Source of the DNA: Liolophura sinensis
Lineage: Eukaryota > Mollusca > Polyplacophora > Chitonida > Chitonidae
Assembly (NCBI RefSeq): GCF_032854445.1
Contig: NC_088295.1
Coordinates: 62,107,249-62,171,248 of the forward strand
Reading direction: 5' to 3'
Length of the DNA stretch: 64,000 bases
Positions 1-64,000 of this stretch are shown one piece after another (positions within the stretch are counted from its first letter, which is position 1; each line of letters opens with the position of its first letter). The position numbers and the translations under genes are program-made. The notes under the pieces were generated by a model that did not search any database, was not told the DNA's origin, and saw nothing but the letters and a program-made list of their open reading frames with translations.

Positions 1-169
1 CAAAATATTTTATACATAGTTCCATTTACCCAGTTGAAGTGTACATGATTTCTAACTTATATTTGAAATTGGGGACTACATTAAATGACAGCAAATAATT
101 CATGCCATAAATATTATGCTGAGGTGCATGATTACTGGTTATATGCATTGTTGTTCACCCGACAGATTA

Positions 170-1029
170 AGCCCCTAACAATCCAACATCGTTCAACTTT
201 TGTTGACTCAACAGAAAGTAGGTCAACATTGTCCAACACTGTTGTCATGTCTCGAACAGTGACGAGCAGCCAGAAGAATCGTGGCGAGGGTTTATCGGCT
301 GCGCTTATTTCCATGGCCATACTCTTATATAAACAAAAATGTCTCATTATGAGATCAGTTTCTCTATTTCGCCTTTGGCGCCGCCATATTGCCAAGGTCA
401 CGTGCCTTGAGACGGTCACTTTATTTCTACATGCCACCTGATTGGCTACATTTTTTCAACTCCATTCAACAACGCTCAACTTGACTCAACTTGTTGACAA
501 AAAATACACATGCACATTTCCGATTCTTCAGTTGGATGGTGTTGAGTGTTGTTGAACGGAGTTGAAGAACCCGTTCAGACTACTCAGCACGGCTCAACTT
601 GTTGACACAACTTCTTGTTGAGTCTTGTTGAGTCAACAAAGGTTGAGTGATGTTGGCGTGTAGAAATAACGTGACCGTCTAAATACACGTGACCTGGGCA
701 AAATGGCGGCGCTCCAAAGGCGAAAGAGAGAAACTGATCTCACAAAGAAACAGTTTCGTTGATACAGGAGTATAAATATACTTGCCCGTACAACACTCTC
801 TCTAAATATGACAAAGACAGGGACAAAAGAAAATCATTGTGTCTCATGCACTGGAAAGAAAGATGGAAATTTCCCTCCACTTTATCGAAAGTTTGGTGAA
901 AAAACACAGTTCAACACACGACAACACTCTTGGGCAATGTTGACGTATCTGATTTGTAGTGTGGACGGACACTCAACTTGCTGTTGAGTCAACAAAGGTT
1001 GAATAACGTTGGATAGTCTGGACGGGGCT
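170..1029. mobile_element. Foldback/MITE-like element with TTA target duplication
   Basis: The two ends are inverted copies: AGCCCC at 170-175 matches GGGGCT at 1024-1029, followed inward by TTGTTGACTCAACA-type sequence in both arms. The arms stay alignable for over 250 bp; for example 300-437 is an inverted copy of about 651-790. A smaller hairpin (458-483 against 541-566) is nested inside. TTA occurs immediately outside both ends (167-169 and 1030-1032), as expected of PIF/Harbinger-type insertion, which is known to prefer TWA. No transposase is present, so it would be non-autonomous. The family name is inference; the inverted structure is seen directly. Confidence 0.7.
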
Positions 1030-1434
1030 TTAGTATCTTGCAATAGGCTGTGATCTTTTACGTGTGGTGTAAATCAGGCTGTTCCATGTGCCGATTTCTG
1101 GTGAAATTATTATCGATATCTTTTGTTGCTGTCGATAAATTAATTTTCAATTTCCTATAAATGAATTATCAGTATGGATAAATAAATTATTGATATCGAA
1201 TTTGATTCTTCTGCCTCCTCGATGGTTAACCCTGGAACTTCGGCACTGGTAAGGACAGAGGTAAAGAAAGTTTCGTAGCAACATAGAGAGAGCTCTATCA
1301 TTTCAATGGAAACCAACCGGGAACACTATTTATCAATATCGATTATTCCTTTATTGATATCAATAATTCTTTTATGGATACCATTAATTCTCGATTAAAT
1401 GTTTATAATTTGGCACCCCATACGTATACGCTAC

Positions 1435-1640
1435 CTTGAGCTTGGGTCAATGCTGTACGTGTTGAAGTTCTTGTGAAGGCTAAACATAGAAGACTGGGGT
1501 AGGATCTGGAACAAGCTCTCTCTTTCCGCGATGACGTCCAAAGTTGTTATCTCCCTTGATTTATAGCGCTTTATCATCCACGCCGCGTCAAATGCCGATA
1601 GAAAACCCCGGGCACACCCTGTTCCAGTCGGCCAAAAGGG
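1435..1640 (-). CDS. Copy B exon 8 (end of monooxygenase domain)
   Basis: Acceptor TTGTAG before 1640 and donor AAG/GTAGCG after 1435; 206 nt, the same as copy A exon 8. Encodes about residues 427-495, beginning [14 protein letters not shown] and including the AERESLF segment typical of MICAL. The frame ends in phase 2, so a further exon is required. Confidence 0.88.
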
Positions 1641-4600
1641 CTACAACACACATTTGTATTGGTTTATTTCTTTTGAATCTATTTATTTGTCTATTATTAA
1701 TGTATTGATTTATTTATTTATTTATTTATCTATCTATATTTGCTTATTTGACGCATTACTCATGAATATTTCACTTGCAACACGACGGACAAGTGATCAA
1801 CTAAGTGAGGAAACAAATTTAGATTATTCAGAAAACTCATGAATAATGAACATTTCGTAAATCAACGGGAAAATTGTACGAAATTATTTTCCATAATGAT
1901 AATAGGCATCATGTCATAGCAACAAGATGGCCCTATATCTCCTATACCTCAAGTAGACTATCGCCGACCAGACCCATCAGTAAGCTTTTCCCCATCCGTT
2001 CTCGAACGCACGAAGCACTACTTGCAGTAAACATGGACGTGAAGTCAAACATGGCAATGTCTGGTTTTCCGTTCTGGTTCCGTTCATATTCCATGGTTTG
2101 TAAACTGGTCATGTAGCTAGCAGCTTCCTTGGCATATTCCAACAGTTTCTCTTCGTCAACGTTGTCCGCGTTAAGCAGTTCCTCGCTTTCAGTATAATTC
2201 TGAAAAAATTAAATTAACACAGTTGTTAATACGATAATTACAGAAGTAAAACAATAATACAAGCCTATGCGAAAACACTTTTGTTTGATATCATTCCAGG
2301 GGTCTCAACGAATGATTAATACTTCGGGCGAGAAACCTACTGACTGAAAACACAAAATTGACAGTCTTGGAAGGTATGTGTCGAAACATTGGTATACCAG
2401 AGGTCAGTCAGTTTGGACTTTCCAGGTCAATAATGGCAAGGCCAATTCCCAAAACGACGTTTAAGAAAACCACCAAAGAACTAAGAAAGTATCCAGTGTA
2501 CGAAAATAGGACATTATCATGCAAGAGAGGCTTCCAGTGATATTTCCAAGGTATGTTTTAGGAGAATGAGTGAAAAAAGTATTCCAATCTTGTACCATTC
2601 TAATATATAAGTTGTCACTAATCAACTATGTATCTCAGTTTCGTTTTGAAACATCTGTTGCATTAATGTGGCGATCTAATTCAACACGATAAATACAAGG
2701 GCCGTATGGTATTACGTCCCCTTTTTCTAGCTACTTCTTAGCTTTGCAGTCAGCACAAAGGTAACTGTGAATGGCGCATCATGAAACGTGTTTTTGACGT
2801 TTTGGTTTTCCAGTGAGGCAGCATCATAAATATTTGAAACATTGAGACGATGGAAGAGACGTTTAGCCCAACACTGAGATGGTGGAAGAGACCCTCAGCC
2901 CGAATCAAACGAAGTTTTAGTTGAATGATATCATTGTAGGTCGACGCAGTATCCAACATTAGCAGTTCATATTTTTGCGCATTTTGGAATCAAAAATGCC
3001 GTTTCACCATAGAAAACTTACTAATACATTTTACTTACATTTTTAAGAACGCCTCTACTAAGTAAACTCGCCTTCCTGGCTGTCATCACAAAGTAATGGG
3101 TTTCATTTTTGTAATAGACAAAGTTTTCCAGATCTATTCCAGTTATATTCTTCATTTCTTTGAAAGTTGCAATACGAGCATACGATGCCAGACCCCCTAC
3201 TTCCGGTACCAAGGCCTCAGCTGTTGTGCGATGGTTGACGAAATTGAAGGTAATGGCGATAGCCAGCCTCCCTCGAAACTCCTTTCTTCTGAAACCTGTA
3301 TAAGGATATAAATGCAATACGATATTATACCTCAAACAAAATTGCTGGTATTCCATTGAGGACACGCCAGGATAGGTGGCATCTCAATTCGTCAAATGAC
3401 AAATAAGAACTCACGACTGTAATCCGTTTAGCTGAGCTGTAGAAAATGGCTGCATCATTTCACATGTACTCTTTATGAACCTTATCCATCTATGCATACA
3501 ACAGTATGCCTGGATTCGAATTGTTTGGTTTTAAAATTGTTTTAATACAACTGACGACAGCAAATTATTCTGCTGCCTCTTGTGATTGCCAGGTAGCCTA
3601 TTAACTCCATGCACATGGCAAGATGTTTGATCCGCATTGACGTGATTTCTTACAATTTTATTACAAATCTGTAAGTGGTTACAACGTTCGTCTTAGTGGA
3701 GGACGGTATTTCAGTCCACAGGTGATTACGATCATAGTATTCACTCGCGGCGGTATAAAGGTAGTTGGACAGGTACTGGTTGGCCCAAAGTAATTATACT
3801 GTGACTGTAAGGGGCGTCAAGTAGTCTTTGCAAGGGGACACAACTGGTATTTATTTCATTGGTGTTTTATGTCGTACTCAAAAATATTTCACTTACACGA
3901 CGGCGACCAACATTACGGTGGGAGGAAACCGGGCAGATCCCCGGGGAAACCCACAACTAGAGACACAGTCGTGATAAGGCCGAACATAATATTGAATTCG
4001 TGACAAAACTGACCGTTATCCGTTAATAAGTTATAATAGATGCTGGATATCACTTGTTTCACCTGCTAAGGTATTTCTCTTCCCATCTGCCCCAATTAAG
4101 ACATCAAACTGGTATTGTGAGACTGGGCTGTCCTCAGGTATAACCGAAGCTTTCCAACCTTTCACGTCATAAGAATTATCTGAAACACGCAAACAGGTGT
4201 TGTTTTTCCCAATTCAGTTTTGTGAATTCGTCTAAAGTGTTGGCCATTCCGATGCCTGTTGGTCTTTTACCAACGAGGTTGCGGGCTCGAATCCAACCTT
4301 ATCTGGTACTGCCGCGGCTTACGATCAGGTTCACTCAAAAATTAATCTGTTTAATTTAACATAATTTCTGTTGTCTGAGTGAAGCTAGAATGTATTCTTT
4401 TATTATAACACAATATTGTGTCATTCGAGATCATATCCTTTTAGTCTAAAAGAATGCTTATGTTGAATTAATAGAATATGTGTGTTATATTTAACAGAAC
4501 AACATGCTGCAAAACACAATACATTCTAGCATCACTCAGGTAAAAGACTTTCTGTTAGATTTAACAGATTAATTTTTCAGTGTACCTGGAGAAGGGTTGT

Positions 4601-7600
4601 GGTTAGCCAGGGTTTCCTCTGTCTATAAACCTGACCGCCGTTATATAAGTCAGACTTTCTTGAGAAGAGCGTTGAGCACCTATTAACTTTTTACCATCCA
4701 CTATGAATGTACAAATCTCACTGGATTAAAATTTTGCTCCTCATTTGGATCTATTGGTGTTATTCCACTTCACGCGTCATGTCAAAATATTAAATGCTTC
4801 ACGAACTGAACTTATGTGCGATAAACCATTAGCTTTATTTAAACAGGTGGTTTTACGGACTCGATATTCATTTCATATATTCCCGGTATGATTCACATTC
4901 CATTTTTTCTATATAAAGGCAAGCCTGTTGTTTGTAGGTATAGGCCTAAATATGCTTATCAATATAAATCCTGTTCAAGTTTGATACCGATGCTTGGTAT
5001 GACAACTCTGCAAGCTCACTACCTGTCTGACCGGCCTCCAGTTGACCAGATGGTTCCACCAATCCCTCGAAGGACGTATCGGTGTAAATCTGTACTCCAA
5101 GTAAGAGTGCTGTCTTCATCAGGATTAGCTGTAACCTACGAATACCTGGGAATATAGATGTACTATATTTATGTATTGCAAATGACCGGATTTGAGTCCG
5201 CCGTAAAACACCAACCAGATAAATAAATAAATAAATAAATTGGCATTAAACCTCAATTAAACAAACAAATGAATCAATTGACAGTAAACCACAATCAAAT
5301 AAACAAATAAATCCAGTGACATTTACCCTCAGTCAAATAAACAAATCAATCGGCATTAAAACTCAATCAAATAAACAAATAAACCAACTGGCATTAAACC
5401 TCAATCAAATAAACAAATAAATCAATTGACATTAAACCTCAATCAAATAAACAAATAAATCACTTGACATTAACCCTCAATAAAAAAAACAGATAAATCT
5501 ACTGAGCATGTTATCATCACCTGACTTCAACATCCATCAACTTGCATCCTTTCTGGTGAGCATTTAATGACCATTAATGGAACTGGTTTGTAACAATTTC
5601 CATTTTGGGAGGAAAAAAGCAAAAATGTTTTACCTACAGAAAAACTTACTTATGTGGTCGATGCCACCAACGCAGAATTTGGGGTCGAAGATCTTGGCTC
5701 CAATGTTTTTGAGATCTGTTATGAGATATGGCCATAGATGAAGAACGTTGTTACGGGAGAACACAGACCTCTTCTCTAAGACAACCACTGTGCCGCCTAA
5801 TAGAGCCGCCTCTATCGCAAACCTCAGCCCGCACGGCCCAGCACCGATGACCAAAATCTGTTAACAGGTAAAAGGACAAGCTGATTCATTACATTGCATG
5901 GTAAATGTAGACGTCATTTAAAACGTGGATATAAAGCAGCAGTTCTAGGAATTAACTTTGAAGTCATATTCCACGCAACCACCTTTGTGTTTACTGATTT
6001 TCACGGTAGGGATAAAGAAGACACTTAGTTTAACTATTAATTCATTGCCCAAACTATATTTCGTGAATCAGAATCTATAGTTACAGATAACTACCCATGG
6101 GTCTCATGCAGTTACACATCTGATACAGATACTTAACTTTGTTAAAAATGGTAATTGTTGTTGCTTTGCTTCAATCGAATGGTTAGAGCAAGGAAACAGG
6201 ACCGGCATAACTAAAAAATTGTAAAGTACGACATAAAAACCCCTACCAAAAATACATACCTAAAAAACTTTGTGTGACATAAATAAGACGTTCAACTCAC
6301 TTTAGTATTTTTACATGCCTCTCCTCCTTCATAATCAATGTGACTGGCCCGAGCGTCTAGTTTGGCCCACAGCTCCCGGGCTTTCGTGGAGCGGACGCAC
6401 TGTTTGAAGGCATGGTAGGGGTGAAGGTACGACTGTGCCTGTTCCAAGTCGCCAAAGACATGCTCATGAAATTTGGTGAACGTTTCGATGATCTCCCTGC
6501 AGGATTCCGCCTTGAGGAAGTCATCAAACATAGCCTCTGCTTCTGGATCCGAAATCATCTGCACCCTGTATAAATCGATAATGGCATTGATCGTTCATAT
6601 TTACTGGGATATGTCCAATTATCAAAGAGCAAACGTTTGGACATCAACATATTCTTAGTGGTTGGCGTGCCAACAAGGAATAATGGCCCAAGAGCCACTC
6701 GCCAAGGCGTCGCTGTGAGTTCAAGTCCAGCTCATAGTGTCTTCCTCTCCGGCTGTACGAGGGAAAGTCTGTCAGCAACCTCCGGATGATCGTGGGTTTT
6801 GCCCGGTCTCTGCCCGGTTTCCCCATACCATAATGCTGATGGCCGATGAGGAATAAGTGAAATATTCTTGAGTACGGCGTAAAACGCGAATTAAATAAAT
6901 AAGCAAATCACCTTATTCTTCATGTGTATGTATCAGTAACCCCATAGCTTGAAACAATCCAGTTATAGCGAATAGCAAATTAATTTGAATCTGAATTTCT
7001 GTCCCAAAAATGCCACAAAAGTTATCATCGGGCATTACTACGAGCAGGCCCTAACGGTGAAGGAAAGTTGAAAAGTATTTTACTCACAGGACCTAACGGC
7101 GTAGCAAATACTACCAGGGTTTTTATGCATGTACATTCAAATGTTACCACGGTATTTAAACTTAAAGGGTCTAACGATACAGCAAATACCATCATGGAAT
7201 TTTACATGTAAAGCCTAACAATGCAGCAAATGTTACCACGGTATTTATATATGTAGAGCCAAGCAATGTATCAAATGTTACCACGGTATTTATATATGTA
7301 GAGCCTAGCAATGGTTCAAATGTTACCACGGTATTTATATATGTCGAGCTAAACAGTGTATCAAATGTTACCACGGTATTTATATATGTAGAACCTAACA
7401 GTGCATCAAATGTTACCACAGTATTTATATATGTAGAACCTGACAGTGCATCAAATGTTACCACGATATATATATATGTAGAACCTAACAGTGCATCAAA
7501 TGTTACCACGGTATTTTAACATGTACGGGCCTAACAGTGCATCAAATGTTAATGTTACCACGGCATTTACACAAAAAGCTATCTATTAAAGTTACATGTG

Positions 7601-7931
7601 TTACAAAAGTCGGCTCGGTACTTACATTTATACATGTACGTATAGTACCTAGTGTAGTACTACATGTGTAGCAAATGTGACCATATAGCATTAGCACATG
7701 AAAGACCCAGCAAATAAATACAGACTGCCTTTAAATTAAAGCTACATGTGCAGCGAATGTCTCATGTACATGTATGCATGTAGGGCTTAACACTAAAAGC
7801 CGTTTATAGTTACACGTGAAGTAATTGTCGCATGCATAGCGGTAAATATGACTGCATTTAAATACACCTACTTACCCATCGTCCTCATTATTTCTCAGAT
7901 TTCCCACCGGAGCCATATCCTCTGTAGTCAT
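1435..7931 (-). CDS. MICAL-like flavin monooxygenase, tandem paralogue (copy B), partial at left edge
   Basis: Eight coding exons on the minus strand: 7931-7876, 6565-6301, 5857-5650, 5145-5023, 4179-4063, 3295-3039, 2199-1948 and 1640-1435. They join in one open frame of about 494 residues. MICAL enzymes use FAD, NADPH and O2 to oxidise actin methionines and disassemble F-actin. Visible motifs are GAGPCG at residues 112-117 (FAD dinucleotide fold), GADG around 247-250, GLVGDSLLE ending at 426 (flavin-binding GD motif) and PFWPTGTG at the start of exon 8. Intron positions and phases equal those of copy A, with exons of 208, 123, 257 and 206 nt identical in length. Exon 3 is roughly 80% identical to copy A by eye; the N-terminal exon is far less similar. 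No stop or frameshift is seen. Exon 8 ends at a good donor, so the gene should continue left, but I found no CH-domain linker exon in 1-1434. Confidence 0.88.
1680..1740. repeat. TTTA-type microsatellite in copy B intron 7
   Basis: Imperfect ATTT/TTTA tetranucleotide run lying between exons 8 and 7 of copy B. It may be the remnant of a SINE tail, since the SINEs here end in similar repeats. Confidence 0.6.
1948..2199 (-). CDS. Copy B exon 7
   Basis: Acceptor TTTTTTCAG before 2199, donor GAG/GTATAG after 1948. 252 nt, two codons shorter than the copy A counterpart. Residues 343-426 contain the strongly conserved [11 protein letters not shown] segment and end in GLVGDSLLE. The GD pair at about 421-422 is the conserved ribose-contacting motif of class A flavoprotein monooxygenases. 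Confidence 0.92.
3039..3295 (-). CDS. Copy B exon 6
   Basis: Acceptor TTATACAG before 3295, donor AAT/GTAAGT after 3039; 257 nt, identical in length to copy A exon 6. Residues 257-342 include [16 protein letters not shown] and [20 protein letters not shown]. The intervening loop differs sharply from copy A. Confidence 0.93.
3850..3957 (-). mobile_element. SINE fragment (family 1, 3' half) in copy B intron 5
   Basis: Shows the family-1 core in reverse orientation: a TTTATTT-rich tail, ACTCAAAAATATTTCACTT, then the CAxCATTACGGTGGGAGGAAACCGGG segment shared with more than ten other places in this window. The tRNA-related head is missing. Confidence 0.75.
4063..4179 (-). CDS. Copy B exon 5
   Basis: Acceptor TGTTTCAG before 4179, donor GCAG/GTGAAA after 4063. 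117 nt, 15 nt longer than in copy A, phase preserved. Encodes residues 218-257 with [13 protein letters not shown], the conserved DG motif of flavin hydroxylases. Found by homology to copy A; too short for an ORF scan. Confidence 0.88.
4241..4300 (+). mobile_element. tRNA-like fragment, possible SINE head
   Basis: Contains GGCTCGAATCC, a good RNA polymerase III B-box match, about 25 bp after a TGGTC/ACCAA inverted pair. No complete cloverleaf could be folded by eye and no matching body was identified, so I do not call a tRNA gene. Confidence 0.3.
5023..5145 (-). CDS. Copy B exon 4
   Basis: Acceptor TTCCCAG before 5145, donor ACAG/GTAGTG after 5023; 123 nt, identical in length and phase to copy A exon 4. 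Residues 177-218 read [19 protein letters not shown], a MICAL hallmark segment. Located by aligning to copy A. Confidence 0.9.
5200..5507. repeat. 38-bp minisatellite in copy B intron 3, next to a SINE tail
   Basis: About seven copies of a 38-bp unit with core GACATTAAACCTCAATCAAA followed by TAAACAAATAAATCA. The right-hand copies are cleaner. The left end (about 5198-5238) is CCGTAAAACACCAACCAGATAAATAAATAAA, the terminal part of family-1 SINEs, so the array appears to have grown from a SINE 3' tail. Confidence 0.8.
5650..5857 (-). CDS. Copy B exon 3 (FAD-binding GxGxxG)
   Basis: Acceptor TTAACAG before 5857 and donor ATAA/GTAAGT after 5650; 208 nt as in copy A. Residues 108-177 begin [12 protein letters not shown], the dinucleotide-binding fold, followed by VVVLEKR and [19 protein letters not shown]. 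This is the most conserved stretch between the two copies. Confidence 0.95.
6301..6565 (-). CDS. Copy B exon 2
   Basis: Acceptor TTATACAG before 6565, donor AAA/GTGAGT after 6301. 265 nt, residues 19-107. The C-terminal part ([10 protein letters not shown]...GEACKNTK) matches copy A well, the helical N-terminal part only loosely. A second possible acceptor lies 7 nt further in, just before an ATG, but the outer one keeps the frame with exon 1. Confidence 0.9.
6656..6908 (+). mobile_element. Family-1 SINE, near full length, in copy B intron 1
   Basis: Forward copy: degenerate tRNA-like head with B box GAGTTCAAGTCC near 6717-6728, core with GTGGGTTTTGCCCGGTCTCT and CATAATGCTG, then AAGTGAAATATTCTTGAGTA, CGGCGTAAAACGC and an AAATAAATAA tail. 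Opposite in orientation to the host gene and to most other copies. Confidence 0.85.
7086..7575. repeat. 45-bp minisatellite in copy B intron 1
   Basis: About ten units of 45 bp, core TGTTACCACGGTATTTATAT then ATGTAGAACCTAACAGTGCATCAAA. The centre (7240-7510) is most regular; degenerate units continue towards 7,860. Because 45 is a multiple of three, one minus-strand frame stays open and spells a 15-residue repeat, but it lies inside an intron and is not a credible protein. Confidence 0.88.
7876..7931 (-). CDS. Copy B exon 1 with start codon
   Basis: ATG at 7931-7929 followed by 18 codons and two bases ([19 protein letters not shown]) ending at an excellent donor, GG/GTAAGT. Joined to exon 2 it reads on in frame. 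The arrangement, a short coding leader ending in phase 2 before the first MICAL block, mirrors copy A exon 1. The frame upstream of this ATG stays open for at least 150 nt without another ATG, so the 5' border of the exon is not determined. Confidence 0.75.
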
Positions 7932-10900
7932 GTAGAACTCCTGCTTGATTACAGTTAAGATCGACCAAATTAGACCGAAATCAATGGACAGATTTCCCAG
8001 TGTTTTCCTTCTTGAACTAGTACCTGTACATGTACTTATGCTTCTAGCACATACATGTAGATTTACTGGCTTTATATATATTTTTGATGAAGAAGATTAA
8101 ATTCGCTGTTGCCATGTTTAGGTAAAACAGGAATGAAGCTCGCGTGGACTTAGTAATATCTATAACCATCTCTATGATTTTTCAGCCTAAAACGGGCATG
8201 TTCCTACCTCGTTTCCATAGATCAATACGCCGTACCATACAGAGCGCGAGTTTATCGTTCTATATAAGGAGTTGCGTGTCAGTGACCTAGATAGCGCGTT
8301 TACTTCGTGCATGTATGGCATTGATGCCTTTATATGGAGATGCACCAATGTACACCTTGTTTACGTTCACGTACGTCTTGTGTGGTGTTAGTGCAATTAG
8401 CGTGTTTAAATTATACCCCTGTAAAGGTGTGAGTCAAAGTTAATATTAACTATGAGATACTAGTATAGATCTACCTGAAATCACTCTTGGTCACGATCAA
8501 ACAAGAAAGCCAGAGCTCCGTGCTTCTTTGCATAAAATTATTTAACAGAAGCAAGTCTTATGAATTGCTCCGTGCTTGCCGTCCAAAGGTTAGGAAACGC
8601 GAGGCGAGGGTTATTGCAAATCTCCACTGCTGATTGAAAATCTATTTGATTTCAGATTTCCATTGTTTTTTTTTTCCAGGCTTCTCAATACCCCATAATC
8701 ACATCTTCCAGAAAATAAGAATATTCAACAGTTATGCAACTTCATGTAAGGGTCCTGCTTTTGGGTTGTACATATCGTTCCTTGTACCATTTGTTAGATC
8801 CCATATATTATATGGCGATTTCAGTCGTCGTAAGTTATTACTGCAAAAACTGGAGTCTAAAGGTTATTCCGTCAAACGCCTTAACGCTCTTAAGTTTTAC
8901 AATGAGAATACAGTTCTCTTGTCAGTAAGGATGGACATACTGCCTAGTCTCCGTTTCATCATTGTATTTAATTAAGCCTTAACCCATGGCTGAGGTTGTA
9001 TGTTCATATATAATTTTGTTAATTTGTCAAGTTTGATACCGATATCACCACTAAGCACTGCAGCATCTGACACTGTTTTCTTCCCAGCAGAAAGAGACCT
9101 ACCATTTCATATCACAGCTTCGCATAAAGCACTGTTTGCCCTGACTTGAGGCTCCAAGTCTTTCGTAAAGTATGCCTGCAGAAGGGTGGTAGTTTCCTCT
9201 TCATTCGTCCACCCATAATCAAAAAACTAACATAAATCAAAGAAATAGTGTAACACTTAACTTCTTGGATGAGTTAACTCCAATGTACACTGTTACCTAT
9301 GCCTATCGCCTAGAAAATCCTAATAAAACTCCAAACGCATGTGCATGTATCAGTATTCTTAAATGTTTATTTACAACAAACATTTTTACAAAATAAACAT
9401 TAACGGTGTAGACAAAACCAGGACATAAATCATTAATGGGGCGAAAAATGTATCTGAAACTTTCCTCTATCCTGTAAGCTGTAGTTTTAACACGATATGT
9501 TATGGTGTTCTAACAACAAGACAATCTATCAATGGAAAAGGTTCTTTGAAAAAAAAAAATGGATTTTTCCTATACAAAAAATGCTTTTGACAGTACTACA
9601 CTGATAAGAACTACAGAGCTATTTCAACAAGTATTAACAGGTGGCCACGTGGAACACTCCCATCATGGTGGTATGAAGCTCTCAACCATTCCACGTGATA
9701 ACACAAGGTTATTACTCCCCTAAGAAAAGGTCATTTACAGACCAACTTTCACAAAAAGAAAACCTATTTTTTTCTGTGGTGACAACTAGGGGTTACTTCA
9801 TTCAAATTTTTCACGAAGAAATGTTATATGATGTATAGGACTAGTCATGTGGCAAAGAAGGTACAAGATTATAAATGGATGTACATGAGGTTGTGATCTC
9901 TTCTTAACGCTTCTTAGGTGTTTAGAGGCAATGAATGGTTAATGACAAAAAACACTTCCTTTGGATTCTAGGAGACTGATATGAACCACTAACATATTGC
10001 CCCAGAACAGGGACGAGAGTGTAGGCATGTCACTACACAAAACCACTAGACATGGACATTGTAGGAATGGCAGAAGCAGACCTGTGGTGTAAGCTCTTCT
10101 GAAATGTCTTCAATGGAATGAACAGAATGGTAGAAACCATTAACCTTTGATTAGTTTTTGACACTTTTTTCCCAGCAAAATAGCAGGCATAAGTACACTT
10201 CCCAACTATTTTCACAATGTGAAACATGACCTATGTACATAAATTCTCATGTATATCAATACTTTTGTATGGATACTAAATTTCAAATTTTAAGAGACAC
10301 TTTATATCAGGACGTGTAGAATAGATTTTTTAGGATTCCAGTCATGACTTTGATCCGAGTGCAGAATTGACCACAACTTTTTTTATCAATCTTTTACGAC
10401 CCAAGAGTGAAAGAACATATGATAAAGTTATACAGGTACACTATATATGCATTTTGTCACTTTTAAGCTGTAATTTCTAAAAAAAAAAAAGTCACATTTA
10501 CATAACTCGGATATGGATGGAAAGGCTTTAGGTGAGATATGCAAGAGAAAAATATGTGAAGAAATCCAGTTTGGAGGCACCATTGGTTGGTAAGAATTGG
10601 TTGGTAAGAAGACAAAAGTAAGAAAACATTAAAAACAAATAGACAGCGATTGCGTAATTGAGAGTCTAATTAATGAGTCAATTCACTCAAAGCAGCATTG
10701 AATCGGTGACCTCCACGGTTGACGAGCACCAGACATAGTACATGATTTTCGTTACATGTACCTGACAGATTGCAAGAAGAACCTGAAAGTGTGCTAAACT
10801 GTTGGACACTTTAAACTATTCACAGAGGCACAAATAGACTAGGGAAAGAACAAAATCCTTGGAAGACATTTTTTCAAGTCCTATAACCCATTAAGTCTAC

Positions 10901-13900
10901 AGTTAACATCGCTTTTATGCAGGTATAAGTTAAAACATCTCTTAAATTCTGCTGCAAAGCTGCACGTATACATCAAGTTCAAACATATAATCATAAAATA
11001 ACATTGTATTCTAATCTCCAGATAAGGTGCTGAATTTTAAGAATTAATCGAAGTGAAAATTGTACTTCAAGTGTAAAACAATGCAAAATAGCTTCAAGAT
11101 TAGCTTACCACACAATACACCATGTATATACCTGACATCCGTTGGTGATGCCATGCCACCCAAAAACTCACAGCTTACACTATTAGCCACTATACATGTA
11201 CCCTCGAAAAATGTCAACAACTGTGCAGGATGCAATGTAATCCAACTACCTACTTCTCATTTTCCTACTTTTTTCTTTTCTTTTCTTAAATTTCTTTTAT
11301 TAATTTTGGTACTTTTTTTTTTCTTAGTAGAATTTCTCTCCTAATGCTATTTAACAAACATTTATGCTCTGTTATAATCTAACTTTTAACTATAATCAAT
11401 TTTACCGATATGTTTAAACGAAGTAAATGGGTACATCACATAAACCGTCCTCCCAGCGGAATTCCTACAGAAAAGACATTTCAAATGAATTTTCTGCCAC
11501 AATTTAAATTCATGATCTTTTTCCAATGCAGTTCCAAATCGCAATTAATTTTGTATTTAGTAGCATTCATAGCACTGAGAACATTCTAGAAAACTTGTTT
11601 TTAAAGAATAAAGAAAACATCATTTCATTTATCCCCAAACTTTATCGGAGCTGACTGACAGCCATAACAGTAACAACACAAAACACCAGCCTGTAAAGGC
11701 TACAACAACAACAATTATTCTCTCTCCAATAATAGCCACACACAAACACACTTAAATTAACAGTATAAGCGTAGTAATAATATTTTGTTTTTGTTATTTT
11801 TTTTTCTAAACACCAATTGAAGTCATCAGTTTGAGTCATCAGCAATATAACTGGCGCCGACATCATAAACACCAAAAAAAAAATACACTTGCCTCATTGA
11901 TCACAGATCACTTTCGAGTGAGAAAATAATATAAAGAAAGAATGTACATATTGACAAAATAGCGAGGTTACCATGGCAACAAATAATACAGGCACGCGTA
12001 CCTTATAGTACAGGGACTACAATCTTGTTATATTACAACTACTGACCATCCTTCTAAAGACATTATCTAGAGGGTATTTGTATTTACACACAGTATTTGT
12101 ACTCATACACTGTACAGGTGAAGCTTACTTAAATCTCGAGAGGGCGCCTATTTAGAATCATCTGAATCACATAGCTCAGAGTGTGTCCGAGATAGCTGTA
12201 CAGAGTACAAAATGTCAGCCTATATATATAAAGCTGTTAAGATGTCGTCTCTCCTAACATGAAGTTTATGGTTCTAAAAACAACAAACCACTGCAGTTTG
12301 TCCTAACTTGTGCTAGTAGTTCAACCTGTAGTTTAACCGATGAACCCCTACAAATAACAGTTCCCACTTTTAAAAAATGAATGTCAACTGTTCTAACTGC
12401 AGCTCTGCCCTGACTATGTGAGAGACAGGTAGGAGTATTCACCAGATTTTTACACATAAAAAAACACTTCAAAGCCCCTACTTCCCGACCAGCTGAAACA
12501 GAACTTCTTCATATGACAGAATGAGACTTTAAGAAAATGAGAGATTTCTGAAATGAGTTTCCTCTCATCTAGGATACGACCAAGTTCACTTCCAGAAATC
12601 CTCTGAAGACTATTCACATTGATTGTAACTTGAATGACAACACATGCTATAGACAGGTTGCCACATTAGCTACGCATAACTTAATTAGTTTACAATAGAT
12701 TTAGAAAACTGGACTAAGCTCTGTTTTACATCATATTATAGCTCACATAAAAAGTCTACCTAGGCTTTCAAATTTATCCAAAGTAGAAGCAGAATAGAGA
12801 ATAATGTGGCTAATCTTCCAAACCAATTTCCATTATTCATTTCATATTTAACTGGTGTTTTACCATTAAATTATTTTACCAATTTCCATTAAATGCAGAG
12901 TCATCGAGCAGGCTTACTAGTCAAAAACCTTGTACACTATTAATATTCTTTTCTGAACAACTGAGTTTAGAAGGCTATATACACATGAACAAGACTGAGC
13001 CAATATTGCCAGCTACAAAACAATGTGACCATTCCTGATGAAATCTACTTCTGTTTTCTTATCAAATGATGGTTGTGTACAATGAAACTGGCCATTTTGG
13101 AATAAATATTACACACCTGTAAAGTGGCCTACAGAGGCACAGTCGCTAACTCCATGGCACACTTATTAATAGCATGCCTACATTGTACATTCATTCAGGT
13201 TAAAACCATGAGAGTGTTCACAATAGTACATATTAATATTTACAGATTTATAATACATTTTACAGGTAATTAATGTGTGGCTGTAAATTTCTAATATCCC
13301 TTTTGCAAATCACTATAAAGTTTACACCTTATGAAATGCGTCGCCAGTGAGTGTACAGCTTCTATCATAATCAGGGATGACAGAAAAGAAAAAAAGTAAA
13401 TAACCCAGCGTACATTAATAACCATGTACAGATAAATGTACAGGTAAATATACAGAGCCACAATTATTTATTACGTACATAAACCTTGCCCGGTTCCAAT
13501 GCTACACCCATGAGTATTATTATCAAGTCTGGTTCAGAAGTCAAAGAATGATCTATAATGTACACAGAACTATGAGGAATTGCATACAAGGTGAAGGTAC
13601 ATGTATTTGTGTCACAAGCCAGACAACTGTACAACTTATCCATAAATATCCAATGTACTTCACGAAAATGACAAGCTACATTTTATGCTTCCTTCTCACA
13701 GTAAAACTTATTGCAGTTATCTGGATGAGTCCATGAACAAAAAACACAGCACTGTGCAGAACGAAGAAAGCGTACGCAACTTGTGCTGGGGTATTTATTA
13801 AGTAATTATGATTTCAGGCAACTTTTTTCTTTTTTTTCTTTTGCTGTTAAATCCTTCGGAGGAAATCTCCCAAAAATGAATGTGGGAAATGTCTTGTAAA

Positions 13901-14736
13901 TTCTCAAACTTCTTCAACATGTTGTAATCCATCTAAAACCATAATCTTGTAATTCATCAGAGCTTTTCTGGTATTCATCCCAGAAAATTGTTTAATCAAT
14001 GCAGGATCAGCCTCTGAACCTCATGATATAAGTTTTTCTGAGGACTGTTTCTCAAGACAAGGGAAATACACTTGTCTCACAGTCTGAAGCACATTTCTCA
14101 TACACTAACCATCTAAGACACCCATACAGTATTATCTCATTGGCTACCATATCTCAGATAACAGTGTTTGACATCAGCTGAAACAACATGTCTCATATAA
14201 ACATTACAATGTCTTGGAGACCTCCAATGTAATCTCCCATTTGTTACAATGACTCGGACTACAGTCTCCAGCATCAATTACAATGTCTCAAAAACTCCAG
14301 TGTTATAAACCTCTTAGACCGTGTCACAATAGCATGTACATCCTCTACACTGTCTACAATGTCTGTGAGACACATGCTAACATTCTGTCTCCGTTGTCAG
14401 TTACACTACCATTACCTCGAGTGACCAGTCTTCTTCCCTAGTTACCACCTCTCTGAAGCAGCTTTTTGCAGTGTAAATAGGCTAAGGAGCTTCTGAAAGC
14501 AGCATGGCCCTCAAAAAAAAAGAGGTACTTTTCAGATAAGATACCAAGACACCATTCCGCCCAGGTTCATGTATCTCAGGGGTATTCATCCACACACTAG
14601 ATCATCGAATGAAAATATTCAGAATTCAAATTCTCATATGCAAGGATCTGCTAGGATACATGGGATATCTGAAGTAAGCGGCAGTTGTGCAGCCATTGGT
14701 TTTGAAATTGGATACACCGCTCAGCAGTATGTGCAA
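7932..14736. other. 3' UTR of MICAL copy A plus intergenic DNA upstream of copy B
   Basis: No coding segment recognised on either strand. Minus-strand AATAAA signals follow the stop codon at 13,794-13,799, 13,467-13,472 and about 9,365-9,370, so a 3' UTR of about 0.95 kb, 1.3 kb or up to 5.4 kb is possible. From 9.3 to 14.7 kb no SINE or minisatellite was noticed, unlike the introns, which would suit a long UTR. The promoter of copy B must lie between about 7.95 and 9.3 kb or further right; no TATA or CpG-rich signal stands out. Confidence 0.5.
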
Positions 14737-14866
14737 TCAGACAAACTGTGTGTCGGATTCTGAGGAATAGTCCTTAGTTTTCAGCTTCTCTGTGTGACCG
14801 AGTGGTGAGAGCATAAAGCCCTTCTGCAACATGATTGATTCCAAATCCTTGTCTTCTTCTTGTTGC
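14737..14866 (-). CDS. MICAL: MICAL A exon 28 (C-terminus, stop codon)
   Basis: Acceptor TTCTCTCAG before 14866; TGA at 14739-14737. Residues 2191-2233: [18 protein letters not shown], the conserved end of the bMERB domain, then a short tail ending SDTQFV. The terminal TQFV resembles a class I PDZ ligand (S/T-x-hydrophobic); that function is inference. Confidence 0.92.
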
Positions 14867-17800
14867 CTGAGAGAAATGAAGAGTGAAATTAAATTTATAC
14901 TTCACTGACAAATTAAAAACAAAGTGCATGCATGGAACTATAGAATGTTTTGCCTTAATTTTTTTTTTCAGTTGTTTTTTTTTTTTTTCATTCACTCTCC
15001 AAGTTTCCTTCAATAAAAACTAACAAAACATTACAGGCACAAAATATGCTAAAAAAAAACTAGCCCGACTTGGGAAAATAACAAAAAGGTAATCGTATAT
15101 TCATGCCTTCTGCCTTGAAATTATACTACCATTTTCCTAATAGAGTTATCTCCCTTGAAAGAACATGTGTCAGTTAAGTTGTTCAAGTCGGCATGGCCTA
15201 AGCACAGGAGTTGCAGATCTGTGTTCACGTGGCTTCTTAGTACTTACAACAGTTTTGTTTTCTCAATTTTAGGTGACAATTTATATGCTCAAGTACAATG
15301 TAGCAAGTGAATTTCTGCATTCCAATCACATGAACAATGGAAATGATCACATGTACCATAAACAGCCAAGGCCATAGTTAACACTGCCTCTATATAACCA
15401 TGGAACACAGGAAGTGAAGGCTCACTCTAACATCTAATCTGTTACACTTACAATGAAGAGAATAACCAGTCAGCCAGATTGTACATATAAGCATCAACTA
15501 TCTTTTTTTTATCTTTCTACGGTGAATGACATGATTTTCCATTATTTTTCCACTTTTAAAGTTTTCAACCCTCTGTGTGAACCCTGTAATGTGTACACTG
15601 ACGCCGATCAGGTATGAATTTATTATGCATGTGCATCTACATAGGCGAGTTAGAAGGTGACATGAGCAGCTGACCTGTACCTGCCACACCTGTACATACC
15701 TGAGTCTCTCCTCCTCCAACATGGCCACCAGGTTATCTCTCTCCTCCACCACCTCAAGCAGCTCATTCAGGATGGCCTGCTCTGCGGCTATGTCCTCATT
15801 TGTCTTGTTCTTGTCTGCAGATAGAACGACACTCAACCTCGTTACCAGTGGATGACAAAAGCGTTAATGTATTCATTTATTTGATTGATGTTTTACACCA
15901 TACTCAAGAATATTTCAATTACACTATGGAGGTCAGCATTATGGAGGGAGGAAACTGATCCCACCAAAACCCCAGGTTTGCTGGAAGAGCTTTCCACTTA
16001 CAGGCATCCTTACTGGCATCCTAGTCACCTCGTCACCTCGGCCCTTAAAAGTGTTAATTAAGGAAGGTCATGGGGTGGTGCCCATGAAGGCCTGACCTAC
16101 ATGTAGAGCATTTCTGAACCAGTCAAAAAGGTTTGGGAGACAAAATTTGGGATAATTTTTTCAAAAACCTGACAGGTTTGCATACCAGAAGGGGTCAAAC
16201 TATCTGCACGATTAATCCCTGTCAATAATTCAAGAGTCAGAATATGAAAATGCTGAATTTTGTGTTTCCAAATCTGCTGTAGAATTTTCAAAGTCACGCA
16301 CAACAGTTCAAGTTAGCAGCACTAAACATAACACTGACCCCAATATTCCTGGACCTTTGTCTGTTAAGTACATGGACTGGCAACATATCTATAAATGTAA
16401 AACTTGCTATGGCATGCAGTAATTTTGCAGTGACATTTCAACAAATATTATTACTTTATCAATATACCCAGAATTAGAAGAGATTTTTGACAAAAAATCC
16501 ATATTTGATGATCAAACCCAAATTATCACAAATAGCTCAAACTACTGCCTTTCAGAAGCAGTAACTTTCTGGAACTTCATTCCCCATTTCATTCAATACG
16601 ACACGCACAGGCACGGTTGATATTTTGTCGAAGGCAATTCTTTGAACCATTCTAAAATAATAGCAAACATTCAAATGGATTTCTGCTGCTCAATTCTTGG
16701 ACAAAAATCTCTGATATAGACTCTTTAGGCTTTCAAGAAAAGGTATCAAGTGCATGTGCAAAACTATGCAGTGAATAAACACAGCATAACAGGCATACGT
16801 GTTGAATGGTGGTCGGCATCCAAAGTAAATTGAAACTATTCTCGCCTAAGTAAACTGGCTAGATACTACATATTCAATAGTTCAATGTCTCAGAGATGAC
16901 AATTTGTGGGCAAAGTGGTAACGTACTATTGCAACAGAATAATAGTTAATCCAGCTTGGACCTGAGTCACCAATCCATTGGGACGAGGCACCCTATTAAA
17001 CCCCCAAGCATACATGTACATACATATTATAGTTTGCAGCACTCACCAGAATGTGCCATTTTCTCCCTCAGTTCCTGTTCTAATCGACTCTGACGGTCCT
17101 CCAACTCCAGCTCTTTAGCCCTGAAAATAGACAAACACACCTGTATTACAACTGATGTCCATGTATATCTTGCTGCAGTTTGAGATGACAGAATTTGGAA
17201 GTCAAATCAAAAAGTCAGTAATGACATGGTCAAATGCAGGGAAAATATCTACCCCTTATCAAAATTTTTACACGAAATGATCAAAACATACATTTTCTTT
17301 ACAAAGAATTAGTAACAGCACTGCAGAAAATTTTCCTCAAGATTTCATACAGGGAAATCCAGGACTTCCATATTTTCATTTAAACTTCACAAAATACCTT
17401 TTTCCTACAGCTGGATTACATGTACTTTCAGTGTTTTTTAGAAACTTTATTCGAAAAAAAAAAAATTAACATTGGAGAAAAATTGAAAATAAGACACCAA
17501 GATTTCAAATTCTGGTTCATTATAATACGGAATGATGAAAACAGACGTACTGGACCATGAGTTCCGATTCGTATCTGACCAGAGCATTTTTCTCATGGAC
17601 TAGATTTAACCACTCCTCTAGGAGGTCACTGGCTTCAGGAGAAGGTGCAGCTTCTGCAAATATAGATTGGGTTAAATGACAGTTTAGGTATAGCCATAGA
17701 AACATCAAGAAGGTCAGGGAGCCGGTCCAAATTTGGAACAACCAATGGCAAGATCAGGTTTCAGGGCAAATAAAATTTCAAACCGGCAAAGACTTGTTGT

Positions 17801-20800
17801 ATCGGTTTGAGAACCAGTTGTGTGATTGAGTGTGAACAGTGATCCTGATGTGCCAGTAATTCTGCTTGTCTCGCTGTCACTCCCGGACCGCGCACATGTA
17901 CCGTAACAGACAATCACAGGATCGCCACGGTGTGACCTTGGGAACTTCAGTCACTCTATGACCTGCAGCCAGTTTGATGAAGCTCATTTAACTAAAGTAA
18001 GCGCTTAACTACCATGACAACATATGCAGTAGAGATATAAAGTGCACTTAGCTAAAGGTTACTTAACACTAAGTATGCTTCATGAATATGGCCGCTGCGT
18101 TACAAATTTCGACCTGCTCCCTTAGGCTTAACCACTAGCATGCACAACAATCTACACAAATACAAAATGTGTTCTATACAGTTTCAAGTTATGCATTCTG
18201 ATGTCAGAGTCGATTCCAACATGAGAAAGTTTTGTACAGGCAGAAAGAAGGCAGATCATGTAACCATTTTTGTAACATACAATTTACAACCCATGACATG
18301 CAGGTTCAATCCCTGTCTTGGACAGAGAATTTGTAGATCCCCACGCTCTCAATACTCGAAGGGGACTTGTTGATAATAAGTGGCTGATGGTGCTTGTAGG
18401 CCTATTTGTGGAGTCTTACGTCAGATGTGAGAAAACTCAGTGTCTTGCCAACTTGGTGGATTATGACCACAATCATGTAAGTGACAATTAAGCAGCATGA
18501 CACGGTTTAATCAACTGATCAAGCAATTCACAAGGCTCTACAGTTTTTCTCTCACCCCGGAGTTTACAGATGGTCTCTTATCTCAATTCAGCTCCCACAA
18601 TGCACTGCAGTTTTTTTTTTATAAAAAGGCCATTATTATGATGCACACTACTTTAAACTTCAACATATGATGAAATCTGATTGGTTCTTTAATTACATGC
18701 ACAAAATATATGAATTTTTTTCATTATTAATTTTATTTGTTAAAGGTATACAAACATTGAAATTGGACTTCCAACTCACCTGCTCCTTCACTGCGTATGG
18801 ATTGTTCCACTTTAACCCCCCTCTCTTCCAACTCGCGCTGTTTGACATCGACTTCCTCCAGACGACGCTGGATCTCCTGCGCCATTCGCAGCCGCTTCTG
18901 CTCTCGCTGCTTCTGCTGGCGCCTTGCAGCATGTTGCACCTTCCTCGTTAGCTTTTCACTCATTTCGTCATCTCCAGTCAGGTGACGATTCTGTAGATTT
19001 GAGAAGATTTATGTATTACATAATACACCTGGATAAAATCAAATACTGCAAACTTCTTCTACACACTTACATCATGATACTGATGTAGCAAAATGAAAAT
19101 CAAACTCAGTTTATAGTGAACTAATTTTGGCTCTGCAAAACAACTTTTTTCTTGCGTCTACCCTGTAATTATACATATACCTACAGGTATTTAACCTCAG
19201 AGGCACTGGCAACATAAGACTCTCTCACAGTTTAAAAAGCTTTCAGTGGTACTTCTTCCATTATACATGTATACTGCAGTTAATGCCCCTCACTACTATC
19301 ATCATGAAATAAAGACCAAAGTCGGTACCATGAGGGTGGTCTTCACACATGACTGTACATATAGCTACCTACAAATATACAAAAACTGGCGACAGAAAGC
19401 TGGTATTTTTCTTTTTTCTAACAACAATTGTAACTGACCCTCCTTGAGATGGACCTCAGAGTCTCCGTGGACATGAAGCTATCGTCAGAATCGTACATAT
19501 CCTCAGCTGAAACACGGGAAACAACAAGATAATTCACCAACAATCTCACATACCTGTGCACAGGTGACAAAATTCAACAGCTGACCAGTCCAGGCTTTCA
19601 AGATAGTGAAAACCTGCTGTTTCCACATCAAAACTTTTGTCCAAGAAATCATGGTTTTGAAAGCTGTGCGAAAACTACAAAGTGGTGAGAATGTCAGCTT
19701 GCTCTATAAACCATGCCAGTACATGTAACACTGGCTACACAGGTGATAGGGATGGGTAGTAATGTTTCCTGCTCCACAGCTGCTCATAACAATAATTACA
19801 ATACATGTACATGCATACATACAGTGTATATAAAATACATATAGTATTAATAGACCATTCAGGTGAATACACTCATTTTAATTGGCCACACAGCCAAAAC
19901 AGAGGTTCATCAAGTCAGGCGTACTTTATAACCTGCATAATGTGAGTGTAAAAAGACTTGCATGTATAATATGTGGGTATCCAGGATAACTTGCAGGTCA
20001 TCAAAGGTGGCCAGTGATGAAAACTGACCTAAAATCTGACCTACACATGTAGATTGTAACACAAATAGTGTAACATAGCCTTGGGAATTCTTCACACATA
20101 GTGAACTGCTAACAAAAGAAAACGTACATCTCGAAGTGGTAAAACAGGTGCTGCCTTCCTGTTTGTTTGTTTGTAATGTTTAATTGAAAAAAATGTGAAT
20201 TTTAACGTTTTAAATAATTAAAGTGCTTACATGCAACTGTATTTGTTTTCATTGAAAACAAGTTGTGCATGTAATATTTGGAAATTTTTAATTTCATTTT
20301 GCTGCTCTAAATTTTATAAACATACTTATGTGAAGAATTACAGAGTATCACCATCAAGTTACCACATGTAATGTATATAACAACAAGAAAACTCACAATC
20401 CACATAAAAATTCAAATTAGCATTAAAACTCATGAGATTTTTACAATCCCTTAAACTCATCCACATGTACATACAGTTTGATTCATAATCTAGTACACAG
20501 AAAAGGTACTTGTGCACTTATTCTGGATGAATCAAGCACTTCCCCGCCCAAAACGAGGCTAAACACCATGTCAACACGGTACCTTCAGTTATTTCACTTT
20601 GGGTTAATGCCGTAAATTCCAGACTACATGTACTTTCATTGACACAACAACTATTCGTTGATGAGTATAATTGTAGGTCACCATAATTCAGCATTAAGAG
20701 GCAACATTTTGCTTGATTCTGGGTGACTCATCCACCTTATAGGCCCACTAGTTTTTGTGACTGTGAAGCTTAATTAATTTCGAAAAAAACTGAAGTGTTA

Positions 20801-23800
20801 ACATCAAAAGTTTTTATCGACTAGCTTACTACCATAAACTTTAGGTGAAATACTGTAGAAGTATACAAAACCTGACAACACCTGAGCAAAGCTACTGTTC
20901 ATCAACAGGTATTGAACTTCTAATTGACTTTAATAATGCAGACATAGATTAACATGGTAAAAACTTCATAACAATAAGCTACATGTATCGTCAACTGCAA
21001 AAGTCAGCTATATTTACATGTACATCATAATCCTCTACACATTAATGTACCTATAAATGTACAATTTGAATTTGTGAATAAATTATCAAATAACAGGTGC
21101 AAGATTAGTAATATTCAAACCAGACTCCTACACTGTTAATGTTTCATTCATGTAAACTGGTGTACATTGTAGGTATTCATGTAAAATGCCACACCATAAA
21201 TGTATGAATACACTTGCACATTGCAAACAAAAGTTATGCTTGTTAAATGTACTTGTAAATGTACCTGTACATGATACATTATTAAAAGCTCTAATAGTAA
21301 GTAGATTTATCATTAGAATGCAGTCATTCTGTGAAAAGTTTTCCTGACCTTGTTGCAAATTAATGCAGTATCATACGGTATATGGATGAGATTCAAATAC
21401 AGATGAATGTACATGTATTCTTAATCATAGCAAAATCTATAAACAAGAAATTGTCACCGTATTGAAGATGTTAAACATGACACTCCGACAATAAACGTAT
21501 GTATGTATATACACACATACATGTATACATACTGCATTCTAATTATTTAAATGTTTTATATTTAAAAATGCACACCTTTCATACACATATACTTACATGT
21601 ACAGTATACTGTATGATATGTTCATGAATCGGTCAGCAAAAAGGACTAGCAAACTTACATGTACCCTAAATGACTATAAATTTCGTACATGACTACCTTG
21701 CTCATTTTTCCTGATTCTGAGAGTTCCATTGATTTTAAAAATGTGTTTGGTATTCAAAGTTTAGCTTCAAACATGGGGATGATATCCTACTGGAAAATTG
21801 ACGCTAAGTTCCAGCACTGAACAAAAACATTTTGTTACATTTTTGTGCCTCTGAAAATACACTTTTCTGGGTGAAATTTTAGGTCATTTAAGGTAATTTT
21901 GATGTTTACACGTCATGGCAGGCTGTAATTCTAGACTATTTTTAACATCTGTGAGTGTACATGTACATGTATATCAGAGTCAAGATGTTCATACATGGAA
22001 AATGTAGTACTGCAGATAACATGGCAGAACGAGACACAATTTTCATGTATGGCAAATTCTGGGTAGATCTGACAAAAAAACACATATATATATGTGTGTG
22101 TGTGTATGTAGAACAAAAATGCTGAAATACATTCACCCCAAAAATGTGGCACATGAAAAATTCCATCGTATTGTCTACTGGATTTACTACATCACTAGTA
22201 TGACAACAGGATACTGTTGTTTCCTTCAGAAGAAACTTTCAAAAACCAATTCAAACGGGCAACAGAAGATGTATGGAGGCAACTGAAATTTCCTCCTTTG
22301 ACAAAGTTTCATCTCATGAAATTCACTTTCTCTTTGAAGAAAATATTTGTATTTGAAATGTACAGATTTTCCTTTCAACTTCAAACTTTACCCTTTGGCA
22401 TTAGTTTCGATGGTTTCAATTCCTGCACATGGATGTACTCATGTCCATTTTGACATATAAATTGTAGAGCATTTGAAATCACTGTGATACATGAACTAAA
22501 ATACAGGTCCAACATTTAACAAAACGAATGCAGTCCTTACCTTCTGCTTTGGGGGCTCTGTTGGCCTGAGAGTTGAGGTAAGCCAGACTCTCCCTGTCCT
22601 TGTCATACCACACCGTGGACCCGATCTTCAGGTCTCGCAAGTTCTCACTCAGGTCCTGATCCAGGTTGTCCTTTGACCCATGACGTCGCTTCTTGTCCTT
22701 CTTTTTGGCACCAGATTTCGGGGTTTTCTTATGTTTCTCGGCAGTTTTAGGGGTTTTGGTTTTGGATTTGCCTTCCCCATTGACAGTAGGCGAGACAATG
22801 TCTTTCCCCTTGTGAGGGATTTTGGAAGGTAACAACATGGCTAGTAGAGAGTTACGTTTCTCCTTGTCTTTCCTGGCCGAGGAACTGTCACTTTTCTGTT
22901 CATCCTGAGATGACTTGCTGTCAGAACCTCGAGGTTTGAATTTGCGTTTGTTCTTAGTCTTTTTAGCTGATGGGCTGCCGTCTGCTGATTCGCTGTCGGG
23001 ACTGAGGGGTGACATTGGACTCCTTGTATCGTCGCTGTCTCTAGAGAACTCACTGCGGTCTGTATCCGACCCAGATATCTTCCCTAGCCCTCGTCGTTTG
23101 ACAGGCACAGGGACCCCGGCGTAACTGTTCATGTTTAGCAGACCAAGCTCTTCGTCGCTCTTTAACCTTGCCTTTTCCCTGGCTTTCTCCTTGGCCTTTT
23201 CGATCTCCGCCTGTTGGATCTCCTTGATTTTTTCAGGGGGGAGAACTCCTGGCGTGTCGCCTTTACGCGGAGTTGGGAGTATTCTCTTGCGCGCCCCATT
23301 CGTGGCCTGGCCTGCGTGAATGCGCTCAGCTTTCCCTGGATGAACCTGTGGCCTCACAGAGGTCTGAGGTGTGAAGAAAACCTCATCTGAGGGTGACACA
23401 TCCCCACAGCTATCATCTGCGAATGGAATATCTTCCATGTTGTCTCCGATACTCTTCCTCACTTCCTCAGCCATCTGATCAGAACACAAACTAGAGTCCA
23501 GAGGGATCTTTGTCCTCCCTCGCTCTGCTGGGAAGGGTCCCTCTTCTCGTATTTTAGGAAAACTTGAATCCGATTCCAGCTTTGTCCTATCCACACTAAT
23601 TTTCTTCTTGCCCCCAACAGTCTTTTTTGAAGGAAGTTCAGCACGTGGGACACTGTTTTTCTCTGATGTCTTCTTCTGGTGCTTTTTAGGTGACAAGGAG
23701 CTGTAGGTGGGAACAGGAATATCAGTCTTTTTCTCACGAGAATTAATCTGGCTTAAATCAGGCAACTTTCTCAAAGGTCTCTTACCACCACCTTTATTCT

Positions 23801-26800
23801 TAGCACTGTCTGATTTAACGGCTGTTGGCGTGAAGAAAGCTTCAGAATCTTCTGGCTCGTCAATACTGGCATTCAGGGCTTTACCCGTGTTGGCAATTCG
23901 CACTTTTTCACTTTCTTTGATTTTCTGTTTGCTCTGAAACTTCCTCACAATATTGGACTTAGATTTCTTTTTCTCCGGTGAGCGTCTGTCATTTCGGATT
24001 TCTCTCTGTTCTTGGTTCTCCATTTCTTTTGCTTTGGGAGTTTCCTCTTGTTTGAGAATCTCACTTGTTAAACTTTCCTTCTCCTCTGGTACATGTTTTT
24101 GAGTGTCTGCAAGACCTGGTAATGCAAGAACATTGTCAATTTGGTCCTCTCCCTTTTCAATATTTGAGGTAGTACTACTTAAATCTGCTTGTTCATTTTT
24201 TAGCTCGTTTTCTGGTCCACTTTCTGGCTGATCCTCACCCAGGGCTTGACTAAGCGTCAGCTGATAATCTCGCAGCATGTCCTCATCTGGCTTTTCATCA
24301 TCGTCTTCATTATTCTGAAGGAACTGCTCATTATAAGCAAATTCAGCTGACAACGAACTGGGTGAGGATGGTCCCGAGTCACTTGTGGTAGACACAGCCA
24401 CGCTCGACTGAGGTGTCAAAGTCTTGCGGTTGCGCGTTCGCTTCTTTTTCCGCCTGCCTCGTGTTGTTACAAACTTGTCGTCTATGGTACGAAGGTTCTC
24501 TAATGATCCAGCATTGGCAACAACTGAGGCAGCACCAACATCGTCTGTCTCTTTATTCATAGCTTCTAAACTGTCCATTAGAGCTTTCATAGTGTCTTCA
24601 CCTGATCCTAGAGCGATAGTGTCATCATCTGACATCTGCATCACGCTATTTAACACGGCTCTCTCTGTGTCACTGTCAGCATCTGGGCTTGGAACCCCTT
24701 TCCTCCTGCTAGGGAGGAGCGCATGAACACCTCCTCTGACGAGTTCTTATCTTCTCCAGAGGCCATATAATCTCTATCTGTTGAGCTTGTGTCATGGCTG
24801 CCGTTGACCTTGACGTTTTGAAGGACGTTCTCCTCCTGCTCCTCCAAGTCACTGGTAGCAGACTCTTTCTCCTGATCCAGGTCCTGCAGGAGTTGTTCCA
24901 TGGCCCTGCTCACGGCAGACTTATCAAGATTCTCATCACTAGCCTCTTCGGTCGAGTCCTCCCTCGCTTCAGCCTTCCCTCTCCCTACTCTCTTGCCTTC
25001 ACTCAAACTATCGCTCTCGTCTTCCTCTGACAGCTGTGCGTAATTCTTCTTCTTGTGGCGCCGGTGTTTTGGCTTCTCTGGACTCTTGCTGCTGTCTCCT
25101 CTTGGCTTACCCTCATCTTTCATCTCTCCATTTTCCTCCTTTTCGCCTTCAGTCTCTGCTGCTTTGCCGTCTTTCTTTCCCATACCAAACATGCTCCAGG
25201 GGTCTAGACGGACGACCTCTGGGGCGGACACAAAGAAGCTTTCCCTGGCAGCTTTGAGGGCTGCGGGACTGGTGGGTGTGTTTACAGGGGAGGCCTCTCT
25301 GAATCCAGGGTCAACGTTTTCCTCACTATCTCTACCACGCTCCTCATTTCGACTTTCAGTCTCTGTCAGACTGCCTTCATCATCTTCATCCATAGAATCA
25401 TAATCTGATACTGAAAGTAAACCAAAAAATAGCCATTACGAATTATTTTTGTGATCAACCTAGTCAGATAAAAAAAAAATCTGAAAATTCTATGAAATGT
25501 TTCATTTGCAAACTGTTCATAATTCACAACACTGAGCTGAAATTCTTTTCCTGTTTCTGGACCATGAAGTGTCTACAGCACTAACTAGCGAATTGATGCA
25601 GCAATGTCCTTGTTTTCAAATCCCAACAAAGGGAGATAACCAAGTGAACAGTGAAATATGGTATAGGATGCAGGATATGGGCATATGCATGTCCCCCCAC
25701 AGTTGCTATCGAATGAAAATCGGAGTATCGTGTCTGACGTGGGATGAATGAAGATCCATAACATAAACAGGTCTGTACCTTCATCGGTGTCATCTTCCTC
25801 ATCAGATGACAGCTCTTCATCATCAATGTCCAGCAGGTTCTCCCTGGAATGACGCTTCTGCCAGGTGGCAGCCAGTTCCCTGGCACCTGAAATCTCATCA
25901 GCCATCACCTCGTCCTCCAAGTCTTCTTCTCCGCTGGACCTGATGTGAAGACAGACAGAGAGACGTCAGAAACACACACCACATGCACAAGTTAGTCATC
26001 TATCAACATGTGTAAATATGATATTCCACAACAAAACTGCTCTGATTTTAGATTATTGGTATGAGTGCGCATTACATTTGTAAAAATATGCAAGTAAGCT
26101 CTCAAATGTTACCTAAAGTTTCAGTAACATACAGTAAACTGATTCCAGTTTATATAATTATATTTGTTTTCCTCAACAAGGTGGGAAGTTTTCAATATTT
26201 AAAGTTTTCGCCTAACAATCACTTTCAAAGACAGAGCAACAATTGAAGAGTTTATCGCCATCTAACATGATAGAATATCTTATATCTCTCTGCACATTAT
26301 TTAGTCTTTCACCTTTAAATGTCAACCAGCAGAATTACATAGAGACAACAAATGCTGACTGCAAGATACACATATATCATACAAACATTCACACAGCTTT
26401 TCAATTAACGGTATATTATCTTAAGCAAGAATATGGCATACATACAGTAAAAACAGCTCAAATATAACACATTAGAAATTACAGCAAACTTTAAGTGAAA
26501 AACAAGTAAACGTACATGTAAGTCCAACAGACCAAACTACCACACTGACTACTGACAAACTACTTAAAACAAAACTTCAAGCATCAAATAAAACGGGCCC
26601 AGTGGTTATTGTGAACTGCCAGCATGACGACTCAGAAGCCTCACACCAAGGTGGTCTCTGGAAGTTTATACTGGCTTCCTCTTTGGTCGCATGTGGAAAG
26701 GTTCTCCAGCATCCTGCGGATGGTCTTGGGCTTCCTCCCACCACAATGCTGGCCACCATCATGTAAAGTGAAATATTCTTGAGAATGATGTAAACATCAA

Positions 26801-29800
26801 TCAAATAAATTGTTCAACACAGGTATGATGAATTCCTATCATCCTTTAATCTACTTCTCAGAATATTTGTCTACGTAGAAAAAAAATCAAAGCATTTCCA
26901 TGCATGAACAGCGTACAAATTTCTGAACAGTTATCAAAATATAACCAAATACACGAGAAATCAATATACATGTACTTCTGAGTTCATTTTTCAGTCTTGA
27001 AATTCCATTAAGTTCTTAGAAATTCCATAGAAATTCTTAAATTTTCCGAGAACAGCATGTAACATTATTTGTTAGAAAAATTCTGATCATCCGCAATGCA
27101 AAATTTAGAATGTATGTTTGCACACATTTGACTTTATAAGAGTCTCCAGAAGCTTGACGAATGGGTATCCAATGGTCTAACCATGTGTTCAATATTTACT
27201 GCTAGAAAGAATTCAGCCTTACTTTTACCACAGGACACTATTCCCATAGCTTAAATTATAATTTTGCATACATCAATACATAAAAACTGATTTCCAAAAT
27301 TTGTGCATGAAAATTCTGTATGACTGAAAGGACCGTACACAAATTAAATCAGAAAACAACTGCATCAAACACACAGAACCATGGTACAAAACATGTACAC
27401 GAATCATACCACTGATTCAGGATATGTGCCAGTTCCATTTGTGTTAACTCGTCGCTGCAATGGGGAAGTAAGAAGAGGACATACAGCTGTGAACCCCCAT
27501 ACAATCCTACCTGCTTCGTTTTAATAAACTCTGATTGTGATTAGCCATGTATGGTAAACTTATCAAAAGCAGAAATGTAATGTGTGCTTGGATGGAAAAA
27601 AATAAAAATGAAATAAATAAAAATAAAATACAAATAAAAAAAAATAAAAATAAAATAAATAAAAATTTAAAAATGAACATTTGGCAGATAAACAGCCACA
27701 CTTTAATTTATATATTACATTTTGAAGAGAACTTCAATTATTCAACACCTACACGCCTAATTATGCTTGACACAACAACCCGAACATTATATAGTATTTG
27801 CAGAAATGCGTGGAGCAGGAAGCATCTTGTATGGCAGGTACAGTTTGCCAGGTACCTTACAGCAGGAAGTTCTCTCCACAGGCCTCTGCTGCTTCCCCTT
27901 CCACCCCCACCCCTCCCCCCCCAAATTAATGCACAGGAAGTCTAGGTGAAACATACAGTGGAATATAAGAAGCCTGTTAGAAGAGGGCTAACTGTGAGCT
28001 TGTTGGAATACCACTTATCTGGTTTTGTGCAAAAACTCCAAATTCTCCTCTATAAACTTTCTTTCCTACAAACTTCAAATGATCATATATAGTTACACAT
28101 ACAGTCCTCATTTTTTATGCACAACTCACTCAGAATCAGACTCTTCCTCGCCTTCTTCCTCCCCTAGCAACAGGTCACATGAAATTGAGGAGCGAAGATT
28201 GTGCTCCGTCTGCTCCTCTTCAGTTTCTTCCTCTCCTTCTAGAGAGTTCTCAAACTCCACCCGCTCGGGTGTTCTCAAGGCTTGTGGGAATGGTTCTTCT
28301 GGGACGGTTAGACCTAAATTGAAACAAGTCAATGGAAAACATGAAAAATTAGTTTTCAGGTCTTGGAAATTTGTGAAATTGGTCTGGGAGGGGTGTGGAT
28401 AATGTGGTGTAGTTACAGGTTTGGATCATATCAAAGTGGTGCTGAAACTGAATCCTTTGTGTGATTTTTATATTTTTGGGGGGCATATTATTAAAGTGTT
28501 ATTAACTGGGATGACAGCAGTGTGAAATCTGTTCTTACCTCCGATTAACTGAGGTGGTGTTTTCTTTTCTACAGGAGACAGTTTTACAGCTGGACTGGAA
28601 TCAACTGTGTCTTTATCCTCAATATTTTCCTGAAATAAATCATCGATACAATTAATATTTGTTTGCACAAAATTTATCTCACACACACAAAAAACAAAAT
28701 AAAAAAATTTTAAAAAAAACCCGCATAAAAGACAAGTGTATACAAAAAGAATAAATGTAATTACACCCACTTCAAAACTTTCTGCTCCATTTAAAACTTT
28801 GTACTACTTAATGTTTAACTATTTAATGATGGAATAATCTGATCTGGAAAAACACAATAGACATCACTTCTTTCCATAGGGCAAATAATTTTACTACCTT
28901 AATATCATCTGCTTCTTCAAAATTACGCTTCCTTCTTGATCTTGACATCATCATTCCAAAGTGCCGGAAACAATAAAAGAGAGCTGAGAGAGAGAGAGAA
29001 AAAAAAAAACACAGATAACTCCAGCACACTTTTCAAATTCTGGCAAAGAGTAGGACTAGGCCTAATTTTCTTGCACATATAAATGTTACCGGTACTTTAA
29101 TATGTAATATTGATATATCACTTAATATAAATATTTTGAAAACCATCACTGCTGGAAATTTTTAAATACATCTTATTAACTTCATGAACGACCAAGTACC
29201 ATTTATCACAGACCATTTTTATTTTGAATGAAATTATCAGTAAACAAGATGTTGTGACATGTAGAATAGCAAGATGTAGTGAACAAAGCTGGGCAATATT
29301 CTATGTTACAGGCCTCAGGTGTTCAAAAATGTATTAAAATTAAATCTTAATACAAGTCTTAAACTAATTTAAAGCAACCAGCAGTGTAGTCCGGGCTTAC
29401 GTTAATACCGAGTTCAAGACCTCCTCTCCCCTGGTATTTTTTTGTGTCAGTACACAAAAGTTTCACAGTATGAAACTTGTAAAGTCCTGTCTCTTGCACA
29501 CTTACGTTCACCCGCTGGTGATTTCTCAAAAGAGTAGTTGCCGAGTCTGAGTGAGACTGCACAGTAGGCACACTTCAGACATCCCCTGTGGAAGAAAAGG
29601 CCCTCGGCACTCATCCTTTCCATCAGGTACACTCTCTTCTTACAGAACACACAAAACTCACTGGCTGGCTGGGCTGCCATCAGGGGCTGTGGGGTGGAGC
29701 GACCGTTCTGAAACACAAGTCATTAAATATTGGATGTTTATCAAATCATGAGGATGAAAATCAAAAATATAAAGGCAAATGGAAATGATTCACTTAACAA

Positions 29801-32800
29801 ATCCATCTTTTTTTACATTCCTTTATCATTTATGGCCTTTTTTTTCATATATTACACCATTACAATATCCAGAAACACTTTAACATCCATACTCCAAACA
29901 GTGGTGTTATAGTCCACATAATAAGTGAATATCACTTAATTATTTGACTGGTTTTTAACATCACAATAAAGAACACCTCAAAGAATGTTTCTTCTTGACA
30001 TGAAGCCGAGTGATTATTTCAATTTTTCATTTAGATTTAATGAAGTAAGAAAATTTCACTAATATGATGGTCTTCAAGTTTTATGTGGATGGAAGAATCG
30101 TAAGTGCCTGGAAAAACCTCCGGCCTTCCTCAGGTACCTGACAAACATCCTTGCTTAAAGATGCATCCGATCCGGCAAGAGCTGGATCTGAATCTCCAGC
30201 CTCGGAGGTCAAAGATAGTTTATACCGTGAAAAAAATATGCTGGACAAAAATATTTACCACACGTTTGCCTGAGTCAACATTATTGAGATCATGTCCACG
30301 GAATTTGGAGACCAGCAGTTCTCCCATTTGTTTGACGCTGACATTTCCCTGAACGTCTTTGTTTGCCGGCCGTTTAATGGCATCGTCCAGCTTGTTCCCT
30401 AACACCAGCTTGTTCCTCAACTCCTCCATCGGGACCTTGTTGTAGCCAGTGAGCATTACGTCATTCTGGAAATGGAAAAGTGCATGCCACTGTACAAAAA
30501 TCACATCTCAATAGGGCTGCATGATTTTGAATCCCCCGAGAGATGGCACTAGTGTGAAGCAGACCCTTGAGCCCTTATTATGACCAAAAATGATTACATA
30601 GCAATGTTTACAATGATGTTTGTCTATATTATGATGTGATAATGATGAACTGGGAAACCTTTGATATCACTAAACCAGCGTCAACATCCGAGTGCTGGGT
30701 GTCTGATGTGTCCCCATTCTTTAAATCTTACATCCTCACGCCATACCTGACAAGTTAAAATATTTCACTTATATGACAAAACGTTACGGGCAAAGTAAAC
30801 TGACCTTAGCCCCAAATCCTCAATCCTTACCTCTTTCTCTTCACGATACCTCTTGCTGCCAAATGTAGGTGTGTTACTGTCTGTGACATCATCTTTGTCT
30901 TTTCTCTGCAGAAAAACAACAGTATGTTAATTACTACCAATGAACAAGCACAGCACATCCCCAATTTAACATCCTCTTCATGTTATTGTGCTTTACGGCT
31001 ACAGGCCTGCAAAACTTCAGGTCAATATATGCAGAACTTTTGAGGAACTACACCGAACATTTACTTAAACATTGATTGTAATACACAATACATCAGGTTG
31101 TGAATTCTGTAATTTATGATATTTAACATGCACAAAGCGAATCAACGACGAAAATCTCCCGCATGTTATTGTGCTCTAGATGCATGGCATGTGTGTAAAA
31201 CACGAGCTCAATACATGCAGTACTTTTTAAGATACAACCCCTAACATTTTGTTTCACATTGCTTTCCCTGGTACTGGATGCTGACGCCCATGCTCAGGTA
31301 TGACATAAGCTACACTTGTACTTATTACAGGCTAGCTAAAAACTGGTGTAACTTGATTAGTTTTACCTTCTTTGCTTTGGAAAATCTGTTACTGAGCCTA
31401 TTGAGTAGAGACACCTTTCTGGTGGGTGATTTTGTGCCTAGGCCTGTACCCTCATCCAATATGGCGGGCTTGGGAATGTCAGCTGAAAGAGAAAGGGAGC
31501 AGATGTTAATACTTTTGAACAGTACAGCTTTCAACATGTGTACAACATTTGGTTTTCCAGTTAAGCCAGAACAAAGTGATTACCTCATAATAACAATCAC
31601 TTTTTTACATCACTGCAGAGCTACATATGCCATGAGGGTTCACGTATTTATGTATTCATTTATTTGATTGGTGTTTTACCCCATACTCAAGAATATTTCA
31701 CTTATACGACAGCAGCTGTATTAAATCAAACACACCAAAATACTACCAAACTTTTATGGTTGCTCACACCAGAACTATTAGTGAATATAATTCAGATGAT
31801 TCAAGTAAATAATTAAGTCTTGTTTCATGTGTAGAACCTCTGGCTAAATTGGATTTATTTGTTTATTTATTTGACTGGTGTTTTACGCCATAGTCAATTA
31901 TATTTCACTTATATGACGGCGGCCAGCATTGTGGTGGGAGGAAACCGGGCAGAGCCTAGGGTAAACCCACGACCATAAACAGGTTGCTGGAAGACCTTCC
32001 CATTTACGGCCGGAGAGAAAGCCAACATGAGCTGGACTTGAACTCACAGCGACCGCACTGGTGAGAGGCTTCTGGGTCATTTCTCTGCGCTAGCACGCTA
32101 ACCAACTGAGACACGGAGGTTACAGGGCTAAATTAGAAATTGTGCCTTAAGTAACGTGTACACCAAAATGATCTTGAAAAAATATTCAAAGTGGAAATAT
32201 ACACAAGCACAAATTAAATATTAAAATTTGTCCACACATGAAGTGTCATAAGCTAATAGTACTAATACACATGTGGACAGCTTTCTACAGATACTGTGTA
32301 TACCAGAAAAATTGGTATACACCAAGGTAAATTTTGGTGTATACACTCTACAAATCTGGTAAAGAAGCTAGGGTGACTGCATAAGAAACTGTAGAACTAT
32401 AAGAAAGGTGTTCACAGGAGAATAGAATGAAATCAATTTGAATTTGTGCATGAAGTCCACAAAACAGGGAAATGGTAAAATCGCCAGAGGAACCCAATAC
32501 CCTTCTTGTTCTCTTACAACGTAGGTAGGCATGTGCATAAAAACTGTAGCCCTACATGAAACTTGATTACAAGTATACAACAAATTGTTGCCCTGCATAG
32601 AGGTTTTATTTCTAGAGAAATCATGTTTACTACAGAAAACAAACTGAAGTCTATAACTGGCAAATTTTTGAACTGAAAGTCTATCAATTAAAAACAATAA
32701 AAAAACATACACAAAGCCTATAAAATTAAAACCCATAAAACAGTTTAACCTTCCATCATTAGGACCGTTCTTGTACACAGGCGAAAAGAAATATAAAAAA

Positions 32801-35800
32801 AAAACAAAAAAAAACATAACTTCCTATCTCTGTATGTTGGAGATCCCACATGATGACCATTATACAGGAGTTAACAAAAAAGTTTAACCTGCCATCCGAG
32901 TTTGTGCATTTACGCACCATACCTTACACTAGAGAGCTAAACACAAAAGCTATACATGTAAAGGAGCTAAAAGAAAAAGCTTAACCTTCAATCCATGTAT
33001 GTGAACCCACTATACAGGAGGTAAAAAAAAAAAAAAAGCTTAACTGGACACCGACACCAACGCTTATCCCCCCTCTCACAATACCTCGCCTCACTTCATA
33101 CAGGCAAGCTAAAAAAGACTTGATTTTCCCGTAAAACAACAGAGAGTTAGTTTTCCTGTACATACAGATGTGGCAACCAGACTTACGTAATGGCAGATTT
33201 TCTTTCTTGAGGACATCGTAGAGTTGAGAAAGGTACGAGACCATGGTGAGCTTGTCGGGGACTTCACATTTGGCCATGTCTTCTCCGGACATCACAGGCT
33301 GAACACCCAGTTCCTTCTGGGCTACATCAAATGCCTACAAAGCCAACAGAAGATCAGATGAGGTTTACGGGATTAGCAGATAAAAAATTACCACTTACCT
33401 TCAACCTTTTAAACCACCTCAACAACCATTATTTTCAAACATTCTGAGAGAACTATGGGGTTTAGAGAAATAATTTGCACAGTTTTATGAAGCTTACATT
33501 TTTATTGACACAGACAAATTTTTAGCATCATTTTCAAAATAACTGTACACATAAATTCCACAGAAAAAAAAACGCTTTAGTGGTTGCAAAGGCTGAAGAT
33601 TTACAGTAACTGTCCTGCTATATGAAAAGTAGTGCAAATCATGTGCAGATAATCACATCAATTTTTAGCCGGGTCATTCTTTAATGAAAATATTTCTTGA
33701 AATCATAGCAAATTTATTGTATGTGCAAACAGATACAAAAGTAGAGAATTCATGGAGATGCTGAGGCTAACCACCTAATCATCCGATTTCTCCTAGATTC
33801 CTTTCAGGTGAGAGAGACGGCCATATCTGACATATTCAAAGCCTACCATGTACAACTGAGTGGTTCTTAGGCATCAACTTAGATACATCAAGACTGACAA
33901 AGAATCATACATGTAGATCTGCAGAAAAGATCATTCAGTTACATAAAAATCCCCAAAATATCAGCTCTAAACACATCCAACGCTATGCAAATCAAGGGAG
34001 ACAACTCATGAATGCCACATTTCAAAGTATACATGTAAACTGTTTAAAATCAGAGAAGACTGAACTTACCAACTGATTGTTTTCTGCTATGTTTTCAGCT
34101 GCAAGACTTTTGAAGTCACTGGGAATAAAAAAAAAGCATATATTTACCATACAAGTATAAACCATATGTATGCATTTAGCTTCTGAGTGATAACCTGAAA
34201 TCTTCCAACTTACTAAGCTGGTAAGCAAACTAACAAAGAATATGTAATGCTATTCTGACCATGACTGCATTGGATCATAAGGACACAGCTAAAATTCATA
34301 GAAAAACCACCAATATATACCAAATTTTATTAAGCATGTAACTTTCTGTGGCTACACAAAGTGTCTAGTACCTATATTTATCATAAACTTATTAGTGTGA
34401 ATCACCCCACTATGTAAGAAAAGAAGGCTCAATACTTTTTAAACACTTACATCAACTCTGGTCTGAATATATGTATAAGAGCACAGAGGGCCAGCCCACT
34501 CTTCCAGGAGGCCGTGAAGTCAGTCACGTGAACACTGTAATACTTTCCAGAGTTTAACAAGTTCTGGCACCAACGCAACAGCGTGTAACTATCAATGAAA
34601 TCTTCTGAAAAGTTGAAAAAGATTTAAACTTACGCCATACTCAAAAAAATACTTCACCTGCACAATGGCAGTCAGCATTATGATGGAAGGAAAACCGTGA
34701 CTATCTGACCTTCTCATGTACGACCAGAGAGAAAGCCAACATAAGCTGGACTGGAAGTCACAGCGCATTGGTGAGAGGCTCCTGGCTGATGTGCTAGCAC
34801 ACTAAACCCTAAGCCACTTAGGCCCCTTTCAGAGTTTTTGAGATGGAAGATTAAAATCTATATGTATACAATCTGTTGTAAAGTCAATACATCCAAACTG
34901 CCTGTATAAATATGCTGACAATCATAAAATACACTGTCTGAGGCATTGTATAAATATGCTGAAAGACACATGAATTTTTCTCGCGACAAACAGACACAGT
35001 TAAAAATTATGTTCATTGAAATAGTGTGAAATACAATGCTGCCTCAATGGAACATCATGCTAAAGATGCTGACTCTGACATCCGGCACAGAATGCTGACA
35101 CTAGCAATCATAGAGACAGACCATCACTAATCGCCTTGCACTGTACACGGCGTGAGAAAGTATTAAGACTGACCATTTACACAGGCACATCCCAACTTCG
35201 GACTGAATATTTCACTCTATTCCAAGAGCCATTTTTTCTCACCATTTCTAGCTCTCTTAGTTGGCAGCTCAAACACCTCATCTTTTGAAGACGCATCACC
35301 TGAATCGTACAAATGACGCATTTGCTCTGGCTTGAAGAATTTTGAATTTAAATTAGGATATCTGAAAAATAAAAAGAAACAAATAAAGAATTGCCAGAAT
35401 ATATAATCAGCTTATCTCTCTACCTTAACACAAGTATGTATTAAAACAGGAAAAGAAAAACAAAACTAATAAACTTAAAACCAGCATGGAACAAATACAT
35501 GTACATGCACCGGGATTTAGATGTTACTTCAATGCAGTATATTAACAGACTACTCAGTATGTTCATTTCCTTACCTTGTGTTGGGATCTATGCTGTAATC
35601 ATGGAAGTTTTTGTGCAGGTTTTCTGGTGTTGTTTGTGACAGAAGCAGGAATATGCTCTCCCTCTCTGCTAACACTTGCAATGGGGTGGCTTTCCCCGAG
35701 GCAAAGCTGCGGATCATCCAGGCAGCGTCAAACGCTCCCAGAAACCCCCGCGCACACCCAGTACCCGTCGGCCAGAATGGCTACAATCACACGTATACAT

Positions 35801-38800
35801 ACATTTACATGTGTATAATAAGTCTTATACAGACTAATATTTATTTATTTGAATGGTGCTAATTCTGTTATCAAGAAAAAATAAATAAAAACTTTCAAAA
35901 TTTGTTTGATGTTCACTGATTAGAAATAATCATGTCCTTTTGCTTGTCTTAAGTTTAATTTAGTTTAGAATTCATTTATTTCAGTGGTGCTTTATCCCAC
36001 ACTCATAAATATGTCACTTGAGTGAAATCAGCTTTAATACTGGCAGTGCACCGTATGGTATATGTGGTAACTAGCACATGTGTACACCTGTTAGGATCAG
36101 GAGTTGCAAATGTATTACATAACGCCTTATTACTATGCAAACTGATTTCAATGAATATGTGCACTGGGCTTTACCAACATTCAAGCCTATGGTTTGTATC
36201 AAAACTTAATATGCCAGGCTGTGCAGTGTTAAAGAGAACAGTCACAAGTTTATTGGTAAATTATGATCTGCCCACCTCCAGTGCACTGTTAAGAGAACAG
36301 TCACAAGTTTACTAGTAAATCATGATCTGCCCACCTCCAGTGCACTGTTAAGAGAAGTGTCACAAGTTTATTGGTAAATCATGATCTGCCCACCTCCAGT
36401 GCACTGTTAAGAGAACAGTCAAAAGTTTACTAGTAAATCATGATCTGCCCACCTCCAGTGCACTGTTAAGAGAACAGTCAAAAGTTTATTGGTAAATCAT
36501 GATCTGCCCACCTCCAGTGCACTGTTAAGAGAACAGTCACAAGTTTATTGGTAAATCATGATCTGCCCACCTCCAATGCACTGTTAAGAGAACAGTCACA
36601 AGTTTACTAGTAAATCATGATCTGCCCACCTCCAGTGCACTGTTAAGAGAACAGTCACAAGTTTATTGGTAAATCATGATCTGCCCACCTCCAGTGCACT
36701 GTTAAGAGAACAGTCAAAAGTTTATTGGTAAATCATGATCTCCCCACCTCCAGTGCACTGTTAAGAGAACAGTCATAAGTTTACTAGTAAATCATGATCT
36801 GCCCACCTCCAGTGCACTGTTAAGAAAACAGTCAAAAGTTTATTGGTAAATCATGATCTGCCCACCTCCAGTGCACTGTTAAGAGAACAGTCACAAGTTT
36901 ATTGGTAAATCATGATCTGCCCACCTCCAGTGCACTGTTAAGAGAACAGTCAAAAGTTTACTAGTAAATCATGATCTGCCCACCTCCAGTGCACTGTTAA
37001 GAGAACAGTCACAAGTTTATTGGTAAATTATGATCTGCCCACCTCCAGTGCACTGTTAAGAGAACAGTCACAAGTTTACTAGTAAATCATGATCTGCCCA
37101 ACTCCAGTGCACTGTTAAGAGAACAGTCACAAGTTTACTAGTAAATCATGATCTGCCCACCTCCAGTGCACTGTTAAGAGAACAGTCACAAGTTTATTGG
37201 TAAATCATGATCTGCCCACCTCCAGTGCACTGTTAAGAGAACAGTCAAAAGTTTATTGGTAAATCATGATCTGCCCACCTAGAGTGCATTGTTAAGAGAA
37301 CAGTCAAAAGTTTACTAGTAAATCATGGTCTGCCCACCTCCAGTGCACTGTTAAGAGAACAGTCAAAAGTTTACTAGTAAATCATGATCTGCCCACCTCC
37401 AGTGCACTGTTAAGAGAACAGTCACAAGTTTATTGGTAAATCATGATCTCCCCACCTCCAGAGCACTGTTAAGAGAACAGTCACAAGTTTATTGGTAAAT
37501 CATGATCTGCCCACCTCCAGTGCACTGTTAAGAGAAGTGTCACAAGTTTATTGGTAAATCATGATCTGCCCACCTAGAGTGCATTGTTAAGAGGACAGTC
37601 ACAAGTTAATTGGTAAATCATGATCTGCCCACCTCCAGTGCATTGTTAAGAGAAGTGTCACAAGTTTACTAGTAAATCATGATCTGCCCACCTCCGGTAC
37701 ACTGTTAAGTGAACAGTCACAAGTTTATTGGTAAATCATGATCTCCCCACCTCCAGTACACTGTTAAGAGAACAGTCACAAGTTCATTGGTAAATCATGA
37801 TCTCCCCACCTCCAGTGCACTGTTAAGAGAACAGTCAAAAGTTTATTGGTAAATTATGATCTGCCAACCTCCAGTAAACTGTCGCCCACCAGCCCCATCA
37901 ACAATGTATGACCATTCCTTTCTATAATGCGGGATGCATTGTGAGAGGCAAACATGGAGGTAAAGTCAAACATGGCTACATCAGGCTGGCCGTAGTGATT
38001 GATGGCGTACTCCGGATTTGGCAGCATGTGATTGGTGGAGAAATCTGCAGCTTCTCGAGCATAGTTGAGCAAGGCATCCTGATCGACATTCTCTTTGGAG
38101 AGCAGCTGGACAGTGTCATTGTAGTCCTGAAGAAAAAATCCATTCAGAAATCAATCATTTTGGTGATAGCAATTCGCAAAAGCACAGTCTAATACCTCAG
38201 CCTCTTCGCACATGAAAGAATAACTTTTAGTGCAATTTATGTACATTTTTAATTTGACGTTGCAGACAAAACTATATTGGTTGGATTGTTAGTTTCAAAG
38301 CTTCACAAAAAGTAACATTTTATCAGTCAACACAGAAGAATAGGCTTGAATAAACACCTTGCAAACATGTGAAAAAGTTAAGAATTACAGTCGTCTTAAA
38401 GTGAACTACAAATCAGTGCAATATATGAAGTGGTTTGTTTGTATTTTACACCTCCAGGTTTTTAACTATCAGAGTTAACAAGCACAAATCTTCGGACATA
38501 AACTGTATAATATTATGTCAAACTTCTCAAGTAAAGTATTTTTACTTTGCTTCTTTACTTCCATTATGTAAAAGAATATAAGAGTGTTCCTTCAGTCGGC
38601 TGGTTTCAACCAAGTACTGAGCTAGATGTAGTGTTCTTAAAAACCACGGCAGTTTGGAACGTTCAGCCAACACAAACTAATGGTATGAACTGCAGCAGTT
38701 CAGAGCCTTCAGCCAAAATGAACTGATGGTCCGAACTAAAGTTTTTCGGAACCTTCAGGAAACAGAAACTAATGGCCCGAACTAAAGCTTTTCGGAACCT

Positions 38801-41800
38801 TAAGCCAACACAAACTAATGGTCCGAACTAAAGCTTTTCGAAATGTTAAGCCAACACAAACTAATGGTCCGAACTGCAGCAGTTTGGAACGTTCAGCCAA
38901 CACAAACTAATGGTCCGAACTGCAGCAGTTTGGAACATTCAGCCAACACAAACTAATGGTCTGAACCGCAGCAGTTTGGAATGTTCGGCCAACACAAACT
39001 AATGGTCTGAACCGCAGCAGTTTGGAACATTCAGCCAACACAAACTAATGGTCTGAACCGCAGCAGTTTGGAACGTTCAGCCAACACAAACTAATGGTCT
39101 GAACCACAGCAGTTTGGAACATTCAGCCAACACAAACTAATGGTCTGAACCGCAGCAGTTTGGAACATTCAGCCAACACAAACTAATGGTCTGAACCGCA
39201 GCAGTTTGGAACGTTCAGCCAACACAAACTAATGGTCTGAACCGCTGTAGTTTGGAATCTTCAGTCAACACAAACTAATGGTCTGAACTGTTACAGTTTG
39301 GTACCTTCAGCCAACATAAAATAGTGGTTTGAGGTCTAAATTGCAGCTCTTTAGAACCTTCAACCAGCTAGAAGTAGAGATGGAATGCTTCAGTTTGGAA
39401 CCTTGAGACAACCAGTAACAAGAACACTGTGCAGGTCTAAAAGAAAGATTTCAACAACACAAGAAAAAAAAATCAAAACGCCTTAAGATCTGTACAAAAT
39501 TACATTGAGCAGGACTCCTTTCTCCAGCAGGCTCATCTTCTTGGCTGTCATGACAAAATAATGAGTTTCATCTTTGTAGTAGACAATATTCTCCAGGTCA
39601 ATCCCAGTCTGTTCCTTCAGATCAAGGAAGAACTTCTGGTTGAAGATGAAGGCCACCCCACTGATTTCCTCTACACTGGCCTCAGCCTGGGTGTTCCCGT
39701 TGATAAAGTTGGCAGTAATGGCTATAGCGAGCTTTCCTCGGAATTCTTTCCTCTTAAAACCTGAAATATTTTATAAGTTGACTATTTCAAAATGACATCA
39801 TTATTTACTTGACCAGTGTTTTACGCCACGCTCAAGAATATTTCCCTTATACGATAGTGGCCAGCATTATGGTGGGAGGAAACCCGCCAGAACCACTGGG
39901 AAAGCCACAAACATCTGCAGTTTGCTGGCCAAACTTTAGAAGTGTTTGTTAAATATATATACATGTGAACAAAAAAGGAATAAAAAAGGTAGAAAGAAAG
40001 CAATCAAATCATCACTGTCTTGTTATGGTTTCAATGTTGTCACCTTTCCATTTTCTTTCAATTTTCATTTTGTAAATAATTTACTTAAACCATCTTGATT
40101 GTTGTTTTACTATCACCAATGCTGTTACTCATTCTTACCGTGAAGTGTATTTCGTTTGCCATCAGCTCCTATCAAGACATCAAACTCAAACTCAGAAACA
40201 GGGTTGTTCTCTGGTAAAATCCTTGCTCTCCAGCCAGTGCCTACAATACATACATGAATGTAGAGACAAAGTAGTTAAGCAAAAAAATAACAGGCCTCTT
40301 AAGTGTTATCATATTTTCTGCATCTATTCAGTTATTCACCTGTCCTCACTTTTTTTTACTTTGTTTTCTTGACTTCCAGCTTTAAACAGCAACCATCCTC
40401 CACTGTACTTCATTTATTTATTTATTTGATTGGTGTTTTATGCTGTATTCAAGAACATTTCACTTATACGACTAAAGCCAGCATAATCATGGGGGGGAAC
40501 CCATGACCATCTGCAGGTTGATGGAAGACCTTCCCACGTACAGCTGAAGATGAAGCCAGCGTGAGCTGGACTTGAACTTACAGCGGCTGCATTGGTGAAA
40601 GGCTCCCAGGTCATTATGCTGCGCTAGCATGCTAACCAACTGAGCCACGGAGGCCCCCAGTACTTTATTTAATTGCTTGTTTATTTATTCAATTGGCATT
40701 TTACACTGTACTCAAAAATATATCACTTATCCAACTGCGACCAGCATTATGGTGGGAGAAAACAGGGCAGTGCCCTGGGGAAACTCACAACCATCAGCAG
40801 GCTTCTGGCAGACCTTCCCACTTGGAGACTCCCCTGCACTTTCAACTTCCTGCATGTATGTTTACAATACCCACATAACACTTCTAATCAAGGAATGCAT
40901 CTTATGGCAATAACAATTCTTCACACCTTTGTCTAGGCTTTTCAACTATCAACAATGTGGGCCATATACCTGTATGTACATCTACCAGTACAGTATGAAG
41001 CTACACCTGGAGATTTTATGTACATATAGTGTACATCTATAAACATCTATTCATATTTATTTATTTATTCGATTGGTGTTCTACGCCGTACTCAAGAATA
41101 TTTCACTTACATGATGGCAGCCAGCATTATGGTGGGAGGAAACCGGGCAGAGCCCGGGGGAAACCCACGACCATCTGTAGATAGCTGGCAGACCACATCT
41201 ATTTTTATAGATATCTGTATAAACTTATGCAATTCATGGTACAGATACTACTAATTTGCATATTAATTCCAATTCTGGTGTATTGTATAGCATAAACAGG
41301 AAAACCAATTTGTTAAGTAATTTATGCATCAATCAAAATAAGACCAGTATTTCATGTATTTTATCAAACATCAAAGAATTCTGGAACGCTTCAACTTTTT
41401 CAACATATTTCAGCGGTAACTTTATGTAACTTAAATTCTGAATTTCTCCCAGTACCCGTGAAGCAAATGTTAGTCACTAAACAAGGAAAGTACTTACATA
41501 GATCTACCAGTCATACAACCTTTGTTAATAAATGATTAGGAGACACACGTTAATACATAAATTTACACACTTTTTAAAAACATCTAAAGAAAAAAGATGC
41601 GAAATGACTAAAACAGTGTATGACTAATGGTCATGTGGACAGCTAAATATTATACACACAAATCTACATGTAATTTGTAAAAGACAACATAAAAAAAAAT
41701 TTCAAAACCTCATGTTAGAAACTATAAACAAGATATCACCACAGGTGTGTAACTACTGAGTACACCAGTAAATGTTTCTAGAATGATATGAAAATACATC

Positions 41801-44800
41801 AAAAGTTTTCATGCTTTGTACATAACCCTCTGGTACATACACGTGCGTATGGGACTATAATGGAAGCATTACATGCTCATCCTTTACTTGTGCAAAAAGA
41901 ATATTTGAATGCTTCTGAAACAAAGCCAATACTGAGATTCTGAGAGAACACCAAAATTGAGCTAACGATATCTGCCTTGCCTAAGGCCAGGTGTGCTGTT
42001 TATGAGACATCTACATGTACATGTAAGTGGAAATAAACTGTATGAGTAAACATTTCTCCATGTAGATAAAGCATATTTTTATTCATTTCTTTATCTATCT
42101 GCAGGTATATTATATTATTATTCAACTCCAGTGGAAATAAAATAAATTTCACTTTTATGATGGCAGAAGGGAAGTGAATTGCACAAAGTAAATAAGAAAA
42201 TCCATCAAAAGTAGAATATTTTCTACAAAAAACAGAATCTATTTTCAAGTTTCGCAAAGATTACATGTCCATGTTGTTGTTCATGTAAACTTATGTGTGA
42301 ATGAACTGTATTCTAAAAAAAAAAAATACATGTCAGCCTAGAGGTGCACACATTTCACCAATTCCCAAAGTGCTCCCCCTACATGCCCATTATATAGGTG
42401 CAAATCATTTCTGTTATGTTCTCAGTTCTTTTTACCAAGATGTCTATTGACACATTTTTACAACAAAAAGAAAAGCTACATCTACAAGGGTCTGTGTTGA
42501 TCTAGTACAATGTAGCAAAGTACCACAGAACGTGCCCTAGGACTTACCAAGACGTTGTCTTCTAGAGCGGAACCTCAAAAGGGCTTTAAAAAGTCATCAC
42601 ACACACCATGATATACGTGTACATGTACGTGGACATTAAATTACTAACCACAATACAAATGGCAGAAAGTAAAAGGGCTAATTTCTTCAACATACTAAAA
42701 ATACCGGCTAAGAAATACAGAAGGTACATGTATATTTCATATAATATACTGTATGCAAAGTCTAAGTATGTGTAGGTAAATAAAATGCAAAAAGCAGAAA
42801 TAAGAAGTTGTAAAAAATTTTTGATTAAATTTTAAAAATCTGAAAAGAAAATCCAACTCTGTACAAATATTGCTTTCAAATCTAGTCAACAAAAATATTA
42901 TGATCTACCGGTACTCCTACTCTCAACCCTCCTTCCAGAAAAACAGCCAAATTATTTTTAACACCACTTGATATGCCTGATGTCTGGGTTTGTGATTTTC
43001 CTAATTAACATTAAAACTGAACACCACCTGGTTGTGCTCAACAAGGCTATAGAAAGAATTGCAGAAAAAGCTCTGGTCAAATCATTTTTAAAAGAAGTGG
43101 TCACTGAATTATTATTTCTCATGCACTTTTTAAATGGAGTTGCCTTTCCCACTGAAATCACTACTTCAATGTCACTGATCTGGCTAACATGAAAAACGTA
43201 TATGGAATACAAGTATACACATGTTTACACATGTGTGGTGTAAGTTTATTCTGAGGTGTAACACATAAGAATAAATCACTACAGCGAGGAGAACTGCTTA
43301 CCATCTTTACTGTTTTCCTCAACTTCTGGAGGTTCAATGAGGCCTTCAAATGAGACATTTGTATGGATTTCTACTCCAACCAACAGGGCAACTTTCATTA
43401 ATATACACTGCAGCTGACGTATACCTGAGAAACAGAAAATGAAACATATAAGTAAGATTTCTGAAGTCTTGCAACAATACTTTATCATTAAACATACAAT
43501 CAACTGTAAAGAAATAAACCGTTTAAATTGACGCACATTTAAAAAATCCTCATAAAATACTGCGCAAGATTTTATACAATAAGTAAGGCTCTTTTCAATG
43601 CCTACATAGCAAATGTACACATACATGTAGTATAAGTGTTCAAGAGGGAGTGTCTACAAAGAAATGGACAGACAGACAGACGGACAGACTGACTGAAGGA
43701 TGTACCACATGTGTGACAGGCTAATTTTCATTCACTCAAAATACATGTACAATAAACACACAGAATACACGCAAGAGTATCCATGTATACATGTACACTG
43801 AACATCTATTTATAAATCAAGCTAAAGTTTTTGTAAACATGGTATAAACATTCACATCTATCAACATGTGCAGGTACATCTGCACTGATACAAATGGCTG
43901 TTATGTGTACACTGTACATGAATGAATGCTGTATATAATGGTTGTTGTTTTTTTTGTGATTGTTTAAGGTGAACATTTATGATCATATGAGACAAACTCA
44001 GTGCCATTCAACTCACCCAATTATTTCTGTCTTTCACAATTTTTGCTGCTGCCATAGAAAGAGTTTAAATTATTATGAAATATATGTATGTACATGTATG
44101 TATGCTTAGGGGTTAACATCATACTTACATGCAATAATTTTTCAGACATATGACGACAAGGAGTCGTTAGGAGTGTGTACATATATTGTGTCTTCTTGTG
44201 ACAGGGCAAGTCCATGCCACCAAAGTGTTGTCAGCATTGAAGTATCATTCTAAAGACACCAGAAATGACACCCCACCCAGTAACATTATACTTACACCTG
44301 GAGAACAAGTCATGTTTCCTTGCTCTATAACCTTTCAGAGCTGAGTGCCAAGCAAGGAAAAATCTTTGACATGACCTGACCCGGGTTTGATCCCTACGTC
44401 TCCTGACTTCGTATTATGAATATGTTGGCCTTTCCCAACCACATTCAAATAATGTGACATTACCATCTTCATAAGAATTCCAGTTATTTGTGTATGGAAC
44501 ATTTTAAAATTTAGACAACTCCTGGATAAATCATCTTAAATGAACTATATGTACATGTACCTTATACTAGGATCATTCACATAAGTTTTAATGGATTTGC
44601 ATGTACACTTGCTCAAAATAACGTGAAAAATGTTTAGAAACTACATACATACACCGTCTGAAAATCCCACCCTAGAAAATAATTGTTTTACTCGATTCCT
44701 CAACCTTTTCCCATACGAAAGAGCAACTTTTAGTGCAACTTATGAACATTTCTAATTTGATTTTGGTGACAGAACTCAAATGACTTGATTGGCCAATTTC

Positions 44801-47800
44801 AAGGCTTCAGAAAAAGTACAATTTTATTAGTCTACAAAAAATAATGCCTTCAGAATATGCTTCAATAAACACCTTGCAAACATGCGAAAAATTCCCTTAC
44901 ATGATGACAGCCAAAAGTGATCAGATTAAACCACTGACTTTTGACAGGTTCTAGTGGTAAACAGTACACGTTGGAGGCGGAAGACAATGGTGCCTATCTG
45001 ACTTTAATGTATATCTCCATGTATTGTGAAAAGAAAATTCTGTATAGAATGTAACCAGGAAATAAATCTGCTTCAAAAAACAGGTACAAATGATTTTCAT
45101 GAACCTGCATACCTTCATTCACATGATATGATTGATAAACTTGCTGATCTCATAACATGACAATTTCTCTGTCAGGCCCTTAAACTTACTGATATGATCA
45201 ATGGCTCCAGCACAGAATTTCCCAAAGAACTTTTTGGCGCCAAGGTTTTTGAGATCAGTGATGAGGTAAGGCCAAAGGTGAAGGACGTTGTTCCGAGAGA
45301 AGCGGTCGCGCTTCTCCACAAGGACCACCTTGGCCCCCAGGAGGGCGGCCTCTATAGCCACCCGTAATCCACATGGTCCGGCTCCTATCACAAGCACCTG
45401 GCAAGCACAACAGTGGGATAAAAAAAGACAACAAGAAAAGCAAAGTGCAGCATGACAGGTTTATAGTATGGTACGTCTTTTTTACTTCCGAGTCCAAATG
45501 CCACTTTCAACATATCTGAACAATTTATAAAATTTCTGATCAGTTTATTTATTTGATTGGTGTCTTCTGCTGTACTCAGGAGTATTTCCCCTGTATGACT
45601 GCTGTCTGAGGTATGGTGGGAGGAAACAGGGAAAATCCATGACCATTCACAGGTTGACGGAGGTTATTGCCACGTATAATTAAGAAGATTAAATGGGTAA
45701 CTTTACATCCAATATACACCACTGCAATTCACAACGAGCTTTCTGCTTCAAATAAAACTTTATACTGAATATCAAAATCTTACTCAATACATTTTATAAT
45801 TAATTTCCCGGTTGAGTGCCGAGTTTCTGTACACATACTATATAAATATCTTAAAGAGATTAAAGAAGTTCCCTAAAGAATGCATTTAGTATATATATAT
45901 ATATATATATAAATATAGAAAGCAGTAAATATACACGTCACATATCATGGTTACTTGAAGGGTCATGATTGGCATGAACATGTAGTTAGCCATGTTAAAT
46001 ACATGTACATCTACAAGTAAGTGAATCTGGAAGATTTAAAACTGTCTTGAATTTTGCACAAGACTAGAAGTTCACCTACATGTACTAAGGCAAGATTTAT
46101 AAATATGGCTGCCGTTTGGCAACAGAAATCTTACACTTCCTGACTTCTCTGCCGTGTAAATTAGTGTACATGTACTTTAATGACCACAGCAAACTTCCTG
46201 TATATACATGTACAACTATGAAAGAAAATTGGTGTTCCGATCAACAGGAAGTGAAATGACCTCTGTGGAATCTGGCTACACACAAATACATAACGATGGT
46301 GGAAAACTGTGTTTAAATTGTGAATAATACACGTATCAATGTCAATTCCTACACAGTTACTTCCTGACAAAACCACATTGAATCAGATAACCCAAACTGA
46401 TGTCATCTTTTGAAGCAGATATTATGCTTGTCTGGTTATAGCATTACACACAAAACATTTTGAACATGATTTCCATCAAAGTCAAATACCTGGCTGGTTT
46501 TATATAAATTTTAAACTTTAAATAAATCAGAGACAAATATGATATTCAAACACCTGTCTCTAACTCATACAGCATAATGCATGTGACTGCACATAATTTT
46601 GTACAGTCAAATTAAAAACTTTATGTTTTATAAACAGAGTAATTTAACCTAAACCATTCAACTTCGGCATTTCACTTGAAGTTAGGCTTCTAAAAATGTG
46701 CTTTCAGAATGATTCTTTAAATGCCATCACCTGAGCTTTTATTCTAAGAAATCAATCAAACTTCACAAACAAAAAAAACTGTAAGTAAAACTCTAAAAAA
46801 CAAACCTATTAAGTGGATGAATCAACCACAATCAAGGAATATGTGTCTGAAGAAATACAACAAATTTACACCAAAACTGCTTGTAACACCTTGTAGCAAC
46901 CTATGGAATTTTGTCACCTACGCTGTAAATGTATATGCACTCTTACCCTTGTGTTTTTGCAGGCCTCTCCTCTTCTGTAGTCTTTGTGAGAGGCTCTCTT
47001 GTCCAGCTTGACCCATATTGACTGAGCCTTCCATGATGTGACACAAGACTTGAGGCGGGGGTAGAACTGACGGTGGTCCACATTTTTGAGGCCCAGGGCA
47101 TCGCAGAGCTGGTGGAAGGTGAGGAGGATGCTTTTGCAGGTGCCCGCATTGATGAACTGGTTGAATAGTGCCTCTATGTGTGCGTCGCGTTTCTTCTCCA
47201 ACCCCGCCACATGCTTTCTTGGCAGCATGTCATCTCTGAAACAACATCAACATGACGCCTATTTATAGGGTTTCACACTTCAAAAAGAATGCATTAGATC
47301 GAAAATCAACTGATCTATATGTCCTTCACAGCACACCACATCTTAACAGCACACCACAAATGACTTAACACAAAACTTAACACTAGGAATGTCCATATAT
47401 ATACATGTATGTGTTAAACAAACAAGGATTATAACCTGAAAAACAGCTTTCCTATGGAAAATGTACAGTCCATGTAGCAAATGACTGAAAAGTATAAATA
47501 CTTGTAAGTGGGGTACATGTATGACAAGATCTGCATGATGAAAAAGTATTGATAACCATTATTCATAGTTTAGTACTAACCACATGTATACATGTACAGT
47601 ATATGATCATTTCTGTCCATCTACATGTACATGTCTTCCATATTCATTATAACATCAATGTACATCTAGATACATCTTTTTTAAATGGTACTTCAATCTT
47701 TATTACATTTCAATCCACATACATCCATTGTACAGCTTACTAGTACATCTACATCATTATGTGCAGCATTTTTGTATTTATTTTTTGGATCTGTGTTTCC

Positions 47801-50800
47801 ACTTATACGACGATGGCCAGCATTATGGTGGTAGGAAACCGGGCAAAGCCAGAGGGTAACCCATGACCATCCGCAGGTTGCTGGCAGACCTTCCCATGTA
47901 TGGCCGGAGATGAAGCCAGCATGAGTTGGACTTGAACACACAGCGACCACATTGGTGAGAGTCTCCTGGGTCATTAGGCCGGGCTGGCGTGCTTACCATC
48001 TCGACTACTGATGTACACTACAGTCTACATATATTTAGGCACATATGCATTTAGGTAAGGATTTATTCTAACCGGTCAAAATGAGAAGAGGAAGCTGACT
48101 AATATATGCATTAATAAAAATGGTTTGTACAGTGTACTATAAACTGGACATGTCACATGTCTTGATACGAACAGAATATTGCAGTTTATAATGCAGTGCT
48201 ATTATTATTATTATTCTTTCCGCTATGCATATGCTGGCGCTAAGGTTTGTGAACGTAGGAAACCAGACAGCCCAGAGTAAATCTTACCTCTGACAGGTTC
48301 ACAAGATGTACATATAAATGTACCTGACAAACCTCATGACCTACAATTACATGTAACACCAGAGTGAAACAAGCGATACCAGCATCTGAAGTTGCAATCA
48401 CACTGGGAATGGGCCAATTACACTGGGTGAGGTTCAATCACACTGGGCGAGGGCCAATCACACTGAGAATGGGCCGATCACACAGGCAAGGGCCAATCGC
48501 CAAATGAGCTAGCCATGGCCCTAAAAACATTGTGGATACATCTACATACGTATATTTATTTAACTGTTTGTTTTTAACACCATAATCAAGAATGAAGGAA
48601 AGAATGGTTGGTACTTAACGTCGTACTTAACAATTTTTCAGTCATTTGACGATGAGGAGCCCTTTGGTAAGAGTACACATATTGTGAGTCCATTTTTTAC
48701 AATCTTTGGTATGACCTGACCTGGGTTTGACCCCAGGTCTCCTGACTTCGAGATGGACACTCTAACCCATAATCAAGAGGGAGGAAACTGAAGTGCTCAA
48801 GGTAAGCCAATGACCTTCTGCAAATATGCACACCATATTAATGGAAGACAAATAGTCTGCAATGAATGTTTAAATACACAGTTGGCTGAACAAGTGTCAC
48901 TGAGAGAAGGAATCTACATATACTTTGTCCTAGATCGGGTTTGAGCCTGCATCGCATGTGTCCTAGTGATTGACACGAGTCTGTGTCTACATGTATGACA
49001 TTTGTACTGACTTAAGCTACACGTAAATGTTGTTTTTTTTTTCATTGTTCTTTTAAATAGCTTACAAACTGTTACATTTTACCTACATTACCTATATTGT
49101 TACTTAATGCAATGTGCATGAACATGCATGACATGTATAACATCTACGTGTACTACGGTATACATATGTACTGCCCAAAATAAGGCATCAATAAATCTTA
49201 AGTGTCAAGACTTTCCACGTTTATACCAACATACTTGTACAAGTAATTACAGCCAAGCGAGAATTATTCTCTGGTCCTTTTATAATATTTATAACACAAT
49301 CATGAGAACAGGCGGTAATTAAAAATCTTGGGTCTCATGCTTAAGGAGTGTAATAATGTGCAATCTAACAATATGATGTGAATGCTTGTCAGAAAACATC
49401 GGGATAAGGAAACAATAACGCCTTTCAAAAGACGGTTGTGAGAAAACAATAAGCTAAAGAAACAATACAGCTCAAAAGCCAATGCTATGTCTATGATAAT
49501 GTTTGATGATCAAATTTAATTTCCTTCCTTCCTTCAGCTCTATAAATTTCACACGGCTCAAACCACAACTGAAGAGTTCCCTTATCACAGTAAGTTCGTG
49601 AAATGAAATATCATTGCCGCTACACATGTATCTTCTTGACCTGTAGCCAAAATACTGTATGCTGCACTGGCATACTTATAGGCACGTGTACCTGTATATA
49701 TACATGTGCAGGGACATGTAAAAAGGCTACTTAATCACTCTAGAGACATGAACAATGAAGTCAGTAGCATACTTAAGTATGGTACATGTGCAATCCATGG
49801 AGACCGTTCCCCATCAGATATACCTCAAATGACCGGTGATTTCGTCCGTGACCAAGCTGCTCATGTTTCCAGATTCTGAGAGTTTTATTGATTCTAGGAA
49901 AATATTCTTAGGTTTGTTTTGGATGGTAGAATGATATTCTACTAGGAAAATGTAAGTGTTAGCAGCAAAAGTAATATCTGATGACATGTACATGCCTCCA
50001 AAGATTCACTTTGCTGGTTGAAATCTTTAGTCACTTAGGGTAGATAACTGAATACACAACCTGTGTTGCACATGAGTAATGGCATTTCAAAATAATTGAT
50101 TGCTCCATGCAACTTATTTACTTTATCAATTTTATAAATATGACAGATGTCAATTTTACACGGGTGGAGGAAACTGGCTGAGACTCGCAAATACCACCGC
50201 AACTAGCCAAATACGGTAAACACTCCATGCACATGCTTCTGGGTGTGAAGGTATGAAATCCTCCTGCTATCTGATACAACACAGTGTATCTCATTAAACC
50301 CATACATGCATAAAGTATGAAAGTAATATACATATGGCATTAAATCCAGAATCACTCACTGAATTTAACTCAGAACAAAAAAAGAGGGGGAGAGATAGCT
50401 AAAATTGACTTGATTTATTTATGAATGGGTTCCTTAAGCACAGAATGAGGAAATATCTTTTAAGACACATAAGAATGAAACTTCAGTGCCAAAAGGACAA
50501 AGTTCAGTTCATTCCATTTGATTTTTACACACACATACATACATGTATATGTACATATATATAATCCTAACAGGTAAAATATACATGTGTCTGGGAAATG
50601 CTGTTAACTCTGCAAAAGAACCTAGTGTTCTGTATGAGTCACTCAGATTAGCAAACTGAATGTTTAATTGAGGCGAAATTTACACCTCTGGTCTATTTCC
50701 ACACGATACACGTATGCATGCATGCTGCTCCGTGCTCTGCAGCAATGAACAGATGCATGGTAATAGTTCAATTCAAGATGTAATCTTGCATGAGCATGAG

Positions 50801-53800
50801 CATATATACCTACTTATAATGTACAAGTGCCTTGTCTGGCAGTCTACAGAGAATCAACATACAACATGTATGTACATAAGTATTGATCGACCACATCACG
50901 GTTGACTACATTACCATGTAATCTCTGTAGAAAAAATCAGATCAACAGACACTTTTGAACTCACAATAATATATTATTGCATATCAGCTTCAAAGGAACA
51001 GAACTACATACATGTCTATAAGTACAATGTATAATGCAGATGTACTCTGTACGTGCAGATGTATGTGTGCTTTTACATGCACATGTACTCAAAATGCACA
51101 GTGATGTTGTATTACGCGTGCCCTGAATGAGAGACTTAAATAAACCTGATGTAACAAGGGCAACATCTGTGTACACAGTGATCAGTGAAATGATAAAATG
51201 CTATCCAGTCATAGTGGAGAGCAGCGAAAAAAACACATTGTGCGCATGCAGTGTATACATATCTAGTACATTTACTCCAGCACACAAATGTTGCATGTTT
51301 TCAACAAGACCTATACATTGTACAATGTGCTTTATACTGGTCTAACCAATACACTTAGTGCTGACATTTCGTATTCAATTTACAACAATACTCAGGTACC
51401 TGTATACCAAGTCCAGCTCATGCTGGCTTCCTACCCGGCTATACTTGGGAAAGTCTGCCAGCCACCCGTTATGGTTGTGGGTTTCCCCTGGGCTCTGCCC
51501 AGTTTCCTCCCTCCATAATCCTGGTCGTCGTCGTACAAGTGAAATATTCTTGAGTACGGCGTAAAACACCCACCATATAAATAAATAAATGTACATGTAT
51601 GTACAAACATAGTGAATTCAGGTTACTTCATTTATATGGGTGAACGCTCATGACTAAGTCACTCATTTTGTCTGCTTCTGACAGTCCTGTTTATTCTGGG
51701 AAGAAGTTTTGAGGTTTGTGTGGAAGGTATGAGGACATTCTACAAGTGTCTACAGGACAATATAAGTTTCAGGACGAAATGTATTATTCTATGAAATTTG
51801 AAAATGCATGTTTTATTTCCCGTCATTTACTGCATTAAATTTGTAGAATAAACTAAAGTAGGATGCATAAATGTACTACTTCTATCTTAACATAGTATAT
51901 GTAAATGTCTCCGGACCAGAACTCTATGTAGCCCTGGAGATACATCTACCTTTACATCTCACTAATATGTACATACACATACTATACACATGTACAGCAT
52001 TTCAGCTCAGCTCAAACATTACCCACAAATATATCAGCATTCAAGACAGTCAGAGAGAAAGCTGTCTGAAATAACTTAAGACTTTACCTGCTGACAGTGG
52101 AAGAAATGTAAGAGATGTACAGAAGCTCATGTACTGATAGTGCATGCAATGATTCACAGACAGACCAGTACATGTCTGTATGCTGTTGTTTGGCTTTAGG
52201 TTTAGGGTTTAAAGGTTTGCACATTGTGATGTATATGCATGCAGCCCATGTACATTTCACATTTGTGGATCTCATTCCTTTCAAATTCTCATTTCTCATC
52301 AAAATTCATGAATTTGATAACTCAATTGTGACACTAACCTTGTTTGCCATTATTCAAAGTACTGTAATCTACATGTACGTATTGTACTTCATAGGTTCTT
52401 TTCGTATTTATTTACTTCAATGGTGTTTTACCTCATACTCAAGAATATTTCACTTATAGAATAACAGCCAACATTATGATGGGGAGGAAACTGGGCAGAG
52501 CTCCAGGGAAATCCACCACCATCTGCAGGTTGCTGCCAGACCTTCCTATGTACAGTCGGAGAGGAAGTCAGCAAGAGCTGGACTTGAACTCACAGCAGCC
52601 TCATTGGTTAGAGGCTCCTGGGTCTTTGGCATGCTAACCATCTCGGCCACGAGGCCCACTCTTTTCTTGTTTTTAAAAGCTATGTATACGCCATGCTGCC
52701 GTTTCTTTTTTTTTTTGCAGCTATTTTCTTCTAAATTCTGCGTCTATTCAACGTACTCCAACCGTGTTGTCGTATTGGAGAGCTCTGACATTTCTGAGAA
52801 ATCTCTACACAATGTACAAGTTCTTTTTTGGCGATCTCCACAATACGGGTGTTGTCAAAACATGGTTTTGACCATGCTGTAATTTTGCAAAAACCTGAAT
52901 CATGGCAAATTCAATGTATGAATCACATAGTAGAGTTCCTTTCTGGTGATCTTCACAATTCAGGTGTTGTCAAAAATCCTGATTCATGGAGAACTGACTC
53001 TTCCTTGTGGCGCAGTAAAGATGCCAAGAAGTGAAAGGCGAGCAAAGAAACGTTCTCGGTGAATTGACCAAAACAGCCGAGGGCTGTCATTCAGTTGTAG
53101 ATTTCTTTGGGAAAAGCAAGGGCAGACTGTCCACCAAACCAGGCACGGTCACCAATGAAATCTCAACAAATGAGACCACAAATGCCTTGAATGCTGGGAC
53201 TGTTACTGCTAATATGCCTTGTGAAACATCAAAACCCAAAAAATCAAAACATTCTATAGGAAAAGAAGCTGTTCTAAGTCTTAATTTTGACTGGCTTTTA
53301 ATTAATTATGAATGGAGTGACGAGGACAAAGCTGACATTCCGATGTTATACTGTACCCTGTGTCAAAACACAAAACATATGCTCCAAATGGGAACAAAAC
53401 ATGGACAGCTGTTTCATATAATATTAATGATTTAGTTGTGGATTATTTACCATGACTTACTTGGATTTCCCATGAATTCAGCATCTTTTATGTCAACTCT
53501 GCACAACACTAAATGATTAAGTCTTATTCAATTGAATAAACCTTTTATTCAGTTTATATTTTTCTTGACAGTATTTTACTAGAAAGTGATTTTTCAGGGT
53601 AAAATGTGCAACAACATTTCATTGACATAATTGCTTTTTGATATTCACTGCAGTAATACTCCTAAGGCAAAATTAGGGTTGAATGCAGGGTCTTGTTGCA
53701 TCTTTCAAAAGGGTTCTTCCAAAAATTAAAACTTAAAATTCACAAACAAAATGAAATTCAGAGTTTCTGAATGCTTTGCACTTTGAAAATGATTACCTGT

Positions 53801-55877
53801 AAAAGGGTGAATAGAAATATTACATTTACACATTAAATCACATTTCAAATTTATCTTCAAATTTCAGTTTTCAAATGTTATTTGATTTTACTCTACAAGA
53901 ATTCCTGGATTCAACACTAACAAAATGTGAAAAACTGTTTTTCTTCACATGAAATATAGTGAAATTCTAGTAAAATTTAATGGCCATAAAATGACTTAGA
54001 TTGCTTCTCAAAGCATCTGGGATCTACAGCTTCCAAGGAACGCCCACCCCGGCCATACGGCGATGCTCTCTACACTCGCAGTGCAAGCCCTTTTAGATAG
54101 TTATTCCACCATGCCCCTTTCAAATCCTGGCTAGGTGTCTGATAATTAATGTAAATTTACACTAATTACATGTACAAGTACATTCAAGTTATTGAAAATT
54201 ATTACCAAACATACAAAGTTTTTGCTATGTCTCCATGAATAACTGAAGTCATACATGTACATGTACATCAACGTCATGCAGCAGTTGGTAGACGCTCGGT
54301 ACACAAAAGCATATCAGTACATTCACACAGACAACTAAATTTAGCCGTCAAAACACAGCCTTGGTTAACTGTAACATGTACTGGTATGTGTGTTAAAGAC
54401 AAGTGTGTTTGTCTTTTGGGATGATAACATACCGTACAGACACTTTACAGTTTACATACAGACAATGAAGATCTGCAAACCAACGGCTCTTTCAGACTGT
54501 ACAAGTAATAAATGGATTTTCTACGATCATCATTCATTGAAGTATGGTTTTTTTATCAATCCATGTCAATGTATCATATTAATTCACATAAGAATGCACC
54601 ATTATATTTTTTTTATTTATTTGATTTGTGTTTTTTACACCGTACTCAAGAATATTCCACTTATGCAATGGCCGCCAGCATTATAGTGCGAAGAAACAGA
54701 GCAGGGCCCGAGGGAAACCCACAACCAGACCTTCCCACGTACGGCTGGAGAGGAAGCCAGCATGAGCTAGACTTGAACTCACAGCGCCTGCATTATTGAG
54801 AGGCTCCTGGGCCATTACGCGGTGCATCATTATAAGGCGTTAATGAAAAATGCATACATTTTTAATTTTAAACCAATAGGCTAATCATTTAAATGAACAC
54901 TGCATTTGTGCCAGAGGATGCATAAATTGCCTTCTGTCAGATACATACACATCCTGCCCATGTACACCATACTGTAACATTATCTTTCAACCTTCCATCT
55001 GTATGACCAATATGCATATGTATTTATGTGCATCCGTAATACATGTACACATGTCAGCATGAACCTCAAATTACGAAGATAATATTAAAAGACGCCCATG
55101 CCCTGGGCTATTAAAGATACCAAATAGCTAGTGTACTACAGACTATAGCATAATATCACACCTATGTACTAAAAACTGGACAAATGACATACATGTAAAC
55201 ACACACACTGTACACCAAAGCAGCTGATGATTTCATTGTTCCATAAATTTAATACCGATACAGCATGCAGTGTGTTTGTAATTGTAATTCTTGCATGTAA
55301 TGGGATAATGGGCGTGAAGTGTTTCAGTGTACAAATATAATGATACATGTATAAAAAACAGATGACACAAAGACAGACAACTGTTCCTCTTCAATCATCA
55401 TCATACAAGCATGACTGATGACAGAATATCCTCTGATTAAATGCAAATGCATATAAGTAAAATAAATAATAAAAGCCAGGTCTGACTTTTTCTTTGTCTT
55501 TTGTACATGTATGCACACAAACACAAAATTCTAATTCAAGAGTTTTATAAGGACTACAGTTCTGTGGAAGTCGTTCACCTTTAAATGTTATCTTCACCTT
55601 ACAGCAGACTTCTTGATCCTTTAATTTGTCAACAATTGCCAGTGTACATTTACACAGACACCTACATAGTTTAGATTTATACATGTACATATATGTAACA
55701 CCTACACACACACTATATATATATATATATATATATAACCACACACACGCACAGATGTATCATAATCTAGCCATGTGCAATAATCTATCAATTTAATTAA
55801 GACACAGGTGTGTACCTAAATACTCACCCCCTGAAGTCTAAGTGTGGCCCGGTTGGAATGACCTCACAGTCTGGCAT
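14737..55877 (-). CDS. MICAL: [F-actin]-monooxygenase MICAL (copy A), 28 coding exons
   Basis: Splicing the 28 exons listed below gives about 2,233 residues (one base adjustment in exon 22). Order: flavin monooxygenase about 20-510, with GAGPCG at 118-123, GADG ending at 251 and GD at 424-425; CH domain about 538-655; LIM domain 806-862 with ligands C806, C809, H827, C830, C833, C836, C859 and H862; a serine-, lysine- and acid-rich disordered region about 870-2000; and a C-terminal bMERB helical domain about 2024-2200. MICAL oxidises actin methionines using NADPH and O2, causing filament disassembly downstream of semaphorin-plexin signalling; the bMERB domain binds Rab GTPases and restrains the enzyme. 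The length resembles vertebrate MICAL3 and insect Mical rather than short MICAL1. The start is the first ATG after an in-frame TAA about 60 nt upstream, with A at -3. Confidence 0.95.
15700..15814 (-). CDS. MICAL: MICAL A exon 27 (bMERB)
   Basis: Acceptor TATCTGCAG before 15814, donor CAG/GTATGT after 15700. Residues 2153-2191 contain [20 protein letters not shown], a signature coiled-coil stretch of the Rab-binding bMERB/DUF3585 domain. Confidence 0.94.
15866..16005 (-). mobile_element. Family-1 SINE fragment in intron 26
   Basis: Reverse copy of the tail and core: TTTATTTGATTGATGTTTTA, ACTCAAGAATATTTCAATTA, CAGCATTATGGAGGGAGGAAAC. Truncated before the tRNA-like head. Confidence 0.8.
17047..17120 (-). 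CDS. MICAL: MICAL A exon 26 (bMERB)
   Basis: Acceptor ATTTTCAG before 17120, donor CTG/GTGAGT after 17047. 74 nt encoding [20 protein letters not shown], helix of the bMERB domain. Too short for an ORF scan; found by phase and homology. Confidence 0.92.
17551..17653 (-). CDS. MICAL: MICAL A exon 25 (bMERB)
   Basis: Acceptor ATTTGCAG before 17653, donor CCA/GTACGT after 17551. Encodes [20 protein letters not shown], the most diagnostic MICAL-family C-terminal motif. Confidence 0.94.
18780..18990 (-). CDS. MICAL: MICAL A exon 24 (bMERB, first helix)
   Basis: Acceptor AATCTACAG before 18990, donor GCAG/GTGAGT after 18780; 211 nt, residues 2024-2094. Basic then acidic helix: [20 protein letters not shown] followed by [20 protein letters not shown], typical of the N-terminal bMERB helix that contacts Rab8-family GTPases. 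Confidence 0.94.
19439..19506 (-). CDS. MICAL: MICAL A exon 23
   Basis: Acceptor GTGTTTCAG before 19506, donor AGG/GTCAGT after 19439. 68 nt, residues 2001-2023: [19 protein letters not shown], an acidic linker. Its length restores the phase between exons 22 and 24. Confidence 0.85.
22541..25410 (-). CDS. MICAL: MICAL A exon 22, 2.87-kb charged disordered exon with a frame switch
   Basis: Acceptor TTACTTTCAG before 25410, donor GAAG/GTAAGG after 22541. Two overlapping open frames cover it: one from the acceptor to a TAA at about 24,650, the other open from about 24,746 to the donor. Both encode the same kind of protein (Ser, Glu, Lys, Pro rich; many SP sites; basic runs such as KKKSKS and KKKDKKRR), so both are coding and the switch lies in the roughly 100-bp overlap. 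No domain is recognised; expected to be an unstructured spacer between LIM and bMERB. The exit phase is right only if the switch is real. Confidence 0.88.
25779..25939 (-). CDS. MICAL: MICAL A exon 21
   Basis: Acceptor TTCACATCAG before 25939, donor GAAG/GTACAG after 25779. 161 nt, residues 990-1044, including [20 protein letters not shown] and an acidic [11 protein letters not shown] tail. Confidence 0.88.
26590..26815 (+). mobile_element. Family-1 SINE in intron 21
   Basis: Forward, diverged copy: GGCCCAGTGGTTATTGTGAA head, CTGCGGATGGTCTTGGGCTT core, CACAATGCTGG, AAGTGAAATATTCTTGAGAA and ATCAATCAAATAAAT tail. Confidence 0.8.
27410..27454 (-). CDS. MICAL: MICAL A exon 20 (45 nt)
   Basis: Acceptor CATTGCAG before 27454, donor AGTG/GTATGA after 27410. 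Encodes [15 protein letters not shown] and joins both neighbours in frame (GA/C before, TG/G after). Small, but phase-consistent on both sides. Confidence 0.85.
27590..27680. repeat. A-rich AAATAAAAATAAAA low-complexity tract
   Basis: About 80 bp of imperfect AAAAT/AAATA repeats in intron 20. Probably a decayed retroposon tail or simple repeat; no other signal seen. Confidence 0.7.
28130..28313 (-). CDS. MICAL: MICAL A exon 19
   Basis: Acceptor TCAATTTAG before 28313, donor GA/GTGAGT after 28130. 184 nt, residues 914-975. Contains [20 protein letters not shown], a highly acidic segment. Confidence 0.87.
28539..28629 (-). CDS. MICAL: MICAL A exon 18
   Basis: Acceptor TTTATTTCAG before 28629, donor GGAG/GTAAGA after 28539. 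91 nt encoding [20 protein letters not shown] and [10 protein letters not shown]. Two SP motifs suggest possible proline-directed phosphorylation (inference). Confidence 0.87.
28898..28983 (-). CDS. MICAL: MICAL A exon 17 (end of LIM domain)
   Basis: Acceptor TCTCTCTCAG before 28983, donor AAG/GTAGTA after 28898. Completes the second LIM zinc finger (LFYCFRHF: C859, H862) and continues into a basic SRSRRKR stretch. Confidence 0.9.
29506..29707 (-). CDS. MICAL: MICAL A exon 16 (LIM domain)
   Basis: Acceptor TGTTTCAG before 29707, donor GAAC/GTAAGT after 29506. Residues 788-855 give [20 protein letters not shown] followed by [12 protein letters not shown], the first six LIM zinc ligands in canonical spacing. 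Confidence 0.96.
30259..30465 (-). CDS. MICAL: MICAL A exon 15
   Basis: Acceptor CATTTCCAG before 30465, donor GTG/GTAAAT after 30259. 207 nt, residues 719-787, between CH and [23 protein letters not shown] and [14 protein letters not shown]. The second motif corresponds to the conserved MICAL segment before the LIM domain. Confidence 0.9.
30831..30905 (-). CDS. MICAL: MICAL A exon 14
   Basis: Acceptor TTTCTGCAG before 30905, donor GAG/GTAAGG after 30831. 75 nt, phase 0 at both ends: [20 protein letters not shown]. With the end of exon 13 it forms a basic KKRK cluster at the position of the MICAL nuclear localisation signal region. As a phase-0/0 cassette it could be skipped without changing frame. 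Confidence 0.85.
31367..31482 (-). CDS. MICAL: MICAL A exon 13
   Basis: Acceptor TCTCTTTCAG before 31482, donor AAG/GTAAAA after 31367. Residues 655-693, linker after the CH domain: [20 protein letters not shown]. Confidence 0.87.
31649..31712 (-). mobile_element. Family-1 SINE tail fragment in intron 12
   Basis: TTTATTTGATTGGTGTTTTA and ACTCAAGAATATTTCACTTA in reverse orientation; about 60 bp only. Confidence 0.75.
31853..32121 (-). mobile_element. Family-1 SINE, full length, in intron 12
   Basis: One of the best copies. Read on the minus strand: CCTCCGTGTCTCAGTTGGTT (A box), B box GAGTTCAAGTCC, the CCGGCCGTAAATGGGAAGG core, CGGTTTCCTCCCACCACAAT, AAGTGAAATATAATTGACTA and a TAAATAAA tail. 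The A-box/B-box head marks a tRNA-derived SINE transcribed by RNA polymerase III. Confidence 0.9.
33187..33334 (-). CDS. MICAL: MICAL A exon 12 (end of CH domain)
   Basis: Acceptor GGCTTTGTAG before 33334, donor TTAC/GTAAGT after 33187. Residues 606-655: [20 protein letters not shown] then [17 protein letters not shown], the C-terminal CH-domain helices. Confidence 0.95.
34070..34118 (-). CDS. MICAL: MICAL A exon 11 (49 nt, CH domain)
   Basis: Acceptor TTATTCCCAG before 34118, donor TTG/GTAAGT after 34070. Encodes [16 protein letters not shown]. Located because it is the only segment that joins exons 10 and 12 in frame while completing the CH fold. Confidence 0.93.
34451..34604 (-). CDS. MICAL: MICAL A exon 10 (CH domain)
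   Basis: Acceptor AACTTTTCAG before 34604, donor GAT/GTAAGT after 34451. Residues 538-589: [10 protein letters not shown] and [20 protein letters not shown], the actin-binding-type calponin homology signature. In MICALs this domain assists the monooxygenase in engaging filaments. Confidence 0.95.
34631..34826 (-). mobile_element. Family-1 SINE, internally deleted, in intron 9
   Basis: Reverse copy with CATACTCAAAAAAATACTTC, CAGCATTATGATGGAAGGAA and the tRNA-like head GTGAGAGGCTCCTGGCTGAT. About 40 bp of the central core is missing. Confidence 0.8.
35243..35361 (-). CDS. MICAL: MICAL A exon 9
   Basis: Acceptor ATTTTTCAG before 35361, donor AATG/GTGAGA after 35243. Residues 498-538 start with the conserved [20 protein letters not shown], then an acidic linker to the CH domain. 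Confidence 0.92.
35575..35780 (-). CDS. MICAL: MICAL A exon 8
   Basis: Acceptor GATTGTAG before 35780, donor AAG/GTAAGG after 35575; 206 nt. Residues 430-498: [49 protein letters not shown]. End of the catalytic domain. Confidence 0.95.
35841..36025 (-). mobile_element. Two decayed family-1 SINE tail fragments
   Basis: TATTTATTTATTTGAATGGT near 35,841 and CATTTATTTCAGTGGTGCTT...CACTCATAAATATGTCACTT near 35,970-36,020, reverse orientation. Strongly diverged. Confidence 0.5.
36226..37869. repeat. 59-bp minisatellite, 28 copies, abutting MICAL A exon 7
   Basis: I counted 28 units of 59 bp. Plus-strand core: TCCAGTGCACTGTTAAGAGA then ACAGTCACAAGTTTATTGGT then AAATCATGATCTGCCCACC. Two unit types alternate irregularly: TTTATTGGT and TTTACTAGT. 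The right-hand end runs into the last bases of exon 7: exon end ACAGTTTACTGGAG and intron start GTTGGCAGATCATAATTTACC are themselves a divergent unit. The array occupies most of intron 7. On the transcribed strand each unit contains a TTCTCTTAACAG tract, TGCACTGGAG and GTGGGC. Confidence 0.97.
37869..38126 (-). CDS. MICAL: MICAL A exon 7
   Basis: Acceptor TTTTCTTCAG before 38126, donor GAG/GTTGGC after 37869 (a weak +3 to +6 match). 258 nt, residues 344-429: [32 protein letters not shown] and [12 protein letters not shown]. Its last 14 nt belong to the neighbouring minisatellite unit. Confidence 0.95.
38640..39325. repeat. 46-bp minisatellite in MICAL A intron 6
   Basis: About 15 units with core GAACCGCAGCAGTTTGGAAC followed by ATTCAGCCAACACAAACTAATGGTCT. 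Units in the centre (38,880-39,230) are nearly identical; both ends decay. Unrelated in sequence to the 59-bp array on the other side of exon 7. Confidence 0.95.
39504..39760 (-). CDS. MICAL: MICAL A exon 6
   Basis: Acceptor AATATTTCAG before 39760, donor AAT/GTAATT after 39504; 257 nt. Residues 258-343: [53 protein letters not shown]. Confidence 0.95.
39800..39932 (-). mobile_element. Family-1 SINE, 3' half, in intron 5
   Basis: Reverse copy: TTTTACGCCACGCTCAAGAA, GGCCAGCATTATGGTGGGAG, ending near TTTGCTGGCC; tRNA-like head absent. Confidence 0.8.
40139..40240 (-). CDS. MICAL: MICAL A exon 5
   Basis: Acceptor GTATTGTAG before 40240, donor CACG/GTAAGA after 40139; 102 nt. Encodes [18 protein letters not shown] with the DG motif at residues 250-251. 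Confidence 0.93.
40409..40657 (-). mobile_element. Family-1 SINE, full length, in intron 4
   Basis: Minus-strand reading: GGCCTCCGTGGCTCAGTTGG (A box), GTTAGCATGCTAGCGCAGCA, B box AAGTTCAAGTCC, core, AAGTGAAATGTTCTTGAATA and TAAATAAATAAA tail. Adjacent to another copy on its right. Confidence 0.9.
40673..40832 (-). mobile_element. Family-1 SINE, head-less, in intron 4
   Basis: Reverse: TTTATTTATTCAATTGGCAT, ACTCAAAAATATATCACTTA, CCAGCATTATGGTGGGAGAA, CTTCTGGCAGACCTTCCCAC. Lies 16 bp from the preceding copy, so this is a SINE cluster. Confidence 0.85.
41050..41193 (-). mobile_element. Family-1 SINE, head-less, in intron 4
   Basis: Reverse: TTTATTTATTCGATTGGTGT, GCCGTACTCAAGAATATTTC, AGCCAGCATTATGGTGGGAG, CCGGGCAGAGCCCGGGGGAA. 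The core is close to consensus, suggesting a younger insertion. Confidence 0.88.
43302..43424 (-). CDS. MICAL: MICAL A exon 4
   Basis: Acceptor GTTTCTCAG before 43424, donor GATG/GTAAGC after 43302; 123 nt. Residues 183-224: [20 protein letters not shown] and [19 protein letters not shown]. Confidence 0.94.
44100..44442 (-). mobile_element. Family-2 SINE-like element in intron 3
   Basis: Shares GGTTAACATCATACTTACAT-type sequence, AATTTTTCAGACATATGACGACAAGGAG and a tRNA-like GACCTGACCCGGGTTTGATC end with 48,600-48,772. On the minus strand the head carries a B-box-like GGGATCAAACCC. The middle (about 44,180-44,340) seems to be inserted or unrelated sequence. Confidence 0.6.
45190..45397 (-). 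CDS. MICAL: MICAL A exon 3 (FAD-binding GxGxxG)
   Basis: Acceptor GCTTGCCAG before 45397, donor ATCA/GTAAGT after 45190; 208 nt. Residues 114-183: [50 protein letters not shown]. Unmistakable MICAL flavin-binding core. Confidence 0.97.
45543..45682 (-). mobile_element. Family-1 SINE, diverged fragment, in intron 2
   Basis: TTTATTTATTTGATTGGTGT, TACTCAGGAGTATTTCCCCT, TATGGTGGGAGGAAACAGGG in reverse orientation; many substitutions. Confidence 0.75.
45888..45912. repeat. (TA)n microsatellite
   Basis: About 12 TA dinucleotides in intron 2. Confidence 0.85.
46947..47235 (-). CDS. MICAL: MICAL A exon 2
   Basis: Acceptor GTTGTTTCAG before 47235, donor AGG/GTAAGA after 46947; 289 nt, residues 17-113. 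Includes [20 protein letters not shown] and [20 protein letters not shown], the helical N-terminal region of the monooxygenase. A methionine codon at 47228 is internal here, because the frame stays open up to the acceptor and joins exon 1. Confidence 0.94.
47772..48006 (-). mobile_element. Family-1 SINE in MICAL A intron 1
   Basis: Reverse copy: TGGCCAGCATTATGGTGGTA, TCCGCAGGTTGCTGGCAGAC, tRNA-like end CACATTGGTGAGAGTCTCCT and CTTACCATCTCGAC. Tail poorly preserved. Confidence 0.85.
48398..48492. repeat. 20-bp tandem repeat, about 5 copies
   Basis: Units of the type AATCACACTGGGCGAGGGCC with 19-20 bp spacing. Short, diverged array in intron 1. Confidence 0.8.
48600..48772 (-). mobile_element. 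Family-2 SINE-like element in intron 1
   Basis: ACTTAACAATTTTTCAGTCA then TTTGACGATGAGGAGCC, followed by GACCTGACCTGGGTTTGACC and TCTCCTGACTTCGAGATGGA. Same family as 44,100-44,442 but more compact; the minus strand reads GGTTAGAGTGTCCATCTCGA (A-box-like) then GGGGTCAAACCC (B-box-like). Confidence 0.65.
51408..51590 (+). mobile_element. Family-1 SINE, 3' two-thirds, in intron 1
   Basis: Forward: CAAGTCCAGCTCATGCTGGC, GTGGGTTTCCCCTGGGCTCT, AAGTGAAATATTCTTGAGTA, CGGCGTAAAACACC and ATAAATAAATAAA tail. Truncated within the tRNA-like head. Confidence 0.88.
52405..52657 (-). mobile_element. Family-1 SINE, full length, in intron 1
   Basis: Reverse: TATTTATTTACTTCAATGGT, ACTCAAGAATATTTCACTTA, CCAACATTATGATGGGGAGG, GAGCTGGACTTGAACTCACA (B box), GCTAACCATCTCGGCCACGA (A box region). 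Confidence 0.9.
53031..53435 (+). pseudogene. Transposase/ZNF-like N-terminal fragment, antisense in intron 1
   Basis: An open frame of 134 codons with [20 protein letters not shown] followed by [11 protein letters not shown] tryptophan- and acid-rich stretch leading into CxxC is how many hAT-derived and ZNF862/ZMYM-type proteins of invertebrate genomes begin (a single TTF/BED-like finger), so this is probably a truncated copy. Another ATG ten bases upstream, in a different frame, starts [13 protein letters not shown], hinting at a frameshift near the start. No downstream transposase core, splice donor or partner exon was found. Family assignment is by memory and weak. Confidence 0.35.
54612..54832 (-). 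mobile_element. Family-1 SINE in intron 1
   Basis: Reverse: TTTATTTATTTGATTTGTGT, ACTCAAGAATATTCCACTTA, GCCGCCAGCATTATAGTGCG, CATGAGCTAGACTTGAACTC, GAGAGGCTCCTGGGCCATTA. About 20 bp of the core is deleted. Confidence 0.87.
55716..55738. repeat. (TA)n microsatellite
   Basis: About 11 TA repeats, 90 bp downstream of the exon 1 donor in transcript direction. Confidence 0.85.
55828..55877 (-). CDS. MICAL: MICAL A exon 1 (start codon, 16 codons)
   Basis: ATG at 55877-55875, then [16 protein letters not shown] and two bases before donor GG/GTGAGT. Joined to the acceptor at 47235 it reads RGDDMLPRK in frame. Support: an in-frame TAA about 60 nt upstream with no ATG between, A at -3, a consensus donor, and the same arrangement (short coding leader, phase-2 intron) in copy B. 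No cDNA evidence is available here, so another leader exon cannot be excluded. Confidence 0.72.
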
Positions 55878-58800
55878 CGTGTCAAATTGACCACCTACTT
55901 TTTTTCCTTTGCTTTTTTCTCTCTGAACGGATGTTTACCTCTGGTAATTTCCACGTGTGATTAGAGCAGAGCAATGATCCTACATTGTAATTCTCCACGT
56001 ACAAAATACCATTACCACTACAAAACACTCAAGCAAAACTGAGGCAGGCTGAATTACTGCCACAGAGCAGTACACCTACAGTATATTACTCACAGGTTTA
56101 TCTGCATCAGTAATTCAGTGACTGATCTACAAAGAGTGATCTGTGCCTATTCTTATGTGTGGTACAGTTGACACCATTACGACCTGTACGAGATATATGA
56201 CAGAGGCATGCAGTCTATGTTGTTGATACAGTGGTAAAGTACAGCAAGTAGCAGTACATGTCCCTAGGGGTTTTTACCTCCTCACAGTAAAAATCCGTCC
56301 AATTCTGGATGAAACAAGCTTGAGGCTATTGACACTCCTTGCCACATGCCTCCTGTAGTCTGACGATCACATACAGGGAAGGGCTATTGTCAGATTTACG
56401 CCAACACAATGATCACCTGAAAGATTTCTCGATTCACAAATGACCAAGCTGCTTTCCAGATGGTTATATATCCATGTACCTATCACAGCGGATTGTCCCC
56501 CAACAATGTTCATATATACAGGTGTAAAGACCTGCCACAAACAACTGTGTGTGGTATCAATGAACTACCTCACCTTTATACGAGTAGGTATTAAAGGGTC
56601 ACACTTCTCTCCCAAAAATGCAAGCGTGGTTGGGTTCTCAAAATCCAGCAACTCAATCATCCTCAGTCAATCAGAGGAGAGATTGTAAACATCTCTTAAA
56701 ATACACTTACATTCACAATCTGTTTCAGAGTGTTCATCATATATGCATATGTACACTACAATCCCATAGCAATGAGTAATCTGCCTCCCACACACATCAA
56801 CAATTTCTATACCATTGTAACACAGCTTACATAAAGCAAGTCCTTGCATAAAGGTATCCAGTTAGTCACTGTGTTCAGGGCACTACTTCAATGGCTCTCA
56901 CTACACAATACTAAACAGTCTCAATGAACTATTATCATATGGTAAATACTTTCCTGTCAGATGGTTATCTACATATATACATGTATGGGTGAACATGTTC
57001 TGTGAGTGTAAATTCACTGGATGATAGATATACAGCAACTACGCTGTATTCATGACTTATTAGTCACTGGCATAAGTAATTATATGTCTAAATGCTATTT
57101 GATCTTGCCCAGGTGTTTTCCCTCTACAGGACGTCAATTTGACCTGCTGTCAGATACATGTACATGTATGTACATAGGCACACGTGGATGGCTGTCACAT
57201 TCAGGTGGGGTAAATTGTACAAACAACAGTGACATCATGCTGAGTGACAGAACAAGCAAACGTCTTATACACAATAGATATCCTCTTATCTGGAGTCATT
57301 AGCATGATGTCGGGGACATTCCAATGAATCACATCCATGGACATGATACTCAGGCATGCAAGCAGTATTAAAGCAAAAGCTGGTCACTGTTTCAATGCTG
57401 GAAGAGACAGGAAAGAGTGACTACCTTCTGAAGTCACTAACTACAGTGTCATTCAAATCATGGTCTCTTTAACACTCAAGTGTGAGGGGTGACAACAGCT
57501 CAGACAGAATTCAAAACAATCAGTATTTATTTATACAAGTGTCTGAAAAATTTAGTAGATCACGCAAGCTTGCCTTGTCAGTTGCAAGTGGGTACAAAAT
57601 CAGTTAATATTTATATAGCTGAGAAGTGCAATCAAAGTAATTATCTGTATCTATACCAGTTTATAACCACTGTATACATGTATGGGTGCATTTTTTTCAT
57701 TTATTGAATTTAGACAATGATGCCTAGAATATGATATCATGGGGAAAATTTTGAGAAAATGTACAGGTAATCAATTTACAGTGACCCACTCTTTCTCTGC
57801 ACAAATCAGAGCTACCCTACCATGATAACATCCACCTATGTACATGTATGTCCTAGAAGATGAGCTCATGAAAAGCACAAATAAATGCTTTTTATTTGAT
57901 CACCTTTACAACTGACTTCATCACTTGATGAAACTATATTATTCTATGATGTCATCTTCAGGCTACAATGTGCATTAAAGGCAAAGAGTTTACCTATTGT
58001 AAGTACATAATGGTGCTTCGGTAAAATTCTATTACCTGCTTTTATGGGAATACCAAGGGGTTTTACCTTCTCACATACTACACGAACAAGCAATACTACT
58101 CATGAACAATTTTACTTGCAGGATTTAAGGCATGCAAAATGGGTTTTTTACCTACACTACAGTCAAACATCCACTGAACAATCTAGATTTCTCTTCAGAA
58201 GAAATTCCCCGACGTGTGTTATTTATAGTTCTACAACAAACAGCTAATGTGTTTCAAGGTTGCCATTACGTCTAATGATCCTATCAACTACTCCATAACA
58301 AAAGCGGTGTTAAATTGTCTTGTCAGGTACATGCCCAAGCTAAATCTATTTACAAATAATGACATGTGAGACGTATCATTTAAAAATATGCGTAATTAAT
58401 TCCGTAGAGTGTGCAAATGAAAGAACACACAAAGGGGGTATTTCACTAATTATCTATCATCAAGACAGCATGTGCAGTTGGAGGGTTAAAAAAGTTACCA
58501 GACTCTTGATTACTACATGTACACTGCATACATGTGCTTCAGTTCATCTAGTACAATAATGAATTACTCCATTAAAAACAACGGCAACAAAAACCGCCGC
58601 GATAACTGACCTGTTGATTTATATGTAGCTGTCAAGAAGAACTGGTCAGTCGCAGGAAACCACTTGTTTCCCAAAATAAAACACCGTACATGTGACACTT
58701 GACTGATGAGCTGTGAAGGGTGTTCTTAGATTACAGGCAGTAATCAACATCATTCTTTTTTTTCTAATCAAACTTATTAATTTTCATAAACACTGTACTA

Positions 58801-60605
58801 CAGTAGTAGAGCAAACAGACACTGTTATGAAAAACAATAAGTCATATACACGTGCAATAATACAAAGACATGGTCATCTATGTGATTTTATGCACAATTT
58901 GGCATTCCATTATTTTACATTTTTAATTTCTTCAATCCTGAAAATATGAACTCAAACTTTTGTCACCAGAAGAATAGCAGAGATACACTATGACTACAGT
59001 GTTACATGTGCAAATAAAAATATACAATTTATTTATTTCGTCAAAATATGAGTAGAACGGCTTACTAATAATAATGAAATGAACTACAGAAATCTTCCAA
59101 TGTCATCTGAGAGAATTTTAGTAAGCTTGAAACTGAAAATGTTAACACATTATTTATATTCATACAAGTCTTCAGCATTTTCAGTTTCAAAAGACATGTG
59201 CATGAACTAATAAAAAAGGAACTAAGAAAAAAAGTTTCTTAAGTTAAGAAACCATGTTGAATATTCTTTACACTAAGTCCTTTACACTATTTCCTATCAA
59301 CTTCACTTTGACACTAATTATCCCAAGTTTGCTTTCAACATCTCATAAGCGTATTTGCACCCACATAATTTACAACAGTCTTAGATGTACTTACTGCATG
59401 GATTCTGAGGTAACCGCATAGATGTACATGACGTGCCCAGGCCCAAGTCACCAGTACCTTTGTCTCACACTCAGTTCATCTACTGAGTTAATCAAAGTAC
59501 TGACATTCTATAAATATGGATAGCCATTTCTCTTTTATGACATTTATGCAGCAGTAAAATAACATGTATATGTCAATAAATGTATACAAACATCTATTAT
59601 ATGTACACGCATATCAATTTATAAACAGGCATAGGGACAGACTTTGACTGGCTGCCTGGATGCATGGGATTTAGGTTAATTAAGGTGAGCTTTTACTTAT
59701 CACAATTTTTCCAGCAGGAAAATCTAGGTCAGACAGATAAAGCCAGGGCGTCCTTATTTCACTAGCATGTCTACCCTTTTCAAATCCCCTGTATAAGCTT
59801 TTAATTAAATGTCAAATGTTCTTGACTATCAAAGGAGTGTTGTAAGGGGTCTTTAGCCTTTCCTTTATAGGTACATGTACATGTTAGCTTCAAGTGGGTT
59901 GAGGCTGGTGAACTGGAGAACACATCTTAACATTTAGGTGCACTTCGAGTACCAGAGGACCACTACCTTGATATGAGCCTCAATGGTAGATATACTGTAC
60001 ACCAATATTTTGTAAAATTCAGCACAAATTCTTTTACATTTCAAATATTTAAATGTTGAAATGAATCAGAAATCTAGGAACCTCCATCAAAAACGTACAT
60101 CTACATGTACAAGTACGCATTAAAATATTGATTATTGGAACTTCCAAAAAATTACGTGAATAAACAATAACTTCAATGTTCAGGCCAAGTGTCCAAACAT
60201 TAGAGGAATTACAGTACACATTATGTGTAGTTAGCTCTGATCATGACAACGAATGCTTGAAATCACAAAAATTTTTGTAATGAATTAAACCAGCGTAAGT
60301 TTATACAGAACTTAAGCCCAAGCAGACGACATGTATACAAAGATAAGAATGTGGGCAAGGCTGGTGTATATGGAGTATGTAAACTTACACATGGGCGTTC
60401 ACATTATATAGCACTCAGAATGCAGTATCACAGGAGAGAAGTTCATGTGATCTCTGCAATGGTCAGACCATGTGGTGTATTAATTGTACTGGGTAACTCA
60501 GGGAAGCTTTGTGAAGCTGCCCTAAATAGCAAAGAGGAGTCGATTAGGCAGAATGTGTTGTCAATTGAAATGCTGCAAAACTAATCAAAAGTACAGAAAA
60601 TTGTC

Positions 60606-60680
60606 GGTATTTATTGACTTGATTGTCAACAAATGCCATCCATACTCAAGAATTATTCACTTTTACACTGGCGATTGTTC
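60606..60680 (-). mobile_element. Family-1 SINE tail fragment
   Basis: TATTTATTGACTTGATTGTC and CATACTCAAGAATTATTCAC in reverse orientation; about 75 bp, diverged. Confidence 0.55.
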
Positions 60681-62234
60681 TTGTGGATGGACGGATTGTT
60701 CTTGTGGATGGAGGGATTAATCGGGGTGCCTGACATAAACCACTGACCTCTGGCAAGTTACTACCTTTCCGCATGTGACATACAACATATGCAAGACTAC
60801 ACAAACAGCCACACCTGGTCCAAGAAGCAGTGAGAGCCAGGAAATGAAAATTGTCATAACACAAACTTGTACACAAACATGTGCAAGTACACCAATGCTG
60901 ATGCCAGACGGTGTACATGTGGGTGTACACACCTGGCAAATGACCCAAGTTTGACACCTGCTTTTCCAGCTGATAAAGCACACCACACAAAACTGTTTAC
61001 ATCAACAATTAAATATGTGTCACATGCATGTACATACATGTATACATTGTCTAATATTTATTTATTTCATTTTAATATTTAATACATACATATACATATA
61101 TTATTATTATGTAATATTATATATATTAATATATTATACATCATAGTTAAATAGTTTTTTTATTTGATTTGTGCTATAACTTTTTGCTTACACAATTGGC
61201 GTCATGTTACTTTTGGATGTTTAAGTGTTGGAAGTCAGAGTGTAAACCAGTCATTCACCAAACACCTGACAACCCTTCAGACTTTAGTAAAGTCGCATAC
61301 TGAGCCGAAGTTAAGATTTAAGCCTACATGTATACAACCTCATTGATCAGTTGCGGTGAGAAATAAAACTCATGCCAAATCAGCCATTGGGGGCTGTGAC
61401 CCATCAAAGTATGAGTTTACACCATGATACAGTGGGAAAGATACTCCAGGCCAGTTCCAAAAGACCCCATCTAACTAGCAGTTATGTTATTCCTGGAAAT
61501 ACACACAGTCCCTGTACATGTATTTGTTCCTAATAATTCTTAGCACAGTTTACTTACCCTGAATGACCTACAATTTTGACTACAAAAGTGCATTTGTTGA
61601 GGCAAATAAATGTCACAAAATGTTGTTTTTGGTGCTGAAACTTACAATTTTCTGGTAGCATATCACCCCTTGTTCCAAGCAAAATTCAGAACACCTTACT
61701 AAACTAAATAGAGCTTTCAGAATCAGAAAACATGGGCAAATTAGTCATGGATGAAATCTATGGTCATTTAGCGTACATCTTCATCATGACCAAGTTACTG
61801 TATACACTTAAAAAGTACACTGCAAAAGTAATAATTTATCTCAAAGACCGTACCATATCAAGGAAGTTATACAGTCACATGTGTATACTTATATAACTTG
61901 AGCTACTGTACCTAAATAACAAGCTTTGTCACAGCAGTTGTTTGAACAGTGATTACAACTTACTGACATACTTATACCTTCATGTACATGTACATCACTG
62001 CTAACAGCAATGTATGTTTTTTTGTATTGTAACTCTTATCACAATATCACACCTTCACGCACATGGACTTGTTCTTCCTGTTTATACTGGATATACAACG
62101 TACATGTATGTACATGTGGAAAATTGTAGATGACAGAAAATACATGCTGTACATTTTTACGTTTGCCTCTAAAAAAACATACACTTTCAATCACTGTGAT
62201 TATGAAAAATAATTGTATACGTATGCACATGTTC

Positions 62235-62575
62235 ATGTACATATGGACATGTCCATGTTGGCATACATGGACAGGTAGACACGGACACATGTCCATGTTG
62301 GCATACATTGTCAGGTAGACATGGACACATGTCCATGTTGGCATACATTGTCAGGTAGACATGGACACATGTCCATGTTGGCATACATTGTCAGGTAGAC
62401 AGGGACACATGTCCATGTTGGCATACACTGTCAGGTAGACACGGACACATGTCCATGTTGGCATACACTGACAGGTAGACAAGGACATATGTCAATGTTG
62501 GCATAAATAGACAGGTAGACACGGACACATGTCCATGTTGGCATAAATGGACAGCGAGATACGGACAGATGTCCA
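62235..62575. repeat. 40-bp minisatellite, about 8-9 copies
   Basis: Core unit ACATGTCCATGTTGGCATAC followed by ATTGTCAGGTAGACATGGAC. The 62,280-62,440 units are almost identical. Located about 6.4 kb upstream of the MICAL A start codon. Confidence 0.93.
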
Positions 62576-63705
62576 TGTTTACAGCATCACTAATTTCCGG
62601 TCTAATACAGTTTTTACACCTAATACAGTTTTTTTAATATATGTATTTACAGTATCACTTCTTTTTAATTTATTTCACTGATACATATTTACAACAATTG
62701 TCCGGTTCACTGGAGGGTTTCATAAAAAACTTAACCTGGAAAATACATGTACTGGTAACTTTGTTCACTTTGCCATACATGTACATGTCCCATGGGTTTT
62801 GAAAATGCTCAAAAGGCCTAAAGAATAGCTTTCATTTTGTGCCAGCTGCTTATATCAGCACAAAAAGGCACACTTCTGTACTACATGTCAACATAAATGT
62901 ATAAAGTTGTGCCTATAAAGCCAACAGAAGACGCCGGCAAAAGGCATTAGTTGGCCAATTAAGCACGGAAACAACCTCTTCTAAATGTCAATGGCAGACT
63001 GCCCCTAATTCCTTAACATCAGCTTGTCTGATCTACTCCGTCATGGAAGAGGCAAAGAATTGAATCGATGTGCTTAGTAGATCAGGGCATTGACTGCATA
63101 AACCGCATGCCCACGTAACACTTGTACATACACTGTACCACTGAATAGTAGTGTCTAGCATAGGGAGGCTAGGAAGAGGGTTCGAAACAGCCGGAAAATA
63201 CACTTAAATACATATAAGTTTGCTTGAGACAGCTTCCTACTAACTTTGTCGTCCTGCACACTGTATGGATAAACTTCAGTTAGCAACAGTGACTTATGCT
63301 GAAAATAAGCACTGTTAAAATAAAGTACAATATGAATAATATGAAATATTTAGTATTTTTGAACCCGCAAGGACAATAGGTGCTGTACAATATCTCTACA
63401 CTGCTGTTAGTGGCCACTTCAAACTGGCACTAATCCAAAGGAAAATAAACCAACACTAGCTAATCTTGACCGTATGACAAATGATGTAAATGCTGACAGC
63501 TGCAACCGACAAATATTTTGATACACACGCACTTGCATTGATAATTCAGACATTATATGTGACAGAAATTAGGAGATATAGCACCATACCCTGCAAATTA
63601 TAACCAATACATCTATAATGCAAATTCAGGTATATGCAAAATGATCCCAAATGTAGTCGCTGTGATTCAAGTTCAGCTTATGTTGGCTAGCTCTTAAGCC
63701 ATTTG

Positions 63706-63973
63706 TTATTTATTGATTTATTTGATTGGTGTTTTACGCTGTACTCAAGAATATTTCACATATACAACGGCGACCAGCATTATGGTGGGAGGAAACCAGG
63801 CATAGCCCGGGGGAAACCCACGACCATCCACAGGCTGCTGCCAGGCCCTTCCACGTAAGGCTGGAGAAGAAGCCAGCATCAGCTGGACTTGAACTCACAG
63901 CAACCACATTGGTGAGAGGCTCTTGGCTCATTATGCTGCGCCAGCGCACTAACCAACTGAACCAACTGAGGCC
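63706..63973 (-). mobile_element. Family-1 SINE, full length
   Basis: Near-consensus reverse copy: TTATTTGATTGGTGTTTTAC, GCTGTACTCAAGAATATTTC, CGACCAGCATTATGGTGGGA, AGCCCGGGGGAAACCCACGA, GAGCTCAAG-type B box (here CTGGACTTGAACTCACAG), CGCACTAACCAACTGAACCA (A box). Confidence 0.92.
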
Positions 63974-64000
63974 CATCCAGCCATTCGTGGGAAGCCTGGA

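Follow-up and report, generated by a model that had tools for sequence, protein, structure and literature searches.

A minisatellite spanning a splice donor of a MICAL gene in the chiton Liolophura sinensis, and similar arrays at other exon ends

A MICAL gene of the chiton Liolophura sinensis carries a minisatellite that starts inside exon 7 and continues through intron 7, so that the exon–intron boundary itself belongs to the tandem repeat. The array is a 'mirage' as the term is used for amphioxus, where the Adh3, globin (BflGb6/9) and troponin C genes are described as containing minisatellite-like tandem duplications of exon–intron boundaries, and similar repeats occur in PGBD5 (PMC3087553, PMC3902484). 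It probably arose, with a probability of about three in four, as a tandem duplication across the boundary that later expanded, and it would survive since the first donor is still functional and everything after it is removed with the intron. The array appears to be one case of a class recurring at the exon ends of other genes in this genome.

The window is the whole stretch of DNA analysed, 64,000 nucleotides (C1:62107249–62171248), and the genome searched comprises 609,464,459 bases in 632 contigs, of which contig C1 accounts for 96,433,062 bases. The window contains two tandem MICAL genes, at about 1–6600 and 29500–47250, on the minus strand. The hand-joined exons of the array-bearing gene match MICAL3 in the PDB with an E-value of 1.5e-237 and the Pfam model Rossman_Mical with an E-value of 3.2e-64, which agrees with the identification made in the earlier note. 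A genome search with MICAL exons 7–8 returned four matches, two per MICAL copy. The features of the locus, in window coordinates, are as follows.

36221–37873, minus strand: 59-bp minisatellite with 28 units (28 × 59 + 1 = 1653 bp), from exonic TGGAG to intronic TGCAC, with an extra T in the last unit
37869–38126, minus strand: MICAL exon 7 (numbered as in the earlier note; the sixth coding exon by hand count), phase 0; the array begins in the final 5 nt of the exon, or as many as 14
37863–37868, minus strand: authentic exon 7 donor GTTGGC (GAG-GTTGGC)
35781–37868, minus strand: intron 7, whole, 2088 nt, the array making up 79% of its length
35575–35780, minus strand: exon 8, the next MICAL exon; the E–P junction is contiguous in MICAL3
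36270–37809, minus strand: 26 intact decoy donors (24 GGAG-GTGGG, 2 CTAG-GTGGG), at 59-bp intervals between 37809 and 36275
36286–37831, minus strand: 24 acceptor-like TTAACAG motifs, with 10 nt between each and the donor position that follows
36221–37868, minus strand: AATAAA hexamers in the sense direction, 16 copies, a single one in each of units 0, 2, 5, 6, 7, 10, 11, 14, 16, 17, 19, 20, 22, 23, 25 and 27
1641–1947, minus strand: equivalent intron of the tandem MICAL paralog, 307 nt, donor GAG-GTATAG

TRF finds the 59-bp repeat at 36221–37882 with 28.2 copies, 93% matches, no indels and a score of 2853, far beyond chance, and so bears out the 28-copy minisatellite in intron 7 that the earlier note had reported. 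That note had also seen about 28 decoy donors, each behind a decoy acceptor, with an AG, ten bases and a GT in every unit. The donors hold for 26 of the 27 downstream units, the exception being unit 13, which is dead (it reads TTGGGC, position 37101). The AG is kept in 24 of 27, AACAA replacing AACAG in units 3, 4 and 9, and 'every unit' is too strong since the complete arrangement is present in 23 of 27. Read in donor phase, a unit consists of 49 nt from GT to AG followed by 10 nt; the ten-base piece is TGCACTGGAG in 21 of the 27 units, and three such pieces joined (30 nt) have no stop in phase 0 and restore the frame, as had been proposed. The sense AATAAA, which is an addition to the earlier note, occurs in 16 of 28 units and in antisense nowhere in the array; the 16 copies are counted as one event, because one founding hexamer can yield them all. 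The equivalent intron of the paralog has no 59-bp array, TRF finding there only short AT-rich repeats at 1655–1737. A second minisatellite (38642–39332, 46 bp × 15) lies in the preceding MICAL intron and touches no exon.

From unit 7 onward, identity between units is 96.1–96.6% at lags 3, 6 and 9 versus 94.6–95.6% at ten other lags, a hint of a three-unit higher-order repeat from which lag 12 (95.6%) departs. An A at column 14 is present in the edge units 0 and 27 and in a single inner unit, 14; its presence in both edge units is as expected if edges escape homogenisation. The units also hold the palindromes CAGTGCACTG and ATCATGAT, with TTTACTAGTAAA in 10 of 27, and a TAG variant recurs in units 15, 18, 21 and 24. 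A genome search that skips very common words, and therefore does not prove absence elsewhere, found the array at one locus; a mobile or dispersed repeat was rejected on this result, within the reach of the same search.

The exon certainly supplies TGGAG (5 nt) to the unit, and at most 14 nt. The resemblance between ACAGTTTACTGGAG and ACAGTGCACTGGAG extends over 14 nt, 12 of them identical. The far flank of the array (CTCTTTAACACTGCAC-AGCC), however, is matched as well by the unit's TGCAC and most of AACAGTGCAC, which favours the intron over the exon as the source of the acceptor-like AACAG. At the unit junction, TTAACAGTGCAC-TGGAG, the part through TGCAC is similar to the far flank (TTTAACACTGCAC-AGCC), and what follows is similar to the exon (TTTAC-TGGAG). 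This joining of intron-like to exon-like sequence is in line with the earlier proposal that an exon–intron boundary was amplified; the accompanying view of the exon 7 end as the first, divergent unit holds for TGGAG and is doubtful for AACAG. The residues DSLLE are encoded at the exon 7 end in both MICAL copies and in MICAL3, which makes it less likely that the exon once read GTGCAC and limits the sure exonic contribution to the 5 nt, 14 at most.

The process would have begun with a short tandem duplication across the boundary between MICAL exon 7 and intron 7, with breakpoints at TTTAC-TGGAG in the exon and TGCAC-AGCC in the intron, both ending in AC. Growth to 28 units may have taken place via unequal exchange or slippage. 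The donor of the first copy would still join exon 7 to exon 8, and the array would be tolerated because all later copies are spliced out as intron. Exact joining of the two exons alone gives the conserved protein, with E and P contiguous as in MICAL3; correct splicing therefore adds nothing. Some leakage to the decoy donors would be expected, producing transcripts whose reading frame would stop 15 nt inside the intron. We infer the duplication mechanism, the main use of the authentic donor and near-neutrality from these features, and the string of fake splice sites is probably harmless.

Donors were scored with a generic matrix and with a local matrix built from the 17 other donors of both MICAL genes of the window, a small set with hand-assigned exon ends from which the authentic donor was left out. 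The generic matrix gives the authentic donor 4.9 bits versus 9.2–9.4 for the main decoys and 7.8 for two TAG variants; the local matrix gives 1.5 versus 4.5–5.9. The decoys, which the earlier note had considered at least as close to consensus as the authentic GTTGGC, are thus clearly better by weight matrix, by about 3–4.5 bits. Among 18 MICAL donors the local matrix ranks the authentic one last; 17 of 17 others carry A or G at +3 in place of its T. Use of the next donor would add 59 nt, with the in-frame stop 15 nt into the intron. The predicted local accessibility of the authentic donor is 1.2e-4 versus a median of 4.4e-3 for the downstream copies, and 25 of 26 copies (units 1–26, the dead unit 13 counted) are predicted to be more accessible than it. 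RNA structure that hides the decoy donors was therefore rejected, for donors only, because the predicted accessibility of the acceptor-like 9-mers (median 4.5e-4) falls below that of background 9-mers (medians 0.9–1.3e-2). A 91-nt piece, or 1.5 units, folds well (z −3.7). As the decoys score higher and are predicted to be more accessible, it cannot be taken for granted that splicing uses the authentic donor exclusively. The six GT/AG-critical columns show no extra conservation: they carry 4 minor variants across the 27 units and are as variable as the other columns (permutation P 0.51). There is no sign of selection on them, or of units being kept for splicing, in a test whose power is limited by homogenisation.

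Similar arrays were sought across the genome with the donor motif AGGTRAGT occurring three times, the pattern read backwards serving as control. With gaps of 12–42 there are 766 + 1027 matches versus 532 + 397 for the control, and with gaps of 43–73 there are 1280 + 1287 versus 614 + 636. The 4,360 matches, about twice the control, overlap, since one array is counted many times and the two gap sets overlap. Among the matches listed with gaps of 12–42, C1:0–6.95 Mb holds 18 distinct donor arrays versus 6 for the control, by our own grouping. Listed matches are concentrated at this end of the chromosome: the donor matches of this set all lie in C1:0–7 Mb, as do 47 of about 100 listed control matches, whose list reaches 51.6 Mb. 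The sample inspected consists of all 25 distinct donor arrays among the matches listed, all on C1, the second list extending to about 5.5 Mb. Ten of the 25 begin at the end of a coding exon supported by homology (Pfam or PDB, E ≤ 0.001; exon peptides at array edges picked by eye at the junction), and in these ten the last 12–59 exonic nt recur in the repeat unit.

L002: ankyrin exon; 31-bp × ~15 array at L002:1324–1774, with 23 of the 31 nt of the unit from the exon end
L014: antistasin exon; 81-bp array, open in frame through most of it, with one stop in the 5′ piece
L015: Raptor exon
L018: Branch exon
L021: SNF2-related exon; the closest PDB chain, at 1.8e-18, is named Helicase-like protein
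L022: HEAT exon, just under the Pfam curated cut-off
L023: DUF3535 exon, just under the Pfam curated cut-off
L030: prominin exon
L032: iron hydrogenase-like exon
L033: 2-oxoglutarate dehydrogenase exon

The arrays of L021, L022 and L023 (48, 33 and 66 bp) lie within 25 kb at C1:4178252–4199451, on one strand and in the order DUF3535–HEAT–SNF2, which we take to be that of BTAF1/Mot1; on this assumption they represent one gene with three donor-spanning arrays. The L014 array could be either a repeat within coding sequence or a mirage that keeps the frame. L014 and L035 (C1:1309195–1312207) share the 81-bp antistasin array, with two frames open almost throughout. The other 15 of the 25 arrays have no homology support. 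Eleven have no exon at the edge (L006, L013, L016, L017, L019, L024, L025, L026, L027, L029 and L031), with other repeats directly upstream of L013, L017 and L031, where the true array edge may lie beyond; four (L012, L020, L028 and L034) have an open frame that matches no family.

A blind Pfam scan (E ≤ 0.001) of 69 open frames on the 5′ side of the arrays matched 10 models; as five of these are ankyrin, at most 6 of the 69 frames are matched. On the 3′ side, none of 48 open frames gave a match (flanks of 18 of the 25 arrays, 17 usable). By family, the scan picked up only four of the ten cases with homology support (ankyrin, Branch, prominin and HEAT), and its two weakest other matches, Alpha_L_fucos and CRAL_TRIO_2, were traced to no locus. 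Blind open-frame length differs weakly between the 5′ and 3′ sides (P 0.046) and between sense and antisense (P 0.07); frames of at least 150 nt occur in sense 5′ of the array in 11 of 25 cases, 3′ of it in 3 of 17, and in antisense in 3 of 25. Homology is the better test. Acceptor-type arrays, detected with TTTCAGG, exist as well (856 matches versus 608 for the reversed control). Among the 20 listed, all on C1, three run into an exon-like frame: L064 (Glyco_hydro_18, chitinase GH18, E 1.8e-10), L075 (tetraspanin-like, E 0.003, below the curated cut-off) and L077 (no family); for L062 and L074 the sequence taken is array throughout, the 3′ edge lying beyond it. Uniform birth of minisatellites would give about 500–890 donor-spanning arrays, assuming 150,000–220,000 introns and a 50-bp unit; the perfect AGGTRAGT, on which the observed matches are based, represents only part of all donors.

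The favoured reading is that the MICAL array is a tolerated by-product of frequent minisatellite birth, because its splice columns are unconserved, structure does not hide the donors, and splicing is reported as normal for the Adh, globin and troponin C mirages of amphioxus (PMC3087553, PMC3902484). Minisatellites are common in this genome, with four arrays (20–110 bp, at least 4 copies) in 60 kb taken at six fixed positions and six in the 64-kb window. Among the three options of the earlier note (tuning of exon 7 splicing, recursive splice sites and neutral accident), the last fits best, seemingly as one case of a recurring class and not as a one-off. A regulatory role through leaky donors, U1 recruitment or control of the 16 sense AATAAA motifs is possible, as conjecture. 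One such role is that of a length-variable splicing modifier, in which U1 would settle on the stronger decoys and a fraction of transcripts would retain n × 59 nt and be lost to nonsense-mediated decay, so that array length would tune MICAL output. The strength and predicted accessibility of the decoys and the early in-frame stop speak for it, as does the human ABCA7 intron-18 VNTR, a 25-bp repeat whose first GT is the exon 18 donor; for the VNTR including the donor, one-unit retention of about 2% is reported, and length correlates with exon 19 skipping and lower expression (PMC5954066). One-unit retention in ABCA7 is, however, described as unchanged by VNTR length (PMC5954066), and with the unconserved splice columns and the normally spliced amphioxus mirages also against it, a modifier role seems unlikely.

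It is still less probable that the downstream donor-like sites recruit U1, aid the weak authentic donor and keep the transcript from being cleaved too early at the 16 AATAAA motifs. The last place of this donor in the local ranking, its unusual +3 and the strand bias of the hexamers would suit such protection, but one founding unit accounts for all copies of both motifs, under the generic matrix two of the other 17 donors have lower scores than the authentic one and a third is about level with it, and the same donor of the paralog is also weak (4.5 generic, 4.4 local) though it has no array. Units serving as 10-nt microexons or recursive splice sites are very unlikely, despite the complete AG–10 nt–GT arrangement in most units and the frame kept by three of them: 49-nt introns and 10-nt exons would be required, the inserts would break into the conserved DSLLEPFWP that spans the exon 7/8 junction in MICAL3, and the acceptor-like motifs are predicted to be poorly accessible. 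Recursive splice sites normally consist of a juxtaposed AG-GT, and in the array units ten bases lie between the two. An assembly artefact is equally improbable; tandem arrays can be mis-sized and the HiFi coverage is given as 14x, but distinct variants tell the units apart and the reported average HiFi read of 8,347 bp exceeds the 1.65-kb array (PMC11068029). A far-reaching alternative is that boundary minisatellites are genome-scale in this chiton and seeded preferentially at 5′ splice sites, the MICAL array being a U1-recruiting reservoir that left the authentic donor free to decay to GTTGGC and guards the intron from its own 16 polyadenylation signals; taken as a whole, this is improbable.

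The kind of array is already known from amphioxus mirages, ABCA7 and IFI6. As in the amphioxus mirages, the units span an exon–intron boundary, many carry AG/GT signals and boundary units are left out of homogenisation; unlike them, the array belongs to a mollusc and not a cephalochordate and has 28 units versus 6 and 3 in two BflGb6 haplotypes (PMC3087553, PMC3902484). With the ABCA7 VNTR it shares a donor-anchored intronic minisatellite, decoy donors and a frame broken by one-unit retention; the ABCA7 repeat, in contrast, starts at the GT itself, whereas the MICAL array takes in at least 5 exonic nt, and splicing effects were measured in ABCA7 (PMC5954066), the MICAL array being so far a genomic observation. 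The minisatellite of human 6-16/IFI6 gives rise to multiple splice donors, and its units, like those of MICAL, supply donors; unlike in MICAL, two downstream units are said to serve as such (as described in PMC4526556; title cited in PMC2915984). Intron gain through tandem genomic duplication of AGGT-containing segments (PMC3443670) likewise makes splice-site pairs, but the MICAL copies lie inside an existing intron and create no new one. In titles and abstract openings of the literature on repeats, splice sites and mirages, a body with subscription papers mostly outside it, no mirage was found in a mollusc; the abalone TSSK1-like minisatellite is placed in intron 3, and the accessible part of its description mentions no boundary (PMC6905558).

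Mirages, described for a few amphioxus genes, are now placed in a mollusc, and the arrays at other exon ends suggest that they are numerous there. Many exons trailed by near-identical donor copies constitute a natural experiment in which the spliceosome chooses the first of equal or better sites. MICAL would test this more sharply, its decoys scoring above the authentic site. The same genome bears on how new introns could arise.
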